Of a DNA stretch of 63,339 bases, positions 1 through 63,339 are shown in pieces. Under the pieces are notes generated by a model that did no database searches, had not been told where the DNA came from, and was given only the letters and a program-made list of their open reading frames with translations. The DNA lies in contig QHYK01000062.1 of assembly GCA_003224085.1 (NCBI GenBank), forward strand, positions 1-63,339, in the 5' to 3' direction. The stretch is from Acidobacteriota bacterium. Its GTDB lineage: Bacteria; Acidobacteriota; Terriglobia; Acidiferrales; UBA7541. Positions within the stretch are counted from its first letter, which is position 1; every line of letters begins with the position of its first letter. The position numbers were made by a program, and so were the translations under genes.

Positions 1-276
1 GTATTCGTTGCAACAAAGCGCATCCCGCGGCTGAAAATCTGAAGGTAAACATCGAGTGTTAGGCATGGATATTCATGACCGCAGGACGCCTGCTGCCCGC
101 CAGTGTAGCCGGTCAGCAAACTCAAATTTTTCACATTTCCACAGGCACGCGCCGCAATAACAACTGTGGATATCTCTCCTTTGCTAATACTTTCCCCAGA
201 ATCACTGTAAGGCATGGGGATAGAAGGCTTCTAGAAAACTGTTGACGAAAGGAAAGCGAAGAGCTATAACGCCCTT
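1..276. other. Left edge, no complete gene
   Basis: No complete gene is seen. A short plus-strand reading frame enters from the edge and stops at 58-60; its few residues are too little to name. The AT-rich part just before tnpA holds a small inverted repeat at 221-233 (tagaag/cttcta) that could belong to the left end of the IS200/IS605 element, whose ends are normally hairpins. I cannot fix the element boundary because the right end is missing. Confidence 0.3.
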
Positions 277-675
277 ATGATGCTAGGATACAAGTCCAAT
301 CACAACGTCGTATACAGCAGCAAATACCATGTTGTTTGGTGCCCGAAGTACCGTCGTAAAGTGCTTGTGGATAAGGTTGCCAAGCGTCTCTTCAATTTGA
401 TACATAAGGCGGCTTTGAGATATCGAGCCGAGGTCATGGCTCTGGAAATCAGGCCCGACCACGTTCATTTGCTTGTCGAGGTAGACCCGCAATTCGGGAT
501 ACACAGACTTGTGAAACACATCAAAGGCGTCACGTCGCACGACCTCAGAAAAGAGTTCCAGAGTCTCAGGACACGGCTGCCCAGCCTGTGGACAAACAGC
601 TATTTTGTTTCAACTGTAGGTGGTGCACCACTGGAAGTCATCAAGCAGTACGTGGACAACCAGAAGAATGTCTAA
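277..675 (+). CDS. tnpA: IS200/IS605 family Y1 transposase TnpA
   Basis: A 132-residue single-strand transposase of the HUH/Y1 family, which cuts and joins element ends at hairpins. Family signatures are visible: an N-terminal VWCPKYR segment, the metal-binding HUH motif in RPDHVHLLVEV near residues 60-70, and a C-terminal IKQYVDNQ helix carrying the likely nucleophilic tyrosine. Length is normal for this family and the frame is open, so the gene may be functional. The start at 277 (ATGATG) has a second ATG at 280. Its stop overlaps the start of a tnpB remnant by 8 bases, the usual tnpA-tnpB arrangement. Confidence 0.93.
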   Translation: MMLGYKSNHNVVYSSKYHVVWCPKYRRKVLVDKVAKRLFNLIHKAALRYRAEVMALEIRPDHVHLLVEVDPQFGIHRLVKHIKGVTSHDLRKEFQSLRTRLPSLWTNSYFVSTVGGAPLEVIKQYVDNQKNV

Positions 676-1097
676 CTCCACCAAACACGGCGTCAAGGGT
701 CGGATATATCTCACCCCAGAGCAAGTTCTCTGGCTGCGCGTCAGTTTGGTTGTGCCCGATTTGTGTACAATCATCTTTTGAACTTTTCGCAAACCAGATA
801 CTCCCACAACAAAACCAAGACTTCTCCAGCACAACGCAGTCTGGAACTAACCAGAATGAAGACCGCGTTGCCTTGGCTCCGCGAAGTCAGCGCCCCATCG
901 TTACAGCAGACCGGGCGTGCTTTAGATACCGCGTACAAGAATTGGTTCGACTCCTTGATGGGTAAGCGTCCGGATAAAGTAAAACCACCGAGGTTTAAGA
1001 AGAAATCAAACCGTCAGTCTGCTCGTTTCACCAGAAACTCTTTCCGTTTCAAAAATGGCGTCCTAAGCCTTTCCAAGATCGGTGCTATCCCCATTGT
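668..1097 (+). pseudogene. tnpB: Truncated, frameshifted TnpB (IS605 OrfB) remnant
   Basis: TnpB is the RNA-guided nuclease accessory of IS200/IS605 elements. The first about 24 codons from the ATG at 668 read as a typical TnpB start (GRIYLTPEQ). Homology then moves to another frame near 735-742, continuing as FGCARFVYNHLLNF, YSHNKT, PPRFKKK and SFRFKNG up to KIGAIPIVWHR. Around 1085-1097 the similarity ends. The RuvC catalytic region and zinc ribbon are absent, since a full TnpB has about 350-400 residues. The gene is therefore dead through both a frameshift and loss of its 3' two thirds. Confidence 0.88.
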
Positions 1098-1597
1098 TTG
1101 GCATCGGCGGATTAGGCCATCTGGCCGTCCAGGTGGCGAGAGAACTCGGGGCGGAAGTCATCGCGGTGGATATGACGGAGGACAAGCTCCACCTTGCGAA
1201 GGCGCTGGGTGCAGCGCATGGCTATATCGCTGCATCGAAGAATGTCGCAAAAGAGTTGCGCGCGAAGGGTGGAGTCCACGTGGGCCTGGTGACTTCGGCA
1301 GCAAAAGCGGCGTATGACATGGCTTTTGCCTGCGTGCGACCTTCGGGAACTCTTCTCGCGGTCGGCTTGCCCGCCGAGAACATCTGCTTTCCGCCGGTTC
1401 TGATGGCTGCCAAGGAAGTGCGCATCCAAGCAAGCGCCGTTGGGACGCGGCAGGACTTGCGCGAAGTGCTGGCGATGGCCGCCATGGGAAAAATTCGCTG
1501 TCAGGTGGCCACGCGCCCGTTGTGCGACGTGAACGCCGCTATGGATCAGCTACGTAATGGGCAAGTTTCAGGAAGAATCGTGCTCTGTTTCGCATAA
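1082..1597 (+). pseudogene. 3' half of zinc-type alcohol dehydrogenase
   Basis: The frame encodes the NAD(P)-binding Rossmann half and C-terminus of a medium-chain zinc alcohol dehydrogenase. It starts at the dinucleotide-binding motif FGIGGLGHLAVQVAREL and runs through GAEVIAVD, CVRPSGTLLAVGLP and a normal terminus ending DQLRNGQVSGRIVL. The catalytic zinc-binding N-terminal domain (about 160 residues) is missing; upstream DNA encodes TnpB instead. The frame can start only at an internal codon near 1082, so it is best read as a gene remnant. The remaining part has no frameshift, which suggests recent truncation. Confidence 0.88.
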
Positions 1598-1902
1598 ACG
1601 TAACGGCCATCATTTTGCGCCCGGGCCACAGTTCGAAAACCATTAGCCGCAAAATTCGTATTGACGTTAGTTTGTAAAATGTGATACCGACTATCACAAT
1701 CTTGGATGCTTCGGTCGGGGAGCGTGGCCTCAAAGCCAATGCTGATTTCCAATCTCATGAATGTTGTTGGTGCCGCCTAGCATCGCGGCGATCGCTGCGG
1801 TGCTCGAGGTAACCGCTCGGAAGGTATTCGATGGAGGGTCCGAGTACGCCTGGGCGATCGACAACCGGGGTTCTCGATGCCTCGGATGAACCAGGAGGAA
1901 CT
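1598..1902 (+). promoter_or_regulatory. TonB receptor upstream region with 19-bp operator-like palindrome
   Basis: This gap between the dehydrogenase remnant and the receptor start contains a perfect inverted repeat, TGTGATA-ccgac-TATCACA, at 1680-1698. It overlaps a weak promoter-like pair, TTGACG at 1661-1666 and TGATAC at 1682-1687, with a short 15-bp spacer. A strong ribosome-binding site AGGAGG lies at 1893-1898. The palindrome is likely an operator for a dimeric regulator, which I cannot identify. Confidence 0.5.
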
Positions 1903-4900
1903 ATGAAGTCGACTTGGTTGGCGGCTGGATTTTTCCTGGCCGCGTGTTTGTTTCCTGCCAGTCCGGCAACCTCCGCACAGGGCGTGGGAGCCTCCGCCGA
2001 TCTGACCGGCACGGTCACCGACCCGAGCGGCGCGGGAGTGCCAAACACGAAGATCACGGTGACGGATGCCGAAAAGGGCGTGGAGCGGAGCGTTGCGACC
2101 GATGAGCACGGTTTCTATCGCGTGTCCGGGCTTGCTCCTTCAACCTATAAAGTCAGCGTCGAGCACGCCGGCTTTCAGACCGAAGTGGCTACCAGTGTGG
2201 TTTTAACCGTCGGACAAACGCTGGTTTTTGATTTTCGGCTCAAATTGTCGGGAATGTCCTCGCAGGTGGAAGTGAGTTCCGAACCCCCCATCGTGGAAAC
2301 GGAGAGGGCAAGCCAAGCAAACACGCTCACACAGGAATTCATTGCCGACCTCCCCATCGATCGCCGCGATTACCTCACTTTTACTTTGCTGGCCCCTGGT
2401 GTGTCGAACTCCACCAGGCTTGCCTCGGACCAGGATTTCCGTGTTAAGCAGACCCCGCAGAGCGGCCTCTCTTTTTATGGAAGCAATGGCCGTGGCAACA
2501 GCGTCACAGTCGACGGTGGCGAAGCCAACGACGATGCCGGCGGAGTGCGGCTGACCCTCAGCCAGGATGCGGTTCAAGAGTTTCAGGTGAATCGCAGCAA
2601 TTACCTGGCAGAATTAGGTGGTGCGAGCGGTGCGGCCATCAATATCATTTCCAAGTCCGGCGGCAACGATTTCCACGGCAGCCTTTACTCCTATTTTCGA
2701 AACGACGTGTTCGACGCCGCTGATCCCTTTGCCGTCAAACAAGCTTTGGCGCCGGGTGCGGTTTTCGATCCATCGCAGCCGGACAGCGTTGGTTCGAACT
2801 TAAAGAATTCCCTCACGCGCTATCAATACGGCGGCACCAGCGGTTTTCCCATTAAGAAGGACAAATCCTTTCTCTTTGGTGCCTTCGAAGGGCTGCAGCA
2901 GGACACGCAAAGTGCCGTCCCCTTACTTACCAACACCGATATTTTTCGGCCGACCAGCGCGCAGTTAACGACCCTACAGGACCTGGCGGCTGAAGGCAGC
3001 GGCACAATGGTGCAGTGCTTCTCCAATTCGTCTCAGACTTTTCCGGCGCCGACTTGCGCTTTCCTGCTACAGAATGTCTTGACCGTAAGCCAATTGGCCG
3101 CACCGGGGCGATTGGCGGGACAGCAGGCATTGAACGCCTTTCTGATCAGCCAGCTTGAAACCAATGGAGGGTTGTTCAATTACAAGACGCGCGAATATCT
3201 TGCTTCGGGCCGCTTTGACCATCGTTTCGGCGAATCGAACCAGTTGGCTCTGACTTACAGGTACGGCCACGACCTGGAAGAGAGTCCCGACGTGCACTCC
3301 CTGACAGGCTTCACCGCAGGAAGCTCCATTCGCACCTACGACAACAACATAATGGCTGGTTGGTATCACGTGTTCAGCCCGACCGCGCAAAATGAGTTGC
3401 GGCTTCAGTTTGACTACACCGCCTTCGACGTCGTCCCCAACGCGCCTGGAGAGGTAGGTTTGCAGATTCCAGGTTTCGTCAATAATCTTGGCACCAGCAT
3501 CTTCATTCCGAATTTCACCATTACCCGCCGTTATGAAATCGCGGACAACTTCACCTTCGTCCGCGGCCACCACACCATGAAATGGGGAGGCGAAGAACTT
3601 CTTCGCGGCAATCATACCGAGTCACATACTTTTTTCCCCGGCCGGTTTGTTTTTGGTTCGTTGCCGGGATTCCTGATCAGCCCCTGTTTCCTCCCCTCTT
3701 CCACAACTGCAAATCCTTGTGGCTTGACGACGCAAGGAGTTGCGCTTAACTCTCTGCAGACTGCTTCGTTTGGCCTTCCGCAGGTCTATCAGCAGGGCTT
3801 TGGCAACCCGGTGTACCCGTATTACACAAGGCCGTGGACGGCCTTCTATTGGCAGGACTCCTGGCTCCTGGCCTCGAACTTCACTTTGAATTATGGCCTT
3901 CGGTACGAACTCGACACTCAGTACAAGCCCTTGGGCACGTACAGGAAGAATTTTGGCCCCCGTGTCTCCTTCTCTTGGGATCCGTTAAAAGATCACAAGA
4001 CCGTGGTCCGGGCAGGGTACGGAATCTTCTACGCCCCGGTCTACGAACAGATTGGAGCCGTGGACCTTTCCCTCGGGGTGCTGAATGCAAACAAAACCTC
4101 GGTTGGAAATACAACGAACGCGGGAGAAGTCAAAAATCTGGTGGCCATCTGCGGCATTGCCGGAACTCCTTTCGTGGGAAGCGGAAATAGTCCATGTAAC
4201 CGCGAAATCTCCATCTACATCGTTCCGCTTACCGGCGTACCCTTCGGAAACGCCAACCTGAATGCCGCAGCCGTTTACCAGGGCTTGTTCGGGGCTGGGC
4301 CCAATGGAGGATTGATCGGATGCACCACACCTGCGTCAGGGGCCTATGCCTGCATTACTCCCGCAAGTCTAGCGCCGTTTGGGCTAAATGTGACCAATAG
4401 CGGGCCGCTTGCGCCGCTGCAGGTGGTTTTCGTGGAGCAACCAAATTACCGCAACCCCTACTCGCAACAGGCCGAATTCGGAATCGAGCACGAGGTGGTG
4501 CCAGGATTCTCCATTTCCGCGAGCTATATCTACTCCCACACCATCGGGCTCCCCGTGGCCATCGATACGAATTTATTGCCCGCGCCCACCAGCGCTGTCA
4601 CCTTGGCCAGCGGGAAAACGGTGGCGTACAGGAACTGGAATTTGGGCCCGGGAGCCGATCCACTGGGCGGCACGGAAGGACTACCCTGTGCAGCCACTGC
4701 GGCGAATCCGCTTGCTCCGTTTGCATGCTTCGTGAATCCACTCATCGTTCAAAACAACCAGTACACTTCCGCGGCAACTGCGGTCTATCAAGCCGGCATT
4801 CTTGAAATCAAGAAACGCTTCAGCTCGCACTTCACGGCCTTGGGCAATTACACCTTCAGCAAGGGGTTCGACACGAGCACGGATTTCAACAGTGACTACG

Positions 4901-5490
4901 GACCGCAAGACCCCACGAATCCGGGGGCCGACCGAGGTCTCTCCGAGTTTGATCAACGCCATAAGGTCGTCGTCGCGGGAGTCTTCGATAGTCCGTGGAA
5001 GAATGCCGTCCTTAGCGGATTTCAGTTATCCCCGATCTTTACCTATAACAGCGGGCATCCTTTTAACCTACTCGCCGGAGGCGAGGTCAACGGAGACAAC
5101 CACACGACGAACGAACGGCCTCTTGGGGCTGGCCGCGATACCGGCTTGGGGCCGACTTACACGAACTTTGACATGCGCTTGAGCTGGCAGCATAAGGTGC
5201 GCGAGAAGGCCTTGCTGCAACTTACAGCCGAGGGGTTCAACATCGCGAATCACACCAATTATGCAAGCGTCAACAACGAAGTGAGCCCCTTATTTGGAAT
5301 TCAAACAACACCGACGACGTGTCCGGCCGCAGGCACTTGCCCGACAGGCAATACGAGCTTCGCCGTACACGGTTTTAAGCCGGGAACGCTGCTTCCCGAC
5401 GGAACCCACGCAACCGCCAGCACGCCGCTGGCTTTTACGTCCGTGTCCCCAAAGCGTGAAGTCCAGTTGGGCCTGCGGCTTACCTTCTGA
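1903..5490 (+). CDS. Oar-like TonB-dependent receptor
   Basis: An outer-membrane TonB-dependent receptor of the acidobacterial Oar-like type, 1,195 residues. The ATG at 1903 is preferred over earlier in-frame codons because AGGAGG precedes it by 4 bases and it opens a clean signal peptide (MKSTWLAAGFFLAAC to SAQ). Next come a carboxypeptidase-regulatory-like beta-sandwich (about residues 30-115: GTVTDPSGAGVPNTKITVTD), a plug-like region (about 120-260) and a long beta-barrel ending in an aromatic-terminated strand (LGLRLTF). No substrate can be deduced. It precedes an acyl-CoA catabolic cluster on the same strand, so uptake of a lipid-like or organic-acid substrate is possible but only inferred. 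Confidence 0.92.
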   Translation: MKSTWLAAGFFLAACLFPASPATSAQGVGASADLTGTVTDPSGAGVPNTKITVTDAEKGVERSVATDEHGFYRVSGLAPSTYKVSVEHAGFQTEVATSVVLTVGQTLVFDFRLKLSGMSSQVEVSSEPPIVETERASQANTLTQEFIADLPIDRRDYLTFTLLAPGVSNSTRLASDQDFRVKQTPQSGLSFYGSNGRGNSVTVDGGEANDDAGGVRLTLSQDAVQEFQVNRSNYLAELGGASGAAINIISKSGGNDFHGSLYSYFRNDVFDAADPFAVKQALAPGAVFDPSQPDSVGSNLKNSLTRYQYGGTSGFPIKKDKSFLFGAFEGLQQDTQSAVPLLTNTDIFRPTSAQLTTLQDLAAEGSGTMVQCFSNSSQTFPAPTCAFLLQNVLTVSQLAAPGRLAGQQALNAFLISQLETNGGLFNYKTREYLASGRFDHRFGESNQLALTYRYGHDLEESPDVHSLTGFTAGSSIRTYDNNIMAGWYHVFSPTAQNELRLQFDYTAFDVVPNAPGEVGLQIPGFVNNLGTSIFIPNFTITRRYEIADNFTFVRGHHTMKWGGEELLRGNHTESHTFFPGRFVFGSLPGFLISPCFLPSSTTANPCGLTTQGVALNSLQTASFGLPQVYQQGFGNPVYPYYTRPWTAFYWQDSWLLASNFTLNYGLRYELDTQYKPLGTYRKNFGPRVSFSWDPLKDHKTVVRAGYGIFYAPVYEQIGAVDLSLGVLNANKTSVGNTTNAGEVKNLVAICGIAGTPFVGSGNSPCNREISIYIVPLTGVPFGNANLNAAAVYQGLFGAGPNGGLIGCTTPASGAYACITPASLAPFGLNVTNSGPLAPLQVVFVEQPNYRNPYSQQAEFGIEHEVVPGFSISASYIYSHTIGLPVAIDTNLLPAPTSAVTLASGKTVAYRNWNLGPGADPLGGTEGLPCAATAANPLAPFACFVNPLIVQNNQYTSAATAVYQAGILEIKKRFSSHFTALGNYTFSKGFDTSTDFNSDYGPQDPTNPGADRGLSEFDQRHKVVVAGVFDSPWKNAVLSGFQLSPIFTYNSGHPFNLLAGGEVNGDNHTTNERPLGAGRDTGLGPTYTNFDMRLSWQHKVREKALLQLTAEGFNIANHTNYASVNNEVSPLFGIQTTPTTCPAAGTCPTGNTSFAVHGFKPGTLLPDGTHATASTPLAFTSVSPKREVQLGLRLTF

Positions 5491-5556
5491 GCAACACGCC
5501 AGATCACGTCGGCAGAACCCCACCCTGGCTCTGGATTCTCCGTTGCCCGTGACCCT

Positions 5557-5580
5557 CAATTGACGTGAGAATTGTATAGT
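5557..5580 (+). promoter_or_regulatory. Candidate promoter/operator of catabolic cluster
   Basis: Between the receptor stop and the SDR start there is a -10-like TATAGT at 5575-5580. Directly before it lies an inverted repeat, CAATT-8 nt-AATTG, at 5557-5574. No good -35 box sits at normal spacing. It could be the promoter and a repressor site for the SDR-ligase-hydratase genes. Confidence 0.35.
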
Positions 5581-5619
5581 GTTTGCGAAAAGGACCTCTG
5601 AAGCTTTTAGGCGATCCCG

Positions 5620-6387
5620 GTGAACACCAAGGAACTCTTCGATCTGTCCGGGCGCGTTGCTATGGTTACGGGAGGCTCCATTGGCCTTGGGCGCCAAATG
5701 GCCGAAGGCTTGGCTGAGATGGGAGCAAATCTGGTACTTTGCGCGCGCAAAAAGGAGCGCTGCGAACAAGCAGCGGAAGAATTGAAGCGACTTGGTGTCA
5801 AAACGCTGGCCCTTGCCTGCGACGTCAGAATTCCAGGGCATGTCCAGAACGTGGTCGAGGAAACCGTTTCGCAGTTTGGCCGCATCGACATCCTCATCAA
5901 CAATGCTGGCACCTCTTGGGGTGCTCCGGTTGAAGAGATGAGGCTCGAGCACTGGAACAAGGTGATGGAGACGAATTTGACCGGGACATTTCTGTTCTCG
6001 CAGGCGGTTGGCAAGCACATGGTTGCGCAGCGCCGGGGAAAAATCATAAACATTGCTTCGGTGGCGGGCATCCGCGGGGCGCCACCGGAATTTCAAGCCA
6101 TCGGATACCACGCCAGCAAAGGCGGCGTCATCGCTTTCACCAAGGATTTGGCCTGCAAATGGGGGATGCAAAACATCCAGGTGAATGCCATTGCGCCTGG
6201 CTGGTTCCCCACGCACATGTCCCAGGTGGTGATGGAAATAAACAAAGAGGCCTTTTTGAAGAAGATTCCCCTGGGGCGTTTTGGAAGCGACTACGACCTG
6301 AAAGGGGCCGCCGTGTTCCTGGCATCGGACGCTTCCAATTTTGTCACCGGACATGTATTGGTAGTGGATGGAGGGCAAACGGCCTGA
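5620..6387 (+). CDS. SDR family oxidoreductase
   Basis: A classical short-chain dehydrogenase/reductase of 255 residues starting at GTG 5620. It has the cofactor motif TGGSIGLG (17-24), NNAG (94-97), the catalytic serine in INIASVAG (S147) and the Y163-x3-K167 pair, so the catalytic set is complete. Such enzymes oxidise or reduce hydroxyl/keto groups with NAD(P). It lies 20 bases before an acyl-CoA ligase and in a cluster with an APH-like kinase and an ACAD10/11-type dehydrogenase. By comparison with the Pseudomonas lva pathway, where an SDR (LvaD) acts on levulinyl/4-hydroxyvaleryl-CoA, a 4-oxo/4-hydroxyacyl reductase role is plausible. A 3-hydroxyacyl dehydrogenase role is also possible. 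Confidence 0.9.
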   Translation: MNTKELFDLSGRVAMVTGGSIGLGRQMAEGLAEMGANLVLCARKKERCEQAAEELKRLGVKTLALACDVRIPGHVQNVVEETVSQFGRIDILINNAGTSWGAPVEEMRLEHWNKVMETNLTGTFLFSQAVGKHMVAQRRGKIINIASVAGIRGAPPEFQAIGYHASKGGVIAFTKDLACKWGMQNIQVNAIAPGWFPTHMSQVVMEINKEAFLKKIPLGRFGSDYDLKGAAVFLASDASNFVTGHVLVVDGGQTA

Positions 6388-6407
6388 CCCGAGGGCGGCA
6401 GCCTGCG

Positions 6408-8102
6408 ATGAACGTTCCCTTGACACCGATCCGCTTTCTTCGCTATGCCGAGCAGCAATCTGCGCGGCGAACCGCGGTCGTCTGCGGAAACGAGCGCCTC
6501 ACGTACGCGCAATTTGCAGAGCGCGCGAGCAGGCTTGCTGGTGCTTTGCAAAAGGCCGGCGTCCAGCCTGGCGACCGCGTGGCGTTTCTCAGCACGAATT
6601 GTCACCGCTTGCTGGAAGCCTACTATGGCGTGGTCGAAGCAGGGGCCGTGCTGTTGCCGCTCAACATCCGGCTAGCCCCGCAAGAGCTCGCTTATATCCT
6701 GAATGACGCGGGCGCAAGCGTGCTCTTCCTCGAGAGCCGCTTCCTGGAATTGGTCGAATCTTTCCGGTCTAAGCTCACGACCGTCAAAACCTTCTTCTCT
6801 CTCGACAAATTGCCCAACGTGGATTGGATCTCTAACCGGAATTACGAAGCGCTGCTCGCCGCCGCTCTTCCCTATCGCGCCGACATCATGCAGGTCGACG
6901 AAAACTCTCTTGCCGAGCTTTTTTACACCAGCGGCACCAGCGCCGAGCCGAAGGGTGTGATGCTGACGCACCGCAATATCTACTTGCACGCGCTCAATGC
7001 CGGTTTGGCCATGCACACCGACAACGATTCCGTGGAGCTGCACACGGTTCCGTTGTTTCACGCCAACGGCTGGGGCGTGGCTCATTTCCTGACGCTGGTC
7101 GGCGGCAAGCACGTGATGATTCAGAAATTCGACCCGCCCGAAGTTTTTCGGCTCATCGAGGCCGAGCGCGTACAGTATTGCAGTCTCGTGCCTGCCATGG
7201 CCACGGCCTTGGTGAATTGTCCGGAGCGTTCGAACTACGATCTGAGCAGCCTCAAGCGAATTACCATCGGTGGTGCCGCCTCGTCTCCTACCTTGATCCG
7301 CGAAGTGGAAGAAGAGCTGGGGTGCGCCTGTTTTTCGGGCTACGGCCTGACGGAGACAGCGCCGGTGTTGACCATCTCTCCCAGGAAGCCGGACGTGCAG
7401 TGGGAGGGGGAGCAGCGCTACATCGGGCAATCGATGACCGGTTACGCCATTCCGGGCGTCGAACTCCGCGTCGTCGACGCAAAGGACCAGGACGTGCCGC
7501 GGGACGGAGTATCCATTGGCGAAATTATCGCTCGAAGCGACGGCGTCCTGGAAGGTTACTGGAAACAGCCGCAAGCTACGGCGGAGGTGCTTCGCGGCGG
7601 ATGGTTTTATACCGGCGATATGGCCACCTGGAACGAAGACGGCTACATCCTCATTGTCGATCGCAAGAAGGACATCATCGTAAGCGGCGGCGAGAACGTC
7701 TCCTCGCTCGAAGTGGAGAAGATTCTTCTGTCGCACCCTGCCGTTTTGGAAGCGGCCGTTTTGCCCGTGCCGGATCCCGTGTGGGGAGAAGTGCCGAAGG
7801 CGTTGGTGGCGCTAAAACCGAACCTGCAAGCTGGTGAAACTGAGCTCATCGAGCATTGCCGCGCGCGCCTCGCGCATTACAAATGTCCGCGGTCGGTCGA
7901 ATTTCTGGAGAGATTGCCGCGGACTGGCACAGGAAAAGTCTTGAAACGAGACTTGCGCAAGAAATATTGGCAAGGCAGGGAAACGAATCGACCTGAATTT
8001 GCGGCGCGAGAAGCAAAGGACACGACTCGACAACCGCATGGCAGTTCTGGCGGCGGTTCTGGCGCGCTCGCAGGGAAGCGTGGCGAAAAGGCATCCTCAT
8101 GA
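6408..8102 (+). CDS. AMP-forming acyl-CoA synthetase
   Basis: An ANL-superfamily acyl-CoA ligase of 564 residues, which activates a carboxylic acid to its CoA thioester with ATP. The ATG at 6408 is chosen because it opens the family N-terminus (TPIRFLRYAEQQ); the earlier open frame overlaps the SDR. Motifs in order: P-loop YTSGTSAEPKG (about 171-182), GYGLTETAP (about 310), YTGDMATWNEDGY (about 400), the hinge DRKKDIIVSGGENVSS (about 418) and the C-terminal GTGKVLKRDL with the catalytic lysine (about 507). The C-terminal tail is a low-complexity extension of about 45 residues. It overlaps the next gene by ATGA, implying translational coupling. Chain length cannot be told. Confidence 0.92.
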   Translation: MNVPLTPIRFLRYAEQQSARRTAVVCGNERLTYAQFAERASRLAGALQKAGVQPGDRVAFLSTNCHRLLEAYYGVVEAGAVLLPLNIRLAPQELAYILNDAGASVLFLESRFLELVESFRSKLTTVKTFFSLDKLPNVDWISNRNYEALLAAALPYRADIMQVDENSLAELFYTSGTSAEPKGVMLTHRNIYLHALNAGLAMHTDNDSVELHTVPLFHANGWGVAHFLTLVGGKHVMIQKFDPPEVFRLIEAERVQYCSLVPAMATALVNCPERSNYDLSSLKRITIGGAASSPTLIREVEEELGCACFSGYGLTETAPVLTISPRKPDVQWEGEQRYIGQSMTGYAIPGVELRVVDAKDQDVPRDGVSIGEIIARSDGVLEGYWKQPQATAEVLRGGWFYTGDMATWNEDGYILIVDRKKDIIVSGGENVSSLEVEKILLSHPAVLEAAVLPVPDPVWGEVPKALVALKPNLQAGETELIEHCRARLAHYKCPRSVEFLERLPRTGTGKVLKRDLRKKYWQGRETNRPEFAAREAKDTTRQPHGSSGGGSGALAGKRGEKASS

Positions 8103-10225
8103 GCGGCCTCGTTCAATTTACAAAGTCTAAAGACATCGGCGTCATCACCATTAACAATCCCCCCGTGAACGCCTTGAGTCCCGGAGTTCCCGAAGGCATT
8201 TCCGAGGCCATCGATCAATTGCTAAAGGACGACGAGCTCAAAGTCGCCGTTCTGATCGGAAGCGGCAATACCTTCATCGCCGGCGCGGACATCAAGGAAC
8301 TCGAGAAAATGGCTTCGGGAAAAGCGCGCGAAGCTGGGTTGCTCCCCTTGCTTTTGAAAATCGAGGATTGCCGCAAGCCTGTCGTCGCCGCAATTCATGG
8401 AACCGCGCTCGGTGGCGGCATGGAAGTTGCCATGGCCTGCCACTACCGCGTTGCCCTTCACAGCTCCAACGTCGGCCAACCCGAAGTCCAGCTAGGAATC
8501 ATTCCCGGAGCAGCCGGAACGCAGCGGCTTCCGCGGCTCGCGGGCGTTGCTAAAGCGGTCGAGATGTGCGCGGAAGGCAATCCAATCACGGCCGAGGAAG
8601 CATATCAACTTGGAATCGTCGACAAGCTCATCGATGGCGACCTGCTAACAGGCGCAATGGCCTTTGCCCGCGAGATCGCCGGAAAACCTGCTCTAAAAAC
8701 GCGGGAACGCAGCAACAAGCTCGGCACGCGGGAGCAGAATGCGCCCATCTTTGCCGCAGCGCGAGAAAATGTGCGCAAAAAACAGCGCGGCAGGATCGCG
8801 CCGCTGGCCGCAATCGACGCCGTAGAAGCCGCGACGAAGGTACCGTTTGAAGAAGGCTGTCAGATCGAGCAGAAACTGTTCATCGAGTGTCTTCCTTCGC
8901 CGCAGGCCAAGGCGCTCATGCACGTTTTCTTTGGTGAGCGCGAAGTCGCCAAGATTCCTGACATTCCGAAAGCCACGCCCATTATTCCGGTCAAGACGGC
9001 CGGCGTGGTGGGCGCGGGTACGATGGGCGGCGGGATTTCCATGGTGCTCGCCAACGCAGGCATTCCTGTGCTGGTCAACGAGGCGGACCAGGCCGCTCTC
9101 GACCGCGGCATGGGTAACATCCAAAAGAATTACGCCAATTCTGTGAAGCGCGGCCGCTTCACCCAGCAGCTTGTGGACGAGCGCCTCAAGCGGATTCAAC
9201 CGACCCTGAGCTTGGAGGGATTCGCCAACGTGGACTTGGTCATCGAAGCGGTTTTCGAGGGCCTGGCCCTCAAAAAGGAAGTCTTCGCGCAGCTCGACAA
9301 AATCTGCAAGCCCGGAGCCATTCTGGCAAGCAACACCTCCACGTTAAGTATCGACGAGATCGCTTCGGCTACCCATCGGCCGGAGTCTGTCATCGGGACG
9401 CATTTCTTCAGTCCCGCAAACGTGATGCGCCTGCTCGAAATCGTCCGCGGCAAAGCAACCAGCAAAGAAGTCATCGCCACCTGCATGGAGTTTTCGAAGA
9501 AACTTGGCAAGGTTGGCGTGCTGGTGGGCAATTGCCGGGGCTTTGTCGGCAACCGCATGTTCCATCCCTACGTACGCGAATCGGTATTTCTGCTGGAAGA
9601 AGGAGCCACCGTCCAGGAAGTCGACAGTGCGCTTTACGATTTCGGGATGGCCATGGGGCCGCTAGCCGTGGGCGATCTCGCAGGACTCGACGTCGGCTGG
9701 CGCATTCGCAAGGAATATCGCCATCTCGAAAAACTCGGCATCCGCCAGCCCTTCGCGGGCGACCGCCTTTGCGAAATGGGCCGCTTGGGACAAAAGACCG
9801 GAGCCGGCTGGTATAAATATGACGAAAACCGGCGCGCGATCCCTGATCCTGAACTAACAGCTCTGGTAAGAAAATGGGCGGCCGAAGCAGGCATACTGCA
9901 GCGGCGGATTTCACGCGAAGAAATTGTCGATCGCTGCCTCTACGCGTTAGTGAACGAAGGGGCGCGCATATTAGAAGAAGGCTACGCGCTGCGTGCGGTG
10001 GATATGGACATCATCTATATCAACGGCTATGGCTTCCCTGCTCATCGGGGCGGTCCGATGTGGTATGCGGATACCGTTGGCCTGAAGAACGTTTACAACC
10101 GGGTTCTTGCATTTCACAAACAGCACGGCGAGCTCTGGGAGCCCGCGCCCTTGCTAAAACGACTCGCCGAAGAAGGAAAGACTTTCGTGGATTACAGCCA
10201 AGAGCAGCGGGCGGCTGCCCGGTAG
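8099..10225 (+). CDS. Enoyl-CoA hydratase/3-hydroxyacyl-CoA dehydrogenase fusion (FadB/FadJ-like)
   Basis: A 708-residue bifunctional beta-oxidation enzyme. Residues 1-190 form a crotonase domain with the oxyanion segment GNTFIAGADIKEL and both catalytic glutamates, in GGGMEVA (about 109) and QPEVQLG (about 129). From about residue 300 comes the NAD-binding domain of 3-hydroxyacyl-CoA dehydrogenase (GVVGAGTMGGG), then the catalytic HFFSPAN histidine (about 435), NCRGFVGNR and two C-terminal helical domains. It hydrates 2-enoyl-CoA and oxidises the 3-hydroxy product. The start overlaps the ligase stop (ATGA). The size matches peroxisomal-type/FadJ proteins, and no partner thiolase gene is in the window. 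Confidence 0.93.
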   Translation: MSGLVQFTKSKDIGVITINNPPVNALSPGVPEGISEAIDQLLKDDELKVAVLIGSGNTFIAGADIKELEKMASGKAREAGLLPLLLKIEDCRKPVVAAIHGTALGGGMEVAMACHYRVALHSSNVGQPEVQLGIIPGAAGTQRLPRLAGVAKAVEMCAEGNPITAEEAYQLGIVDKLIDGDLLTGAMAFAREIAGKPALKTRERSNKLGTREQNAPIFAAARENVRKKQRGRIAPLAAIDAVEAATKVPFEEGCQIEQKLFIECLPSPQAKALMHVFFGEREVAKIPDIPKATPIIPVKTAGVVGAGTMGGGISMVLANAGIPVLVNEADQAALDRGMGNIQKNYANSVKRGRFTQQLVDERLKRIQPTLSLEGFANVDLVIEAVFEGLALKKEVFAQLDKICKPGAILASNTSTLSIDEIASATHRPESVIGTHFFSPANVMRLLEIVRGKATSKEVIATCMEFSKKLGKVGVLVGNCRGFVGNRMFHPYVRESVFLLEEGATVQEVDSALYDFGMAMGPLAVGDLAGLDVGWRIRKEYRHLEKLGIRQPFAGDRLCEMGRLGQKTGAGWYKYDENRRAIPDPELTALVRKWAAEAGILQRRISREEIVDRCLYALVNEGARILEEGYALRAVDMDIIYINGYGFPAHRGGPMWYADTVGLKNVYNRVLAFHKQHGELWEPAPLLKRLAEEGKTFVDYSQEQRAAAR

Positions 10226-10237
10226 CGACATGCAAAT

Positions 10238-11305
10238 GTGACTGACTTCCTCGACAAACCAGCTGCCATTCGTCCGGGCGAAGAACTCGACCTTGGCAAG
10301 CTCGAGGCTTTTCTGCGAAGCCATTTTCCTGGTGAAGCGGAAAACTTCGGCGTCATGCAATTTCCGAGTGGCCATTCGAATCTGACGTATTCTGTGACTC
10401 TTGGAAACCAGCAAATGGTCTTGCGCCGGCCTCCTTTTGGCAGCAAGGTCAAATCGGCTCACGATATGGGACGTGAGTTTCACGTCCTTTCCAAACTTCA
10501 CCGCGCCTATCCCCCCGCGCCCGAGACCCTCCTCTATTGCGACGATCCATCCATCCTGGGCGCTCCTTTTTACCTCATGGCTCCGATCGGCGGAATCATC
10601 CTTCGCCGGGATCCCCCGCCGGGTCTTCTATTTACTCCGGGGACTGCCCGCGAACTCTCGGAGTCTTTTGTCGACAATCTCGCACGTCTCCACAGCATCG
10701 ATTACACAGGAATCGGCCTCGCGGAACTTGGCAAGCCCGAGGGTTACCTGGAACGCCAGGTTCGTGGCTGGATCGAACGCTACCATGGCTCGAAAACGCA
10801 CGACCTACCCGAAGTCGAGCAAATCTCCTCTTGGATGCAGCAAAACTTGCCACGCTCGAATTACGCCACTCTGATTCACAACGACTACAAATTCGACAAT
10901 GTGATCCTCGATCCGGACGATATCGCGAGGATCATGGGCGTCTTGGATTGGGAAATGTGCACGCTCGGCGAACCGCTCAGCGACCTGGGAACGGCCTTGG
11001 CTTATTGGGTGGAAGCGGACGATTCCGATGATCTGCAAGAATTGCGCTGGGGCCCGACCAGCTATCCCGGCAGCATGACGCGCAACGAGCTGGTAGCGCG
11101 TTACGCACAAGCTTCGGGGCGCGATGTTTCGAATATGGTTTTCTATGTGGTTTTTGCGCGATTCAAGGTAGCCGTCATCGCGCAGCAGATTTATTACCGC
11201 TACCACGTCGGGCTAACTAAGGATGCGCGGTTTGCGGTCATGCCCGAAGGGGTGCGCACTCTCACGCGCCACGCGTTGCAAAGTGCGCAATCAGGGAAGC
11301 TCTAG
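10238..11305 (+). CDS. APH-like acyl-CoA kinase (ACAD10/11-N, LvaA-like)
   Basis: A phosphotransferase of the aminoglycoside/choline-kinase fold, 355 residues, starting at GTG 10238. The catalytic loop HNDYKFDN (about 214-221) and the metal-binding DWEMCTLGEP (about 236) are intact. In mammals this domain is fused to an acyl-CoA dehydrogenase in ACAD10/11, and in Pseudomonas LvaA phosphorylates 4-hydroxyacyl-CoA. Here it sits 12 bases after the hydratase gene and converges with an ACAD10/11-type dehydrogenase gene, so phosphorylation of a hydroxyacyl-CoA is far more likely than antibiotic resistance. The substrate is inferred only from context. Confidence 0.85.
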   Translation: MTDFLDKPAAIRPGEELDLGKLEAFLRSHFPGEAENFGVMQFPSGHSNLTYSVTLGNQQMVLRRPPFGSKVKSAHDMGREFHVLSKLHRAYPPAPETLLYCDDPSILGAPFYLMAPIGGIILRRDPPPGLLFTPGTARELSESFVDNLARLHSIDYTGIGLAELGKPEGYLERQVRGWIERYHGSKTHDLPEVEQISSWMQQNLPRSNYATLIHNDYKFDNVILDPDDIARIMGVLDWEMCTLGEPLSDLGTALAYWVEADDSDDLQELRWGPTSYPGSMTRNELVARYAQASGRDVSNMVFYVVFARFKVAVIAQQIYYRYHVGLTKDARFAVMPEGVRTLTRHALQSAQSGKL

Positions 11306-11367
11306 CCGCTGCTGCCCGGTTCTATGCCAGGTGCGCAGCATTCCTCAAAGTTCGTTGCGCCAGGGGT

Positions 11368-11832
11368 TCATTTGCGGTACCGCACAATCCACTCCGCCAC
11401 ACAGCCGGGCTTTTCCTTTCCTTCGCATTCCACGGAGCAAGAAAATACAGCTTCCCCGGCTTCGCCGCGTTCTAGCACGTTCACCAGCGTAAAGTGGCCT
11501 CGAATTCTCGCCCCCTCGCGGACAGGAGAAGGAAAACGCACGCGATTTAATCCGTAATTGATTGTCAGCAGCCTGCCGCTGCCAATGCGAACTACCTCCT
11601 TCATGAAATGACTGATGAGCGAAAGTGTAAGGAACCCATGAGCGACGGTCGCCCCGTAGGGCGACTCCCTCCTGGCGCGTTCGCGATCCACATGAATCCA
11701 CTGCCGATCCTCCGTAGCTTCAGCAAACTGGCTGATCCGCTCCTGGGTGACGGTCAACCATTCGCTCGTGCCGATCTCTTTCCCGATGTACTCCTTCAGT
11801 TCATCGAGTGTCTCGAGGGCAAGCACGTGCAT
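11368..11832 (-). CDS. MaoC family dehydratase
   Basis: A single hot-dog domain of 154 residues. The (R)-specific enoyl-CoA hydratase signature is visible: D42-x4-H47 in AEATEDRQWIHVD followed by the substrate loop GATVAHGFLTLSL. Enzymes of this type hydrate trans-2-enoyl-CoA. It lies 48 bases downstream of the ACAD10/11-type dehydrogenase on the minus strand and probably shares its transcript, converging on the plus-strand cluster. It would complement the crotonase-type hydratase with opposite stereospecificity. Confidence 0.9.
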   Translation of the reverse strand: MHVLALETLDELKEYIGKEIGTSEWLTVTQERISQFAEATEDRQWIHVDRERARRESPYGATVAHGFLTLSLISHFMKEVVRIGSGRLLTINYGLNRVRFPSPVREGARIRGHFTLVNVLERGEAGEAVFSCSVECEGKEKPGCVAEWIVRYRK

Positions 11833-11880
11833 CCGCGCCTCCTTGGAAGAGAGAAATGCATTTGCAGTGGAAATGGATGG

Positions 11881-13110
11881 TCAGGAATGCGTGGTGGATT
11901 GCTTCCTGGGCTTGCTCCATTTGCCAAGCTCCCATTTCGCGATCGATTCGGTGTGTACTTCATCGGGCCCGTCCGCCAGTCGCAGCGTTCGCACGTGGGC
12001 CCACGCACTGGCAAGAAACGTATCCTGTGAAACGCCCGCCCCGCCGTGCGCCTGGATCGCCCGGTCCAGCACACGGAGCGTGACGTTTGGCGCTACCACC
12101 TTGATCATGGCGATTTCCGTACGCGCCGCTTTGTTTCCCACCGTATCCATCCGGTATGCTGCTTTAAGCGTGAGCAGTCGCGCCTGGTCGATCTCCATCC
12201 GCGACTTCGCAATGTCTCGGCGAATCGTTCCTTGTTCGGCCAGCGTCCTCCCGAACGCCACGCGCGACTGCACGCGTTTGCACATCAATTCGAGCGCTCG
12301 CTCCGCCACTCCGATGCAGCGCATACAGTGATGGATCCGCCCCGGGCCCAGCCGTCCCTGCGCGATTTCAAATCCTCGTCCCTCACCCAACAATAAATTT
12401 GACGCGGGCACACGAACATTTTCAAAGGCAATCTCGGCATGTCCATGAGGGGCATGGTCGTATCCGAACACCGTCAGCATGCGAACTATCTTCACTCCGG
12501 GAGAGTCCATCGGCACCAGAATCATCGATTGTTGCGCGTGCGCCGGAGCGCCCGGGTCCGTCTTCCCCATGAAGATTGCGATCTTGCAGCGCGCGTCCCC
12601 GGCACCGGAAGCCCACCACTTCCGGCCGTTGATGATATACTCCTTTCCCTCTCGCACTATTCTCGCGCTGATATTCGTTGCGTCCGAGGAAGCGACGCTC
12701 GGCTCGGTCATCGCAAAGCAGGAATGAATTTCTCCTGCCAGCATCGGCTTCAACCACTGATCCTTTTGTTCCGGCGTGCCGTACCTGGCCAGCACTTCCA
12801 TGTTTCCCGTATCGGGAGCGCAGCAATTGAAAACTTCCGGAGCCATCGGGCTGCGGCCCATGATTTCGCACAACGGCGCGTAGTCGAGGTTTGTCAGCCC
12901 CGCGCCATTTTCATTGTCTGGCAAGAACAGGTTCCATAGTCCGGCGGCGCGAGCTTTGGGTTTCAAGTCTTCGACAATTTTCGCAGGTTGCCAGCCGCTG
13001 CGCTCGACCTCCTCGTAATAACGCTGTTCGTTCGGGTAGATGTATTCGTCCATGAACGCCAGCAGCCGGCGTTGCAATTCTTTCGTTTTTTCGCTGAACT
13101 CAAAGTTCAT
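11881..13110 (-). CDS. Acyl-CoA dehydrogenase, ACAD10/11 (LvaC) type
   Basis: A 409-residue flavin acyl-CoA dehydrogenase. It shows the three-part family layout: N-terminal helices, a middle beta domain ([27 protein letters not shown]) and a C-terminal helical domain ([18 protein letters not shown]). The run [19 protein letters not shown] together with [17 protein letters not shown] is characteristic of the ACAD10/11 branch. In the lva pathway a homologue turns 4-phosphoacyl-CoA into the 3-hydroxyacyl-CoA. The neighbouring kinase on the opposite strand completes that pair. A TATAAT box lies about 100 bases upstream. Confidence 0.92.
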
Positions 13111-13208
13111 TTGTTATTGTCCAGCTCACAGAAGCGCCCGCTTCATTCGACCGTTTTTTTGTGTTTACCCGTGCGGGCGGCCCTTCTTCAACTGCTCGTT
13201 TTGGCGTG

Positions 13209-13214
13209 ATTATA
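13209..13214 (-). promoter_or_regulatory. Candidate -10 box of the dehydrogenase-MaoC transcript
   Basis: On the minus strand, TATAAT matches the sigma-70 -10 consensus perfectly about 100 bases before the acyl-CoA dehydrogenase start. No convincing -35 hexamer is at 17-bp spacing. The remaining gap up to 13365 shows no gene and no clear terminator. Confidence 0.4.
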
Positions 13215-13365
13215 TAGAATGCACCGCAACGCGCGAGGGTATTTCCGAAAAAGCTTGAATATCATCCCTGAGCAAGTCGGGAGGAACCTGGAAGGCGGCC
13301 CAAGGAAGCATGGTGACTCACTTCCGCGCGCACGCATGGCCAGGAATGCCGGAATCGCGAGAGGA

Positions 13366-14799
13366 TCAACCTCCAGATCCGGAAGGCATTCGTGGCCGGA
13401 TCTGGTTTGATGCTGGGTTTCCTAGCAACTGGGCAACGGCTTGTTTTGCTTCTCGCGCTTCCTTCGCTTCCCTGCTGCCCGTAGTGGTAAGGTCCTGCGC
13501 GCCGAATCCGACGCCAATTTTCTTGAGGAATGCCGTGGGAGGCTCGCCGCCGGCGAAGATCCACACAAAATCGTTGGGAATTTCGTGCAGCTTGCCGTTC
13601 ACATCGAGGACCACGGAATCCTTCCTGAATTCCACGGGGTTGGAGTTGAAGACCACTTTGACTTTGCCCTTGCGGATGGCTTCCTCGATGCGCTGAGCGT
13701 TGCGCTCCTTGATGCGGCTGAAGGCTTCCTTGCGGTAAGACAGAACAACCTGATTACCCACCTGATGACCGAGACCCATGGCGGCCTCGATGGCGCTGTC
13801 GCCGCCGCCCACCACTAAAATTTTCTTGTTCACATAATGGTCGGCCTCGATCAGGCGGTACATCACTTTGGCCAGATCTTCTCCTTTAATGCCGAGTTTC
13901 CGTGGGCTGCCGCTCTTCCCAATGGCCAGCACCACGTTGCGTGCGCGATACTGGCCTTTGAGCGTGCTGACAGTGAAAATCCCGTCTTGACCTTTCTTGA
14001 CATCCTCGACTTTCTCACCCTGCCGAACCTTGAAATCGGCGCGCTCGCAGACTTTCTTCCAGAAGGCGATCAAGTCTTCTTTGGATAGTTCGGTTTTCTT
14101 GAATTTTCCGTGCATGGGAAACTCGACTGGGCTGGTCATCACCAGCTTCTGGCGGGGGTATTTGGCGACCGTGCCGCCGATTTCGCCTTCATCGAGGGTG
14201 ACGTAATTGAGTTTATTCTCGATTGCACGCAGAGAGGCGCTGATGCCCGCCGGACCAGCGCCAACGATCACCACGTCATAGACGCCGGGAACAGGGCGCG
14301 CGCCTCCCAGGGAAGCTCTTCTCCGGACAATCGTGTCGATGCAATCTCGCCCTTGATTGACAGCGTTTTTTATCAGAGCCAGGCCGCCGAGTTCGCCGAC
14401 GATGAACATATTCTTGATGGAAGTCTCGTATTCAGGCGTTAGATACGGAATGTCGGCGCCCATGCTGGGGCTGGCCAGCACCATAGTAATTGCGCCAACG
14501 GGACAAACTTCGGCACAGAGGCTGTGCCCGATGCATTTGTATCCGTTAACGATCACCGCCTTGCCGCCGAGCATGGCCAGGACATCGCCTTCCGGACAAA
14601 CCATGGTGCACGCCGCGCAACCGATGCAGTAATTGGCGTCAATGTGCGGGTGCTGGGACTTAGGCCCCTCCGAAAACAGCTTTCCCTTTTCCGCCGCTTC
14701 GCGCGCGCGGGCCTCCATTTTCTTCTGCTTCCTGAGATAGTTCAGCATGAAGAGCAGAATGATGGCGACAGCAATGGCGAAGGCGATGGTGTTATCCAT
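13366..14799 (-). CDS. Ferredoxin-domain FAD/NAD(P) oxidoreductase, membrane anchored
   Basis: A 477-residue electron-transfer flavoprotein. The start at 14799 is chosen for its upstream AAGAGGA and because it begins with a membrane anchor (residues about 3-18, AFAIAVAIILLFML). A ferredoxin-like domain follows: CIGCAACTMVCP is a full CxxCxxCxxxCP cluster, while the second reads CIGHSLCAEVCP with His in the second position. Then come a thioredoxin-reductase-like FAD domain (VIVGAGPAGISA) and an NAD(P) motif (ILVVGGGDSAIEA). It could pass electrons between NAD(P)H or ferredoxin and membrane carriers. It is the last gene of the conduit operon, 10 bases after the lipoprotein-like gene. Confidence 0.85.
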   Translation of the reverse strand: MDNTIAFAIAVAIILLFMLNYLRKQKKMEARAREAAEKGKLFSEGPKSQHPHIDANYCIGCAACTMVCPEGDVLAMLGGKAVIVNGYKCIGHSLCAEVCPVGAITMVLASPSMGADIPYLTPEYETSIKNMFIVGELGGLALIKNAVNQGRDCIDTIVRRRASLGGARPVPGVYDVVIVGAGPAGISASLRAIENKLNYVTLDEGEIGGTVAKYPRQKLVMTSPVEFPMHGKFKKTELSKEDLIAFWKKVCERADFKVRQGEKVEDVKKGQDGIFTVSTLKGQYRARNVVLAIGKSGSPRKLGIKGEDLAKVMYRLIEADHYVNKKILVVGGGDSAIEAAMGLGHQVGNQVVLSYRKEAFSRIKERNAQRIEEAIRKGKVKVVFNSNPVEFRKDSVVLDVNGKLHEIPNDFVWIFAGGEPPTAFLKKIGVGFGAQDLTTTGSREAKEAREAKQAVAQLLGNPASNQIRPRMPSGSGG

Positions 14800-14809
14800 A
14801 GTCCTCTTG

Positions 14810-15322
14810 TTAGCGAAGCCGCTGATCCGACGAAGGGTCTTGCTTATCCTGCGGTGGATTCTGTGGCTGCGAAGAAACCTGCGGATGACCCGACGGGAGC
14901 GCACCCGGCGCCGGCGTCCCGGTCTTTAAGAGCTCGTTGAAATTGGGCATGCCGGTATGCACGTCCTGATTTTTATGCGGATTCTGAGCTGGGTCGGGGT
15001 GCTGAATCATGCCCCCAAGAGGCTGCGTTTTCAGCACCACCCAAGCGTCTCCTTGTTTTTCGAGGTTGTAAGCTACTTGCATGCCTGTGCCGGGGGTGCC
15101 GCCGTTTTTGGGGCGAAACTCCACTTCCGCATGAGCCTGGCTGCCCTTGATAGACAGGCTGCGAATATCCATGTCCATGGCGCTCATGTTCAGAGTGCCG
15201 ACGGCATTCAGGTGCTGCAAGATGCCAGAGCGGATGGCCGCGCTGTCACTTGCCTGCTTCTTGCACGCGCCGGGGCCGAGGAGCCCAGCGGCGAGTCCCA
15301 GGGCTAAAACTAAGCGTTTCAT
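14810..15322 (-). CDS. Small exported lipoprotein-like protein
   Basis: A 170-residue protein of unknown function. Starting at ATG 15322 it has a hydrophobic signal (LVLALGLAAGLLG) ending at a cysteine in GPGAC, a weak lipobox. A compact alpha/beta-like middle part follows (VEFRPKNGGTPGTGMQVAYNLEKQGDAWVV), then a Pro/Gln-rich tail. It may be a periplasm-facing lipoprotein. It sits between the cytochrome b gene and the flavoprotein gene on the same strand, so a role in the electron module is inferred from position only. Confidence 0.7.
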   Translation of the reverse strand: MKRLVLALGLAAGLLGPGACKKQASDSAAIRSGILQHLNAVGTLNMSAMDMDIRSLSIKGSQAHAEVEFRPKNGGTPGTGMQVAYNLEKQGDAWVVLKTQPLGGMIQHPDPAQNPHKNQDVHTGMPNFNELLKTGTPAPGALPSGHPQVSSQPQNPPQDKQDPSSDQRLR

Positions 15323-15440
15323 TGGTAGTGTCCTTTTTCTCTCCCCGCAGCGGGCCAAGCGCGGAACCATTCCGCCAGCGGCTTCGAGGTTCTCCGGACT
15401 AATTTCCTGTTTCCTGTGCCAACCGTCCCTGTCTCTCTCC

Positions 15441-16385
15441 TTAGATTCTATACCCCATGTAGAGGGCCAGGGCTATGTGGACGATGGCGAGTATAGCGAA
15501 GGCATAACTAAACGGGCGATGGATGACGTGCCAAAGCTGGAAGATTCGCTGCGTGCGGCTGAGAAAAACAATGCTTTTGGAAAGCTTGGCCTCGGTTTTC
15601 GCGACTTTGATGGCCCGTTCCAGCCGATGATCCCGGGTGGGCAGGAAGCCAAAGAAGGAGAAAACCCAGGCAAAAAAACCTGCTTGTTGCAATCGAACCA
15701 AGGAGGTCCTGAAAGGGCGCCTGAAATCGATGAAGAACATGGAGATCAGAGAGGCGACCACGGGGGTTTTGGCAACCTCTGCCGCGGAAGGCAATTGGTA
15801 CAAGGTCTCCGCGGAAAACCCAAAATTCGCCCGTTGCTCGACGAGCTCTTTTTTTAGTGCGGCTTCCTTCTCTTGAATTTCCCTCATGGAGAGTTCCGCG
15901 GCATTGAGACTGCGGGGAATTTGCGAATACAAGTAACGGCCGACAAAACCGCTCAAAGTCACCATCAGCATGCTCCAGAAGGCCATGCCGGCGATGTTGC
16001 CGAATTTAAAAGAGGAGTGAAACGCGATGATGACGGGAGCGGTAGTGCCAAGCACGATATGGAAATCCAGCCAATGGCGGGAATTCCCTTGCCTGCCGAG
16101 CCAGCCCCACTTTTTGCGAAGCGGATAAAGGTAAATGAGAAAGAACATCAAGACGCCTAACATGCCGAGCCGTATGCCAAGGGTCCCGCTGGGGCGAAGG
16201 AGATCATGCTTGGGGGAGAAAGGGCGCTGTGCGTAGCCGAGCATGTAGTAGTCATAACCGTAGCCGCCAATGACCAGCACGACGGCTATGGCCAGCATCC
16301 AGGCGAGGAACAAACGTGTGCGATGGCCCCTCTCGGCATCGTTTCGAGTCAGAACCGCACTGCGTACACTTGCTGATGCGCTCAT
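15441..16385 (-). CDS. Transmembrane b-type cytochrome, predicted two haems
   Basis: A 314-residue integral membrane protein, read from the ATG at 16385, which overlaps the previous stop (ATGA). About four or five membrane helices are visible. Two helices carry paired histidines at 14-residue distance: H109/H123 (HIVLGTTAPVIIAFH) and H289/H303 (HRPFSYAFAILAIVH). That is the classical arrangement for two stacked b haems across a membrane. A charged, coiled stretch (about 165-190) lies between. It resembles quinol-linked or ferric-reductase-like cytochromes b and would move electrons between the quinone pool or flavoprotein and periplasmic cytochromes. No exact family is recognised. Confidence 0.75.
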   Translation of the reverse strand: MSASASVRSAVLTRNDAERGHRTRLFLAWMLAIAVVLVIGGYGYDYYMLGYAQRPFSPKHDLLRPSGTLGIRLGMLGVLMFFLIYLYPLRKKWGWLGRQGNSRHWLDFHIVLGTTAPVIIAFHSSFKFGNIAGMAFWSMLMVTLSGFVGRYLYSQIPRSLNAAELSMREIQEKEAALKKELVEQRANFGFSAETLYQLPSAAEVAKTPVVASLISMFFIDFRRPFRTSLVRLQQAGFFAWVFSFFGFLPTRDHRLERAIKVAKTEAKLSKSIVFLSRTQRIFQLWHVIHRPFSYAFAILAIVHIALALYMGYRI

Positions 16386-17263
16386 GGCTTTGCCTCCAAA
16401 TCCTCCACGCGAATCGTCGCGCGGAATCTCTTGTATCCAGTAAAACGGTGAACATTGCGCCAGTGTTGGCGCGGCGTTTCGACGTCGATGATGGCGGAAA
16501 TGGGCATCCAATAGGATTCGTCGGGATCGCGGAAACGAATCAGGGCGTAGTGAATCTCGCTGCGGAGTCCTTGGAGCCCCAAATCGCTCAAGCTGGAATC
16601 GATGGAAGCCGCCAACTTAGCGACTGCGCCACTTTGGGGTTCGATCCAAATTGTTCCCGAGAGAGGAAGAGGATAATCGTGGCCACGCAGTTGGAGTGCG
16701 GCAGGAGAAGCAGCGCCCGGAACAGCTTTGAAATTGACCTTGAAGTAGGTGACACCATCCATGCTCTCCTGGCCGCCTGGATCGAACGCAAAGCTCGACT
16801 CATAGCTCGGATGCATGATGAGCAGCATGCTGGTGAAACCATTGGTGATGAGCAGGGTGCGCGAAGAATCGCGGAATGCGGCCTTGCGGGTGTCACGGGA
16901 TTCCACTAACTTCATAGACCCGCTGTTGGGGTTTGATTGGAGCTGATAATCGAAGACGGAGTCCTCGCGATAGTTGACCTTGCCATTCTTTCCCACAACC
17001 GCTTGAGAAACATTTTCCGTACAAACCACATTGGTGGCCTGCTCGAAGAACTTATCCACCTCGAGGCGCGCCCGCTGGAAAGCGGCCATCTCCGGGGGAA
17101 CGGGATTGGCCGGGGCAGCGGCAGGAGCAGGAGTTTCCGCGGGAGACGTCTGGCCATATACTGCACGGCAACACAAAGCCAAGACCGCCAAGCCAACCAT
17201 GGAAAACCAGCTGCGCTTGTGCCGGATCAAGAAGGAGCGATTCCCTGCGCAGCGGAGGCTCAC
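16382..17263 (-). CDS. Exported protein of unknown function
   Basis: A 293-residue exported protein of no family I recognise. The GTG at 17263 overlaps the stop of the barrel gene (GTGA), and a GGAGGA lies 8 bases upstream, so coupled translation from this codon is likely; a TTG at 17230 is an alternative. A signal segment (MVGLAVLALCCRAVYGQ) and a Pro/Ala linker are followed by a beta-rich domain with repeated hydrophobic strands (VTYFKVNFKAVPG, GTIWIEPQSGAVAKL, SYWMPISAIIDVE), suggesting a LolA/RseB-like beta fold. It overlaps the cytochrome b gene (ATGA), so it is part of the conduit operon. Confidence 0.72.
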   Translation of the reverse strand: MSLRCAGNRSFLIRHKRSWFSMVGLAVLALCCRAVYGQTSPAETPAPAAAPANPVPPEMAAFQRARLEVDKFFEQATNVVCTENVSQAVVGKNGKVNYREDSVFDYQLQSNPNSGSMKLVESRDTRKAAFRDSSRTLLITNGFTSMLLIMHPSYESSFAFDPGGQESMDGVTYFKVNFKAVPGAASPAALQLRGHDYPLPLSGTIWIEPQSGAVAKLAASIDSSLSDLGLQGLRSEIHYALIRFRDPDESYWMPISAIIDVETPRQHWRNVHRFTGYKRFRATIRVEDLEAKP

Positions 17264-19083
17264 TTGCGGAATCCTCCGAGGCGGTACCCAAACACGCTCG
17301 ACCATTGCGTGTAACTGAGGCTTGGACCGCTGTACCAACCGAAATTGCCCTGCAGGAAATAGCGAGGGCCCACGTTGAAATCGACGACCCCATTCACGAA
17401 GTTGGAGTTCGTGTTGTTTGAAAGCACGGTATTAAAAATCTGGTGGCCGCCGTAAACCTGCACGCGAAAGGAGTCGGTGAAGCTTTTAGAGAGGGAGAAC
17501 GATTGATATTTGCCGCTCCCAAAGGCGCTGTTGAATTTAGAATAATGAAGGTCCATTAACATCCCGGTCTTCCACAATCTTCCCAAGCTCAGGCCATAGG
17601 CTTGGTTGAGGGAGTTCCTCTTATCCGTGGTCGTTTTACTTTCTCCCAGGCTTGCAAACAAACCGATGTGCATGGGGAGCGCGATTCTGACGTCGCCGCT
17701 GAAGCCCTGGAAGAGGAATTGGTCAAGCAAGCCGGTGCCCAGCAATCGGGGATCAAAGGTGGGAAGTGTCTTGAAGTAATTGTGATTGACGCCGAAGCCG
17801 AACAGCTTTATGGGCTGGAAATGCAGTGTCGAAAAACTCTGTGAAACTTCCGTAGGGTTGCTGCCGCCATTGACCAGCGGGGAGGTGCGCGCTGCGTCGG
17901 CTTGCAGCGAATTATAAAAGGAAACGTATTGCTTCCAGGACCAAGTGTTTTCAAAGAACGCAAATTGCCGCGCCACCTTCCACTGGATGCTGGTCAGGGC
18001 CACTCCCACAGTGCTGTACATGCGCAAATGATCAAAGCTTCCGTACTCCACATTCACCAAAGTCCCGGCGACATGCTGGTTGGGGTTGTAACTCCAGGAC
18101 GATGGGTCGGGAGTGGAGCCCCCAAAAAATCCAAAAGTGACTTTTCTGGTGATCTTCCTACCAAAGTAACCGCCATCGATGGTGCTCAAGCTCGGGGCCC
18201 AAGGAATGAATAGACGCCCCACACCAACCGTCACAGGGGAGTACGGGCTTTGGTAGGTAAAGCCAATGCGGTAGGTGCGGTTCACCAGGTCCGTTAAGGT
18301 TAAGCTTTGAGTACCCGCGCCGGGAAGGCTTGTGCTGCTGCGACCGTAGTTGCCGCGCCAGGAACCGATAAAATTCCAGTACGTCCCGCCGATATTGTGC
18401 ATATCGGCGTCAAGAACTAGCCCCATCTGGCGTGAGGTAAAGCCGCCGGACTCTTGCGTGCCGCCGTAATTGAATCCGATGCGCCCCTGCAGGCGCTGCA
18501 GGGGACTCAGGCGAGTCACCTGCGCCTCTTTGGTTTCGCGAACCTCTTCATCCAACGGATCGCCGTAGCTAAAAGTCACCAGAATGGGATACTTATCCTG
18601 GTCCGCTACCAACTCCGACTCATGCCGGACCTGCACGCTCTCCGGAGTAAGAAATGCTGCTTGTCCGACCTTGAGTTCCCCGATGGTTTGCACCACGTCG
18701 CAGACAGCTGATGAATCGGAAACCGATGAAACCACCAATTCGGCTACGTGCGGGTAGCCGCGATATTGGATCCCTTCGGCAATCACTCCGTCCGGGGGAG
18801 CTTCCACGACGGAAAGCTTCATGCCCTCTTGCAGGTCCGCATTGCGCCCTGCGTCGATATACACTGAACCCTCGCTGACATACTTCACGCGGAATACTGT
18901 AGTTTTGCGAGCTTGCGCCGGGGGAGTGGCGGGAGCAGGGATGGCACCTTCTGGGGCTTGTGCATGAACCGGAACGGCCAATCCGGTGGCGAGGCAACTA
19001 AACGCAAGAGCTAATACAGCTCCACGGGTCGAAGAACCCCGGGGAAACAACATCTTCCCAATAATCCAGCCTGACACGTACAC
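17260..19083 (-). CDS. Outer-membrane beta-barrel, candidate conduit porin
   Basis: A 607-residue outer-membrane protein. After a signal peptide (AVLALAFSCLATGLAVPVHAQ) comes a roughly 130-residue N-terminal periplasmic domain (VSEGSVYIDAGRNADLQEGMKLSVV), followed by many alternating amphipathic strands rich in aromatic girdle residues (RIGFNYGG, YWNFIGSWRGNYG, LQVYGGHQIFN-like runs) to the end. The ATG at 19053 is an alternative start. It lies about 100 bases downstream of a secreted multiheme cytochrome gene. In porin-cytochrome conduits, a barrel surrounds a multihaem protein, and that role is inferred here from gene order and fold. Confidence 0.75.
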   Translation of the reverse strand: MYVSGWIIGKMLFPRGSSTRGAVLALAFSCLATGLAVPVHAQAPEGAIPAPATPPAQARKTTVFRVKYVSEGSVYIDAGRNADLQEGMKLSVVEAPPDGVIAEGIQYRGYPHVAELVVSSVSDSSAVCDVVQTIGELKVGQAAFLTPESVQVRHESELVADQDKYPILVTFSYGDPLDEEVRETKEAQVTRLSPLQRLQGRIGFNYGGTQESGGFTSRQMGLVLDADMHNIGGTYWNFIGSWRGNYGRSSTSLPGAGTQSLTLTDLVNRTYRIGFTYQSPYSPVTVGVGRLFIPWAPSLSTIDGGYFGRKITRKVTFGFFGGSTPDPSSWSYNPNQHVAGTLVNVEYGSFDHLRMYSTVGVALTSIQWKVARQFAFFENTWSWKQYVSFYNSLQADAARTSPLVNGGSNPTEVSQSFSTLHFQPIKLFGFGVNHNYFKTLPTFDPRLLGTGLLDQFLFQGFSGDVRIALPMHIGLFASLGESKTTTDKRNSLNQAYGLSLGRLWKTGMLMDLHYSKFNSAFGSGKYQSFSLSKSFTDSFRVQVYGGHQIFNTVLSNNTNSNFVNGVVDFNVGPRYFLQGNFGWYSGPSLSYTQWSSVFGYRLGGFRK

Positions 19084-19180
19084 TCATCACCCCAGTGATT
19101 GTATTTGTTACCCCAACGTCTTTGGCTTCTGTCCATCGACTACTTGTTGCCGAAGCCTGCGGAGCATCGGCATTCCGGCG

Positions 19181-21079
19181 TCAGCCCTTGTGGCAATTCA
19201 CGCAAATCGTCGCGTTATAGGTGTACCCGCCCACACCGTTGTGACGTGCATTCGTATTCGCCTGGTTCGTATGCGGCGAATTGCCGGTATGGCAAGCATT
19301 GATACAGGAGAAGATTGCGTAATTCGTCGAGTTGATATGGCAATCGCTGCAGCTCGAACCATTGTGCGGAATCCGGAACGCCGTATGGGTGAAAGCTGCG
19401 CCGGTCCAAGCCGTGGTCACCCAGGTGGTATGGCAGGACGTGCACGCAGTCGGATAATTCGCGGAAATGTGATTTGGCACGCTTGTTCCGTACGTCTGTG
19501 CATTCGTGTAATAGTTTTGATGGCAGCCATAGCAATCGGTAGTCGGAAATCCCGCACTGTAGTTGCCGCCCGTGTGACAGTCCGTGCAAGCATTGACCAT
19601 CGGACCGATTGCACCGGTAACGGTCGGGCGCGGCGCCAGCATGTGCGGACCCTGCAATGGGAACCCTGTCCCCGCGTGGTCAAACTTTCCATCTGACCAG
19701 AGAACGGTGTCGTGGCACGACGAACACATGGAAGTCGCGAATCCCGCGGTGATGTGGTTTGGCACGCTACCGCCCATAGTTGCCGTGCTCTGCCACGCGG
19801 TCCGGTGGCACCCATAGCAATCGGTGTTGGCCGCCGTCAGGTTGTAGTTGTTCCCAGTGTGGCAATCCGTACAGGCATTCACCTTGCCGGCTGGCGCTAA
19901 CTGGTGCGAGCCTGTCAAAGGCCAGCCCGTAGCCGAGTGGTTGAACACGACATTCGTCCATAGCGTCGGGTTATGACAAGTGGAGCAATTGGCCGCCGCA
20001 AAAGGTGCGCCCGCCGCAGCGTGCGTCGGGTTATTGGTCTGCTGCCACGTCGTTAGGTGGCATTGCGAATTCCCGCAATCGGTCGGCTGAATCTGCAGAT
20101 TGTAGTTGTTGTTGATGTGACAGTCGGTACAGGCTTGCACTCTGCCTGCCGGCGCTAACTGATGCGAATTCGTCAGCGGGAAACCGGTCGTCGAGTGGTC
20201 AAAATTCGCGGTCAGCCAAGAAACGGTATTGTGGCAGTTAGAACAAGTGGCGATCGGAAACACCGTAGGCGCTGCCGTGTGCTGAGGGTTGGTAGTCTGT
20301 TGCCACGTTGTGAGGTGGCACCCTGCATGTCCGCAGTCTGTCGCTGCGATTTGCAAATTGTAGTTGTTGCCCACGTGGCAGCTCGTGCAAGGAACATTCG
20401 CGTGCCCGTTGGTTAGAGGGAAGTTGATCGGTGGCGCGGCGTGGTTAAAGTTCGTTCCGTTGAACGTTCCCCCTACCCAACTGTCGAACGTGTGGCATGA
20501 TTCACAGGTTGTCGGGAAGTTAGCGACAACATGGTTTGGAACGTTCCCGCCGAGAGTCTGGGTTCTCTGATAATCAGATTGGTGACAGGAAATGCAAGCC
20601 GTCGAAAGCCCCTGGAACCGGCCGACCGCCGCGCTCTTGTGGCAGTCTTCGCATTGCAAAGCTGCGTGCACTCCGAGCAACGGGAAACGATTTTGGTGAT
20701 CCTTTACCTGTTGCACCGCAATATTCCACCCTTGGACGGTGTGGCAATCCGCACAATTCGTGCCCATCTTGTTTTGGTGCACATCGACGTGGCAGTCCTG
20801 GCAATTCTTTCCCACATTGGTGAAGACCGGTTTCACGTGGCATTGGCTGCATTGGACTTTTTCATGCATTCCGCGCAACGGATAACTCGTTTTGTTGTGG
20901 TCGAACTCGGGAACCGCTTTAATCGGCCGCCAAGCCGTGGCGGTGTGACAGTTCTCACAAGGGATGGCCAGCGGCCCATGCGGACTCTTAGTATTACCGC
21001 GTTGACTTTGCGGAAGAGCGCTACTTACGGGCCAGAAAAGGAGCAGCAGCCAGAACGTGAATTTGAAGTATCTAAACGT
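19181..21079 (-). CDS. Secreted 22-haem-motif c-type cytochrome, apparent ACG start
   Basis: A 632-residue multihaem cytochrome c. I count 19 CxxCH motifs plus two CX4CH (CGHAGCH, CGNSQCH) and one CX3CH (CINACH). Seven modules share F-[DNT]-H...PL..GxH...CxxCH, whose extra histidines are likely distal haem ligands. Reading upstream of the first standard start-like codon (TTG 20878) keeps the frame open through one more haem (CENCH) and a signal peptide (FKFTFWLLLLFWPVSSA). No ATG/GTG/TTG exists there, but ACG at 21077-21079 lies 6 bases after GGAGG. Start by ACG, a mutated ATG or a sequencing error are the options. It is the first gene of the conduit operon. Confidence 0.88.
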   Translation of the reverse strand, partial: TFRYFKFTFWLLLLFWPVSSALPQSQRGNTKSPHGPLAIPCENCHTATAWRPIKAVPEFDHNKTSYPLRGMHEKVQCSQCHVKPVFTNVGKNCQDCHVDVHQNKMGTNCADCHTVQGWNIAVQQVKDHQNRFPLLGVHAALQCEDCHKSAAVGRFQGLSTACISCHQSDYQRTQTLGGNVPNHVVANFPTTCESCHTFDSWVGGTFNGTNFNHAAPPINFPLTNGHANVPCTSCHVGNNYNLQIAATDCGHAGCHLTTWQQTTNPQHTAAPTVFPIATCSNCHNTVSWLTANFDHSTTGFPLTNSHQLAPAGRVQACTDCHINNNYNLQIQPTDCGNSQCHLTTWQQTNNPTHAAAGAPFAAANCSTCHNPTLWTNVVFNHSATGWPLTGSHQLAPAGKVNACTDCHTGNNYNLTAANTDCYGCHRTAWQSTATMGGSVPNHITAGFATSMCSSCHDTVLWSDGKFDHAGTGFPLQGPHMLAPRPTVTGAIGPMVNACTDCHTGGNYSAGFPTTDCYGCHQNYYTNAQTYGTSVPNHISANYPTACTSCHTTWVTTAWTGAAFTHTAFRIPHNGSSCSDCHINSTNYAIFSCINACHTGNSPHTNQANTNARHNGVGGYTYNATICVNCHKG

Positions 21080-21157
21080 GTTAGCCCTCCGAGGGCGCCC
21101 TTACATTTGGAGCTATCTCCGTCGAGGGGGGTACTACGCAGAATCTCCAACCGGGAA

Positions 21158-21186
21158 TTGTAAAGTGCTTGTAAGTTCCCTGTAAG
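21158..21186 (-). promoter_or_regulatory. Three 11-bp-phased TTACA repeats, OmpR/PhoB-type site
   Basis: On the minus strand CTTACAG, CTTACAA and TTTACAA begin at an exact 11-bp period (plus-strand blocks at 21180, 21169 and 21158). Direct half-sites of about 7 bp on one face of the helix are the known target type for OmpR/PhoB winged-helix regulators. The array lies about 80-110 bases before the cytochrome start and next to an OmpR-type regulator gene. Confidence 0.6.
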
Positions 21187-21277
21187 GCCCTCCCCCAATA
21201 TAGCTCGCCATCGACTATGGTCGTCTTTGCGCCCGGTCAAAAACAACTGTACCTAAGAACAGGTTTAGGCCAGTTTG

Positions 21278-21307
21278 GACATTCGTATACCCGACATTCG
21301 TATACCC
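21278..21307. repeat. Perfect tandem 15-bp repeat
   Basis: Two identical copies of gacattcgtataccc stand head to tail at 21278-21292 and 21293-21307. Each contains the palindrome GTATAC. It lies about 200 bases upstream of the cytochrome start and could be a second regulator site. Confidence 0.7.
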
Positions 21308-21457
21308 CATGACGCGTGCTCATAGCTTAACTGAAAACCTAGGATGTGCTACAGAAAAAATAAGGCACAAATTCGGTTGTTCCAAGCAGGTCCGGGATCC
21401 ACCGCCCAGCCTCCCGCCAAACCATCTCTCTTCGCCAAATTTTCACCTGGCTAGCGT

Positions 21458-22138
21458 TCATCCCTGAAATCGATAGCCGAGACCCGGAACCGTGACGATC
21501 CATTTGGGCTTCTTCGGCAGATCCTCCAACTTTTGACGGAGACTCGCCACGTGTACATCAACCGTGCGGCTGAATGTGCCGTCTCCGTATCCCCAAACCT
21601 CTCGCAGGATCTCATCTCGCGAAAGAGTCGTTCCAGCATGTTCAAGCAAGTAGCGCAAGAGTTGGAATTCCCGCGCCGTCAAATAGATCGGCTCGCCGTT
21701 TCTGGTTACCTGGGTGCCGCGAAAATCGACGCGAATCGTGCCGAATTTATGAACACCTTGTCCGCTTCGTGGAGCGGAGCGGCGTAATAGTACTTCGATC
21801 CGGGCCATGAGTTCCATGGTGTCGAATGGTTTGGTGACATAGTCATCCGCCCCGAGTTTTAGGCCGACCACCTTATCGACCGTTTGCCCGCGAGCGGTCA
21901 GCAGGAGAATGGGGGTGGCCAATCCCGCCAAGCGGATTCCCCGGCAGATGTCGAGGCCATTGCAACGGGGCAGCATGATGTCGAGAATGATCAAATCAAA
22001 GGGTAACTGAGTCGCTTTTTCATACCCTTGTTGGCCATCCGCGGCCAAGTCCACGACATAACCCTCGCTCCGCAAGCGATCTCTCAGGGTCATCCGCAAA
22101 GCTTCTTCGTCTTCAACGAGCAAGATATTTTCGTTCAT
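21458..22138 (-). CDS. OmpR-family response regulator
   Basis: A 226-residue two-component regulator. The receiver domain has the acidic pocket (E9, D10), phospho-acceptor D53 in LIILDIMLP, and the YVTKPF lysine. The C-terminal winged helix (about 130-225) shows the family features LTAREFQLLRYLL, SRTVDVHVASLRQKL and a GLGYRF ending. Its start overlaps the kinase stop (ATGA), so the two are made together. The gene ends next to the cytochrome operon, whose upstream DNA carries 11-bp-phased direct repeats, so control of that operon is a reasonable inference. Confidence 0.95.
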   Translation of the reverse strand: MNENILLVEDEEALRMTLRDRLRSEGYVVDLAADGQQGYEKATQLPFDLIILDIMLPRCNGLDICRGIRLAGLATPILLLTARGQTVDKVVGLKLGADDYVTKPFDTMELMARIEVLLRRSAPRSGQGVHKFGTIRVDFRGTQVTRNGEPIYLTAREFQLLRYLLEHAGTTLSRDEILREVWGYGDGTFSRTVDVHVASLRQKLEDLPKKPKWIVTVPGLGYRFQG

Positions 22139-23616
22139 TTTTCAGTGCTTCCCTCGGCACGAATCTCGACCGGCACTTGGGACTCGGCATCCACCGCAAT
22201 CGGCAGGTGCAGAGTGAAAACGCTGCCGGCACCGAGTTCACTTGCGACGCTAAGATGGCCGGCCATGGCTTCGGCTATGTTCTTTGCAACTGACAGTCCC
22301 AGCCCCGTTCCGTGAATCTGCTCGGCAACAACCGCAGGGCTGCGGTAAAACGGCTCAAAGATATGAGGCAGCTCTGGCTTGGCAATACCGATACCCTTAT
22401 CTGTTACCGCGATTTGGATTTCTCTGCGGCCGGGCAATTGTGAGCCGCCTGGAAAAGCTTTCACGCCAACCCAGCGGCTTTTCCCGCTATACTTTACGGC
22501 GTTTACTATCATGTTCTGCAAGCAACGCGCCAGGGCAGAAGCATCTCCCTTAACCGAAGGAAGCCCTGGCGCAATTTCAAGCTCGATGTGAAAACCCGCT
22601 GCGCTCACTAATTCCGAAGCTTGATGTACGACCGAACGCAAGATCTCGGACAGGTCCAAAATGCCGAACGCAGCGTGATTTTCCCGATCTTTCGTGGCGG
22701 AAAAAAGCAGGATCTGGTCTACTAGCTCGGTCATTTGACGACTTTGGCTTTGGATTGCAGCTCCATATTTCTTTACATCGTCCTTCTCCTTCACCAAACC
22801 ATCGGCGATATTGTCGGCGGCGGATGAGATGACCGCCAGGGGCGTGCGCAGCTCATGGGAGACCGAGGCTAGGAACTCCATCTGCAACCTGGCCAGCTGG
22901 ATTGCATTGCTCATGCGGCTTCGCTGGATGGCCCAAACGGAGGCCAGCGCTAATATGAGAGTGATGCCAAGAACCGCTCCGACGCGGATAATCGTGCGTC
23001 GCGAAGTGGCGTCGACGTTCGAAAGTTGCTGGGAAGCTTGCTGGTCATAGACCCGCTCGATCTCCGCTAGATCTTGGCGAACGCGATCAAAGGATTGCAC
23101 TCCCTGAGTGAGATCGAGGTCTACGGCTTCCTTTGTGCTCCCTTCAAGAATCGAAGCCAGGACTTCGTCCCGGACGTTCAGGTAGGTGGACCAATCGCGC
23201 TGAAGGCGCCTGCCGATATCCATCTCATTCGGGGTTCGCGCGTTCGCCAGGTACGCGGTAATTCCTTCGGATACAAGATGGTCCGCTTCGCGGGACTGGT
23301 CCGCGTATTTCACATGAAGATTGCTATCCGCCGTGCTTAATGCATAGAGCGTGCTTCGCCTGGTTTCCTGGGTTTGATACTGCAAGGCCGCTATTCGATG
23401 AAGGCTTAGAACCGACCCGGTATACATATTCTGTGAGTCTAGGTCGGCCCGGCGAAGATCGCGGATGGCAAACAAGCCGACCGCGGTGGCGGCGCATAAA
23501 ATAAAAAAAAGCAACAGCGCCGAACTGTAACGCGAGAATCTCCCCCAGCTGTGCGCCGGCCTTGAGCGCATGCCGGGCATCGCTTTTCTTGCACCGCTTG
23601 CCTTTTCTCGGCCCAC
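22135..23616 (-). CDS. Membrane sensor histidine kinase
   Basis: About 493 residues from a GTG at 23616, one base after the upstream stop and 9 bases after GGGAGA; an ATG at 23580 is an alternative. Two membrane helices (LLLFFILCAATAVGLF and GAVLGITLILALASVWAI) enclose a helical periplasmic sensor domain of about 150 residues resembling four-helix-bundle sensors (CHASE3-like). The HisKA box SVSHELRTPLAV carries the phospho-histidine (H254). The ATPase domain follows with the N box, DKGIGI and GTGLGLSVAKN. Encoded with a PstS-like protein and porin, it may sense their ligand. Confidence 0.93.
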   Translation of the reverse strand: MGREKASGARKAMPGMRSRPAHSWGRFSRYSSALLLFFILCAATAVGLFAIRDLRRADLDSQNMYTGSVLSLHRIAALQYQTQETRRSTLYALSTADSNLHVKYADQSREADHLVSEGITAYLANARTPNEMDIGRRLQRDWSTYLNVRDEVLASILEGSTKEAVDLDLTQGVQSFDRVRQDLAEIERVYDQQASQQLSNVDATSRRTIIRVGAVLGITLILALASVWAIQRSRMSNAIQLARLQMEFLASVSHELRTPLAVISSAADNIADGLVKEKDDVKKYGAAIQSQSRQMTELVDQILLFSATKDRENHAAFGILDLSEILRSVVHQASELVSAAGFHIELEIAPGLPSVKGDASALARCLQNMIVNAVKYSGKSRWVGVKAFPGGSQLPGRREIQIAVTDKGIGIAKPELPHIFEPFYRSPAVVAEQIHGTGLGLSVAKNIAEAMAGHLSVASELGAGSVFTLHLPIAVDAESQVPVEIRAEGSTEK

Positions 23617-23617
23617 G

Positions 23618-24172
23618 TTATCTGTTCTCCCGTGGTGGAACATGCAGCTTGTAGCCCTTGTCACCGGGAAGTCGTTCGTCGATGCGAATGACTTTGACGG
23701 TCTTATCTACATCGGAGGCTCGGAGATAGCCGATTGCGCCTGGCACATTGAATATGAACTTCCGAACGCCTTCCGGTGTTGCAAGAGTCTTGGGGGAAAC
23801 AAACACTTCCCCCGTAAACAGGCCGTGCAGGAAGTGATTGTTAAACTCGGTTTCATCCATGTGGTAGACGCCGCTGAGCACGGCAGCGCGCTCCGGCCAG
23901 CCCGGTTCCAGCATCACCAGCGTGATTCGTCGGCCGTTTGGCCAGTGACCACGTTCCCCTAGAAAAACCCGGCGTAGATCCGCCATGGATAAATCATTGA
24001 CCGGGTTGGATTGATTGACGACGATGGCCAGGTTCCGCTCAGCTGCCGGCAGCTCCGGAGCAGGCAGCTGAGCGAACCCCAACGAGCAGCTCAGCAGCGC
24101 TCCCCAAAGCAAAGCTGCACAAACCATAAAGAACAAGACATGGGCCGGGCGCGGCATCGGAAAAGACTTCAA
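23618..24172 (-). CDS. PstS-like periplasmic substrate-binding protein
   Basis: A short (184-residue) exported protein of the phosphate-binding-like family. A signal sequence (FFMVCAALLWGALLSCSLGFAQ) precedes the typical start of this fold: LAIVVNQSNPVNDLSMADLRRVFLGERGHWPNGRRI, here spread over residues 48-82, and later the GAIGYL motif. It is about half the length of transport PstS and there is no ABC permease nearby. The TTG start at 24172 overlaps the porin stop (TTGA). Genes of this type beside a porin and a kinase suggest an anion-sensing or capture module. The ligand is unknown. Confidence 0.85.
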   Translation of the reverse strand: MKSFPMPRPAHVLFFMVCAALLWGALLSCSLGFAQLPAPELPAAERNLAIVVNQSNPVNDLSMADLRRVFLGERGHWPNGRRITLVMLEPGWPERAAVLSGVYHMDETEFNNHFLHGLFTGEVFVSPKTLATPEGVRKFIFNVPGAIGYLRASDVDKTVKVIRIDERLPGDKGYKLHVPPRENR

Positions 24173-25536
24173 AACGTAAAGCCAATTTGCATTGCCAGGG
24201 CACTGACGGCAGGCTGCTGTCGAAGGGCAGTGTAGTCGTATTGCAGCTTCAAAGCCACCGACTCGCTCGCATCAAAGCGCACGCCCACAGAAGGGCCTTG
24301 CCGCAGTTTTATTTCCGGAAAAACCGGTTCCGCGTTTGAGGCATTCACATACTGATAACGAAAATACGGCCGGTAAGAACCAAATTTCTTGGAAACTTGA
24401 GTGTAAAATCCGGGAGTATGGAACACCCGTGCAGACCCAAAGGGAGCGTGGCGAATAACCAATGCCTCGTTCAGCCACTCAAAGCTCGGGCGGGCGAATA
24501 CGGCGTGAGCCGCAAGAATAGTCTCATCGATTCTCGGCAGATTGATGGGGGAAAGCAAATCTCGATAAGCCGAGAAACCCACTTGAAGACCCGGAACGAC
24601 TTCCGGTCTGGCAAAAAGAGCCAGATTGTAGGCCTTGTGATTCTGGTCATCGATTACGTTTTGCACCGGTTCCTGGGTCAGCGCCGAGCGTGAGGCGCGG
24701 CCGTTCCCTGCTTCGGCCACATAATGCAGTCCCAATCGCCCCGAAGGAACAAGTCCGGAGGCCGAAATGCCCACGCTATGAATGGGCAGAATTCCGCCTC
24801 GGTCTTCGAAGGCGAACAGGAAAGGCCGGTCGGCAGAGGTTTGAAACCAAGTGCTGTGATGGTAAGCCGTGTTGTAATAGCCGATGGCCGTGTGCCACCG
24901 GCCAGCCGCTAGCTTCAAATAGTCGCTCTGCGAATACTCAACGAGATAACGTTCGACATCCACGCTGAAGGTGTTGTTTTGACCCTTGGTCACGCCGTAA
25001 ATGTTGTCTGGCCCGCCTTCAAAGATAATCTCGCTCAAAAACTTGAATCTTTCCGAAATATCCGAAGTGACAAATAGGTTTAGCTGTCCGAGGGTAAAGG
25101 AAGTTGTATCGCCTCTCCGGTTGTCCCCATGAAGATTAATATCCCCAAAGCCGCGCATGCGCAGCAATGTCTTGCTGACATCCATGCGTTCCGGCACCGG
25201 TGGCTCCTCTTGCGGCTCAGTATCTTTCTCGGGTGCCGCAGTCGTCTGGCTAGCAACGGGGGCGGCGGGCGTGGAGGCCGTGGACAACTTCTGGCCTTCC
25301 AGTTGCTTCACCCTGGCCTCCAGTTGGTCTATCTTCTTCACTTTGGCCTCGAGTTCCGCAACTCGTTCGAGCAACAGTTGAATGGTCTCGGAATTCGAAG
25401 CTAGGGACGGCCCGGGCTCTTGCGCCAACAGCGCCGGCGCCGCCAGCAGAAACACCAGGAATAAGAGCAGCGCCGGTACGGGGAAGGTCGAGCGAGTTCG
25501 AATAGACATGCCCATTCTTTCAAATACTGGCTTCAT
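24169..25536 (-). CDS. Porin with N-terminal coiled coil (OprP-like)
   Basis: A 455-residue outer-membrane porin. The ATG at 25536 is preferred because AGGAGG lies 5 bases upstream. Signal peptide (LLLFLVFLLAAPALLAQ), then a coiled coil (about 50-85: ETIQLLLERVAELEAKV), a Pro/Thr/Glu-rich linker and a barrel with aromatic-rich strands ending in QIGFTF, a normal porin terminus with C-terminal phenylalanine. The barrel resembles phosphate-selective-type porins. It is first in a four-gene overlapping operon with the PstS-like protein, kinase and regulator. Confidence 0.82.
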   Translation of the reverse strand: MKPVFERMGMSIRTRSTFPVPALLLFLVFLLAAPALLAQEPGPSLASNSETIQLLLERVAELEAKVKKIDQLEARVKQLEGQKLSTASTPAAPVASQTTAAPEKDTEPQEEPPVPERMDVSKTLLRMRGFGDINLHGDNRRGDTTSFTLGQLNLFVTSDISERFKFLSEIIFEGGPDNIYGVTKGQNNTFSVDVERYLVEYSQSDYLKLAAGRWHTAIGYYNTAYHHSTWFQTSADRPFLFAFEDRGGILPIHSVGISASGLVPSGRLGLHYVAEAGNGRASRSALTQEPVQNVIDDQNHKAYNLALFARPEVVPGLQVGFSAYRDLLSPINLPRIDETILAAHAVFARPSFEWLNEALVIRHAPFGSARVFHTPGFYTQVSKKFGSYRPYFRYQYVNASNAEPVFPEIKLRQGPSVGVRFDASESVALKLQYDYTALRQQPAVSALAMQIGFTF

Positions 25537-25786
25537 GACTTCCTCCTGCAAAATGGCCAAAGGGAAAGCCGCGAATGTTCAACTATGAATAGGAAACGGT
25601 AGCGCGAACTAGGCGGAACGATGGCCTGTGTGTCGTGAAGGTATAGTAGCGTTGGGAGACGCTTCTGCCATCTTCGTTCCTGCGGCAAAATCCGCACCCC
25701 TTTGCGGGTTCACCCCAGTCACCTTGGGCAACATCTCCCGAAGGGCTTGTTACTGATGGAAAAGTGGCGCTTAGCACGCGTATCCT
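25537..25786 (-). other. Gap between efflux pump and porin operon
   Basis: No gene is seen. After the pump stop, three copies of a 5-bp arm (TGCGG, CCGCA, TGCGG at 25681, 25692 and 25703) can form two alternative small hairpins, perhaps a weak terminator. The promoter of the porin operon should lie here, but I see no consensus boxes. Confidence 0.3.
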
Positions 25787-28700
25787 TCACGCGCTCCACA
25801 ACGAGCCCGATGATTCGAGTCGCAAGACAAGGTCATCTTGCCGGGCCTGAAGCGAGTCGACACATCCCGTGCCTGCGGTCTCAAGGGGACCAGCTTCCCG
25901 CCCGAGCATCCGCTGTCGCCAAACCGCGTAAATGGCCGGGTACACCAACAGTTCGAGCAAAAAGGAGGTGCAAATTCCTCCCACCATAGGGGCAGCGATA
26001 CGCTTCATGACGTCAGCGCCGGTGCCCGTACTCCACATGATGGGGAACAGACCGATACACATGGTTGCGAAGGTCATAAACTTGGGGCGAAGACGCTTGG
26101 CTGCGCCCTGCACGATCGCTTCATGTAGCCCGGCGCGGCTTGACAGTCGTCCTTTGCCGAGGGCTTCCTCATAGGCCAAGTCGAGATACAGGAGCATGTA
26201 GACACCCGTCTCGGCATCGATTCCTAACAGCGCAATCAACCCCACCCAAACCCCGATGCTCAGGTTGTAACCGGCCAGATAGAGGAACCAGACGGCCCCG
26301 ACTGCCGAAAAAGGCACCGCCAGAAGGATGATCATGGTCTTCGTGAACGATCGCGTGCTCGCATAGATCAACAGCAGGACAAGACCCAGGGTGAGTGGGA
26401 CGACACGGGTTAGGCGATGCCTGACCCTTTCCATAGCTTCATACTGCCCGCTCCAGGAGATGGCATAGCCGGTTGGCAGTTTCAGCTCGCTCCGCAACAG
26501 GGGGCCGGCTTCGGCGATGTAGCTTTCCGGGTCACGGCCGGCGATATCCACATAGACATAGCCGGTTAGCAAACCGTTCTCGTCGCGAATCATCGACGGA
26601 CCACGAGAGGTGCTGATCTCGGCGAGTTCACCGAGAGGCAGCTGCCGTTGGCCCCCTGCGGGAACGAGCACCCGCTCGAGTGCGCCCAGGTCACTTCGGA
26701 AGTCGCGCATGTAACGCACGTTGACCGGATATCGTTCTCGTCCCAGCACGGCCGTGGTCACGTCCTCGCCGCCGATGGCGTTCTCGACAGCTTGCTGGGC
26801 GTCTTCCATGCTCAACCCGTAGCGCGCCAGCTGCTCCCGGTTCCAGCGGAAATTCAAGAAATACCCGGTGCCTACGCGCTCGGCAAATACGCCCCGCGTC
26901 CCTCTCACGCGGGACAACAGAGCCTCAACGTTGGTTCCCACCTGCTCAATCCTGCCCAAATCGGCGCCTGAGATTTTCAGGCCGATCGGCGTACGCATGC
27001 CGGTCGACAACATATCAATGCGGCCCTTGATGGGCATGGTCCAGGCATTGCTCACGCCCGGAACCTTGAGGGCCTCGTCCATGAGGCGAACGAGTTCCTC
27101 TGAAGAAATCGCGTCGGGAGTGAGGTGGCGGAAAACGGACTTGGCGGTCTCCGGCGCCCATGAGGAGTACCAGGTGGGGACACGGCGCCACTCGGAGCGC
27201 GGCTTGAGGATGACCAGCGTTTCAAGCATGGAGAGCGGAGCAGGGTCGGTCGAAGTTTCGGCCCGGCCGGCCTTTCCGAGCACATGGTCGACCTCGGGGA
27301 ACCGTGCGAGTATGCGGTCGGTGGCCTGCAGCAGCGCTTTGGCTTGGGTAATCGAGATCCCCGGCATGGCGGACGGCATGTAGAGGATGACGCCTTCGTC
27401 GAGAGTTGGCATGAACTCCGAACCCAAGTGCAGGAACACCGGGATGGTTATGGCAATTATGGCCAGGGCAGAGGACACCACCACCCACTTCCAGCGCAGT
27501 GTCCACCGCACGATCGGTTCGTAGATCCTCATAAGCCAGCGGCTTAGCAGATGCTCGTCTTCCGAGCGGATCCTCCCGACCACCAGGGCATTCACTGCCC
27601 GGCAAAGCCACGAGGGGCGAAAGCCGAACGGTTCGACGCGCGTGAGCAGCAGACGCAAAGCCGGGTCAAAGGTGATGGCCATGCCGGCGGCGATGAGCAT
27701 GGCCAGAGTCTTCGAGTAGGCCAGCGGTTTGAACATCCGCCCTTCCTGCGCTTCGAGAGTCAACACCGGCAGAAAGGAGATGGCGATGACCAGCAAAGCG
27801 AAAAACGTTGGCGCGGCAACTTCCTTCACCGCCGAAAGGACCACGGTGCGATAGTCCTGCCGACGCCCCATTTTTTCCCATGCCTCCAGCTTCTTATGCG
27901 TCTGTTCGGCCACCACGATGGAGGCATCGACGAGTTCGCCAAAGGCGATGGCCACGCCCGCGAGCGACATGATGTTGGCGCTGATTCCCAGAAGGCGGAG
28001 GGGAATGAAGGAAAGCAGCACAACCACCGGCATGGTGATGATGGGAATAGCCGCGCTCGGAAAATGCCATAAGAACACCAGCACGATCAGCACAACCGTC
28101 GCCACCACCTCAAAGATGGTGGTCTTAACGCTGCTGATGGCGCGGTGGATCAGCTGCGAACGGTCATAAACAGGAACGATTTTGACGCCCTCAGGCAAAG
28201 TGGGTTCGATTTCCGTCAGTTTCTGCTTAACCCGGTCGATGACCTCGAGGGCGTTCTCTCCGTTGCGCATGATCACGACACCCGACACCACCTCGCCCTG
28301 GCCGTCCAAGTCGGCCAAGCCCCGGCGCAGCTCGGGTCCCTCGACCACTTCGCCCACGTCCTTGATGCGGATGGTCGTGCCATCTTCGCTTGCCTGAAGG
28401 ACAATATTCTGAAAATCCTCGAGGGATTGCGCATAGCCGCGGCCCCGAATCATGTACTCCGTGCCGCCAAACTCGAGCAGTCGTCCCCCAACCTCGTTGT
28501 TGCCTTCCCGCACAGCCTCGGCGACGCGGCGGATGGGAATGCCATAGGCCTGGAGACGATTCGGGTCTACGTTGACCTGATACTGGCGCGTGTATCCGCC
28601 GACCGGAGCTACTTCTGCCACGCCCGGAACCGCTTTCAGGTAGTACCGTAGATACCAGTCTTGATACGAACGAAGGTCGGCCAAGCTATGCTTTCTTGAC

Positions 28701-29137
28701 GAGTCGACCAGCGCGTACTGAAATACCCATCCTAGCGACGTTGCATCGGGTCCAAGCTCCACCTTTACCCCCTCGGGGAGCTGAGACAGCACCCCCGAAA
28801 GGTATTCCAAGGTGCGGGATCGCGCCCAGTAGAGATCCGTGCCATCCTCGAACACCACGTACACATAGGAATATCCGAAATCCGAGACGCCGCGCACCGT
28901 TTTTACCTTCGGTGCGCCGACCATGGTCGTCACAATCGGATAGGTAACTTGGTCTTCGATGATGTCGGGGCCACGATCCCAGCGGGAGTAAAGGATGACT
29001 TGGGTTTCGCTCAGGTCCGGAATGGCGTCGAGCGGCAGTGTCATCATGGACCGCCAACCCCACAGGCAGGCCAAAGCTACGCCAACCAACAAGAGGGTTT
29101 TGTGCTTGACGGAAATATCGATGATGCGGTTAATCAT
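25787..29137 (-). CDS. CusA/CzcA-type heavy-metal efflux RND transporter
   Basis: A 1,116-residue inner-membrane proton/metal antiporter of the HME-RND family. The start at ATG 29137 (MINRIIDISVKHK) matches the family N-terminus and overlaps the adaptor stop by 8 bases. Family marks: DAIPDLSETQVI near residue 40, the proton-relay helix FGELVDASIVVAEQTHK with conserved Asp, HLGSEFMPTLDEG, GISITQAKALL, and the second-half helices RSFTKTMIILLAVPFSAVGA and GIDAETGVYMLLYLD. Together with CusB-like adaptor 29130-30647 it exports monovalent or divalent metals from the periplasm. No outer-membrane channel gene is adjacent. Confidence 0.94.
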   Translation of the reverse strand: MINRIIDISVKHKTLLLVGVALACLWGWRSMMTLPLDAIPDLSETQVILYSRWDRGPDIIEDQVTYPIVTTMVGAPKVKTVRGVSDFGYSYVYVVFEDGTDLYWARSRTLEYLSGVLSQLPEGVKVELGPDATSLGWVFQYALVDSSRKHSLADLRSYQDWYLRYYLKAVPGVAEVAPVGGYTRQYQVNVDPNRLQAYGIPIRRVAEAVREGNNEVGGRLLEFGGTEYMIRGRGYAQSLEDFQNIVLQASEDGTTIRIKDVGEVVEGPELRRGLADLDGQGEVVSGVVIMRNGENALEVIDRVKQKLTEIEPTLPEGVKIVPVYDRSQLIHRAISSVKTTIFEVVATVVLIVLVFLWHFPSAAIPIITMPVVVLLSFIPLRLLGISANIMSLAGVAIAFGELVDASIVVAEQTHKKLEAWEKMGRRQDYRTVVLSAVKEVAAPTFFALLVIAISFLPVLTLEAQEGRMFKPLAYSKTLAMLIAAGMAITFDPALRLLLTRVEPFGFRPSWLCRAVNALVVGRIRSEDEHLLSRWLMRIYEPIVRWTLRWKWVVVSSALAIIAITIPVFLHLGSEFMPTLDEGVILYMPSAMPGISITQAKALLQATDRILARFPEVDHVLGKAGRAETSTDPAPLSMLETLVILKPRSEWRRVPTWYSSWAPETAKSVFRHLTPDAISSEELVRLMDEALKVPGVSNAWTMPIKGRIDMLSTGMRTPIGLKISGADLGRIEQVGTNVEALLSRVRGTRGVFAERVGTGYFLNFRWNREQLARYGLSMEDAQQAVENAIGGEDVTTAVLGRERYPVNVRYMRDFRSDLGALERVLVPAGGQRQLPLGELAEISTSRGPSMIRDENGLLTGYVYVDIAGRDPESYIAEAGPLLRSELKLPTGYAISWSGQYEAMERVRHRLTRVVPLTLGLVLLLIYASTRSFTKTMIILLAVPFSAVGAVWFLYLAGYNLSIGVWVGLIALLGIDAETGVYMLLYLDLAYEEALGKGRLSSRAGLHEAIVQGAAKRLRPKFMTFATMCIGLFPIMWSTGTGADVMKRIAAPMVGGICTSFLLELLVYPAIYAVWRQRMLGREAGPLETAGTGCVDSLQARQDDLVLRLESSGSLWSA

Positions 29138-30647
29138 GGCCGACGCTGCGGCGGATTCGGGCAAGATAATGCTCTGGATCGCGAGTGAAATTCTGCTTGC
29201 AGCGCTCAGAACAGAAGTAATAGGTAGCGCCATCACGATGGAGCGTGTTTCGAGCGGAGACGGCCTTGGCGGCATCGATCATCATGCCGCAGGCTGGATC
29301 TTTAACCTGGCCGGCCTGGACGGTCAGCCCCGCTTTGCTGCCAGATGGTGGTGTGACCTTCTTCTGCGGTTGTTGCTCTGGCGGCGCCTGAGCGCTGGAT
29401 CTCAATCGGCTCTCCGAATCCACAAGGAACGTTCCCGCGGCGACCACGCGCTCGCCTTCATCCAGGCCCCGCACGATCTCGACACGGTCAGAAAGCCTCC
29501 GCCCGGTTTCGACCTGCCGGGGTTCAAACACCCCCTTGCTACGCTCTACGAACACGCGCTGCTCGCGTCCCGAGTCAATCAGTGCATCCAAGGGCACGGT
29601 TAGTCCCGGCGCCACGCGCACCGGCAACTCCACATTGACGAACATGTCGGGACGCAGGGCAAAGCCGGGGTTGTCCGCTTCGAGCCGCAGCTTCAAGGTC
29701 CGGGTAACGGGATCGACCTGCGGAAGGGTGTTACTCACGCGGGCCGAAAAAGTTTTTCCCTGATCGGGTAGAGTGACACGCGCTATGGTCCCGGGACGGA
29801 AATGTTGCACTTCGCTGCCAAAGATGTCCGCCAGAATCCAGACTTTGCTCAGGTCGGCAATGCGGTAGAACTCGCTGGAGCGATCGAAATGCTGGCCGGG
29901 CGCAATATTGCGGGCCAAAATGAATCCGTCCGCTGGACTGACGACGTCAACGGTCTCAGGAAGCTGGTGGCTTTCCGCCATTTGCTTAATCTGCGCATCG
30001 CTAAGGCCGAGATTGCGCAGACGATCGGCATAGCCCTGAATGCTGCTCACTCCTTGCTTATTCACAGCGCCGGGAAAGGGCATCGTGCGGGATCCGTCCT
30101 TACCCACCGCACCCGGAACGCCCGCCGTGGCCGCCAGAAACCCGGAGGCTATTCCTAAGGTCTCACCCACATAAGAGGAGGCCAGCTTTTGGTCCCTTTT
30201 GACCAGTTCACCGATCGAATCGTTGAACGTCTCCCGAATAAATCCGTCCGAACCGGCGGTAATCCGGTACACGCGCGTATCTTCCGGAACCACGCGCCCC
30301 AGCACGCGGATTTTTTCGCTCCCCCAGGATTTTTGGACCGTGGCGACGCGGATACCGAAAAGCTGCTGTTTGTCAACGTCGATCCCGACGGCGCCGTCCG
30401 GCAGGGTAGCTTCAGAAGCCGCGACGGATGTGCCAGGCTCGGCGTAAACCGGCTCAAGAGGCATGCCACAGTCGGGAGCAATGCCCGGGTGGTCTGACTT
30501 GTAGTCCGGATGCATGGGATCGACCCAATAGAGCACTCGTCGCGCGTTCGGACTGGGTGTTGTGTTTTGCCGCGTGTGCCGCCGTCCTGCCGCGTAGGAC
30601 GCGATCATCAGCAAGGCGACCGCTACGGCACTTATGGTTCTTTTCAT
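29130..30647 (-). CDS. CusB-type RND adaptor with metal-binding N-terminus and YHS C-terminus
   Basis: A 505-residue periplasmic membrane-fusion protein. ATG 30647 opens a signal anchor (ISAVAVALLMIASYAAG). Residues 39-68 form a heavy-metal-binding domain (YWVDPMHP, PDCGMPLEPVY). The adaptor core follows: lipoyl/barrel parts (SPADGFILARNIAPGQHF, VWILADIFGSEVQHFRPG) with a short helical hairpin between. The last about 65 residues are a YHS domain (DPACGMMID, YYFCSERCKQNF), more usual in copper ATPases. Two metal-capture domains in one adaptor suggest copper or silver as substrate. It overlaps the pump gene. Confidence 0.93.
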   Translation of the reverse strand: MKRTISAVAVALLMIASYAAGRRHTRQNTTPSPNARRVLYWVDPMHPDYKSDHPGIAPDCGMPLEPVYAEPGTSVAASEATLPDGAVGIDVDKQQLFGIRVATVQKSWGSEKIRVLGRVVPEDTRVYRITAGSDGFIRETFNDSIGELVKRDQKLASSYVGETLGIASGFLAATAGVPGAVGKDGSRTMPFPGAVNKQGVSSIQGYADRLRNLGLSDAQIKQMAESHQLPETVDVVSPADGFILARNIAPGQHFDRSSEFYRIADLSKVWILADIFGSEVQHFRPGTIARVTLPDQGKTFSARVSNTLPQVDPVTRTLKLRLEADNPGFALRPDMFVNVELPVRVAPGLTVPLDALIDSGREQRVFVERSKGVFEPRQVETGRRLSDRVEIVRGLDEGERVVAAGTFLVDSESRLRSSAQAPPEQQPQKKVTPPSGSKAGLTVQAGQVKDPACGMMIDAAKAVSARNTLHRDGATYYFCSERCKQNFTRDPEHYLARIRRSVGHD

Positions 30648-30706
30648 CGAATTGCGCCTCACCGTTCCAACTATTCCTCTCGTTCGCTCCTGCGGAAACC
30701 GCCGGA

Positions 30707-31231
30707 CTACTCCGCTGGCGAAGGAGGTGCCGTCGCAGGTGGCGGAGTTTGGCCCTTGCTTTCACCGGCCGCGCTCTGGGCATCTTTGGCTGCTTTTTCA
30801 AGCGCTTGGTTGTACAGAGCGGCGCGCCGAGCTTCGAAGTCTTCCCGAGTCAGCGTGGCCATCCGCAGTTGGTCCAACTGCTTGTCGAGGTGGGCGAGCA
30901 TCAACTCCCACATTTGCAGGTTGTCCTTGAGAACCGGGTCGTTCGAGTTCTTCGAAGCAGCCTTGTCGCGCATCTCCTTCAACAAAGCATGCATGCTGCC
31001 GAGCGTGGCCTCCATTTCCTGCAAGCGCTGGCGCTCGAGCAACTGATTCTGTGTCGGTATGCCGGCCCTCCTGCCCGGAAATGGCCGCGGCATCGGCCTG
31101 CTGCTACGGTTAGCGTCGCCCGCGACCACCGCGGGTTTCTCGGCCGGCGCGATTACGGGCGCAGGACTTTGTGCCCAAACGCCGGTAGCCGTTAGAAGGA
31201 TGGTGATTGCCGCTCGAAGTTTTATGCCCAT
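30707..31231 (-). CDS. Small exported protein preceding cusBA-like genes
   Basis: A 174-residue exported protein without a recognised family. Signal peptide (MGIKLRAAITILLTATGVWAQ), Pro/Ala-rich linker, then a helical segment (about 65-150: LERQRLQEMEATLGSMHALL, LMLAHLDKQLDQLRMATL) and a Pro/Ala-rich tail. AAGAGGAG provides the ribosome-binding site 4 bases upstream. It is 59 bases before the adaptor gene and probably co-transcribed with it. The helical, basic build recalls small periplasmic metal-stress proteins, but this is only an analogy. Confidence 0.75.
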   Translation of the reverse strand: MGIKLRAAITILLTATGVWAQSPAPVIAPAEKPAVVAGDANRSSRPMPRPFPGRRAGIPTQNQLLERQRLQEMEATLGSMHALLKEMRDKAASKNSNDPVLKDNLQMWELMLAHLDKQLDQLRMATLTREDFEARRAALYNQALEKAAKDAQSAAGESKGQTPPPATAPPSPAE

Positions 31232-32327
31232 CCCACTCCTCTTGATGACATCACGTCAGAGTCAGCTAGAAATCTAGAGTCTCTGCAAGCTCCACGTCGA
31301 CAAAACCTGAGAAACCCCAGTTTTCCTCTGTTTATCTTTCAGATAGCTAATGGTTTCTTTAACATGTCCGCAGCCTCGCTCGAGAAGCAGCAAACCTGAC
31401 ACTCCCTAAAAGCATCAGGTCAACGCGACCTCCTTTTCGTTGCGCTCCATCAAGCTCCAGGGCGGAGCCAACGAACGCCCCAGGCAGCCCTGCTCGACCA
31501 CAGGCTTGTTGCTTGGAATTGACCAAGAACGCCCTCCACAGGGGCTCCGCGCCCCAGGCCTTGTTGGCCCCCGCTCCAGACGGTGACCCCGCGCGCGCCA
31601 GCGTTGCGGCCGGGCCCCAAGTGGAAGATTGTGCGTATATTGTGGAAGGAAAGTTCCCGCCTGCGCAGCCTGGCGTCAACGAAGCCGAACTAAGTCGTTT
31701 GATCGGATGGCTCATGACCGCCTCATGAATCCCTCAGCCACCGTTTTATGGGCAACTCCCCTGCCAATTCCCCATCTTCCACCTTGCAACGGAGAATGTC
31801 TATGCCCGGCGGGGCGCTCAAAGGGACTGGGCTGACAGGGAAACGCTGCTGGCTAATAATAAGAAATCCCGCCCGGCAGGACTCGGAAGCAATCCTACAC
31901 TTCATGCCCGTGGCACCGTCGTCCCTGCAGGTTCCGCCAGTGGATGGCGAACAGGCCTCCTGCCGTACTCACCACCTATTGTCGGTCCGGCCCCGTCGTT
32001 AACGTGATGGAACCGCCGGCGATATTCCCTATTCGTCGAGTTGTCTGTGCCACTCTCGCGTTGTCGTCGTTCCCGTAACCAGCGAGAAGGCGGGACCAGA
32101 GAAGAAGCTGTCCGTCGTGCCAGTAGCCGTCGGAATCGCGCTCGCGGTTGGCGCCAGCGACGACCCGCTGACATGCAGGGTCGCACCTTGGTCGGGAATT
32201 TGAATTTCGATCGCGGAACTCAGGTTAGCAAGCAGCTTGGCTTGCTCGTGGTTCATTCCGGATCAACTGTCGTCGATTGATGAATCTGCTCCCCGCAGGA
32301 TGTGGTTACTTGGCCTTTGTCGCTGTT
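31232..32327. other. 1.1-kb stretch without a convincing gene
   Basis: Several short open frames occur on both strands (for example 31513-31728 plus, 31359-31715 minus, 32029-32256 minus), but none has a recognisable domain, good ribosome-binding site or convincing composition. The leader of the metal-efflux operon lies at the left side. The stretch could hold decayed genes, but I cannot assign any. Confidence 0.35.
31243..31253. promoter_or_regulatory. Palindrome TGATGACATCA before the metal-efflux genes
   Basis: A perfect 11-bp palindrome (TGATG-A-CATCA) directly 5' of the ribosome-binding site of the small exported protein gene. It could be an operator acting on the leader or a chance repeat. 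Confidence 0.3.
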
Positions 32328-33203
32328 TCAAATGCCCGGTTTCGAGAACATGGCTTCATCGAACTTTGGATTCACCACGACCTTTTCGATGACGATTTTC
32401 TCTGGCGGCACGGGAGTATTCCTATTTCCCGGCGACTTTTGGGCCAATGGAAGAACCCTCGTCTCCAGAACGTACGGAATCTGTAGTCCATTTACCGGCC
32501 GATAATCGCGGTAGTAGACTTCCACCGGGTGATATTGACCATCAAGCCGCCTGGGCTGGCCTTCGACTTTCGTTTCCAAGAAGGACCGCGCGTCAATCCA
32601 GACATGAATCGACTGCCCATTATTCATCGTCAGTTTAAGCTTGTAGGTATCGCGGTCTTCGACCTTTTCGACGCCGTCCAGCTCGATCTTGGTACCCTTG
32701 GCCGCATAATCGACCAGGGGGCCATCGAGATCTGCTTGCATGGATGCCGACTTCATTTCTTCTGCCGTATATGGCTCAACTACACGCCGGTTAAGGAACG
32801 GCCTTAGTTTCCAGCCATGCGCGCCGTCAAACACCTGTATTGCCTTCTGGCCCTTGAACTCCAGCTCAACCCGCATTTTGCGGGGACGCTCGAGCTCCAT
32901 CACAAACGGGAGTTGCGTCTCATCGACTGGCCGCTGAGGAATCGACTTTAGATTGGGGGTTTGTCCCTGCAGTGGAACAGCAAGAGTAGCCCGTTGATTC
33001 CCTCCGGCACCCAGTTTTCCTTGCAACGAGATCGTTTGGACCGCACGCCACGCCTGCAACCCGCCTCGGGCCGCGACGTTCCTCTCCACGATAGCGGCTG
33101 CGGAAAGATTGGACCCCGTCGGAGCATCGCCCGCCGCGAAGAGCGAAATGCCAAGCGCGAGTGAGATGCAAACTACGAAGACAGCCAAGGACTTTCGGAC
33201 CAT
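32328..33203 (-). CDS. Exported LolA-like beta-fold protein
   Basis: A 291-residue exported protein. ATG 33203 has AGAGG 8 bases upstream and opens a signal peptide (SLAVFVVCISLALGISLFAAG). The body starts with AAAIVERNVAARGGLQAWRAVQTISLQG, split by short gaps in similarity, a pattern typical of acidobacterial outer-membrane lipoprotein-sorting-like proteins. Strand pairs follow (YKLKLTMNNGQSIHVWIDA, VEVYYRDYRPVNGLQIPYV). Such proteins form a LolA/LppX half-barrel that binds lipids. Its role beside the copper-oxidase genes is unknown. It is probably the last gene of that transcript. Confidence 0.75.
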   Translation of the reverse strand: MVRKSLAVFVVCISLALGISLFAAGDAPTGSNLSAAAIVERNVAARGGLQAWRAVQTISLQGKLGAGGNQRATLAVPLQGQTPNLKSIPQRPVDETQLPFVMELERPRKMRVELEFKGQKAIQVFDGAHGWKLRPFLNRRVVEPYTAEEMKSASMQADLDGPLVDYAAKGTKIELDGVEKVEDRDTYKLKLTMNNGQSIHVWIDARSFLETKVEGQPRRLDGQYHPVEVYYRDYRPVNGLQIPYVLETRVLPLAQKSPGNRNTPVPPEKIVIEKVVVNPKFDEAMFSKPGI

Positions 33204-33331
33204 TTTATGCACCTCTATGCAACGTTTTGCACTAAATCGTGGGAAGTATAATGCAGAACCAAAGTTCGGTCTTTGCGCTACGGCAAACTCCAAACGCATC
33301 AGCGCCGGCTACGATCTCGGGAAGGCAAACG

Positions 33332-33862
33332 CTATTCCACGACGAGGTTGTCAGCGTGAAAGTGGCCAATGACGACATTAACCCGGTCTCCGCGTTTCAC
33401 AAGCCTACCGCTATTCGAGAAGGCCATCCAGTATGATTTGCCCTCTACCGGCGTGCTCATCTGGCGCAAAAGCCCTACCTTTTCCAGGGAGGGCACTACC
33501 AGCTTCACGCCTTTCTCTGGGTCGATCAACACGGGTTCAAGCTGCTTATCATTGAGCGTCTTCGCCTTATCCGCGTCGATTACGTGGTAGGTAAACCGAA
33601 TGATCTCGCCCGACTCCACCGCCTTGACGCTGAGGGATTCAACTCCCCAGACGAGTCCGTAAAAGGCGCGGGCTCGATTGGCCATCCGAACTGGCTGGTT
33701 TCGGTACGGGGACCCGGCCGCAGCCGAAGGTCTCCCGGAGTGCGCCGTTGTCCCGGCCGGGGCAGAAGATTGAGCCCCGGAGCGTAAAACCAGAAGGCCG
33801 GTGGCGAGAAGCCCTGCCAACAGCATCGAGGTTGTTTTCAAGATCATGTTGCGGTCAATCAT
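33332..33862 (-). CDS. Exported protein of unknown function
   Basis: A 176-residue exported protein. N-terminal signal (MLLAGLLATGLLVLRSGAQ), a Ser/Ala-rich linker and one compact domain (about 65-176) with strands FYGLVWGVESLSVKAV, IIRFTYHVID and KSYWMAFSNSG and a conserved-looking end, GDRVNVVIGHFHADNLVVE. A double hairpin lies between it and the giant gene upstream. The HFH near the C-terminus could bind metal, which would fit the copper-oxidase neighbourhood, but no family is recognised. Confidence 0.7.
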   Translation of the reverse strand: MIDRNMILKTTSMLLAGLLATGLLVLRSGAQSSAPAGTTAHSGRPSAAAGSPYRNQPVRMANRARAFYGLVWGVESLSVKAVESGEIIRFTYHVIDADKAKTLNDKQLEPVLIDPEKGVKLVVPSLEKVGLLRQMSTPVEGKSYWMAFSNSGRLVKRGDRVNVVIGHFHADNLVVE

Positions 33863-33886
33863 TTTCTATTCCCCGTCCCGTAGTAT

Positions 33887-33934
33887 CTGTTCGCCGAACA
33901 GGGCGGGCATCCAAAGATTTGGATGCCCGCCCTG
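33887..33934 (-). terminator. Double palindrome between giant gene and next gene
   Basis: A perfect 17-bp inverted repeat with a 2-base centre (arms 33899-33915 and 33918-33934, GC-rich) directly follows the giant gene's stop. It abuts a second perfect 15-bp palindrome, CTGTTCG-C-CGAACAG (33887-33901), and the two share three bases. No T-run follows, so it may be an RNA-stability or processing hairpin or an attenuator rather than a full intrinsic terminator. Confidence 0.65.
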
Positions 33935-33949
33935 CCAGGGTTGATGTGG

Positions 33950-36900
33950 TTAGTTGGCGTTGATGGTCATTGGGAACGCGCCGTTTGCCGTTGTAGTTGC
34001 AGGATTACGCCCGTCGATGCCATAGCCGTACAGGGTGAGGACTGCACGCCCCGCCAGGTTCGGTGTTGTTGCTGTTGCTCCCGCGGGTGGCGTGTAGGTC
34101 GCCGTGATTGTGCAGCTCCCGCCTGGCGTGGCTGGCGAGCCCGGCGCCACGACTCCTGGATTCACGGGGGTGCCAACCGCGCAAGTCCCACCGAGCGTCC
34201 AAGTTCCCGCGCCGCCCGCCGTGCCCGCGGCAGGTGTGAGCGTAATGGCTGATGGGGTGAAGGGGCCAGCATCCGGACTTGAATTCGCCGGTGTACCCGC
34301 CGGGCAGGTGTTGCTGGTTGTCGCCGCAAAGCAGATGTTCTCAATGTTGGTGATGGTCACGGTGCAGGTCACCGCGACAAGGTTGGCCGGAGTTCCCACC
34401 AACGACGGCGTGCATGTGATGGGGGTGTGTAGGACCGCAAACGTGTCGTGGCCGCTGAGCGGGATAGTCTGACTGACGCCGCCCGCAGTCACGATCAGAT
34501 TTGCAAGCCTCATGTTGTGCGACGTGCTGGTGGGAATAAAGACCACGTTGATCACGCAGCTTTCGCCCGCACCAAGTGTCGTTCCTGTGCACGTATTGGA
34601 TCGGATTGTGAAACTCGCCAGAGAGCATACACCACCGCCACCCACACCCGCGCACGTAAGCGTGGCGCTGTTGAATGGCAACGGGTTGATACCCGAGTTA
34701 GTGACCTGTATGTCTTGATCCACTGTTGTCGGGCTATAAACCGGGATGAAACCAAAGTCCACAAGTGACGGTGAGACAGTGAACTCTGCGCTACCGGTAG
34801 TGCCTCCAAACCTGACCGCGCCGGCATCAGTTGAAGAGCCGGGCTTCCTTGGAGTGTTAAAGAAGTCGTATGCAGGAGCGTCCGTGAAATTCGCTCCCGT
34901 GACCCTTGCCGCAGTTGCGGCCGTGATCGCGTAGTTTCCGAGCGGAAGGCCACCACCGTAATTCCCGTAGGGTCCGCCCACGACTGCGGGATTCGTCATC
35001 GACAGCGGGCCATATGCCAAGTTGACCCAGTTGTTGCCCTCGTCCACCGTAGCGGCTGGAGTCAGGTTAAAGATGGGGTTGGGCACGGTGGCGTCCGCAA
35101 TACCCGGAGGCACTTTCCAGCCAATCGCTGCCGCCGGAGTAACTCCCGCTGCCACTGCTTCCGGGGGTGTCCGCGAACCGTCGCAGTATGAACTGACGAA
35201 GCTCGGAGCCGTTGTGGAATTACCTGAACCACTAACACCTGAGCCGGCTGTCAACACCGAATCCGACGCAGAGAGGGTGGCCCCGCCACTATGGTTGCCC
35301 GGTCCCGTGTCGCCGCGTACGCCGACATCCCAATAGCTGGCGGCAACGCACTGGCCGGTTGTCGTCTGGCTCGCGGGCGCACCTCCGAACGCATTAACCA
35401 GAGTGACGACGTTCTGCTGGAATGCCGGGCTGAGGGCACCCACAGTGATGTTGTACGAACTGTTGTGCCAGATGATGTTGTTCTCCAGCTTTGGAACCGA
35501 GAGGGTCCGGCAATTCCCGTTAATGGCAGTGGTGCCAGTATAGTGACCCGGGGGGCAAACAACGGTAACCGCCGTCGGGCCAGTTGCGGGGAGATTGGCG
35601 GTCAAAACCGCGCTGTTCTGGATCGCCACCACTCCGGCCGGTTGTGGTCGCGTGGTGCTGCCGCATCCTGCGGTGCAAGGGGCGCCCGGCGCGCCCGGAG
35701 CGGGCGGCGGTGTGCTGGCTAACGGAGCCCCCATCGTGGTGAAGAGCGTTCCTGCCGAGGCAGTGCTAGAGTTGAAAGCAATCGTGTTGTTGATGATGTT
35801 CACCGCGACCGCGTCTGTCAGCGAGATTCCGGCTCCATCCCAGCCAGCCACGTTGTCGGTGATGATGTTGTTGGTGACGGTCACCGTGTTCCACAGTTTA
35901 GGATCCGTGGGGAAGGCGACCATATCCGAGCCGTTGACTGCCTGGAAGGCGATCCCGGCTCCGTTGCCGCTCTCCGCAGTGTTCCCCATGATGAGGTTGG
36001 CATTGATCACCAAGCCAGGACCGGCGCCGTCGCTCGTCGCAACGCCGCTAAGGGGGGTATTGCCCGGATTGCCGCCAGGTGCGCCGAAAGGCACGCAATC
36101 CTGGTCGATGGTAGTATTGTTGTTGCAAACTAAATCGGCATCGGGGGTGCCCATGACGATGATACCGCCGCCGTTAGTTGGGATCGTCGGGTTGGTGCTC
36201 TGATTGAATATGATCGTGTTGTGCTCGATGTCACCATTGTAGGTGAACCCGATGTGGCCGAGGCCGCCACCGTCACCGCTGCTCAGGTTGCCGCAGACCC
36301 AGTTGTAGTTGAATTTGTAGTAGTCGGAGCCGGTGCAGATGCTGACGCCACCTGCCCCCGCCGGCGTCGCCGAGAACAATTCGTCGCCGGTGGAGGAATT
36401 CAACGAGACATTATTGTTATGAATGTTTACATTCACGTTTTCGCAGTACGGCAGCACAATATTCGGCACAGGGCTGTCCTCGCAGGAGCCAGGAGGCGCA
36501 TTTAATAATCCCCCCCCTTGGGTGTAAGGCGAACCAAATTCGCCCTGACCGAGGTTGATGCCGCCCGAAAGCGTTCCAGCGTTGCTGATGATCCGGTTGT
36601 TGGCGACTTGCAGGTTATGCCCCCAGCCATGGATGAAGATGCCCCCGCCACCCTGCGAGCTGTTGGTGATGCCCAAACCGTCGATACTCGACGGATTGCA
36701 TGAGTAGCTGCTTGGGAACGGATTGGTGGTATTGGTGGTACTGGTGTGGCAGTTAGGATTGTCGTCGCCAACGGGGAAGTTACCTGTACTTTCCGGTTGA
36801 CTTCCCATGAGCAGCGTGGTCCCGGCCGGGAACCCAGCAAGCAAAGTGGGGTCGTACGGATTCGAGGGGAAATTCACACCCTTCGACAGCACGGTGATCC

Positions 36901-39900
36901 CCGCACCTTCCAGTGCGCCCATCAAGCTTGGCTCCTGTAACATTTCCGCAAGATTGCCATTGAGGCCGATATCCCAGCCCGTAACGGCCTCGAGCGGCAA
37001 CCGATCTACCTGGGGATTGATGGCTGTGGGGGTAAAGTAATTCCAGCCAGTCCCCGGGCAACTGACCGAACCGGTTGGATCAAACGTATTGTTAGCCGTG
37101 TTGGGTTGGCCATTGAGTGCCAGGCCAAACAGACAATTAATCTGCTGACGCCATACGTCCAGCTTGCCCGCGGGATGCGTATTTGCGTTGATGATGCTGG
37201 AGGCAGCTCCGACACCTTGCAGTCGGACTGGCTTCCACATAATCAACAATTCGTTGTGGGCAGCATCAGTTTCAACACAGGTGGAGGTCGGCGCAGTTAC
37301 CCCGGCGCACGAAGTGCCTCCTGCGGCAGTTGCGGATGGCGTAAAGCCGGGGTCAACAATGATCAAGTCGCCCGGAGCGGCAGCGTCAATCGCACTCTGG
37401 ACCGAGCCCGTGGCGAGGACGTGGGTCGGCGCTTTCCCGCCGACCGTGACGGTCACGGTGTCAATCGATTGCTTCCCAGCGACAACCACGCTGGGCCCGT
37501 TGATTGCGGCCGTTCCGAGGGCCGTTGACGTACCCCCAGTCGCGCCTGCACTGAAAGTTACACTAGGCGCGGTTGCATATCCTGAACCGGGGTTGGTAAT
37601 CGTTACCGAGGCTACGGAGTGCGTTGTTGCCAGAACGGCTGTTCCGGCTGCGCCGCTTCCACCGCCTCCAGTGAACCCGACGGTGGGTGCGCTTGTGTAA
37701 CCGGCTCCGGCAGCGGTAACCGTCACTGAGTTTACGAATTCGGTCGAGGTAACAGTTCCGGTTGCCCTCGTTCCGCCAGTCGCAGGCGCACTGAAAGTCA
37801 CCGTAATCGTGCTCCCAGGCGAGTAGCTACCGGGATTGTTTATGGTGACGCCGGTCACATGGCGTGGGCTGGTGCTGCTAAGCACGACTGTTCCTGTTGC
37901 GGTTCCTCCACCAGCGCCGGCCCCGCTGAAGGTCGCCGTAACTGGGCCCGTACCCGGATAGGAGCCGCCGGTACCGCCAATGGTCACTGCGGTTGCCTTC
38001 CGACGCAGCACGGCTGTTCCGGCCGCGCCGGTCCCACCGCCTCCAGTGAAGGACACGGCAGGTGCGCTCGTGAAACCAGTTCCACCATTGCTAACCGTCA
38101 CCGAGGCTACGCCGGAGCCACCCAGATTGGCAGTTCCAGTCGCCCTAGTTCCACCAGCCGGGGGCGCACCGAAAGTTACCGTTGGCGCAGTGCTATAACT
38201 GCCTCCTCTGGTGACGGTCACGCCCGTGACGTTACCTCCCGTCCTCGCGGCACCGGTCTTGATCACCAGTTCACCGCATTGCGCAGCCGAGCCGCCGTAT
38301 TGCGCTTGCTGCTGAACCGGGCACGGTGGTACCCCTGACGGCACGGTGACGACGATCTGCGTGTCACTCCAAGAGCTAACCGGAGCATTCACTCCACCGA
38401 TAGTCACGCCTCCCGCTGCGAGACTCCCATTTTGCTGCGTGGCGCCGAAACCATAGTGCCGCTTAACGGTTTTCTGATTGTACGGAGCTACCGTTGCCGA
38501 GGGCCCGGTGTACGCGTTGTTGGGCACCATTTGGTCGCCCAACGCAGTAATCGTGAGGGTGCCACCCGCCGCACTCACCCAAGGTCCGATGCCGTTGCTG
38601 CTGTCCACTTCCTTGATTGCCGGCGTGGTATCTGGATAGGAGCAGTCAACATTGTTGTACCCCGCACCCGCGAAGGCGGAAGTAGGTACGACCGGAGTAT
38701 CCAGGTACTCAGTGGTCCCGGGCATGAACGGCAGTTCATAGCAGAACTGACTGTAGCCGACCGTGAAAAGCGGATCCGTAATCATCTGGTTAAGAGTAGG
38801 GTTTGCTATCAACGTGCCCGCTGGACCAACGATCTGAGTTCGCGTATCAAGGATCGGTCCCGGATCGTTCATGCAAACGACCATCACCGTCGGGGAATAC
38901 CCCGTCGGGTTGGGCGGGTTGACTTCCCAAGTCGAGTACGTCATGCCATTGTAGGCTCCCCAGTGGTCCGCATAGACGCGGGAGATTTCGTTGCCCGCAA
39001 AATCCTTGATGGACACCGGCAGATCGGGCGGAGAAAACTTCTCGCCGAACGTCGGAGAGAAGGGATCGAATTCCGAAGTGTAGTCGTCCGTGATGCCACC
39101 GGTGAACTTGGCGGCGATGTGGGTCGAAGTGTAGACGAAGAATTTGGCGATTGCTCCCATCTGGTCGCCCAGCGTCACTTCCTTGCGGTCGCACAGGTTG
39201 CGGGTGGCACCCGCGAACGGCGCAACTTCGCCGGCCTGCGGATACAAACTGAGGAAGTCCGGCACGATGCGGGCCTCGCCGACGCACGGCCAGACGGGCT
39301 CGGGCACAAACGTCGGGACGATGCTATTTTCCGGCGTGGCCCCAAGGCTTTGCGTGGGCTGCTGTGGATTATTGGGGTTGTAGGCGCTGCCGACCTGGGC
39401 CTGGTCGGGAATAATAAAGACGTTGCCAATAGCGCCGAATTGCTGGGTTACCGGCGCAATGTAGTTGTCACCAATCAGGATGTTCTTGTCCTCTTCCTTG
39501 ACCAGCTCAAAGCCCGGAGGCAGGACAATTTCCACCACGTATTTGCCAGATTGCAGCATGGGTTGGCCAGCGCGGTACGGGTCATAGTTCTCAAGCGCCG
39601 AATTGGTTGCCTGGGTCGGATTCGCTATGCAGCCCCAGGGCTCAGCAGCGGTTGACATGTGGCAGTTCGTACCGGCAGGCTTTCCGGTCGCCGGGTCAAT
39701 GCCGGTAACGCTGGGGAACGCGTACGCGCCGTCGTAGGGAGCCGGCTGGATCTGGTTCCAGTTGTGCATGCCGTCGTAGCACTTGTATTGGGAGTTGTAC
39801 GGCAGTGCAGGGGCGGCTGGCCCTCCGTGCGCAGCGTTGTACACGTTGAGGGAGTTCGGCTGGTTTAACAGCGTGTAATAGAAGAGATCCGCGGTTGACT

Positions 39901-42900
39901 GGCCCGGGCAGTTCATGTTGGGGATGCCGTCGGAACGGAAGCCCGTGGCCCAATCGTCCCAACTGCTGGTCTTGGTGGTGTCCACCAAGCGCAGGGTTGG
40001 GGTCACTGTGTCCGCCGCGAAGCCCTCCTGGTAAAGATTGATGGTGACATTGGGAACCAAAGGTGTCCATTGCACCTGAACAAGCAGTTGCGGATCGTCA
40101 AAGGGGCGGGTAGAGGCATACTCGACGTGACCATGAATCCCGCCATTCTCAGCTGGCGCTGTCGCAGTTGCAGCCGCGTAGGGTGCCTTGCCGAATTCCA
40201 GGAAACTCTGCTGGCCAGTGAAGCCCTGCCAGCCCTCCATTCCAACCCACGGGGGATCGATACGGCCCGTCGAATGGTTTGAAGTGGAGCTGGCGACCGG
40301 CCCGCCCGCAATCGACGCACCAGTGCAGTCCGCATCGGCGCAATAGACCGCGCCAGGTACCGACAGATTGGCGGGCAGAGGGAAGGGATCGTACGTGTTG
40401 GCCATGAAATTACTAATGGTGTGGGTTCCGGTTCCGCACAGCGGGTAGCCCGTTTGACCGCACGAAGGTGAGCCGTCCGCAGGCCCGCCGACATCATAGA
40501 CCACGTGTGTCCCCGTGGTCTTGTAACGGGTCGTATCGGTTTCAACCACATACCAACTGAACAGAGGAAATTCCTCGTTGAAATTGGCAACACCTGTGAA
40601 GTCCGTGCCGAGGTTGTTGGCCAAGCTGCCGTCTCGCAGCCGGACGGTGGTATTGATAAGAGGGATTCCCGCCTCGCCGGGCTCATAGACGCCGCGCTTG
40701 CTATCGTCAATGAAGGTGCGGGTATTGATATTCGCTTGCCACTGCGTGGTCGCGATGTCTCCAACGTTCGTAGTGCCTCCGCCTGATATCCTCACGGGTG
40801 TCGAAAGGCCGTCCACGAGCTGATCGTTCCACTGGTCGAACGTGGTGATTCTCCAATCGCCATCGGGAAGGCCTGATAGCGTAAACGTCCCGTCGGCATT
40901 GCACTTGGTGAACGCGAAGTCTTCACCGTCTGGATCTCCAAAGCTCACAAAGCATTGAGTCCAGTAGAAGGCATCGTGCGAACCACTGCTGTAGAGTCTT
41001 TCATCCGGCGTCCGGCTCAGACGCTCGCCCGTGACCCTGCCCGTAATCGTGTTGTTACAGTTCGTACCTGTGATGGTGGGGTCGGTTCCGTTGCATACGC
41101 CCGCTTTGCGGGCATTGATGATCGCCGGGTTTGCAAAACCGATGGACACGTGGTATCCCGCCGGTCCGTACTCCTGGAAGAAGCTGGGCTCGCCGATTCT
41201 GGTGAAAGAATCATGGGCCTTCTGGCCGTCCAGAGTGTTGGTCTGGAGCCACTCTTCCCCTCTGGCAATTCGGTCGGCACCGGGACTAGCAATCACGCCC
41301 CATCTTCCTGCCATCAGATTGTCAACGACGGCTTGGCCGGCCAGCGGGGACGCGGTCACACCATCGGCTTCGAACTCCGGGCAGGTCACAATCATGCCGG
41401 TTTTGCCCGTTTGCGTTGGATCTGGAATCTGCTTGGTGGGGTCGTTTGGGAAATTCGGGTCTTGGATCATGCCTTGCCGCGGATTCACTGAAATCGGGCA
41501 GGCATCCTTCCCCGTGAGCGGGTCGATCGTTCCCGCCAAGCTGTTGGTCAGCGGCTGGTTGAACATGTCGTAGCTCATCTGTCCGGTAAAATCGCCGTTA
41601 CCACCAAAGGCGTCCCAAAGGTGGATTTGGAACTGACCCAGACCGGGCTCGTGGTTGGTATTCACCGCCACGCCGTTTCCACCACCGGAATCATGTTCGC
41701 CGTTGAGCGGGAAGTCATCTTGGAACACAAACACAGAGAGTTTCGCCGGCTGGTATGGCGAGGGTTGCGACAATACCGTAACAGGCGCAAAGGTGCCTGT
41801 GCATGTGGTCGCGGGCGGCACAGGGGTACAGGCGGCTGCGATTGGAGCGCCGCCCATGCCGTGGCCGACGGCGCTTGCACCATAAAACGGGTTAGCGGCG
41901 TCGCCCGGTAGAACTGAGATGTAATAACGCTTGCTCGGGTCCAGACTGACTGAGCTTGGCAGCACAGGGGTAAATCCATTTCCTGTGGTATCGGGTCTGC
42001 AAACGCCATTGCCAACGTCGCAAACTGCGGCAACGTGAGTCCCACTGGCCGGATCGACGATCGTTTGGCCCCCTTCGCAGGAAAGCGGTCCCGTACAACC
42101 CTGCGTCACGTAGGGCATGTAGCTAGTGTGGAAATTCACCCCTAACGTTGGAGGAACAGATGTGCCGGTCGCGCCCGTCGTCGGAGCTGGGCAGCCTGGT
42201 ATTGCGGTAGTTGAGTTCGTTGTGCAATTGGGGTTGACGTAGAAGCTGCGGTCTTCCTCGATAATCCAGCGATAGTCGGTGATGGCAGTAACTTTGTCGT
42301 TGCCGTCCAAAACCTTGACCGAAAGACCGCTGCCCGCCGGGAAGGTTATGGTGGCAGTTACAGCCGGGCTGAGCGTCCCCAGTGAGTTCTGCGCTTTGAA
42401 GGTGAAATTGTAGGAGCCCGCCGACGGGACGGACGCGGTGAACCCGCCGTTGGCATCCGGAAGAAGTGTCCAGCCAGTTGCTACTGGCGCGTTCCCGGCC
42501 GACAGAGCAACCGTAAGCGGATACCCTGCGGCGTCTTTGCAGCCCGACAGTACGCCGGGGGTCTTGATGGCGAGGAATGTAGCCAGGCTCGCGGTGTAAC
42601 TGGGAGCCGTACAGGTGATGCCGCCGACATTCGTCGCGGCACCCAACGTTGCCGTAGCAGTTAGACTTGAGGAACAAGTCGCCGGCGTCCCTGAAACAGA
42701 ACCGTTCGCACAATACACAAAAGAGTCCGAGGTCGTTCCGGCGTTCGGCACGTAAGTAAACGTGCCGTTGGCGTTGAGAGTCAGGGTGCCACCGGTGGGC
42801 GCCGTCAATAGAGTAACGCCGTAGACATTGGTGTCATTGGCGATCACACCCTTGGATGGATCCGAAACGTTGAACGGGATGCATGGCGCCGTCGTGCAGG

Positions 42901-45043
42901 GAGCCAGGGAGTTGTAGGCATCATTGCGGGCTACCGCAGCCGCAAGTACGGGGGCGGCCGGGAGCCCAGCACCAGCAACACCCCCATTATTAACGCCGAT
43001 GTAAGCCAGCATTCCGGAGTCGCGACCGACGGCGTTGCTAGACAGGCTCAACTCGCGGTCATACACGGGAAGGGCTGGAGCGCCAGCGGCGGGCGCATTG
43101 ATCATCACATCATAAACCTTGCCTGCGGCCATAAACACATCGCTCTGCACACGGGGAGTGCCTGGCAGCGGGTTGCCGTCTTCAGCGATCAACTGGAATC
43201 CCGTGACCGTAGTGGGCAATCCCGCTCCTGTTTGCCCGGTCGTCTGCGATCCGACGATTGCAGGCACGTGCATCCGCAAGCCGGCGTTCACCATGCGAAC
43301 CAAAACCGTTCCGGTCACACCTGTATTCGGGGCAACCGGAAACAGCGAGGCCGCCGCATTGGTCTTGTTGAACGCGACTCCGTTAATCAAGTAATACAGC
43401 GGCGTGTAGTTCACCGCAGAGGGATAGCAAGGCAGCCCGCCGGCGCAAGATTGACTGACAATAGCATTAGCTGTAGCCGTGGTACCCGTCCCGCCAGGGG
43501 CGGCAATGGAGACTGCGGGTGTTAAGTGATATGACGAGCCGCCGCTTGTGACAGTGACGGCATAAATGGTGCCGAGTGTGCCGGCGGTCGACGCGCTGGC
43601 AGTCGCCTGAGTTGTACCGGTACCAGTTGGGGGTGCGGCAATGGTGACGGTCGGAGACGTGTAGTAGCTCCCACCGTTGGTCACATTAATCGCGCTAACG
43701 ACTCCAGTCGCGGCCAACGCTGGGGTAAGCACTGCACCCGTTCCCAGTGCGCTCGTGATGCTGCTTACTGTCGGGGCTGAGGTGTAGCCTGAGCCACCAC
43801 TTGAAACATTGACGGTCAGAATGGCGCCAGTTGCGGTCACGGTGGCCACCGCCGCTGCTGCTCCGGAGCCACCGCCTCCAGTCAAATTGACGACATCACC
43901 CACGAGGTAGCCGCTGCCGGTGCCACCCGCTGGCGCAGTGACACTGCCAACCGCGAAAGTCACAATGGCTGTTGCAGCTGCGCCTGAACCAGTAGCATCG
44001 GTAAACGAGACCGCCGGAGCAGTCGTATAGCCGGCGCCCATATTAGTCACGGTGATGCCAGTGACCACGGCTCCTACACTGGCGGTTGCGGCGGCGCCCG
44101 AGCCACCGCCACCCGTGATCGTGACGGCGGGATTTGAAGTGTAGCCCGATCCTCCGCTTGTGATTGCTATCGAGCCGACCTGATCCCCAAACGTTCGCAT
44201 GGTCATCTCATGGAAGCCCGGGGTATTCACCGCAGAGTTTACGGCGTTGTTTTGGACCGGGTCGATTTCACCGAAAACCAGGGGCACTTCCGCACCGTAG
44301 GCCACCGCCGGAACGGCTGCACTCGTGGCGGTAGCCGCAACGGCTGGATAAGCGGTGCCGGCTGGCACCGTACCGCACGCTGCGGTCGCCGTGGGCGGGC
44401 AGGTGACTACCAGGATTCCGTACAAACCCATCGGACCCTGAATGGACGGGTGCGTGCCCGACTCAAGCAGGTACGTGCCCGGTCGAGGGGTGGTCCAAGT
44501 CAGCGATGTTGTCGCTCCCGGCGCGACTTCCGTGGAGAACGATTGCACGCGCGTCCCCTGCGGCGGCGGCGTAAACGCGGGTGCAGACCCAGCTATGGGC
44601 CACGGCACGGTGCTCGAGACTAGGGCAGAGTGATCCGGACTCAGCGCGGTTGTCGCCGTCTTTCCGAGACCCCCGCCAATCTGACCCACGATCATGAGCG
44701 AGGTGGGGACAGTATTAGCAGCCGAGCTCCCCACCGGCAAAAACGAGAGATTGTTGGTGAGATTGATCGTCAGGCTTTGTCCCGTGGGAACTGTAATCAC
44801 GACAGGAGACCAGCCGGTCGCCAGAGGATTCGACTTGGCGCAGGTTGCCGTGGAACCGTTTACGGCCGTACCACAACTGTAACCCCACATCGGCACTACT
44901 GTGCCGTCGGGCATCGTTGTGGTCGTCGGCCCGGCGGTCAGGTTCACCGTCTGCTGGCCGAAGGCAACAACCGCCGCGAAGGGGAGTATCGCAGCAACGC
45001 GTAACGCCGCTTTCAGTATTGCTTTGAAATTATTCGTTGGCAT
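33950..45043 (-). CDS. Giant mosaic exoprotein with multicopper-oxidase-like N-terminus
   Basis: About 3,697 residues. ATG 45043 is preferred since AAGGA sits 6 bases upstream; an ATG at 45049 has no spacing. A signal peptide is followed by a cupredoxin-like domain similar to the next oxidase ([26 protein letters not shown]), then six glycine-rich modules (about 288-528), a second cupredoxin-like domain ([20 protein letters not shown]) and an Ig/cadherin-like domain (about 707-800). Further on come a SdrD-like beta sandwich ([20 protein letters not shown], about 1450), an IPT/TIG-like domain (about 2214), six more glycine modules, a right-handed beta-helix region (about 2550-3350) and a choice-of-anchor-type Ig domain (about 3418-3534). 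Most copper ligands are missing. Likely a secreted or surface protein; function unknown. Confidence 0.85.
37500..38235 (-). repeat. Six glycine-rich modules, block 2 of the giant protein
   Basis: Within the giant gene, six units of about 38-42 residues follow the pattern [30 protein letters not shown]. Sequences diverge between units, so the DNA repeat is imperfect. The block lies between the TIG-like and beta-helix regions. Confidence 0.75.
43460..44178 (-). repeat. Six glycine-rich modules, block 1 of the giant protein
   Basis: Six units of the same type as block 2 (for example [20 protein letters not shown]). They are inserted between the two cupredoxin-like domains of the giant protein, which splits what would otherwise be a continuous oxidase-like part. 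Confidence 0.75.
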
Positions 45044-45076
45044 CGTCATTCCTTGTCGTCAGTTTGGCTCGTCCGA

Positions 45077-46753
45077 TTACATAGACTCGTCGATCACAAA
45101 TTCCCGGGAATCAACCAGCATCATCATCAGCATTCCGCCGGGGAAAACGTTGTTGGTCGTGATTTCGCGCTCGTTGTGGGAGTGCCACATGAACGCGAAG
45201 CCGCGCTCGTTAGCTGGGTTGGCCTGCGTGTTGGAAGGTTGGAGGGAAGTGCAGCCCGCGTTCGCGTTCGCGGGTACGGGTGTGGCGCAGTTGGGCGCGA
45301 AGGCGCGCAGGGTTGCATCCGGACCCAGATAGGGCGTGCCTCCGTACCAAGCGCCATTCGTGAAAATGTTGGGACTCGGCAGAGTTGCTGGCCCACCGCT
45401 TGCGACATCACCGAGAGGAGCAACCTCCAGAGGCTTGTTGTGGTCCTGGCACCACTCGTAATAGTTAATCGCGGAGGCCGGCGCCGCAGGACTGCTGTTC
45501 ACGGTGTAGTAGCCATTGGCATCCGGAACACAGGGCTGCACGGCAAGGGGGTCACCGAAAGCGTCAGCGCCTGCGTGGTGACCGTACGGATCCCAGTTCA
45601 AACCCCGGCCCGACCAGTAGAAGATCCCTTCAAACGCCTGACCCGGAGTGGTGTCGGTGTTGAACATCAAAAGTCCGGCGAGGCTATTCGGATCGGGGGT
45701 GCCCGCTGCCGTCGTGCCCAAAATCAAGTTCCCGTCGCGCCCCAGGATGCGCACATGGTTCCCGTGCTCGTGGAATGGGTGTTGCCAACGGCCCTGGCCG
45801 ATGGCGCGAACCAAGACCTGCTCGCCTGGATGCATATGGGGATTGGCGTTGTAGGGCTGATGCGGATATTCGGCCCCAAAGTTGGCGTCCATGAGGTCAG
45901 GCATCGAGCGGCCATTAATCAGGAAGTAAGCGGGGTGGTAGGGTTCGGTCGAAACCTCGAGACTGCAACCTGAAGCCCCGGCCACACAGCCCGCCTTTGC
46001 TGTCACCTGCGCCAATGCCTGGCGGTGAATATTGGTGTCCATTTCTGCCCACTGAAACAGGTACTCTCGGTCGTAGTTAGTCTTGCAGTTGTCGTAGGCA
46101 TAGTGAGCCAGCCGGAAATCTGTTTCTCCATGGGCGGCTTCCACATTCACGTTTCCATTAGAAAGGTTCACCTGCGAGGGCGAGCAGCCGGTGGGATCAC
46201 CGGCCGGTATCACAATAATTGCGCCGTACAGGCCCATCTCGATTTGCAGATCGCCTTGCGTTCCGCTGTAGTAGGCGTGAGTGCCCGGCGTTGTGGCAGT
46301 AAACGTGTAAGTCACCGAGCCGCCAGGCACCGCCTCCTGCGCCAGCAGTCCGGGTACACTGCCCGTCCCCGACCCTGTCACCTGAAAGCCGGGAAAGAGA
46401 ATTGATGTGTTGCCGGCCGCAGGGGGCAGGCCATTCGACAGATTGACCGTGACCGTCGCCCCTTCCGTGACGATCAGCGTGGGGCCGGGAACTTGCATCG
46501 TGGGGCAATTCTGGTTTGGCATCGTCGGGGCAAAGCCGGCCGGCGCGCCATTACAGCCGTACCCCCACGAGTAAACCGCTGCCCCGTCCGGCTGGTTGAG
46601 GAAAGCAGTTTGCGCCGTCAAGTTGAAGGTCGGGCCGGTGATGCCGGGCGCCGCAGCGTGCGCTGTAGCTGCGAACAGCACGGCCAGCGCCATCATCACC
46701 ACCGGAAGTAGACTGGATTTCGAGATCGCTTTTTTCATTTTCGTTGCCCTCAT
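45077..46753 (-). CDS. Multicopper-oxidase-like protein lacking type-1 cysteine
   Basis: A 558-residue exported cupredoxin protein with signal MALAVLFAATAHA. The ATG at 46753 (AGGGAA upstream) or at 46738 may be the start. The N-terminal cupredoxin (about 40-185) lacks the usual His-x-His copper motifs. The last domain has HPFHEHGNH (H325, H328, H330) and HSH (H524-S525-H526) followed by FPGGM. In normal oxidases the second motif is HCH, so the type-1 copper cysteine is replaced by serine, while four histidines suited to a type-2/3 cluster remain. It lies 14 bases after the sister oxidase gene and 28 before the giant gene. Confidence 0.88.
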   Translation of the reverse strand: MRATKMKKAISKSSLLPVVMMALAVLFAATAHAAAPGITGPTFNLTAQTAFLNQPDGAAVYSWGYGCNGAPAGFAPTMPNQNCPTMQVPGPTLIVTEGATVTVNLSNGLPPAAGNTSILFPGFQVTGSGTGSVPGLLAQEAVPGGSVTYTFTATTPGTHAYYSGTQGDLQIEMGLYGAIIVIPAGDPTGCSPSQVNLSNGNVNVEAAHGETDFRLAHYAYDNCKTNYDREYLFQWAEMDTNIHRQALAQVTAKAGCVAGASGCSLEVSTEPYHPAYFLINGRSMPDLMDANFGAEYPHQPYNANPHMHPGEQVLVRAIGQGRWQHPFHEHGNHVRILGRDGNLILGTTAAGTPDPNSLAGLLMFNTDTTPGQAFEGIFYWSGRGLNWDPYGHHAGADAFGDPLAVQPCVPDANGYYTVNSSPAAPASAINYYEWCQDHNKPLEVAPLGDVASGGPATLPSPNIFTNGAWYGGTPYLGPDATLRAFAPNCATPVPANANAGCTSLQPSNTQANPANERGFAFMWHSHNEREITTNNVFPGGMLMMMLVDSREFVIDESM

Positions 46754-46766
46754 TGCCGTTCCCTAC

Positions 46767-48503
46767 CTAATTGATATGAACTTCGGTCATGAGCCCACCG
46801 AAATTTTCTTGGTCGTTGGACAAGTGGTCGAGATTGGGGGTGAAGAGATAGAACACGCTGCCCGCTGGATAAAGGGTTGCCGCACAGCCTGTGGACCCGC
46901 AACCTGCATCGCTGGCGTCCAGAATCACATCCAGCGACTCGCCACCACCCAGCGTGATCGAGTTGGTGTAATATTCGAGGTTGTTCCCCGCTTGATCCCG
47001 CAGCAGCTTGGCGTTGAAGCCAACGACGTGCATGGGGACTCCCAGGGTCGCCAATGTCTGATACTCAGAAACATCCAGGTCTGCAATGCGCAGGAGGGCT
47101 TTTCCGCCCGCCGGAATGTTGATGATCGAGGGGAGTGGCTGCGAGTAGTGCACTCTGCCATCCGACGACTGCGTGGCCATGGGACCCGGTTGGACCGTGT
47201 CGGGATAGCTCCGGCCGCTCAACAGGAAGAACTTGTCCTTCATATCTGCAAAAGCTTCCGGGTTAAACGTCATGCCGACAAAATGGAAATTGGGATCGAA
47301 GCCGTGGATCTGGAGGGCGTATTCGGTGTCATAAGCCGTGGAGCCGTCGCCGTCGTTATACGCGTACTTTTGCGGGTTACCTAGCTTGTCGGTGCCTTGG
47401 TTGACGAGCGTGTTGATGGCCGGGAGCGGATTAGCACAAAGAATGTCGGGGGCTGTTGTTACGGCCGGTGCGGTTATAGCCGGTAACAACACGTTATCCC
47501 CGGGCCGCCGGCAGGCCGTGCGCAAGTCGTTCTGCTGTTGCCCAAGCGATGTGTAGAGGCTGGTACCGGACGTGACCCGATCCTGCCGCGGGCGCACATA
47601 CAGTTGCCCGACCATGCCCATCTGCAAGTGTTCTGGCGGCGTGATGTGACAGTGCCAGAAGTAGGTGCCGGCATCCGGCGCAAAGTAGTAATAGGTGAAG
47701 CTGCCGCCGATGTTGATGGCGACCGAGGCGTCCGGGACGCCGTCATAGACTGACGAAGCGTTGGGATACCCGTGAAAGTGAATGGTGTGCTGCTCGAACA
47801 GGTCCGGCCGCATGATCATGCCGACGTTGGTAAGGGTGAGGAACATTTCGTCGTCCTCATCGAATGCAACGAGCGGCGCCGGGATGTTCCCGTTCATCAC
47901 TCCGGCATCGAGGATCTGGCGGGGATCAACGTGACCATCAAGACAAGGAGCGGTGCAAGTTCCGTTGGCAATCGCATCGAGGTCCGGGGTCAGACCCACG
48001 GCGCCGTTATATGTAAAAGCCGCTCCCGGCAGCAAAGCGTTGCCCGGCACATATGCTGTGCCACTGTCGCTCGCCCCATCCGTCGTGGCTGGATCCCCGG
48101 GCGCAATAATTCCCGGATACACGGTATTGAAGACATTCGGAAACTCCGTGCCGGGCTGGCCATTCGCGATATCCGCGAGTCCGGACAGCGGTCCGAAGGA
48201 GAACATGTACGTCTGGGTGCCGTTAGCCATCGTCGCGTAGCCGTCACCACCCGAGACCTGCTGGCATTTGATCGCGCCGTTCACGGTCCCGGTAGTCGGC
48301 ACAAGATATCCCTGGGGCCCGGAGGTAAATGCCGTCGGACCGTTGTAGGCAGGCTCCGAACTATTGACTAACTGGGTCGAAGTGGTGTCCGGATGAGTGA
48401 TCGTGCTGGTTGGACACTGCACACGGAACGACTGAGCGCTCGCGATCGCCGGTGCAAGGCTCAAGACAAGTATGGGAAGCAAGAACTGATAGAGCTTTCT
48501 CAC
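46767..48503 (-). CDS. Multicopper-oxidase-like protein with type-1 copper site
   Basis: A 578-residue exported protein starting at GTG 48503 with AGGAGG 9 bases upstream and signal LLPILVLSLAPAIASAQ. A copper cupredoxin domain (about 220-305) carries HTIHFHG (H239, H242, H244) and HCHITPPEHLQMGM (H284, C285, H286, H292, M297), a complete type-1 site plus four histidines for a trinuclear cluster. The C-terminal half (about 390-578) is cupredoxin-like with no second histidine set. As a stand-alone chain it has only half of the eight histidines required. It is the first gene of the oxidase island and lies directly before a sister protein with the other half. Confidence 0.9.
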   Translation of the reverse strand: MRKLYQFLLPILVLSLAPAIASAQSFRVQCPTSTITHPDTTSTQLVNSSEPAYNGPTAFTSGPQGYLVPTTGTVNGAIKCQQVSGGDGYATMANGTQTYMFSFGPLSGLADIANGQPGTEFPNVFNTVYPGIIAPGDPATTDGASDSGTAYVPGNALLPGAAFTYNGAVGLTPDLDAIANGTCTAPCLDGHVDPRQILDAGVMNGNIPAPLVAFDEDDEMFLTLTNVGMIMRPDLFEQHTIHFHGYPNASSVYDGVPDASVAINIGGSFTYYYFAPDAGTYFWHCHITPPEHLQMGMVGQLYVRPRQDRVTSGTSLYTSLGQQQNDLRTACRRPGDNVLLPAITAPAVTTAPDILCANPLPAINTLVNQGTDKLGNPQKYAYNDGDGSTAYDTEYALQIHGFDPNFHFVGMTFNPEAFADMKDKFFLLSGRSYPDTVQPGPMATQSSDGRVHYSQPLPSIINIPAGGKALLRIADLDVSEYQTLATLGVPMHVVGFNAKLLRDQAGNNLEYYTNSITLGGGESLDVILDASDAGCGSTGCAATLYPAGSVFYLFTPNLDHLSNDQENFGGLMTEVHIN

Positions 48504-48913
48504 GACGGTTGACCTCCTGTGCTGCAGTCACAAGCGGCCACCCGGCTTGCTCTACGTCGCGCGTTTGCTAGAAACAGAGTCGTAGAGCCGGGCAGCCTTT
48601 AATCCTGGTGCTGTCACTTTACGTTGCCTTGCAAGGACTTCTTTGTTGCGCCGCAAAATCGTAAAAAAAAATTTACATTTTTTGCTTCGCATCAAAAGGC
48701 CGCGAAATGCCTGGGTCAATGGTGAGAAAGGTAATGGTGGAGCTAGCGTCGTGGCAAAGATGTTTGCAGGCCGCGAAAAACCTCGGCCAACAGGCGGGCG
48801 CTAAAAGCAGAGCGAGAGGCGAACGAAAAAGGCACTTTTACCGTGCGAAAGATGTTCGCTCACAATCTTCGCTGCTCGTCGCGTGGTTGAATGCTATGCA
48901 AGTTCTAGGTCTA
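48504..48913. promoter_or_regulatory. Upstream region of copper-oxidase island
   Basis: A 410-base gap. It contains two perfect palindromes, CCTTGCAAGG (48627-48636) and TTGCG-C-CGCAA (48646-48656), and the AT-rich inverted pair GTAAA-6-TTTAC (48661-48676), about 120-170 bases before the oxidase start. They could be operators of the minus-strand oxidase transcript. No gene is supported in the rest. Confidence 0.4.
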
Positions 48914-49768
48914 CTACTGATTTCGTGCCGGAGGCTTTTGATTCTGCTGCAGCTGAATTTGCCTCCGCTGTTCATACATGCTCTGCAACTGCTGAATCAT
49001 CCGGTCTGTCTCGGGTGAGCCGTTTCCGCTGCCGCTCGAATTCGCCGCATCGGGCGAATTCGCCGCCAGTTGGTTCGTGGGAGGCGCAGATGCCGAGGCT
49101 TGCGAAGAGTCCGTCGAAGCAACTGACTCTGGAGGCACAGGCTCTTCAGAACCTGCCGCATCCTTAGCCTCGGGCCCTCCGCGCGGAATTCTGCGATTGG
49201 CGGCTCTCTCCGGCAATCCTGGATTCTGCTCTGGATTGGCGGACTTACTCCGCGGAGTTAAAGAGATGCTGCGGATTGCCAATGCGTCGTCTTCCTCGGC
49301 TTGAATCACATAGTTAAATTCTGTGCCGTCCAACAAGTCGCGCAGAACAGAGCGTGCGGGCCCGGGACCAAGACGGACCCAGATACGTTGACTGGCGACA
49401 CTGGGTGGAAGGTCGACATCGGCGCCCAAGGCCTCCCGCAGGGCCTTCATGACATCGGAAAGCGAGGAGTTCTCCGCAATAATCGTAAGTCGCCCATCTT
49501 CGTAAGTGACCTGGGGAGGTTTTGGCAGGGCCTGTTCGGCAACCGTGCCGTTGCTGAGACGTGGCTGAGTCTGCGCCGTCGCTTGCTGCCCCTCACCTGA
49601 ACTCTGCTCCGATGACAGATTGAGCGACAGCACTCTCTCAGCACCAGTGGCAGTCCACCCTTTGGGATGTTTTGAAAGAGTTTCCCCTAGCGTACTGATA
49701 GGGGCAAAGGCCAGCGCTATCCCACCTAGAGCAATGAGCTGCCTGCACATCCAACGATGACCATTCAT
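48914..49768 (-). CDS. Exported STN-domain protein
   Basis: A 284-residue exported protein. ATG 49768 has AAAGG 8 bases upstream and opens a signal (MCRQLIALGGIALAFAPISTLGE). Residues about 85-165 look like a secretin/TonB short N-terminal (STN) domain: RLTIIAENSSLSDVMKALRE, ASQRIWVRLGPG, ARSVLRDLLDGTEFNYVIQ. The remainder is a long low-complexity Ser/Pro/Ala/Gln tail ending QLQSMYEQRRQIQLQQ. Such domains usually dock secretins or TonB systems. A secretin gene lies 1.4 kb away on the same strand, so an accessory role in the secretion system is possible. Confidence 0.75.
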   Translation of the reverse strand: MNGHRWMCRQLIALGGIALAFAPISTLGETLSKHPKGWTATGAERVLSLNLSSEQSSGEGQQATAQTQPRLSNGTVAEQALPKPPQVTYEDGRLTIIAENSSLSDVMKALREALGADVDLPPSVASQRIWVRLGPGPARSVLRDLLDGTEFNYVIQAEEDDALAIRSISLTPRSKSANPEQNPGLPERAANRRIPRGGPEAKDAAGSEEPVPPESVASTDSSQASASAPPTNQLAANSPDAANSSGSGNGSPETDRMIQQLQSMYEQRRQIQLQQNQKPPARNQ

Positions 49769-50044
49769 GTGCAGTGCCTTTCTTTCCCACAACCTGGCCG
49801 ACCGAGAGCCGTGGAAATCGATTGTGTTTTGCGAGATGAGGGATCCTCGATCGGTTGAGATGATCCCACTCTCTCGGTTCACGCTGGGCAAAATAATACC
49901 CTCGAGCCCTTCGAACTCTTTGCTCTTGGACAAAGAAGGAGCAAAGGTCTCCTTCAAGCGGCCTCCGCCATGGCACAATCCACGGGGGAGAAAAGCTTCG
50001 TTCTCTCTAGTACGTAGGAATGTCGGACGGCCGAGGACATGGCC

Positions 50045-50797
50045 CTAACCGAGTTCCGAAAGGGCCTGGGGGTTGTGAACCGAGACGGCCTCTCGTCGGG
50101 CGGTAACAATACCTCGTTGATTCCAATCAGAGAGCAGCCGACTCACTGTAAATAAGGTAGTGCCAGTCAGCTGCGCCAACTCCTCGCGGGAAAGTCTAAT
50201 CTCCACGCCCCCGTCGACGCGAAGGCCAATCTGCTTCAGCAACCGAGCGAGTTGATGACTCAATCTCACCGATACTCTTTCTGTAGAAATCTCACAATAA
50301 CGCTCCTCGAGCTCGTGCAGTTCCTTGCTAATCATGGACGTAATGTTGCGCCTCAGATGCGCTGAACGCTGCGCAAAAGATTCAAAAACCGCCGCATCCC
50401 AAACCAATGCCGTGGAAGCTCGCAGTGCTTGGGCCGTCGAGCCATGGCGGACCTGCAGAGACAAGTTGAGCGTCCCAACCACTTCTCCCGGCCCTGCGAG
50501 CCGGAGAATCACCTCTGAGCCGCTCTGGCCAAATTGCACGACCTTCGCGCTGCCTGATGTGAGCAAGACGACTTGCCGGACGAGATCGCCTTCGAGGAAA
50601 ATCCTCTGGCGGCGGGCGAAGTGCTTTTCGCAGGCAGCGGATAGTAGTTCACGACATTCCGCCGCTGAGATACCTGAAAATAATGGGGAATGTCTGACTA
50701 AGGTCTCCTTGCGCCTAGCTTCACTTTCACCGTTAAGAGCTGATACTTCTGGGAGTACTGCTACTCCCTCGTATTCCCCAAGCTGCTCTCCAAGCAT
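50045..50797 (-). CDS. Crp/Fnr family transcriptional regulator
   Basis: A 250-residue regulator with an N-terminal cyclic-nucleotide-binding-like beta barrel (about 35-150: LFSGISAAECRELLSAA, ILRLAGPGEVVGTLNLS) and a C-terminal winged helix with LSREELAQLTGTTLFTVSRLLSDW as recognition region (about 203-226). It lacks the FNR iron-sulfur cysteine pattern and the exact CRP cAMP-binding motif, so the signal is unknown. It stands alone between the STN-domain gene and the secretin. Target sites cannot be assigned, though several palindromes lie upstream of the oxidase island. Confidence 0.92.
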   Translation of the reverse strand: MLGEQLGEYEGVAVLPEVSALNGESEARRKETLVRHSPLFSGISAAECRELLSAACEKHFARRQRIFLEGDLVRQVVLLTSGSAKVVQFGQSGSEVILRLAGPGEVVGTLNLSLQVRHGSTAQALRASTALVWDAAVFESFAQRSAHLRRNITSMISKELHELEERYCEISTERVSVRLSHQLARLLKQIGLRVDGGVEIRLSREELAQLTGTTLFTVSRLLSDWNQRGIVTARREAVSVHNPQALSELG

Positions 50798-51163
50798 GTT
50801 TTAGCCATCCTCAATGTGCGTGCTATTTCTGGTTGAGCTTGACGCTCGACCAGCCGTGATTTGCGGACCACCCAGAGCAGACCGGAGCTCTTACAGAATC
50901 GAACCAGTGCCAAGGGCTTCCCGCTGAGCAACGAGAGCTGGTGCAACTAAGCGGCCAAATGCGTTGCCAAGGCAAAGCCCCTGTAAACCTTGTGATGTAC
51001 AAATGCTGCGGAAGTGACTGTAATCACGGAATATGAAAGGAGTTCCACAAACGGGAATTCCTTTTCACAGGATTTGCACTCGAAACCGGGATATCGGAAT
51101 GCAACCTGAGCCTTGGGATTGAGTGTAGCGTGATCTGTTTCGCCGGCGCGGGTTTGTGACCGG
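50798..51163 (-). other. Gap between regulator and secretin
   Basis: No well supported gene. A short minus-strand frame at 50947-51339 has a CKSC pair but overlaps the secretin C-terminus in another frame; a second at 50761-50946 overlaps the regulator start. Both are considered chance frames or remnants. Confidence 0.3.
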
Positions 51164-52999
51164 CTACTGGCCGGAGCCCCCGGAGGCCTTGGGGACTGGC
51201 ACCGCGTTTCCCTGGGTTCCGGGTTGCCGCCGACCTTGGGTGGCAGAGGGACTTGCGGGGGATGAGGGCGGCTGCTTTGGCTGAGCGGGCTTAGACTCCT
51301 TGTAGCGAAGTCCAATAGCATTGTTGGTACCCACGTCAATCATCCGCAGGTTTTCCTCAGTAATCTCCTCGGCTCGCACAATGTGTGGCGTAATTGCGAA
51401 AACGATTTCACTTTCCGTCCGTTCCTTGGCTTCCTGACCAAACAGATACTTCAAGATGGGTATTTTGGTCAGCCACGGATAACCGCTCAAGGATTTTGTT
51501 TCGCTATCCTGCAGGATCCCGGCGATGAGGTTGACCTCGCCATCTTGCAGACGTGTTTCGTGCTCGATCCGGCGCTGCCCGATCTTCGGCTGACTGATTC
51601 CGCCTAGATTTTGCTCCCCTGCGAGGGAGGAAACCTCCAACCCCATTTTCAAAGTGACTTCACGGTCGGAATGAATGTGTGGAGTTATGTCGATATTTAC
51701 TCCGACGTCTATATATTGGAATTGTGTGTTGACGAGGGGACTGATGCCTCCGCCGCCGATCCCCGCCGAGAACGAGCCCGTCGCTATGGGGATACGGTCC
51801 CCGATCTTGAGCGTCGCCTTTTCGTTGTCCAGGGCCCGAAGCTGAGGCCTCTGCAAAACTTTGGCATTGCTGTCCGACATGAGCAGAGAGAACTGAGCGC
51901 CCGGAATGGGGACGGCAAAACTGCTGCCGACCAGGGAACCGAACGTAACTATCGGCGTGCTGCTTCCAGATCCGCTGGTAGATCCCTTTGTCACCGGCGT
52001 TATGGTTGTGGACGTTGGCACGACGGTGCCCCACGTGTTTAGCCGGTCGCGGTTAACTTCCATTACCGCGATGTCGATAACAACTTCGGCCTTTGCCTTG
52101 TCAGCATCGGAAATGAGTTTTTCCGCCAGGACCAATTGATCCGGCGTGCCTCGCATAGTAATGGAGCTTCGAGTCGGATTAACTTGAATTCGGTTGATTT
52201 CGAGTAGTCCCTTCAACGTGCCCACGACGTCTTGCAACTCCGCCGGTGTCGAGGCATTGTGAAGGTAGAAGGTTTTCAAAACGTTTGACTCAAAATCTTT
52301 GCGTTTGCCTTCCGCGGCCACGAAAATGGCGGTTGATGAGATAGGCCGCCAGAAAGTCTTTGATTCGAGCGCCACCATCTTCAATGCTTCCTGGGGCATG
52401 ACTTCGTTCAGTTCGACGGTTATCTTTTGCGCCTTGTAGTCCAGGTCAAAAAGGACGTTAATTCCGCTCAACTTGCCGATGGTCCGGTAAATATAGTCTG
52501 CCGTATTTGTCACGCGCAAAGTGATCGGTGCATTAGGAGACGGTTCGAGCTCCACCGGACCTTGCGCTTCCCCTACCAACTTTTCGAGAGCAGATTCCGC
52601 CCTGGCGGCAGCCGCGCCTCCGTGTTCGGACGGTTTCTTGAGCATCTCTTCGGTGCGGCGCATCTCTTGAGCCGCGACATAATTGGTGCTGTCAATCTCG
52701 GCCGCGCGCTGAAACTCAGCCAGAGCTTCCTGCAATTTGTTGTCGTTGCGGAGCTTCATGCCATTGGCAACGTGCTGCCCGGCGGCATAGGCCCGTGCTC
52801 GCATGTAGGCCATTTCATACCGCGGGTCGGTCGGCTTCAGGGTAGCCGCTTGCTTGAAGGATTCGTAGGCCACATCGTACTGTTTCTGCGACTCTGCCCG
52901 CACCCCTTTCTTGTAGGCATCTTTCGCCGCATCGGGATAACCTGGTGCGGCAAGCGCTAAGATTAGGAGCGAAGCCAGTACAAATCGCCGACGCTTCAT
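51164..52999 (-). CDS. Secretin (GspD/PilQ family) with N-terminal TPR region
   Basis: A 611-residue outer-membrane channel protein of type II secretion/type IV pilus systems. Signal (FVLASLLILALAAPGYP), TPR-like helices (about 22-115), a STN/N0-like domain (about 150-240: INVLFDLDYKAQKITVELN), an N1-like ring domain (about 240-310) and the secretin core (about 350-565) with VLQRPQLRALDNEKATLKIG and VPIPGAQ. The end of the core is normal: GYPWLTKIPILKYLFG, ESEIVFAITPHIV. A Pro/Ser/Gln-rich tail follows. The PilM/N/O/GspC-like genes that should work with it lie 6 kb upstream on the same strand. Confidence 0.93.
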   Translation of the reverse strand: MKRRRFVLASLLILALAAPGYPDAAKDAYKKGVRAESQKQYDVAYESFKQAATLKPTDPRYEMAYMRARAYAAGQHVANGMKLRNDNKLQEALAEFQRAAEIDSTNYVAAQEMRRTEEMLKKPSEHGGAAAARAESALEKLVGEAQGPVELEPSPNAPITLRVTNTADYIYRTIGKLSGINVLFDLDYKAQKITVELNEVMPQEALKMVALESKTFWRPISSTAIFVAAEGKRKDFESNVLKTFYLHNASTPAELQDVVGTLKGLLEINRIQVNPTRSSITMRGTPDQLVLAEKLISDADKAKAEVVIDIAVMEVNRDRLNTWGTVVPTSTTITPVTKGSTSGSGSSTPIVTFGSLVGSSFAVPIPGAQFSLLMSDSNAKVLQRPQLRALDNEKATLKIGDRIPIATGSFSAGIGGGGISPLVNTQFQYIDVGVNIDITPHIHSDREVTLKMGLEVSSLAGEQNLGGISQPKIGQRRIEHETRLQDGEVNLIAGILQDSETKSLSGYPWLTKIPILKYLFGQEAKERTESEIVFAITPHIVRAEEITEENLRMIDVGTNNAIGLRYKESKPAQPKQPPSSPASPSATQGRRQPGTQGNAVPVPKASGGSGQ

Positions 53000-53294
53000 A
53001 TTGTCGCTGCCTCCGTAACTTCCGGTACCAATCAGGTCCGCTGGGGCGAGCCTCTTGCGGGAGTTTTGACGTGCAAGTCAAAGGCCACTGCGAGTTAAGC
53101 ATAACCGCCACTGGACAATCGAGAATTCTAGCTTGGCTCCCTGACAAGGTATTTGTGCCAGAGCAAAGAATCGCACCCCGAGCCCCAGAAGACATCTTCT
53201 GCGGTCAGCTTCGACAAACTATGAGTTGAGTCGAGTAGGCATTCGTAATTCGGGCGAGTTGCCTCGGAAAGAAAGGAGTTTCCTGTTTGCAATA

Positions 53295-53669
53295 CTATCT
53301 TCGCGAGACATCCAACCAATCGAAATGCACTCCGACCTTTACCGGATAGCTTACAGAAGAGGCCAGGGCGATGTGTACGACCCGGCTCTTACAGCGCCAT
53401 TCGGTCGTGGGCTGTCCAGTGATCTCTTCCGGCAGTTTAATTCGTAAATCGAGTAAGGCCCCTACTGGAAGTGGCAAGTCCGTCTCGAGCAGAGCACCTT
53501 GTTCCGAGATGTCAAACGATTTGCCGTCACGGTTTGGGCCCGAGCCGCCCCAAGCGCGGAGATGAAGAGGAATTTTCAGGTTATGACGGCAACTCCCCCG
53601 TCTCTCGACAAAGTTATCTTTGCCGCCCGATGCTCGTCCTCTGCGGGGATAAGGAGAGTATCCGTCCAT
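53295..53669 (-). CDS. PilZ domain protein
   Basis: A 124-residue protein consisting almost only of a PilZ domain, which binds cyclic di-GMP. The RxxxR motif is seen as ERRGSCRHN (about 22-30) and the second motif as DISEQGALLE (about 53-62), followed by the beta-barrel strands and a C-terminal VGVHFDWL. It lies between the 23-haem cytochrome gene and the secretin gene on the same strand, suggesting that c-di-GMP tunes secretion or pilus-like function. The 295-base gap to the secretin shows no gene. Confidence 0.88.
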   Translation of the reverse strand: MDGYSPYPRRGRASGGKDNFVERRGSCRHNLKIPLHLRAWGGSGPNRDGKSFDISEQGALLETDLPLPVGALLDLRIKLPEEITGQPTTEWRCKSRVVHIALASSVSYPVKVGVHFDWLDVSRR

Positions 53670-53702
53670 GATTGGGAGCTAATAAAAAGACTTGGACAGG
53701 GT

Positions 53703-53798
53703 TTGTCTTTGCTCCTCGTCATAGTGGACGATACAGAGCTGTATCGTGCCGCCCTTACGGCTTTATCCGGGAGCCCACAGGTTGGCCCTTATGGCTAG
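53703..53798 (+). pseudogene. Truncated NarL-type response-regulator fragment
   Basis: A 31-codon frame, opening at a TTG, reads like the first strand and helix of a NarL/LuxR-type receiver domain: LLLVIVDDTELYRAALTAL. The acidic pair D-D is in place but the frame stops at once and nothing downstream resembles a receiver. The strand is opposite to the flanking genes, and its end touches the stop of the 23-haem cytochrome. Best seen as a decayed gene start; a chance match cannot be excluded. Confidence 0.4.
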
Positions 53799-55747
53799 CC
53801 CTTCTTCTCCGAGCCGTGGCAAGCTTCGCACTGTAGCGGAGTAGGCTTGTAGAAAAGAACCGGCTTGCCGTCCACTACTTTGGTCAGGCTATGGCACTTG
53901 TCACACGCGACTCCCTTGTGGCCGCCTTCCAGGGGAAACTTCGTTTTGCTGTGATCGAAGGTGGAGGGCTTCCAACGCTGGGAATTGTGGCAGGTGGAGC
54001 ACTCCGTCTTTTGGGCTTTGGCGAATTGCTTCCCATGAACATCCACGTGGCAGGCCTCGCAAGCCATGGGAGTCTCTTTGAATTGAATTTGCTTCTCGCC
54101 GGGAAGGGGTTTGTGGCAGGCGTTGCAAGCGACGGCGCGATGGACGCCCAGCAAGGGGAACTTGGTTTTCGAATGGTCAAACCCGGCCACGTCAACCCAT
54201 GATCTGGTGTTATGGCAGGCTTCGCAGCCGAACTGGGTGCCATCCGGCCTGCGACGCTCCATGCGGTCCTTGAATTCCCCATGATGCACGTCATTGTGAC
54301 AAGCAGTGCAGGTCATGTCTTTAAAGTAAAACGGAATGATCTTGTCCGTTCTTCCGCCAGCTCCCACTTTGTGGCATTCCACGCAGCTAACGGTGACGTG
54401 CGCGCCAGCCAGCGGGAACTTGCTTTGCTTATGCTTGGCGATGGTAAACAGAGAGCGGTGAAAATCCGCTACCGTATGGCAGCTCTCGCAGCGATTCTGG
54501 AAAGGCTGCTTCGCAAACTGGCCGTCATGGGGGTCCTTATGGCAGTCACTGCAAGCTGCAAACTTCACCTTGTAAATCGTGTCCTTTCCCGCGGGCAAAT
54601 GACACTTGTCGCAATCCACTTTTGCGTGCTTCCCTTCGAGCGGATACTTTGAAGTGGCATGTTCTTTGACGCCAAACAGCGAGGGCTTCCAACCCTCGAC
54701 GGTGTGGCATTCCGCGCATTCGCCCTTTTTGGGCCGGGCCGCAAATTGACCTTTGTGTGGATCTGGCTTATGGCAGTCGACGCAATTGGTGAATGGCAGA
54801 GGTTTCTTGAAGTCGCCATTCAAATGGCACTGAGTGCAAGAAACGGTCGCGTGCTTGCCCAGCAGGGGGTATTTGGTTTTCGAATGGTCGAATTCGAATT
54901 TAGGCAGGAGTTTTTTCCAGCCTGCGGTTGTGTGGCAATCCTCGCAACGCTGCTTGAACGACCCCTTGTGGGGATCGACGTGGCAGTCGATGCAAGCAGA
55001 AAACTTCATGTCTTTGTAGCGCGCGGGACCGCCGGGCCGATCGGGTTTGTGGCACTTTTCGCAGGCCACCTGCATGTGCTGACCGGTCAGGGGATAGCGG
55101 GTCTTCGAATGATCGAATTGTTTGGCGGCTTTCCAATCCGTGAAATTGTGGCATTGCAAGCAGTTGTTGCCTAGCTGTCCTTTGTGGGGATCTTTGTGAC
55201 ATGGGACGCAATCCTGCGACAGGCCGAAGAAAGATTTTGAGAGGTCCTTCATCTTGATGAGGGAACGTTCGGGGCCAACCATGTACATTGGCGAGTGGCA
55301 CTTCTCGCAAGCAGTTTGCGCGTGTTTTCCTTCGAGGTTGTAACCGGTGAGCCGATGATCAAATTGTTTCTGGGAAGGTTCCCAGTGGAGGAGATTGAAA
55401 TTCTCGCCGTTGTGCTCGAGGTGACACCGAACGCAATCTTTCCCGTTCGGATTGCGCATTTGTATCTGGTAGTGGTATCCGTGCTTGGCCGCGAGACGGC
55501 CTGCAATTTCCTTGTGGCATTCCAAACATTTGAACGTCGGCGTGCTGGTTCCGAACTGATGGCAGCTCGCGCACTGGGTCGTGCCGCTGAGCGATTCATG
55601 GGCCTTCGACAACGGACCGGGTGAGATCTGGGATCTTGCAGGCGAAGCTGCAAACAACAATGCCGCAAAGAGAAGAGACACCCTGATAACGATCAGAGGA
55701 CTGCCTTGAAGTGAGGGCCGGCTTTCGAATTGCTCACACCTGGCCAA
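53795..55747 (-). CDS. Secreted 23-haem c-type cytochrome
   Basis: About 650 residues with 23 CxxCH haem-binding motifs. I place the start at TTG 55747, 4 bases after AAGGAGG; a GTG at 55750 and longer frames up to 55912 are possible. A hydrophobic signal (LLFAALLFAASPARSQ) follows. Seven modules of the type FDHSKTxFPLxGxH..V.C..CH recur about every 65-75 residues, the extra histidines being likely axial haem ligands. The long multihaem chain is suited to electron transport across or outside the periplasm. Neighbouring TonB, secretin and PilZ genes suggest an envelope-linked function. It lacks CX3-4CH variants, unlike the other cytochrome. Confidence 0.9.
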   Translation of the reverse strand: MARCEQFESRPSLQGSPLIVIRVSLLFAALLFAASPARSQISPGPLSKAHESLSGTTQCASCHQFGTSTPTFKCLECHKEIAGRLAAKHGYHYQIQMRNPNGKDCVRCHLEHNGENFNLLHWEPSQKQFDHRLTGYNLEGKHAQTACEKCHSPMYMVGPERSLIKMKDLSKSFFGLSQDCVPCHKDPHKGQLGNNCLQCHNFTDWKAAKQFDHSKTRYPLTGQHMQVACEKCHKPDRPGGPARYKDMKFSACIDCHVDPHKGSFKQRCEDCHTTAGWKKLLPKFEFDHSKTKYPLLGKHATVSCTQCHLNGDFKKPLPFTNCVDCHKPDPHKGQFAARPKKGECAECHTVEGWKPSLFGVKEHATSKYPLEGKHAKVDCDKCHLPAGKDTIYKVKFAACSDCHKDPHDGQFAKQPFQNRCESCHTVADFHRSLFTIAKHKQSKFPLAGAHVTVSCVECHKVGAGGRTDKIIPFYFKDMTCTACHNDVHHGEFKDRMERRRPDGTQFGCEACHNTRSWVDVAGFDHSKTKFPLLGVHRAVACNACHKPLPGEKQIQFKETPMACEACHVDVHGKQFAKAQKTECSTCHNSQRWKPSTFDHSKTKFPLEGGHKGVACDKCHSLTKVVDGKPVLFYKPTPLQCEACHGSEKKG

Positions 55748-56046
55748 CACGCCTCCTTGGTCCTTCCCTTTCCCGCAGGGTTCTACAACCATAACATGCG
55801 CAAACCAACTCTCACCTGGCAGCACTTGCCCGCAGGTGTACATCTCGAAACGTCCTCTTGGTGGGCGGGCCCTCGTCGGGAGGCCCACCACAATGTAGCG
55901 GGTTCCCGGCAAGCATTCTCCCAGATGCCCATGTTGAAAAAAACCTGATCCGTAGAACAGTTAGCTTTTAGCCCTCCTGCCAGTTGACGGGCAAGAGGCT
56001 AGCACCGGACGCTATCTGTGAGGGGAGAACTCTAGCATGAAATATT

Positions 56047-57375
56047 TTGCACTTTCGAGAATGCTGGAAATCCGAGGAAATTGCGCGAGCGTATCGGAAG
56101 GATGCGAGGGCACAACGAACAACCGCGCCCGAAAAAGGCAACCTGGAAGAGAGGAAGCGCGGTGAGGAAGTCGAGCGGGTGAAGACGCAGGCTGTTGGCG
56201 CTGGAATCCAAACGGCAATCGCCAAGTCCCCTCTCGATCGAAGGACACAGGTATCCCCGGCTGCTGCAGCAAGACCGGCCATGGTCAAGAAATCAGAAAC
56301 AGCGGCAACACCTCAATCTACGGCCTTATCGGCTCCTGCAAAGGCGCCGCAAATCGCTAGAGACGAGGCGATTGCCGTTCCGCAAGCGCACCCAAACACG
56401 GTGAAACAACAAGAAGTGAGCCTTGTAACGGCCGAGCCAATCCGCGAACCGGCGTTGAAAGTCGCAACGAGTTTAGCAACCGCGCAGGCAGCCTCTCCCG
56501 GCGTTCCCGCGGTCCAAGGTCCCTCGCCGACGGAAATACCCGCACCAGGACGCAACACGCCGCCAAAGGAACAGGTGGGGGCAAGCCCGGCGTCTGGCGC
56601 GACCGCCGATGCGCCGACCTCCAAACCAGAGCTTTCCTTGACGGTAGGATCATTTGCCATTCCACGTCCAACTTCCGCCGATCCTCCGCCACAGCCTCAG
56701 GCCTACCCAGCAGAAGAAGATGCTGCCTTCAAGGAAGGGCAGGTATCAACCTGCGTCAAGAATGTTTCCTTGGGGAGCATGGAAAAAGAGAAGCTGTTCC
56801 TTGCGATTCCGGATTGGGCGCTGAATTGCTACAGAAGAATCAGAAGCGGTTTTCTGGAAGTAGGTTTTTCGGACTCGCTCATGCCGGGAGCGCGGAATTA
56901 TCTGATCGTTTTCAACACGGCAGCAGCGCACGTTGCAGGCAACGAGTTGACGAAGGCTTCTGCCGTTGGCGAAGCAACTCCTGCGGTGGGTAGTTTTTAC
57001 GACCAGCTATGGCTCTACGTGGCACTACAGTTACGAACGGTCAGCGACGACAACGATTCTGTCCGTTTCAGCGGAAAAAGCGCCGCACAATCAGCCCGCA
57101 GAACTTCTCTACGCGACGGCATACTCAGACCAGGGGATTTCCCGTCTCTCGTCATTCGGCCGGATCTGCGACCAAACGGGACAAGGAAATATCCACAAAG
57201 GCTGGGAAAAGTGACGGAGACCTTTCCGAGTTTCAAGATATGGTGGGACTGCCTGGTCGGATGGTGGAAGATATCGCCAAGCTCTGAACGTTCCGTAAGA
57301 CCGTCGCCTACGAACCATGGCCCTGTTCTTAAACTGACCTTTTGTACAGATGACAGTGGAGATCTGGAGCCGTAA
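56047..57375 (+). CDS. Ala/Pro-rich protein of unknown function, possible frameshift
   Basis: An open frame of 442 codons (start uncertain, TTG at 56047), divergent to the 23-haem cytochrome. The first about 230 residues are Ala/Pro/Thr-rich low complexity. Residues about 230-320 look like a folded part (MEKEKLFLAIPDWALNCY, GFSDSLMPGARNYLIVF). After about 56997, where a run of five T occurs, composition in this frame becomes unnatural, while another frame (to 57214) looks equally or more protein-like. A frameshift or an earlier true end is possible. It ends 10 bases before the TonB gene and may be co-transcribed. Confidence 0.4.
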   Translation: MHFRECWKSEEIARAYRKDARAQRTTAPEKGNLEERKRGEEVERVKTQAVGAGIQTAIAKSPLDRRTQVSPAAAARPAMVKKSETAATPQSTALSAPAKAPQIARDEAIAVPQAHPNTVKQQEVSLVTAEPIREPALKVATSLATAQAASPGVPAVQGPSPTEIPAPGRNTPPKEQVGASPASGATADAPTSKPELSLTVGSFAIPRPTSADPPPQPQAYPAEEDAAFKEGQVSTCVKNVSLGSMEKEKLFLAIPDWALNCYRRIRSGFLEVGFSDSLMPGARNYLIVFNTAAAHVAGNELTKASAVGEATPAVGSFYDQLWLYVALQLRTVSDDNDSVRFSGKSAAQSARRTSLRDGILRPGDFPSLVIRPDLRPNGTRKYPQRLGKVTETFPSFKIWWDCLVGWWKISPSSERSVRPSPTNHGPVLKLTFCTDDSGDLEP

Positions 57376-57384
57376 CCTGCCCGT

Positions 57385-58860
57385 ATGGGGGATTCTGCAT
57401 CCAACGATCTTCGTAGGCGTTACGCTCGTCCGGGCGAATTCGAGATCCCTGATTCGGTTCTCGAAACAAGTTCGTTCAAGCAGCGCCTAGGGGGAGAATT
57501 GAACTCCGACCGCAAGAGCCCCGCCGACCCTTCGCGTGAATTGCGTTCTAGTGGTGAGTTGAACTCCGACCGCAAGAGCCTCGCCGCCCCTTCGCGTGAA
57601 TTGCGTCCCAGCAGTGACTTGAGAAGCCCCCTCCGTGCAAGACCCACTCCTTTGGCAGTCGAAAGACACTTGAACGGTAATCCGAACCAGTACCGTAGAA
57701 GTCCTGCCGCCGTTCTGCGCGAAACGCGGGTCAGCGGCGAGTTGGGCCCCTTCCGCAGAAATCCGGTCCCCCTGGACAGGGAAGCACGGTTGAGATTGGA
57801 CTTGAACCAGTACCGCAGAAGCCCCCGGCAAACCAGCAGGGATGCCGTCGTCAGAAGGAGAGTCTCCGCCCGTTTCGAGCTTTTACCGGAGCCGAAGTGG
57901 CGGTGGAACCGAATCGGTTGGAGTGCGGTGGCACAATTGGCGTTCTTGGGATTCCTGCTGCTAAGCCCGATGATTTTCCCTCAGGAAATGCAGACCGCCC
58001 TCAAATTTGACGTTGTTGAGCTAGCGCAACCGATCACCTACATTAACCCGCCGCCCCCCACTCCACCGCCCCCCCCTCCTCCACCGACACCGAAGGTTAA
58101 GCCCAGAGTTCCACCACCTCCGGAACCTAAGCCAAAAGTGCCTAAGCCCAAGCAAATAGAGGTTGAGCCCCCGGTATTGAACCCCAGACAGCCGCACATC
58201 TTCCTGGTTCTGAAACCGGAGGTGCGGAAGGCCCACACGGTGGAAGTGAAGCCTGTGGAACTCAAGCAGGTTATTCAACCCATGGAAATTGTCTTGACCT
58301 CCGGCGGGCCAAAGCGGCCAGAGGTGAAGACCGCCAACCTCAATCCAGGCCCTCCGGCACCAGCCACAGTGGCTGCGCCAGCGAACAAGGTGCAAACAGG
58401 CGGCTTTGGCGATCCGAACGGAGTTCCGGGGCCGGGGAATCCGAACAAGGCTGGAAACATTAACCAAGCCGGCTCCCCGAATCTGCCCGGTGGCCCCGGC
58501 TCTGGCAACGGGACCGGAGGGGCTCAGGGTCTGCGCGGCACGGTCGCATCGGATGGATCCGGTATGGGCGCGCCTTCCGCAGGAAACGCAAGCAGCGGGG
58601 TGGCCATTCTTTACGAGCCGAATCCGGCATATACCAATGAGGCTCGCGTTCTCAAAATGGAGGGCGACGTAGTGCTGGAAGTAGTCTTCCTCGCCTCGGG
58701 CCAGGTGCAAGTGACCCGCGTTGTAAGCGGTCTCGGCCACGGCCTCGACGAAGCAGCGATCCAGGCAGCAAAACAGATACGCTTCAAACCTGCGAAACGC
58801 AATGGGCAGGCAGTCGATTTCCCCGCTCACGTACGGATTGAATTTCGCCTGACCAGGTGA
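57385..58860 (+). CDS. TonB family energy-transducing protein with long cytoplasmic N-terminus
   Basis: A 491-residue TonB. A single membrane helix lies unusually far inside (about 178-197: WSAVAQLAFLGFLLLSP), preceded by a basic, repeat-rich 175-residue cytoplasmic region, including two copies of a 20-residue unit (ELNSDRKSPADPSREL). After the helix come a long Pro-rich periplasmic spacer (about 217-260) and a Gly/Asn/Pro-rich stretch. The TonB C-terminal domain (about 405-491) has YEPNPAYTNEARVLKMEGDV, split by normal family gaps, and KQIRFKPAKRNGQAV. It transmits inner-membrane proton force to outer-membrane receptors. No ExbB/ExbD genes are adjacent. Confidence 0.92.
   Translation: MGDSASNDLRRRYARPGEFEIPDSVLETSSFKQRLGGELNSDRKSPADPSRELRSSGELNSDRKSLAAPSRELRPSSDLRSPLRARPTPLAVERHLNGNPNQYRRSPAAVLRETRVSGELGPFRRNPVPLDREARLRLDLNQYRRSPRQTSRDAVVRRRVSARFELLPEPKWRWNRIGWSAVAQLAFLGFLLLSPMIFPQEMQTALKFDVVELAQPITYINPPPPTPPPPPPPPTPKVKPRVPPPPEPKPKVPKPKQIEVEPPVLNPRQPHIFLVLKPEVRKAHTVEVKPVELKQVIQPMEIVLTSGGPKRPEVKTANLNPGPPAPATVAAPANKVQTGGFGDPNGVPGPGNPNKAGNINQAGSPNLPGGPGSGNGTGGAQGLRGTVASDGSGMGAPSAGNASSGVAILYEPNPAYTNEARVLKMEGDVVLEVVFLASGQVQVTRVVSGLGHGLDEAAIQAAKQIRFKPAKRNGQAVDFPAHVRIEFRLTR
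57494..57613 (+). repeat. Tandem 60-bp repeat in TonB N-terminus
   Basis: Two in-frame copies with a few base differences; ttgaactccgaccgcaag recurs at 57499 and 57559. It encodes the duplicated ELNSDRKS unit of the cytoplasmic region. Confidence 0.85.
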
Positions 58861-59013
58861 GATTCACCTAGCTGCCTGAAACCTCGTTGTCGGCGTTTCA
58901 TTCCTGTACTCTTTGTTTAACGAGCATCGCCCCGTGTGCTTTAAATGGGGAAGAAAATAAAGGAAGGCCGGCCCTTGTCCGTCTTTTTTGAAGCTGGGCA
59001 ATCGCGCGGGCTT

Positions 59014-59577
59014 TCAGTGTAAAGATTGCGCGTGGAGCTCTATCGCATGAATCAACTCGGTTTCCAGATTTCCATTGGATTCCAAGGACCACACGTCACG
59101 CCTGGTCGCCAGCGTATCCTCTGACTCGCCAAACCCATTGAACGTTGCTTTGATGAGGACCTGGGTGTAGCCTTCGTTTTTCTCGGTCGTCCGAACCTGA
59201 ACCAGTCCTTTTCCGCCGCGAAAGTGGATGCGCTGATCCACGAATGGCTTCGTGTATGCGGCTAGCTTCTCCTTATCCAGCAAAATTGTGAATGTCCACG
59301 TCTCCTCGCTTGCTTGTTGCTCTTTGATGGACCATTGTTGTACGCGGACAAACTTTTGGAAGTATTCTTGGACATCCAGAGCTGACACGCGGGCTTCTAC
59401 ACACTTTGGCGCTGGTGGCAAGCTCTCCTTCGAGTCCCCCTTCTTCTTCCCTCCCCTAGCTTTTCGCGTTTCCGTGGGTTCGGCGGTGATTGCTTCGCAA
59501 GGCCGGGTCACGTGATCCCCCGACGGAACCTGGGAAACAGAGGTAGAAGCAACCAGCAGCGAGAAAACCAGCAGCAT
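59014..59577 (-). CDS. Exported protein of unknown function
   Basis: A 187-residue protein with a short signal (MLLVFSLLVASTSVSQ), then a Lys/Arg-rich linker (TRKARGGKKKGDSK) and a compact alpha/beta domain (about 62-187: VSALDVQEYFQKFVRVQQW, RIHFRGGKGLVQVRT). GAGGAG precedes the ATG. It lies 71 bases downstream of the GspC-like gene and is likely the last gene of the pilus/secretion assembly transcript. No family is recognised. Confidence 0.7.
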   Translation of the reverse strand: MLLVFSLLVASTSVSQVPSGDHVTRPCEAITAEPTETRKARGGKKKGDSKESLPPAPKCVEARVSALDVQEYFQKFVRVQQWSIKEQQASEETWTFTILLDKEKLAAYTKPFVDQRIHFRGGKGLVQVRTTEKNEGYTQVLIKATFNGFGESEDTLATRRDVWSLESNGNLETELIHAIELHAQSLH

Positions 59578-59648
59578 CTTCTCCTCGATTCCTCGATCAA
59601 AATGATTTTAACAGCAGCGGTGACGATTCCAAGTTGGGTATGACGATT

Positions 59649-60194
59649 TCAGACGGGCGGGCCCTCATCCTCGAGTTTAGCAGTGCCGTGACGGCCGCTT
59701 GCAATTTCTTCGAACTCAACACTCAAATGATTGATCCTGATGATGCGGTAGCGGCCAAGAACTGTGTCGCCCTCGCCGACGACGTAAACTGCGTCACCGT
59801 CTGTCAGGAAAGCGCGCCGGCCCGACCCGGATTGGGCTTTCCCTTCGCCGAAATACTTCAAAGGAAGTTGTGGCGGCGGAGGCGGCGGAGGGGGAGGCGG
59901 CGCAACGTAGTCGCTATCCCCGGGCCCTGGCACATGAACAGGTTTTGGCGGAGGAGGCGGCAACTCGCGGCTAAAAATGTCGCGAGGGCTGGGCTTGTAC
60001 ATGGTGTTCTGCGTTTCCTCCAAACGCTCCCAATGAATCTGTAAGTTTTCGACCCTGATCGGCCTGTAGTTGGCAGCGACTGAGGAAACGCGAGCCGCCT
60101 GAGCCGGGGGACGAGCATAGTAATACCAGATTGACAGACCCGTCAGCATGAGACCGGCGAGCACGGCGATCTCGGTGTTTTTTTTCTTCTTCAT
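59649..60194 (-). CDS. GspC/PilP-like assembly protein
   Basis: About 181 residues from ATG 60194 (an ATG at 60209 overlaps the PilO-like gene). A lysine-rich N-terminus and one membrane helix (TEIAVLAGLMLTGLSIWYYY) are followed by a periplasmic linker with a ten-proline run and a C-terminal beta domain (about 125-175: RRAFLTDGDAVYVVGEGDTV) resembling the HR domain of GspC or PilP. These proteins link the inner-membrane platform to the secretin. The order after PilM, PilN and PilO fits PilP, supporting the assignment. Confidence 0.72.
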   Translation of the reverse strand: MKKKKNTEIAVLAGLMLTGLSIWYYYARPPAQAARVSSVAANYRPIRVENLQIHWERLEETQNTMYKPSPRDIFSRELPPPPPKPVHVPGPGDSDYVAPPPPPPPPPPQLPLKYFGEGKAQSGSGRRAFLTDGDAVYVVGEGDTVLGRYRIIRINHLSVEFEEIASGRHGTAKLEDEGPPV

Positions 60195-60198
60195 CCGG

Positions 60199-60756
60199 TC
60201 AGGCTGCATTTTTGAAGTAGGACCTCAATTGCACCGCCACCCGCAGGGCCCCCGCTGCGGCTTGCTGGCCCGTCGGTTCCGACGCGAGGGCCAGCGTATC
60301 AATGATGTAAATGCTCTTGGATCGCTGCAAGCCGTTCAGGAACTGCACGACGGCTTTATAATTCCCGTTAACCGTCGCATCCAGCTCCAGTTGGACCAGG
60401 TTTCTGCCGGGGATTTCTTTGTGGTGGAAAGTGAGCGCAACCTGCAACCCAGAATTCTTCGCAACTTCTGTCAGTTCGTTAGTAACGGCAGAGTCGCCTG
60501 CGCTGCTGGGATAAAGGGAATTTTCGAATCGCTCACAATCCGCTTTTGTCTGCGGCATACTCAGCCGAATGGCCTGTGCACGGTGAATGTCCGCTTTGAG
60601 AATTTTTATTTGAGCCTTCTGTGCGGTCAGTTCGTTCCGCGATAATCCTCTAGTTGATTGCATCGCAAAAAACGCCAAGGTTGCGTCCGCGCCAATCAAA
60701 ATGGCCAGCGCTGCGAGAGTTATCTTTTTCTGCAATGGAAATTCAATTTTCATCAT
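60199..60756 (-). CDS. PilO-like inner-membrane assembly protein
   Basis: A 185-residue bitopic membrane protein: short cytoplasmic start, one helix (ITLAALAILIGADATLAFF), a coiled stretch (LTAQKAQIKILKADIHRAQ), then a ferredoxin-like periplasmic domain with VTNELTEVAKNSGLQVALTF and VNGNYKAVVQFLNGLQRSK, typical of PilO. It pairs with PilN in the alignment complex of type IV pili. The start overlaps the PilN-like stop (ATGA), showing tight coupling. Confidence 0.85.
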   Translation of the reverse strand: MMKIEFPLQKKITLAALAILIGADATLAFFAMQSTRGLSRNELTAQKAQIKILKADIHRAQAIRLSMPQTKADCERFENSLYPSSAGDSAVTNELTEVAKNSGLQVALTFHHKEIPGRNLVQLELDATVNGNYKAVVQFLNGLQRSKSIYIIDTLALASEPTGQQAAAGALRVAVQLRSYFKNAA

Positions 60757-61319
60757 GCTCTCGAATAGATCACCGTGAGCTCTAAGACCACTTGGTCGCC
60801 ACTGGACTGCTGGGTTGGAGCGCGGACACTGACCAACTGGAGACGAGAGAACACACCGGATTGTTCCAGGGCCTGCAGAAACCTGCTCTTTGCCTCGTCG
60901 CTGGCGGCCCCAATCGTAAGCTTCACGCTGGCCTGGCCGTTCTCCTGTTTTGGCTCGATGCTTATCACATGGACCCCGAGCGGCAAAATCTTTTCCAGGT
61001 CCATGAACATGTTAGTCCAGTTAAAGCTTCTCGCATCGATGATGGTATTAATAAATGATGCCCGGTCGTGAAGCTTGGCATTTTCCGGTTCAAAGAAAAA
61101 ATGATCGAGTTCTTCTCTTTGGCCGCTCAGGACATCCAGCTCCCTGGAAATACTGGCGCTCTCCAAGCGCAATGCCGTTTCGGCTTCGCGAAGGAAATAA
61201 ACACGCCAAGCCAGCACTGCGAAAACCACGCCTGCGACCGCTCCCGTGGCGGCGGAAAAGACCCTGAAGCGACGATGCGTTTCCAGAGGTGTGGTGGCCA
61301 GGTTTACGCTGAGTATCAT
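60753..61319 (-). CDS. PilN-like inner-membrane assembly protein
   Basis: A 188-residue bitopic protein. The cytoplasmic N-terminus has SVNLATTPLE, matching the PilN INLLP-type motif that docks on PilM. Then a membrane helix (AVAGVVFAVLAWRVYF), a coiled coil (about 50-75) and a ferredoxin-like periplasmic domain (about 95-185: WTNMFMDLEKILPLGVHV). It lies 31 bases downstream of the PilM-like gene. Confidence 0.87.
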   Translation of the reverse strand: MILSVNLATTPLETHRRFRVFSAATGAVAGVVFAVLAWRVYFLREAETALRLESASISRELDVLSGQREELDHFFFEPENAKLHDRASFINTIIDARSFNWTNMFMDLEKILPLGVHVISIEPKQENGQASVKLTIGAASDEAKSRFLQALEQSGVFSRLQLVSVRAPTQQSSGDQVVLELTVIYSRA

Positions 61320-61350
61320 TTTCCTACCCTAAGAGCAAATCGCCGGGGAT

Positions 61351-62343
61351 TTATGCACGGTGCCACATCCAACCGAGTAGCCCCTCAAGCTCACGTTGGG
61401 CCAAGGGGCGTGCATGTTCCGGGACTCGCCCGTTTCTGATCGCCGATCCTAAAAGAGAATGCACAGGGCAATGAAATTCCTCCTCAAATAGAGGCAGGAA
61501 TTCCGGCAACCGGTCGCCTATCCCCGCGACGGCCACGGACTGGATTCCTTCCTGCCACTGATCCTGGTAATAAGCGGCAACTGGAAAGACTTCGTCGAGA
61601 AGCGTCCTGGGCGCCAGTTCGCCACCATTTACCGGCAGCTCGGTGCAGCGATAGCCGCACAAAATGCCCCCGCGGACGATAGCGGTCGTGAGTGACTTTC
61701 CAACAACGCGCACCATTAGGGTAGCCCGGCCATCCGCCAGCAAAGCCATAGCCGCGATGGAGGAACTGAGAACAACGCCAGGGCGCAGCTTAGCGCCCCG
61801 TGCAACCTCCTCATATTCCCGGACAATCGGGAGCCGCGCAAGTGCAGCGACAACATTCACGCCATTTTCTCGCGGCGCCTGGCGCACGTAGGAAACTAGC
61901 ATCTCATCAACATCGAACGGCAGGCTTTTCTTGAACTTCCACCGCAATAGGGGGATGGCTTCCTCGGAGGAACGGGGAAAATCTTCGAAATGCTGGACAA
62001 ACACGCGAATCACGGGATCAGGCAGAAGCATCGCAACATTGTCGTCTTCCCGCACATGCATCCGCTTGCATACCTTCCCCAAAATCGATTGAACCGCTGC
62101 CAAATCTGCCAAGTTGCTTTCCACGGCGGAAGGCAGGAGAGCACCGAGGGGCAACGGCTCAACCGCAAAGTCCTCCAACGATCCTGCGCGCGACCACCGG
62201 ACCAAGGATATTCGGTTCGGGGCGATTTCCATCGCTAGCGGAGGATGCGGCAAGGCATTGAACCACTGAGCCAAACGCCGGAACCTCTTGCTCCGGTATA
62301 TCCCCCGGCGGAATGTGGCCGTCCTAGCCAATGAATTCTCCAC
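61351..62343 (-). CDS. PilM-like actin-fold ATPase
   Basis: A 330-residue cytoplasmic protein. After a short basic lead, LAMEIAPNRISLVRW marks the first nucleotide-binding strand of the PilM/FtsA fold. Later parts (LRWKFKKSLPFDVDEMLVSY, SSSIAAMALLADGRATLMVRVVGKSLTTAIVRGG, seen in separate pieces) follow the family layout of a type IV pilus assembly PilM, which binds the PilN tail and couples to motor ATPases. Sequence is divergent from model PilM. First gene of the PilM-N-O-P-like set. Confidence 0.8.
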   Translation of the reverse strand: MENSLARTATFRRGIYRSKRFRRLAQWFNALPHPPLAMEIAPNRISLVRWSRAGSLEDFAVEPLPLGALLPSAVESNLADLAAVQSILGKVCKRMHVREDDNVAMLLPDPVIRVFVQHFEDFPRSSEEAIPLLRWKFKKSLPFDVDEMLVSYVRQAPRENGVNVVAALARLPIVREYEEVARGAKLRPGVVLSSSIAAMALLADGRATLMVRVVGKSLTTAIVRGGILCGYRCTELPVNGGELAPRTLLDEVFPVAAYYQDQWQEGIQSVAVAGIGDRLPEFLPLFEEEFHCPVHSLLGSAIRNGRVPEHARPLAQRELEGLLGWMWHRA

Positions 62344-62468
62344 GCTGATGCGAAGTCTTGATGCCTGATGTTAACCTGGGCCACGGCGCCCGGCGTTGCT
62401 GTTGCGCCGTAGTTGGTTAGTCTCTGCAAACCTTAAGCCTACATCCGCCAAACCACCCCGTTAAACAT

Positions 62469-63339
62469 CTATAATAACGGTTTTACGTTGGTCTTCTTCT
62501 TAGAATTGCTCGCGTCGGGTTTGGGTTCTGCTTTTGGTTCCGGCGCGGTCCTGGGCCTCCAGAAATCCGGATCGCCCTCGGCAAACTCTTTGGGCACGTG
62601 CGACGTCTCTGGATGCACCACATATAGATTACTCTCAAAGCTTGCATAAGCTTCGCGGGCAATCTGCTTTAGGCGATCGGCAATGCCTTCTCCTTCACTT
62701 TCTTCCAAGATCTCTTCTTTCTGCAACAACAGGTCGTCAATCTCCTTAAGCTCAGAAAGGGGCAAGAAAACAAGAAAAGTTGGAGAGGGCGCGCCTTGCT
62801 TCGCCTGGTAGACAACCCACGGAACTTCCGCTTTGGTGTTCGTGCGCGCTTCGCTCCGAAGCTTCATGGATTCGGCGAAGTCGCTTTCATGCCCAGGGAA
62901 AAGGCGCACCTCCATGACCCGCATAAAGCGCGCCTCCGAAAGATCGATATTCTCCACGCTCGCGCTCAAATCGTCGCGGCGCAGGGCGACGATGGTGCGT
63001 TCGCTGCTGACCAGGGAATCGATTTGTCCTTGTGTCTGGGCGAGGTCAGAATGAGCGGCATAGAACTGCCTCCAACCGGAGTTAGCCTCTTGCAAGTGTT
63101 CGTAGGAATCAAACAGGTCGAAAGTAAGCGTCTCGCGATTGCCCGTCAGCGACTGCAGGTCGATCCAGAAGCTAGGGGCATCCAAACGATCGCAAGCGCG
63201 GGAAACGGCGGCCACTAATTTTTGGCGTTCATTTGTCTTTCCAGATTGGATTTCCTGGTGGACGAGAACGAGGAGATTCGGTGGCACAGCAGCCGGGTTT
63301 GCGGCCTTCCTATCCTGCGCTGACGAGGTAGATACGAAC
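62469..63339 (-). CDS. Exported protein of unknown function, 5' end beyond window
   Basis: The frame is open to the right edge, so the N-terminus is missing. The residues nearest the edge (STSSAQDRKAANPA) look like the end of a signal peptide, with cleavage near SSA-Q. The visible roughly 290 residues are mainly helical with some strands (FMRVMEVRLFPGHESDFAES recalls dimeric alpha-beta-barrel/NIPSNAP-like folds) and end in a Pro/Lys-rich tail. The 125-base gap to the PilM-like gene shows no gene. Function is unknown. Confidence 0.72.
   Translation of the reverse strand, partial: FVSTSSAQDRKAANPAAVPPNLLVLVHQEIQSGKTNERQKLVAAVSRACDRLDAPSFWIDLQSLTGNRETLTFDLFDSYEHLQEANSGWRQFYAAHSDLAQTQGQIDSLVSSERTIVALRRDDLSASVENIDLSEARFMRVMEVRLFPGHESDFAESMKLRSEARTNTKAEVPWVVYQAKQGAPSPTFLVFLPLSELKEIDDLLLQKEEILEESEGEGIADRLKQIAREAYASFESNLYVVHPETSHVPKEFAEGDPDFWRPRTAPEPKAEPKPDASNSKKKTNVKPLL

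Follow-up and report, generated by a model that had tools for sequence, protein, structure and literature searches.

The path of electrons across the whole Gram-negative envelope is usually assembled from genes scattered over the genome. The locus studied here raises the question of whether one compact gene set could encode such a path, with NAD(P)H at one end and the outer membrane at the other. The window, i.e. the whole analysed stretch of 63,339 nucleotides of an Acidobacteriota contig, contains six ORFs at 13366-21079, all on the minus strand according to its ORF list and letters, and a seventh gene (cytA) further away.

Gene set in the window

19181..21079, minus strand: cytL, c-type multihaem cytochrome of modular build; 632 aa with a signal peptide and 22 haem motifs
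17260..19053, minus strand: outer-membrane barrel with a signal peptide, a small beta domain at the N-terminus and 22 predicted strands
16382..17263, minus strand: exported protein, GTG start, predicted LolA/LolB/DUF1329-like fold
15441..16385, minus strand: inner-membrane cytochrome b, ATG start, two HX13H motifs
14810..15322, minus strand: lipoprotein-like small exported protein, accessory, homologue in 11/80 loci
13366..14799, minus strand: fdox, with a TM helix at the N-terminus, a ferredoxin domain for two clusters and a YpdA/thioredoxin-reductase-like FAD/NAD(P) domain
53795..55912, minus strand: cytA, 23-motif multihaem cytochrome, about 33 kb from the other six genes

The original prediction of a six-gene set on a single strand is borne out by the ORFs at these coordinates, and the two 4-base overlaps it described are real: GTGA at 17263-17260 is shared by the barrel and exported-protein genes, and ATGA at 16385-16382 by the exported-protein and cytochrome b genes. 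The barrel ORF is listed from a GTG at 19083, with an ATG at 19053. For cytL there is no in-frame ATG, GTG or TTG before 20878; its start codon is an ACG at 21079, placed after GGAGG and before a signal-peptide-like stretch. The true start of cytA probably lies inside the listed TTG ORF. The small protein predicted to be lipoprotein-like is of the exported type, but its lipobox in the window is imperfect (PGAC) and the gene is dispensable, with a homologue in only 11 of the 80 loci described below.

Conservation of the gene set

The GTDB contigs were scanned with barrel peptide patterns derived from Acidobacteriota, which gave 112 relatives, and 80 loci were kept. Each presence count refers to the loci with enough flank for the test, the others being left out. 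cytL accompanies the barrel in all 63 testable loci, the exported protein in 72/77, the cytochrome b in 70/75, cytA in 49/53 and fdox in 56/64 (missing in 8). In 5 of the 80 loci, cytL and the barrel are kept without the exported protein, the cytochrome b or fdox. A neighbourhood that is not conserved had been named beforehand as refuting the proposal, which survived this test: the set recurs not only in the 80 loci but also in other acidobacterial families, where the same core has other gene orders, and in Bacteroidota, where an Emticicia plasmid carries the same five-part core. Of 20 distant loci, 9 show no fdox, and contig ends truncate several of these; since it is not always present, the cytochrome b may also have another electron source, such as quinol.

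A phylogenetic profile covered 297 genomes. The cytochrome b was found at E<=1.4e-100 in 12 of them, all of which have the barrel (broken in G023); the exported protein reaches E<1e-84 in these 12 and in one more barrel genome. There are also ten weaker cytochrome b matches, with E from 1e-7 to 1e-25. A cytochrome b match on a Methylophaga plasmid, with only 34% coverage and with a small cytochrome and a 2Fe-2S protein adjoining, was rejected as a copy of the system. Soil or groundwater MAGs of presumed heterotrophs make up most of the listed records. A flanking family present in 6/80 loci resembles, as judged by eye, a TonB-dependent receptor.

The modular cytochrome and its partner

The secreted cytochrome predicted to have 22 haem motifs does have a signal-peptide-like N-terminus and 22 motifs by our count (19 CxxCH, one CX3CH and two CX4CH), which use all 44 cysteines. 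In 1000 shuffles of the same protein the mean was 0.7 motifs and the maximum 5, which rules out a chance origin. Because every cysteine of the window cytL belongs to a haem motif, a lipid anchor is lacking, and we found no other surface signal on the protein. A PDB sequence search with cytL gave no match at E<=0.01.

The layout is a six-haem N-cap, triheme modules and a C-cap, the tandem three-haem modules in a single chain being evident from the regular three-motif spacing and from motif counts of the form 3n+1. We counted 58 cytL copies, leaving out ORFs that touch the locus start; 54 of them have 3n+1 motifs, with a range of 16-58, and the copies of close relatives differ by entire three-haem modules. 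Among the four exceptions, L043 has 18 motifs in the listed ORF and is read as frame-broken, since 17 more continue in the other two frames; L084 has 18 and lacks the C-cap, L095 has 42, and L098 has 23 with irregular spacing. When the ORFs were extended upstream to the previous stop, an extra motif appeared only in L056 (32 vs 31), ahead of the likely start. Repeat collapse in assembly was rejected as the source of the length variation for most copies because exact internal DNA repeats are short: the longest measures 14 bases in the window gene, and in 55 of 60 genes it does not exceed 72 bases. The other five (L047, L070, L100, L112 and Emticicia) have exact repeats of 104-115 bases, so their motif counts could be affected.

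In relatives, cytA is the usual direct upstream neighbour of cytL. It lies outside the operon in this genome, and is also not beside it in the near relatives L041 and L055. Its motif count is 23 in 48/52 loci, and it has more charged residues than cytL in 52/52 pairs. Thirteen further pairs were hand-picked from distant loci: cytA has 23 motifs in 10 of them and cytL has 3n+1 motifs in 11, with L144 and L152 breaking both counts (cytA 24; cytL 24 and 27). The charge contrast is weaker in these distant pairs (21.6 vs 22.2% in L148). Loci without one complete partner were left out, namely L157 (cytL truncated by the contig), L036 (13 motifs), L039 (10 motifs; same genome as L142) and L038 (18 motifs, ORF lacking the C-cap). 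A single fused protein takes the place of cytA and cytL in five more distant loci of Acidobacteriota. Two multicopper-oxidase-domain proteins are encoded 5-9 kb from cytA in the window. The proposal of a six-gene candidate conduit stands only in part: the set is conserved, but the cytA partner was overlooked, the lipoprotein-like protein is dispensable and the exported protein probably serves assembly.

Inner-membrane components

The four histidines by which the cytochrome b had been recognised form two H-X13-H pairs (H109/H123 and H289/H303) within hydrophobic segments, and all four are invariant in 32 aligned proteins. Two HX13H haem-ligand pairs are the spacing rule of the ferric reductase/NOX/MsrQ superfamily. 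Against PF01794 the window protein scores 13.7 bits, below the gathering cut-off of 28; a match at E<=0.01 occurs in 9 of the 32 aligned proteins (best 4.8e-6). A PDB sequence search with the family returned one row, at chance level.

fdox has one N-terminal hydrophobic helix, and the second site of its ferredoxin domain reads CxxHxxCxxxCP. Pyr_redox_3 is matched with 157.8 bits (cut-off 30), and the closest solved chain is 7a7b (E 2e-30). The score for the TIGR04018 equivalog, 177.4 bits, is below the cut-off of 339.9. The cytochromes b of NADPH oxidases, ferric reductases and MsrQ likewise combine HX13H-type pairs with an NAD(P)H-linked flavin partner; here, in contrast, the Pfam matches are weak, the partner is a separate Fe-S/YpdA-like protein, and the output presumably goes to multihaem cytochromes. 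A CymA/NapC-type feed was ruled out, as the genome has no match to PF03264 (NapC/NirT/CymA) while the E. coli control was positive.

Barrel and exported protein

Structure prediction gives the barrel 22 strands. Small-solute porins have 16-18, and we would expect fewer strands of such a porin than this model has. At E<=0.01, Pfam finds a FlgT_C-like N-terminal domain in 9 of 60 barrel family members and, beyond it, two single stray matches only. The window barrel has no NCBIfam match at E<=0.1, and no profile of the known conduit-porin families, including MtrB/PioB, matched in Pfam or NCBIfam, both of which we take to contain an MtrB model. Foldseek and VIA-align place the model near generic barrels, TonB receptors and ushers; MtrB is absent among the matches listed, which is not evidence of absence. 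The PDB sequence search with the barrel family gave one chance-level row.

The model of the exported protein (pLDDT 92.3) resembles DUF1329 (Z 11.1), LolA3 (Z 10.4) and LolB (Z 9.3) in fold comparison, and Foldseek finds LolA3 at E 8.6e-7, yet with a TM of about 0.4. No Pfam family was found in the window protein and only a single stray match among 47 proteins, and the PDB sequence search with the family had no match at E<=5. From its predicted fold the protein looks LolA/LolB-like, and its role is probably assembly, not electron transfer. Both proteins had been placed in no recognised family, which holds for the barrel in that no conduit-porin model matches it; the exported protein has no Pfam family either, but its predicted fold looks LolA/LolB-like.

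Proposed conduit and rival explanations

The gene set, the motifs, the conservation, the module counts and the fusion are read directly from the sequences. Our best reading is a new variant of porin-cytochrome conduit, NAD(P)H-fed through a NOX/ferric-reductase-like cytochrome b, and we consider it rather probable that the set encodes a complete trans-envelope route from NAD(P)H to the outer membrane. The TM-anchored fdox would take electrons from NAD(P)H or ferredoxin at the inner membrane and pass them to the two-haem cytochrome b, built like a ferric-reductase/NADPH-oxidase core; with such a feed, neither quinone nor a CymA-type cytochrome would be needed. The cytochrome b would reduce cytA, whose nearly constant 23 haems may bridge the periplasm, and cytA would reduce cytL, which may sit in or thread the 22-strand barrel and carry electrons to or beyond the cell surface. 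As the number of modules varies, its reach could vary freely among species. The LolA-like protein probably helps to deliver or assemble the outer-membrane part. The most likely acceptors would be Fe(III)/Mn(IV) oxides or humics, which would take up electrons under oxygen shortage. We infer the flow of electrons and its outward direction, the periplasmic and surface assignments, the topology and the physiological acceptor.

For this reading we count the conserved set, the co-occurrence, the rearranged cores, the 23 versus 3n+1 counts, the fusion, the charge contrast, the 22-strand barrel, the HX13H pairs and the lack of a CymA homologue. Against it we count the fdox gaps, the detached cytA, the five reduced loci, the lack of a surface signal on cytL, the deviations in L148, L144 and L152, and the COX1 genes. 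With five COX1 genes in the genome and a related Occallatibacter isolate described as showing no anaerobic growth (PMC12935467), anaerobic respiration is not established.

The same conduit could also run inward, with Fe(II), Mn(II) or humics from outside, or another cell, as donor and fdox making NAD(P)H. Each part is reversible in principle, the five COX1 terminal-oxidase genes would give incoming electrons an outlet, and the multicopper-oxidase-domain proteins lie near cytA. However, no pump is seen beside the set, the records come mostly from presumed heterotrophs, and electron transfer from Fe(II) to NAD(P)+ runs uphill by established chemistry; we regard inward flow as improbable. Slightly less probable to us is that cytL is a periplasmic capacitor or periplasm-spanning wire of the GSU1996 type, with the barrel closing the outer end and nothing outside. 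Its module pattern is like that described for the periplasmic 'nanowire' cytochromes GSU1996 and GSU2210 (PMC10138318), and no surface-targeting signal was seen on it; but the barrel stands alongside cytL in every testable locus and is kept in the five reduced ones, 16-58 haems across related species fit a fixed-width periplasm poorly, and the composition is strongly unlike that of cytA.

An assimilatory or auxiliary extracellular reductase, whose task would be Fe(III) reduction for iron acquisition or electron supply to extracellular copper enzymes and not respiration, would fit the HX13H pairs of the ferric-reductase superfamily with a co-encoded NAD(P)H-type flavoprotein, the lack of visible energy coupling in a host with oxidases, and the receptor-like flanking family (by eye, 6/80 loci). 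Roughly 40-80 haems per conduit are nevertheless a large cost for iron uptake, and iron-uptake or copper-enzyme families are not common, by eye, among the 25 commonest flanking families listed; we consider this role unlikely. We give very little weight to an ordinary solute porin or secretion channel whose genes are merely co-regulated. The barrel model does resemble generic barrels, TonB-receptor barrels and ushers, but it has 22 predicted strands, it occurs with cytL in 63/63 testable loci, the pair is kept where other genes are absent, and the co-occurrence extends over two phyla despite changed gene order.

Comparison with known systems

By its description, MtrCAB (PMC7198977) has the same conduit logic as the set proposed here, with a barrel gene beside multihaem cytochromes and with periplasmic and outer components. 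In the Shewanella MtrAB structure, the 26-strand MtrB surrounds the decahaem MtrA (PMC7198977), whereas our barrel has 22 predicted strands, an extra N-terminal domain and no conduit-porin model match, the cytochromes have 23 and 3n+1 motifs, and an NAD(P)H/Fe-S-flavin inner-membrane unit is co-encoded. Geobacter-type conduits and OetABI, described as laterally acquired, share the porin with periplasmic and outward-facing cytochromes (PMC10553843). Compared by that description, OetB is a lipoprotein, which the window cytL cannot be, and no inner-membrane unit is named for the cassette. GSU1996 (12 haems, four modules of three) and GSU2210 (27 haems) are described, like cytL, as single polypeptides of repeated three-haem modules (PMC10138318); the cytL family differs in its 10-58 haems, six-haem N-cap, conserved C-cap and adjoining barrel gene. 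Against the triheme domain TIGR04257 of NCBIfam, cytL scores 15.3 bits (cut-off 40).

Our literature searches did not find the present architecture; related acidobacterial clusters are published. Multihaem cytochromes beside barrels are described in Acidobacteriota, with shared synteny between marine MAGs and Thermoanaerobaculum, a metal-reducer; one ghost-rock MAG group has a porin of about 20 strands with a ferredoxin-NADP+ reductase nearby in 7/11, a second has cytochromes with >20 motifs, and Holophaga has MtrB- and ExtB/E-type porins (PMC8528874; PMC13264449; PMC7399161). The ghost-rock cytochromes beside the reductase are described as decahaem, 4-5 kb, unlike the 23 and 3n+1 motifs here. 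The available text of these reports mentions no such cytochrome b, LolA-like protein, 23 / 3n+1 pairing, fusion or Bacteroidota copy.

If the preferred reading of an NAD(P)H-fed outward conduit is right, two phyla share, as a single gene set, the electron route that links NAD(P)H with the outer membrane. cytA stays near 23 haems, cytL varies by single modules and both are fused in some species; through this natural length series and the fusions, the periplasm-bridging and outside-reaching parts become directly testable, and a naturally modular single-chain haem wire is on offer. A bolder version, which we hold only tentatively and think unlikely as a whole, is a quantised cable in soil bacteria that are not known to respire metals: a 23-haem periplasmic bridge and a 10-58-haem wire stepping by three, extruded through the 22-strand barrel and NAD(P)H-powered without quinones, with bridge and wire in some lineages one protein of >50 haems. 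The conduit would extend electron-conduit biology to abundant soil Acidobacteriota, for which genome-sequenced isolates exist. The isolate Occallatibacter savannae AB23 (L115) has the full set including cytA, and in Bacteroidota the five-part core is carried by the genome-sequenced isolate Emticicia oligotrophica DSM 17448.

Gene set in the window

The best reading of the gene set is a novel form of porin-cytochrome conduit that brings its own feed at the inner membrane and a wire of modular build. It belongs to a genome of 6.8 Mb, of which the window is one entire contig, and its closest relatives in the search were soil MAGs of the Acidobacteria 'gp2' group (top match QHYH01000090, 85% barrel identity). 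The relevant features are as follows.

13366-21079, minus strand: modular multihaem cytochrome (cytL), barrel, exported protein, cytochrome b, lipoprotein-like protein and ferredoxin/FAD-NAD(P) oxidoreductase (fdox, 13366-14799)
21458-23664, minus strand: two-component system (response regulator, 4HB/HATPase sensor kinase), adjoining cytL on its upstream side
23618-25560, minus strand: weakly PBP-like protein and an exported protein with a coiled-coil N-terminus, porin-like as judged by eye
33950-45049, minus strand: 3699-aa open reading frame
45080-52999, minus strand: two multicopper-oxidase-domain proteins, a Crp-family regulator and a secretin, near cytA
53795-55912: partner cytochrome (cytA) with 23 CxxCH, 49% identical to the copy in locus L084

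The original prediction described six genes on one strand, with two 4-base overlaps, as a candidate trans-envelope electron conduit, and both genes (on the minus strand) and overlaps were confirmed in the sequence. The 22 haem motifs assigned to cytL are also present: 19 are CxxCH, one is CX3CH and two are CX4CH, and together they account for every one of the 44 cysteines; shuffled versions of the protein gave a mean of 0.7 motifs and a maximum of 5. The set is real and strongly conserved, and it exceeds the six genes by the cytA partner. Since the window cytA was found at 53795-55912, the six-gene operon is a split version of the set.

Conservation of the set

Conservation of the neighbourhood was checked by a search of GTDB contigs with a 12-barrel alignment, which returned 146 stretches with 112 relatives, and the set recurs across the best 80 of the 112, which were kept. 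Among these 80 loci, where the flank was long enough, cytL immediately precedes the barrel in 63/63, and the exported protein was found in 72/77, cytochrome b in 70/75 and fdox in 56/64. Members are at times a few kb off or on the opposite strand. The same five loci (L066, L075, L102, L104 and L107) are without the exported protein and without cytochrome b; fdox is absent as well from this reduced subtype of cytL plus barrel, and L104 is from isolate AB60. All record titles of the 80 loci are acidobacterial except that of L105, Bordetella parapertussis, which looks wrong for an acidobacterial cluster.

A search for the barrel in 297 Acidobacteriota genomes gave matches in 19 of them. Thirteen reach E<=7e-100, that of genome G023 is split into two pieces, and five are distant. 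A strong cytochrome b (E<=1.4e-100) was found in 12 of the 297, and all 12 carry the barrel, broken in G023. The strong exported protein (E<1e-84) is confined to these 12 and G258, itself barrel-bearing. Genome G122 has the barrel and cytL with neither a strong cytochrome b nor a strong exported protein.

The two multihaem cytochromes

In 52 of the 80 loci (51 by independent family clustering), cytL is preceded by a member of the second cytochrome family, cytA, and 48 of the 52 copies have exactly 23 CxxCH. The gene order cytA, cytL, barrel, exported protein, cytochrome b, fdox is seen in 40/80 loci, and three more have this order plus the lipoprotein. When only the 53 loci with room to show cytA are considered, it is present in 49; the other four include L041 and L055, both closely related to the window.

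The number of motifs in cytL ranges from 16 to 58 and equals 3n+1 in 54 of the 58 copies that do not reach the locus start. This is explained by its construction from an N-cap (motif spacing 36,16,16,34,19,25-30), three-motif repeats (about 32-39, 16-18, 25-31) and a C-cap (about 31-34, 15, 26-34). For example, the window copy has 22 motifs, that of L041 (barrel 82% identical) 25 and that of L055 (81%) 19, with otherwise equal spacing. The two cytochromes also differ in composition: charged residues make up 8.7% of cytL versus 22.3% of cytA, cytL being lower in 52/52 pairs, and the mean share of N/T/S/Q/G is 40.0% versus 27.0%. In 13 further pairs (12 acidobacterial and one from Emticicia), 11 cytL copies follow 3n+1, and the exceptions, L144 and L152, represent a form that lacks this N-cap. 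The cytA copies have 23 motifs in 10 pairs and 20 or 24 in the others. In these pairs cytL is again the less charged protein, but by a smaller margin, which nearly vanishes in L148.

In 21 further genomes the cytochrome b match is more distant (E 7e-70 to 2.5e-49), and 20 of these loci, all but that of G191, were inspected. A cytA- or cytL-type cytochrome, or a fragment, adjoins cytochrome b in 18 of the 20; it is absent from L159 and from L158, which is located at a contig end. The family profile matches a barrel in 12/20 (three weakly, E 3e-12 to 2e-8), and fdox, whole or partial, is present in 11/20, with several loci cut by contig ends. In L141, L143, L146, L147 and L149 the cytA and cytL parts form a single open frame; the separate cytA of L144 matches the first part and its separate cytL the second. 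The frames of L143 (53 CxxCH) and L147 (51) are clear of contig ends, and the other three are cut. This fusion suggests that cytA and cytL are one continuous path.

The set was also found in Bacteroidota, where a plasmid of Emticicia oligotrophica DSM 17448 (NC_018749.1) carries ccsA, cytochrome b, fdox, cytA, cytL and barrel consecutively. Here cytA has 23 motifs and cytL 40, with a recognisable C-cap; fdox is 42% identical, the cytochrome b alignment has an E-value of 9e-45, and the barrel matches the profile over its full length (E 3e-17). Lateral transfer is plausible because the set, including ccsA, is plasmid-borne.

Protein components and proposed mechanism

The AlphaFold2 model of the barrel (mean pLDDT 78.5, pTM 0.60) has a small N-terminal domain and 22 strands from residue 147. 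In VIA-align it falls among the barrels of TonB receptors (Z 17.8, rmsd 4.7, 339 residues), a likeness which shows a generic barrel and is no guide to function. The model of the exported protein (pLDDT 92.3) aligns with DUF1329 at Z 11.1 (rmsd 3.6, 185 residues) and with LolA3 at Z 10.4. Cytochrome b has two HX13H pairs, H109/H123 and H289/H303, invariant in 32 proteins, a spacing as in NOX/FRE proteins. The fdox protein combines the ferredoxin sites CxxCxxCxxxCP and CxxHxxCxxxCP with a YpdA-like flavoprotein. The His of the second site is invariant in 28 aligned proteins and is kept in Emticicia, where Ser replaces one Cys of the first; this site is possibly a His-ligated cluster.

The likely electron path would link NAD(P)H or ferredoxin to the FAD/[4Fe-4S] of fdox, then through the two haems b of cytochrome b to cytA, and from there through cytL in the barrel to the outside; electrons may travel along it outwards or inwards. 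Because cytA is nearly constant at 23 motifs and cytL varies by modules between near relatives, we infer that cytA is a fixed-distance bridge over the periplasm and cytL the free end. GSU1996 spans about 1 nm per haem, and at a similar pitch the 23 haems of cytA would reach about 23 nm. Another feed than fdox is possible, since some loci are without it.

Five COX1 genes are encoded in the host genome, in which no NapC/NirT match was found. One isolate with the full set is related to Occallatibacter bavaricus, which is reported to grow microaerobically but not anaerobically (PMC12935467). On account of this growth pattern, the set may act as a sink for electrons when oxygen is low and not in anaerobic respiration.

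Published work

Holophaga was the first of the Acidobacteria for which porin-cytochrome complexes were claimed (PMC7399161); syntenous cytochrome/barrel clusters occur in marine Acidobacteriota and the metal-reducing Thermoanaerobaculum aquaticum (PMC8528874); ghost-rock MAGs have porin-cytochrome groups with a ferredoxin-NADP+ reductase nearby (PMC13264449); and OetABI is a porin conduit in Desulfobacterota reported as laterally acquired (PMC10553843). The present gene combination was not found described in the main text of the open-access journal papers searched, so part of it may be in print elsewhere.

Possible regulation, start codon and atypical copies

The two-component system at 21458-23664 may regulate the set; families related to its response regulator and its kinase lie at most about 11 kb away in 9/80 and 14/80 loci, respectively. 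The pair at 23618-25560 sits upstream of it.

The start of cytL is apparently ACG (21079-21077, minus strand), preceded by an SD-like sequence and followed by a signal peptide. This type of start is common to the window and four relatives, L041, L043, L044 and L049, whose barrel identity falls as low as about 55-58%; in none of the five was a canonical start found that has an SD-like match nearby. A conserved non-canonical start would be unusual.

The barrel gene of G023 (L034:9194-10231) is without most of the barrel and is matched as two pieces; the rest of its cluster is intact. In L043 (874-3828), cytL is split over three reading frames (18 + 8 + 9 motifs) beside an intact cluster. The barrel at L026:8777-11533 has a duplicated N-terminal beta domain, with a long Pro/Ala-rich linker between the copies.
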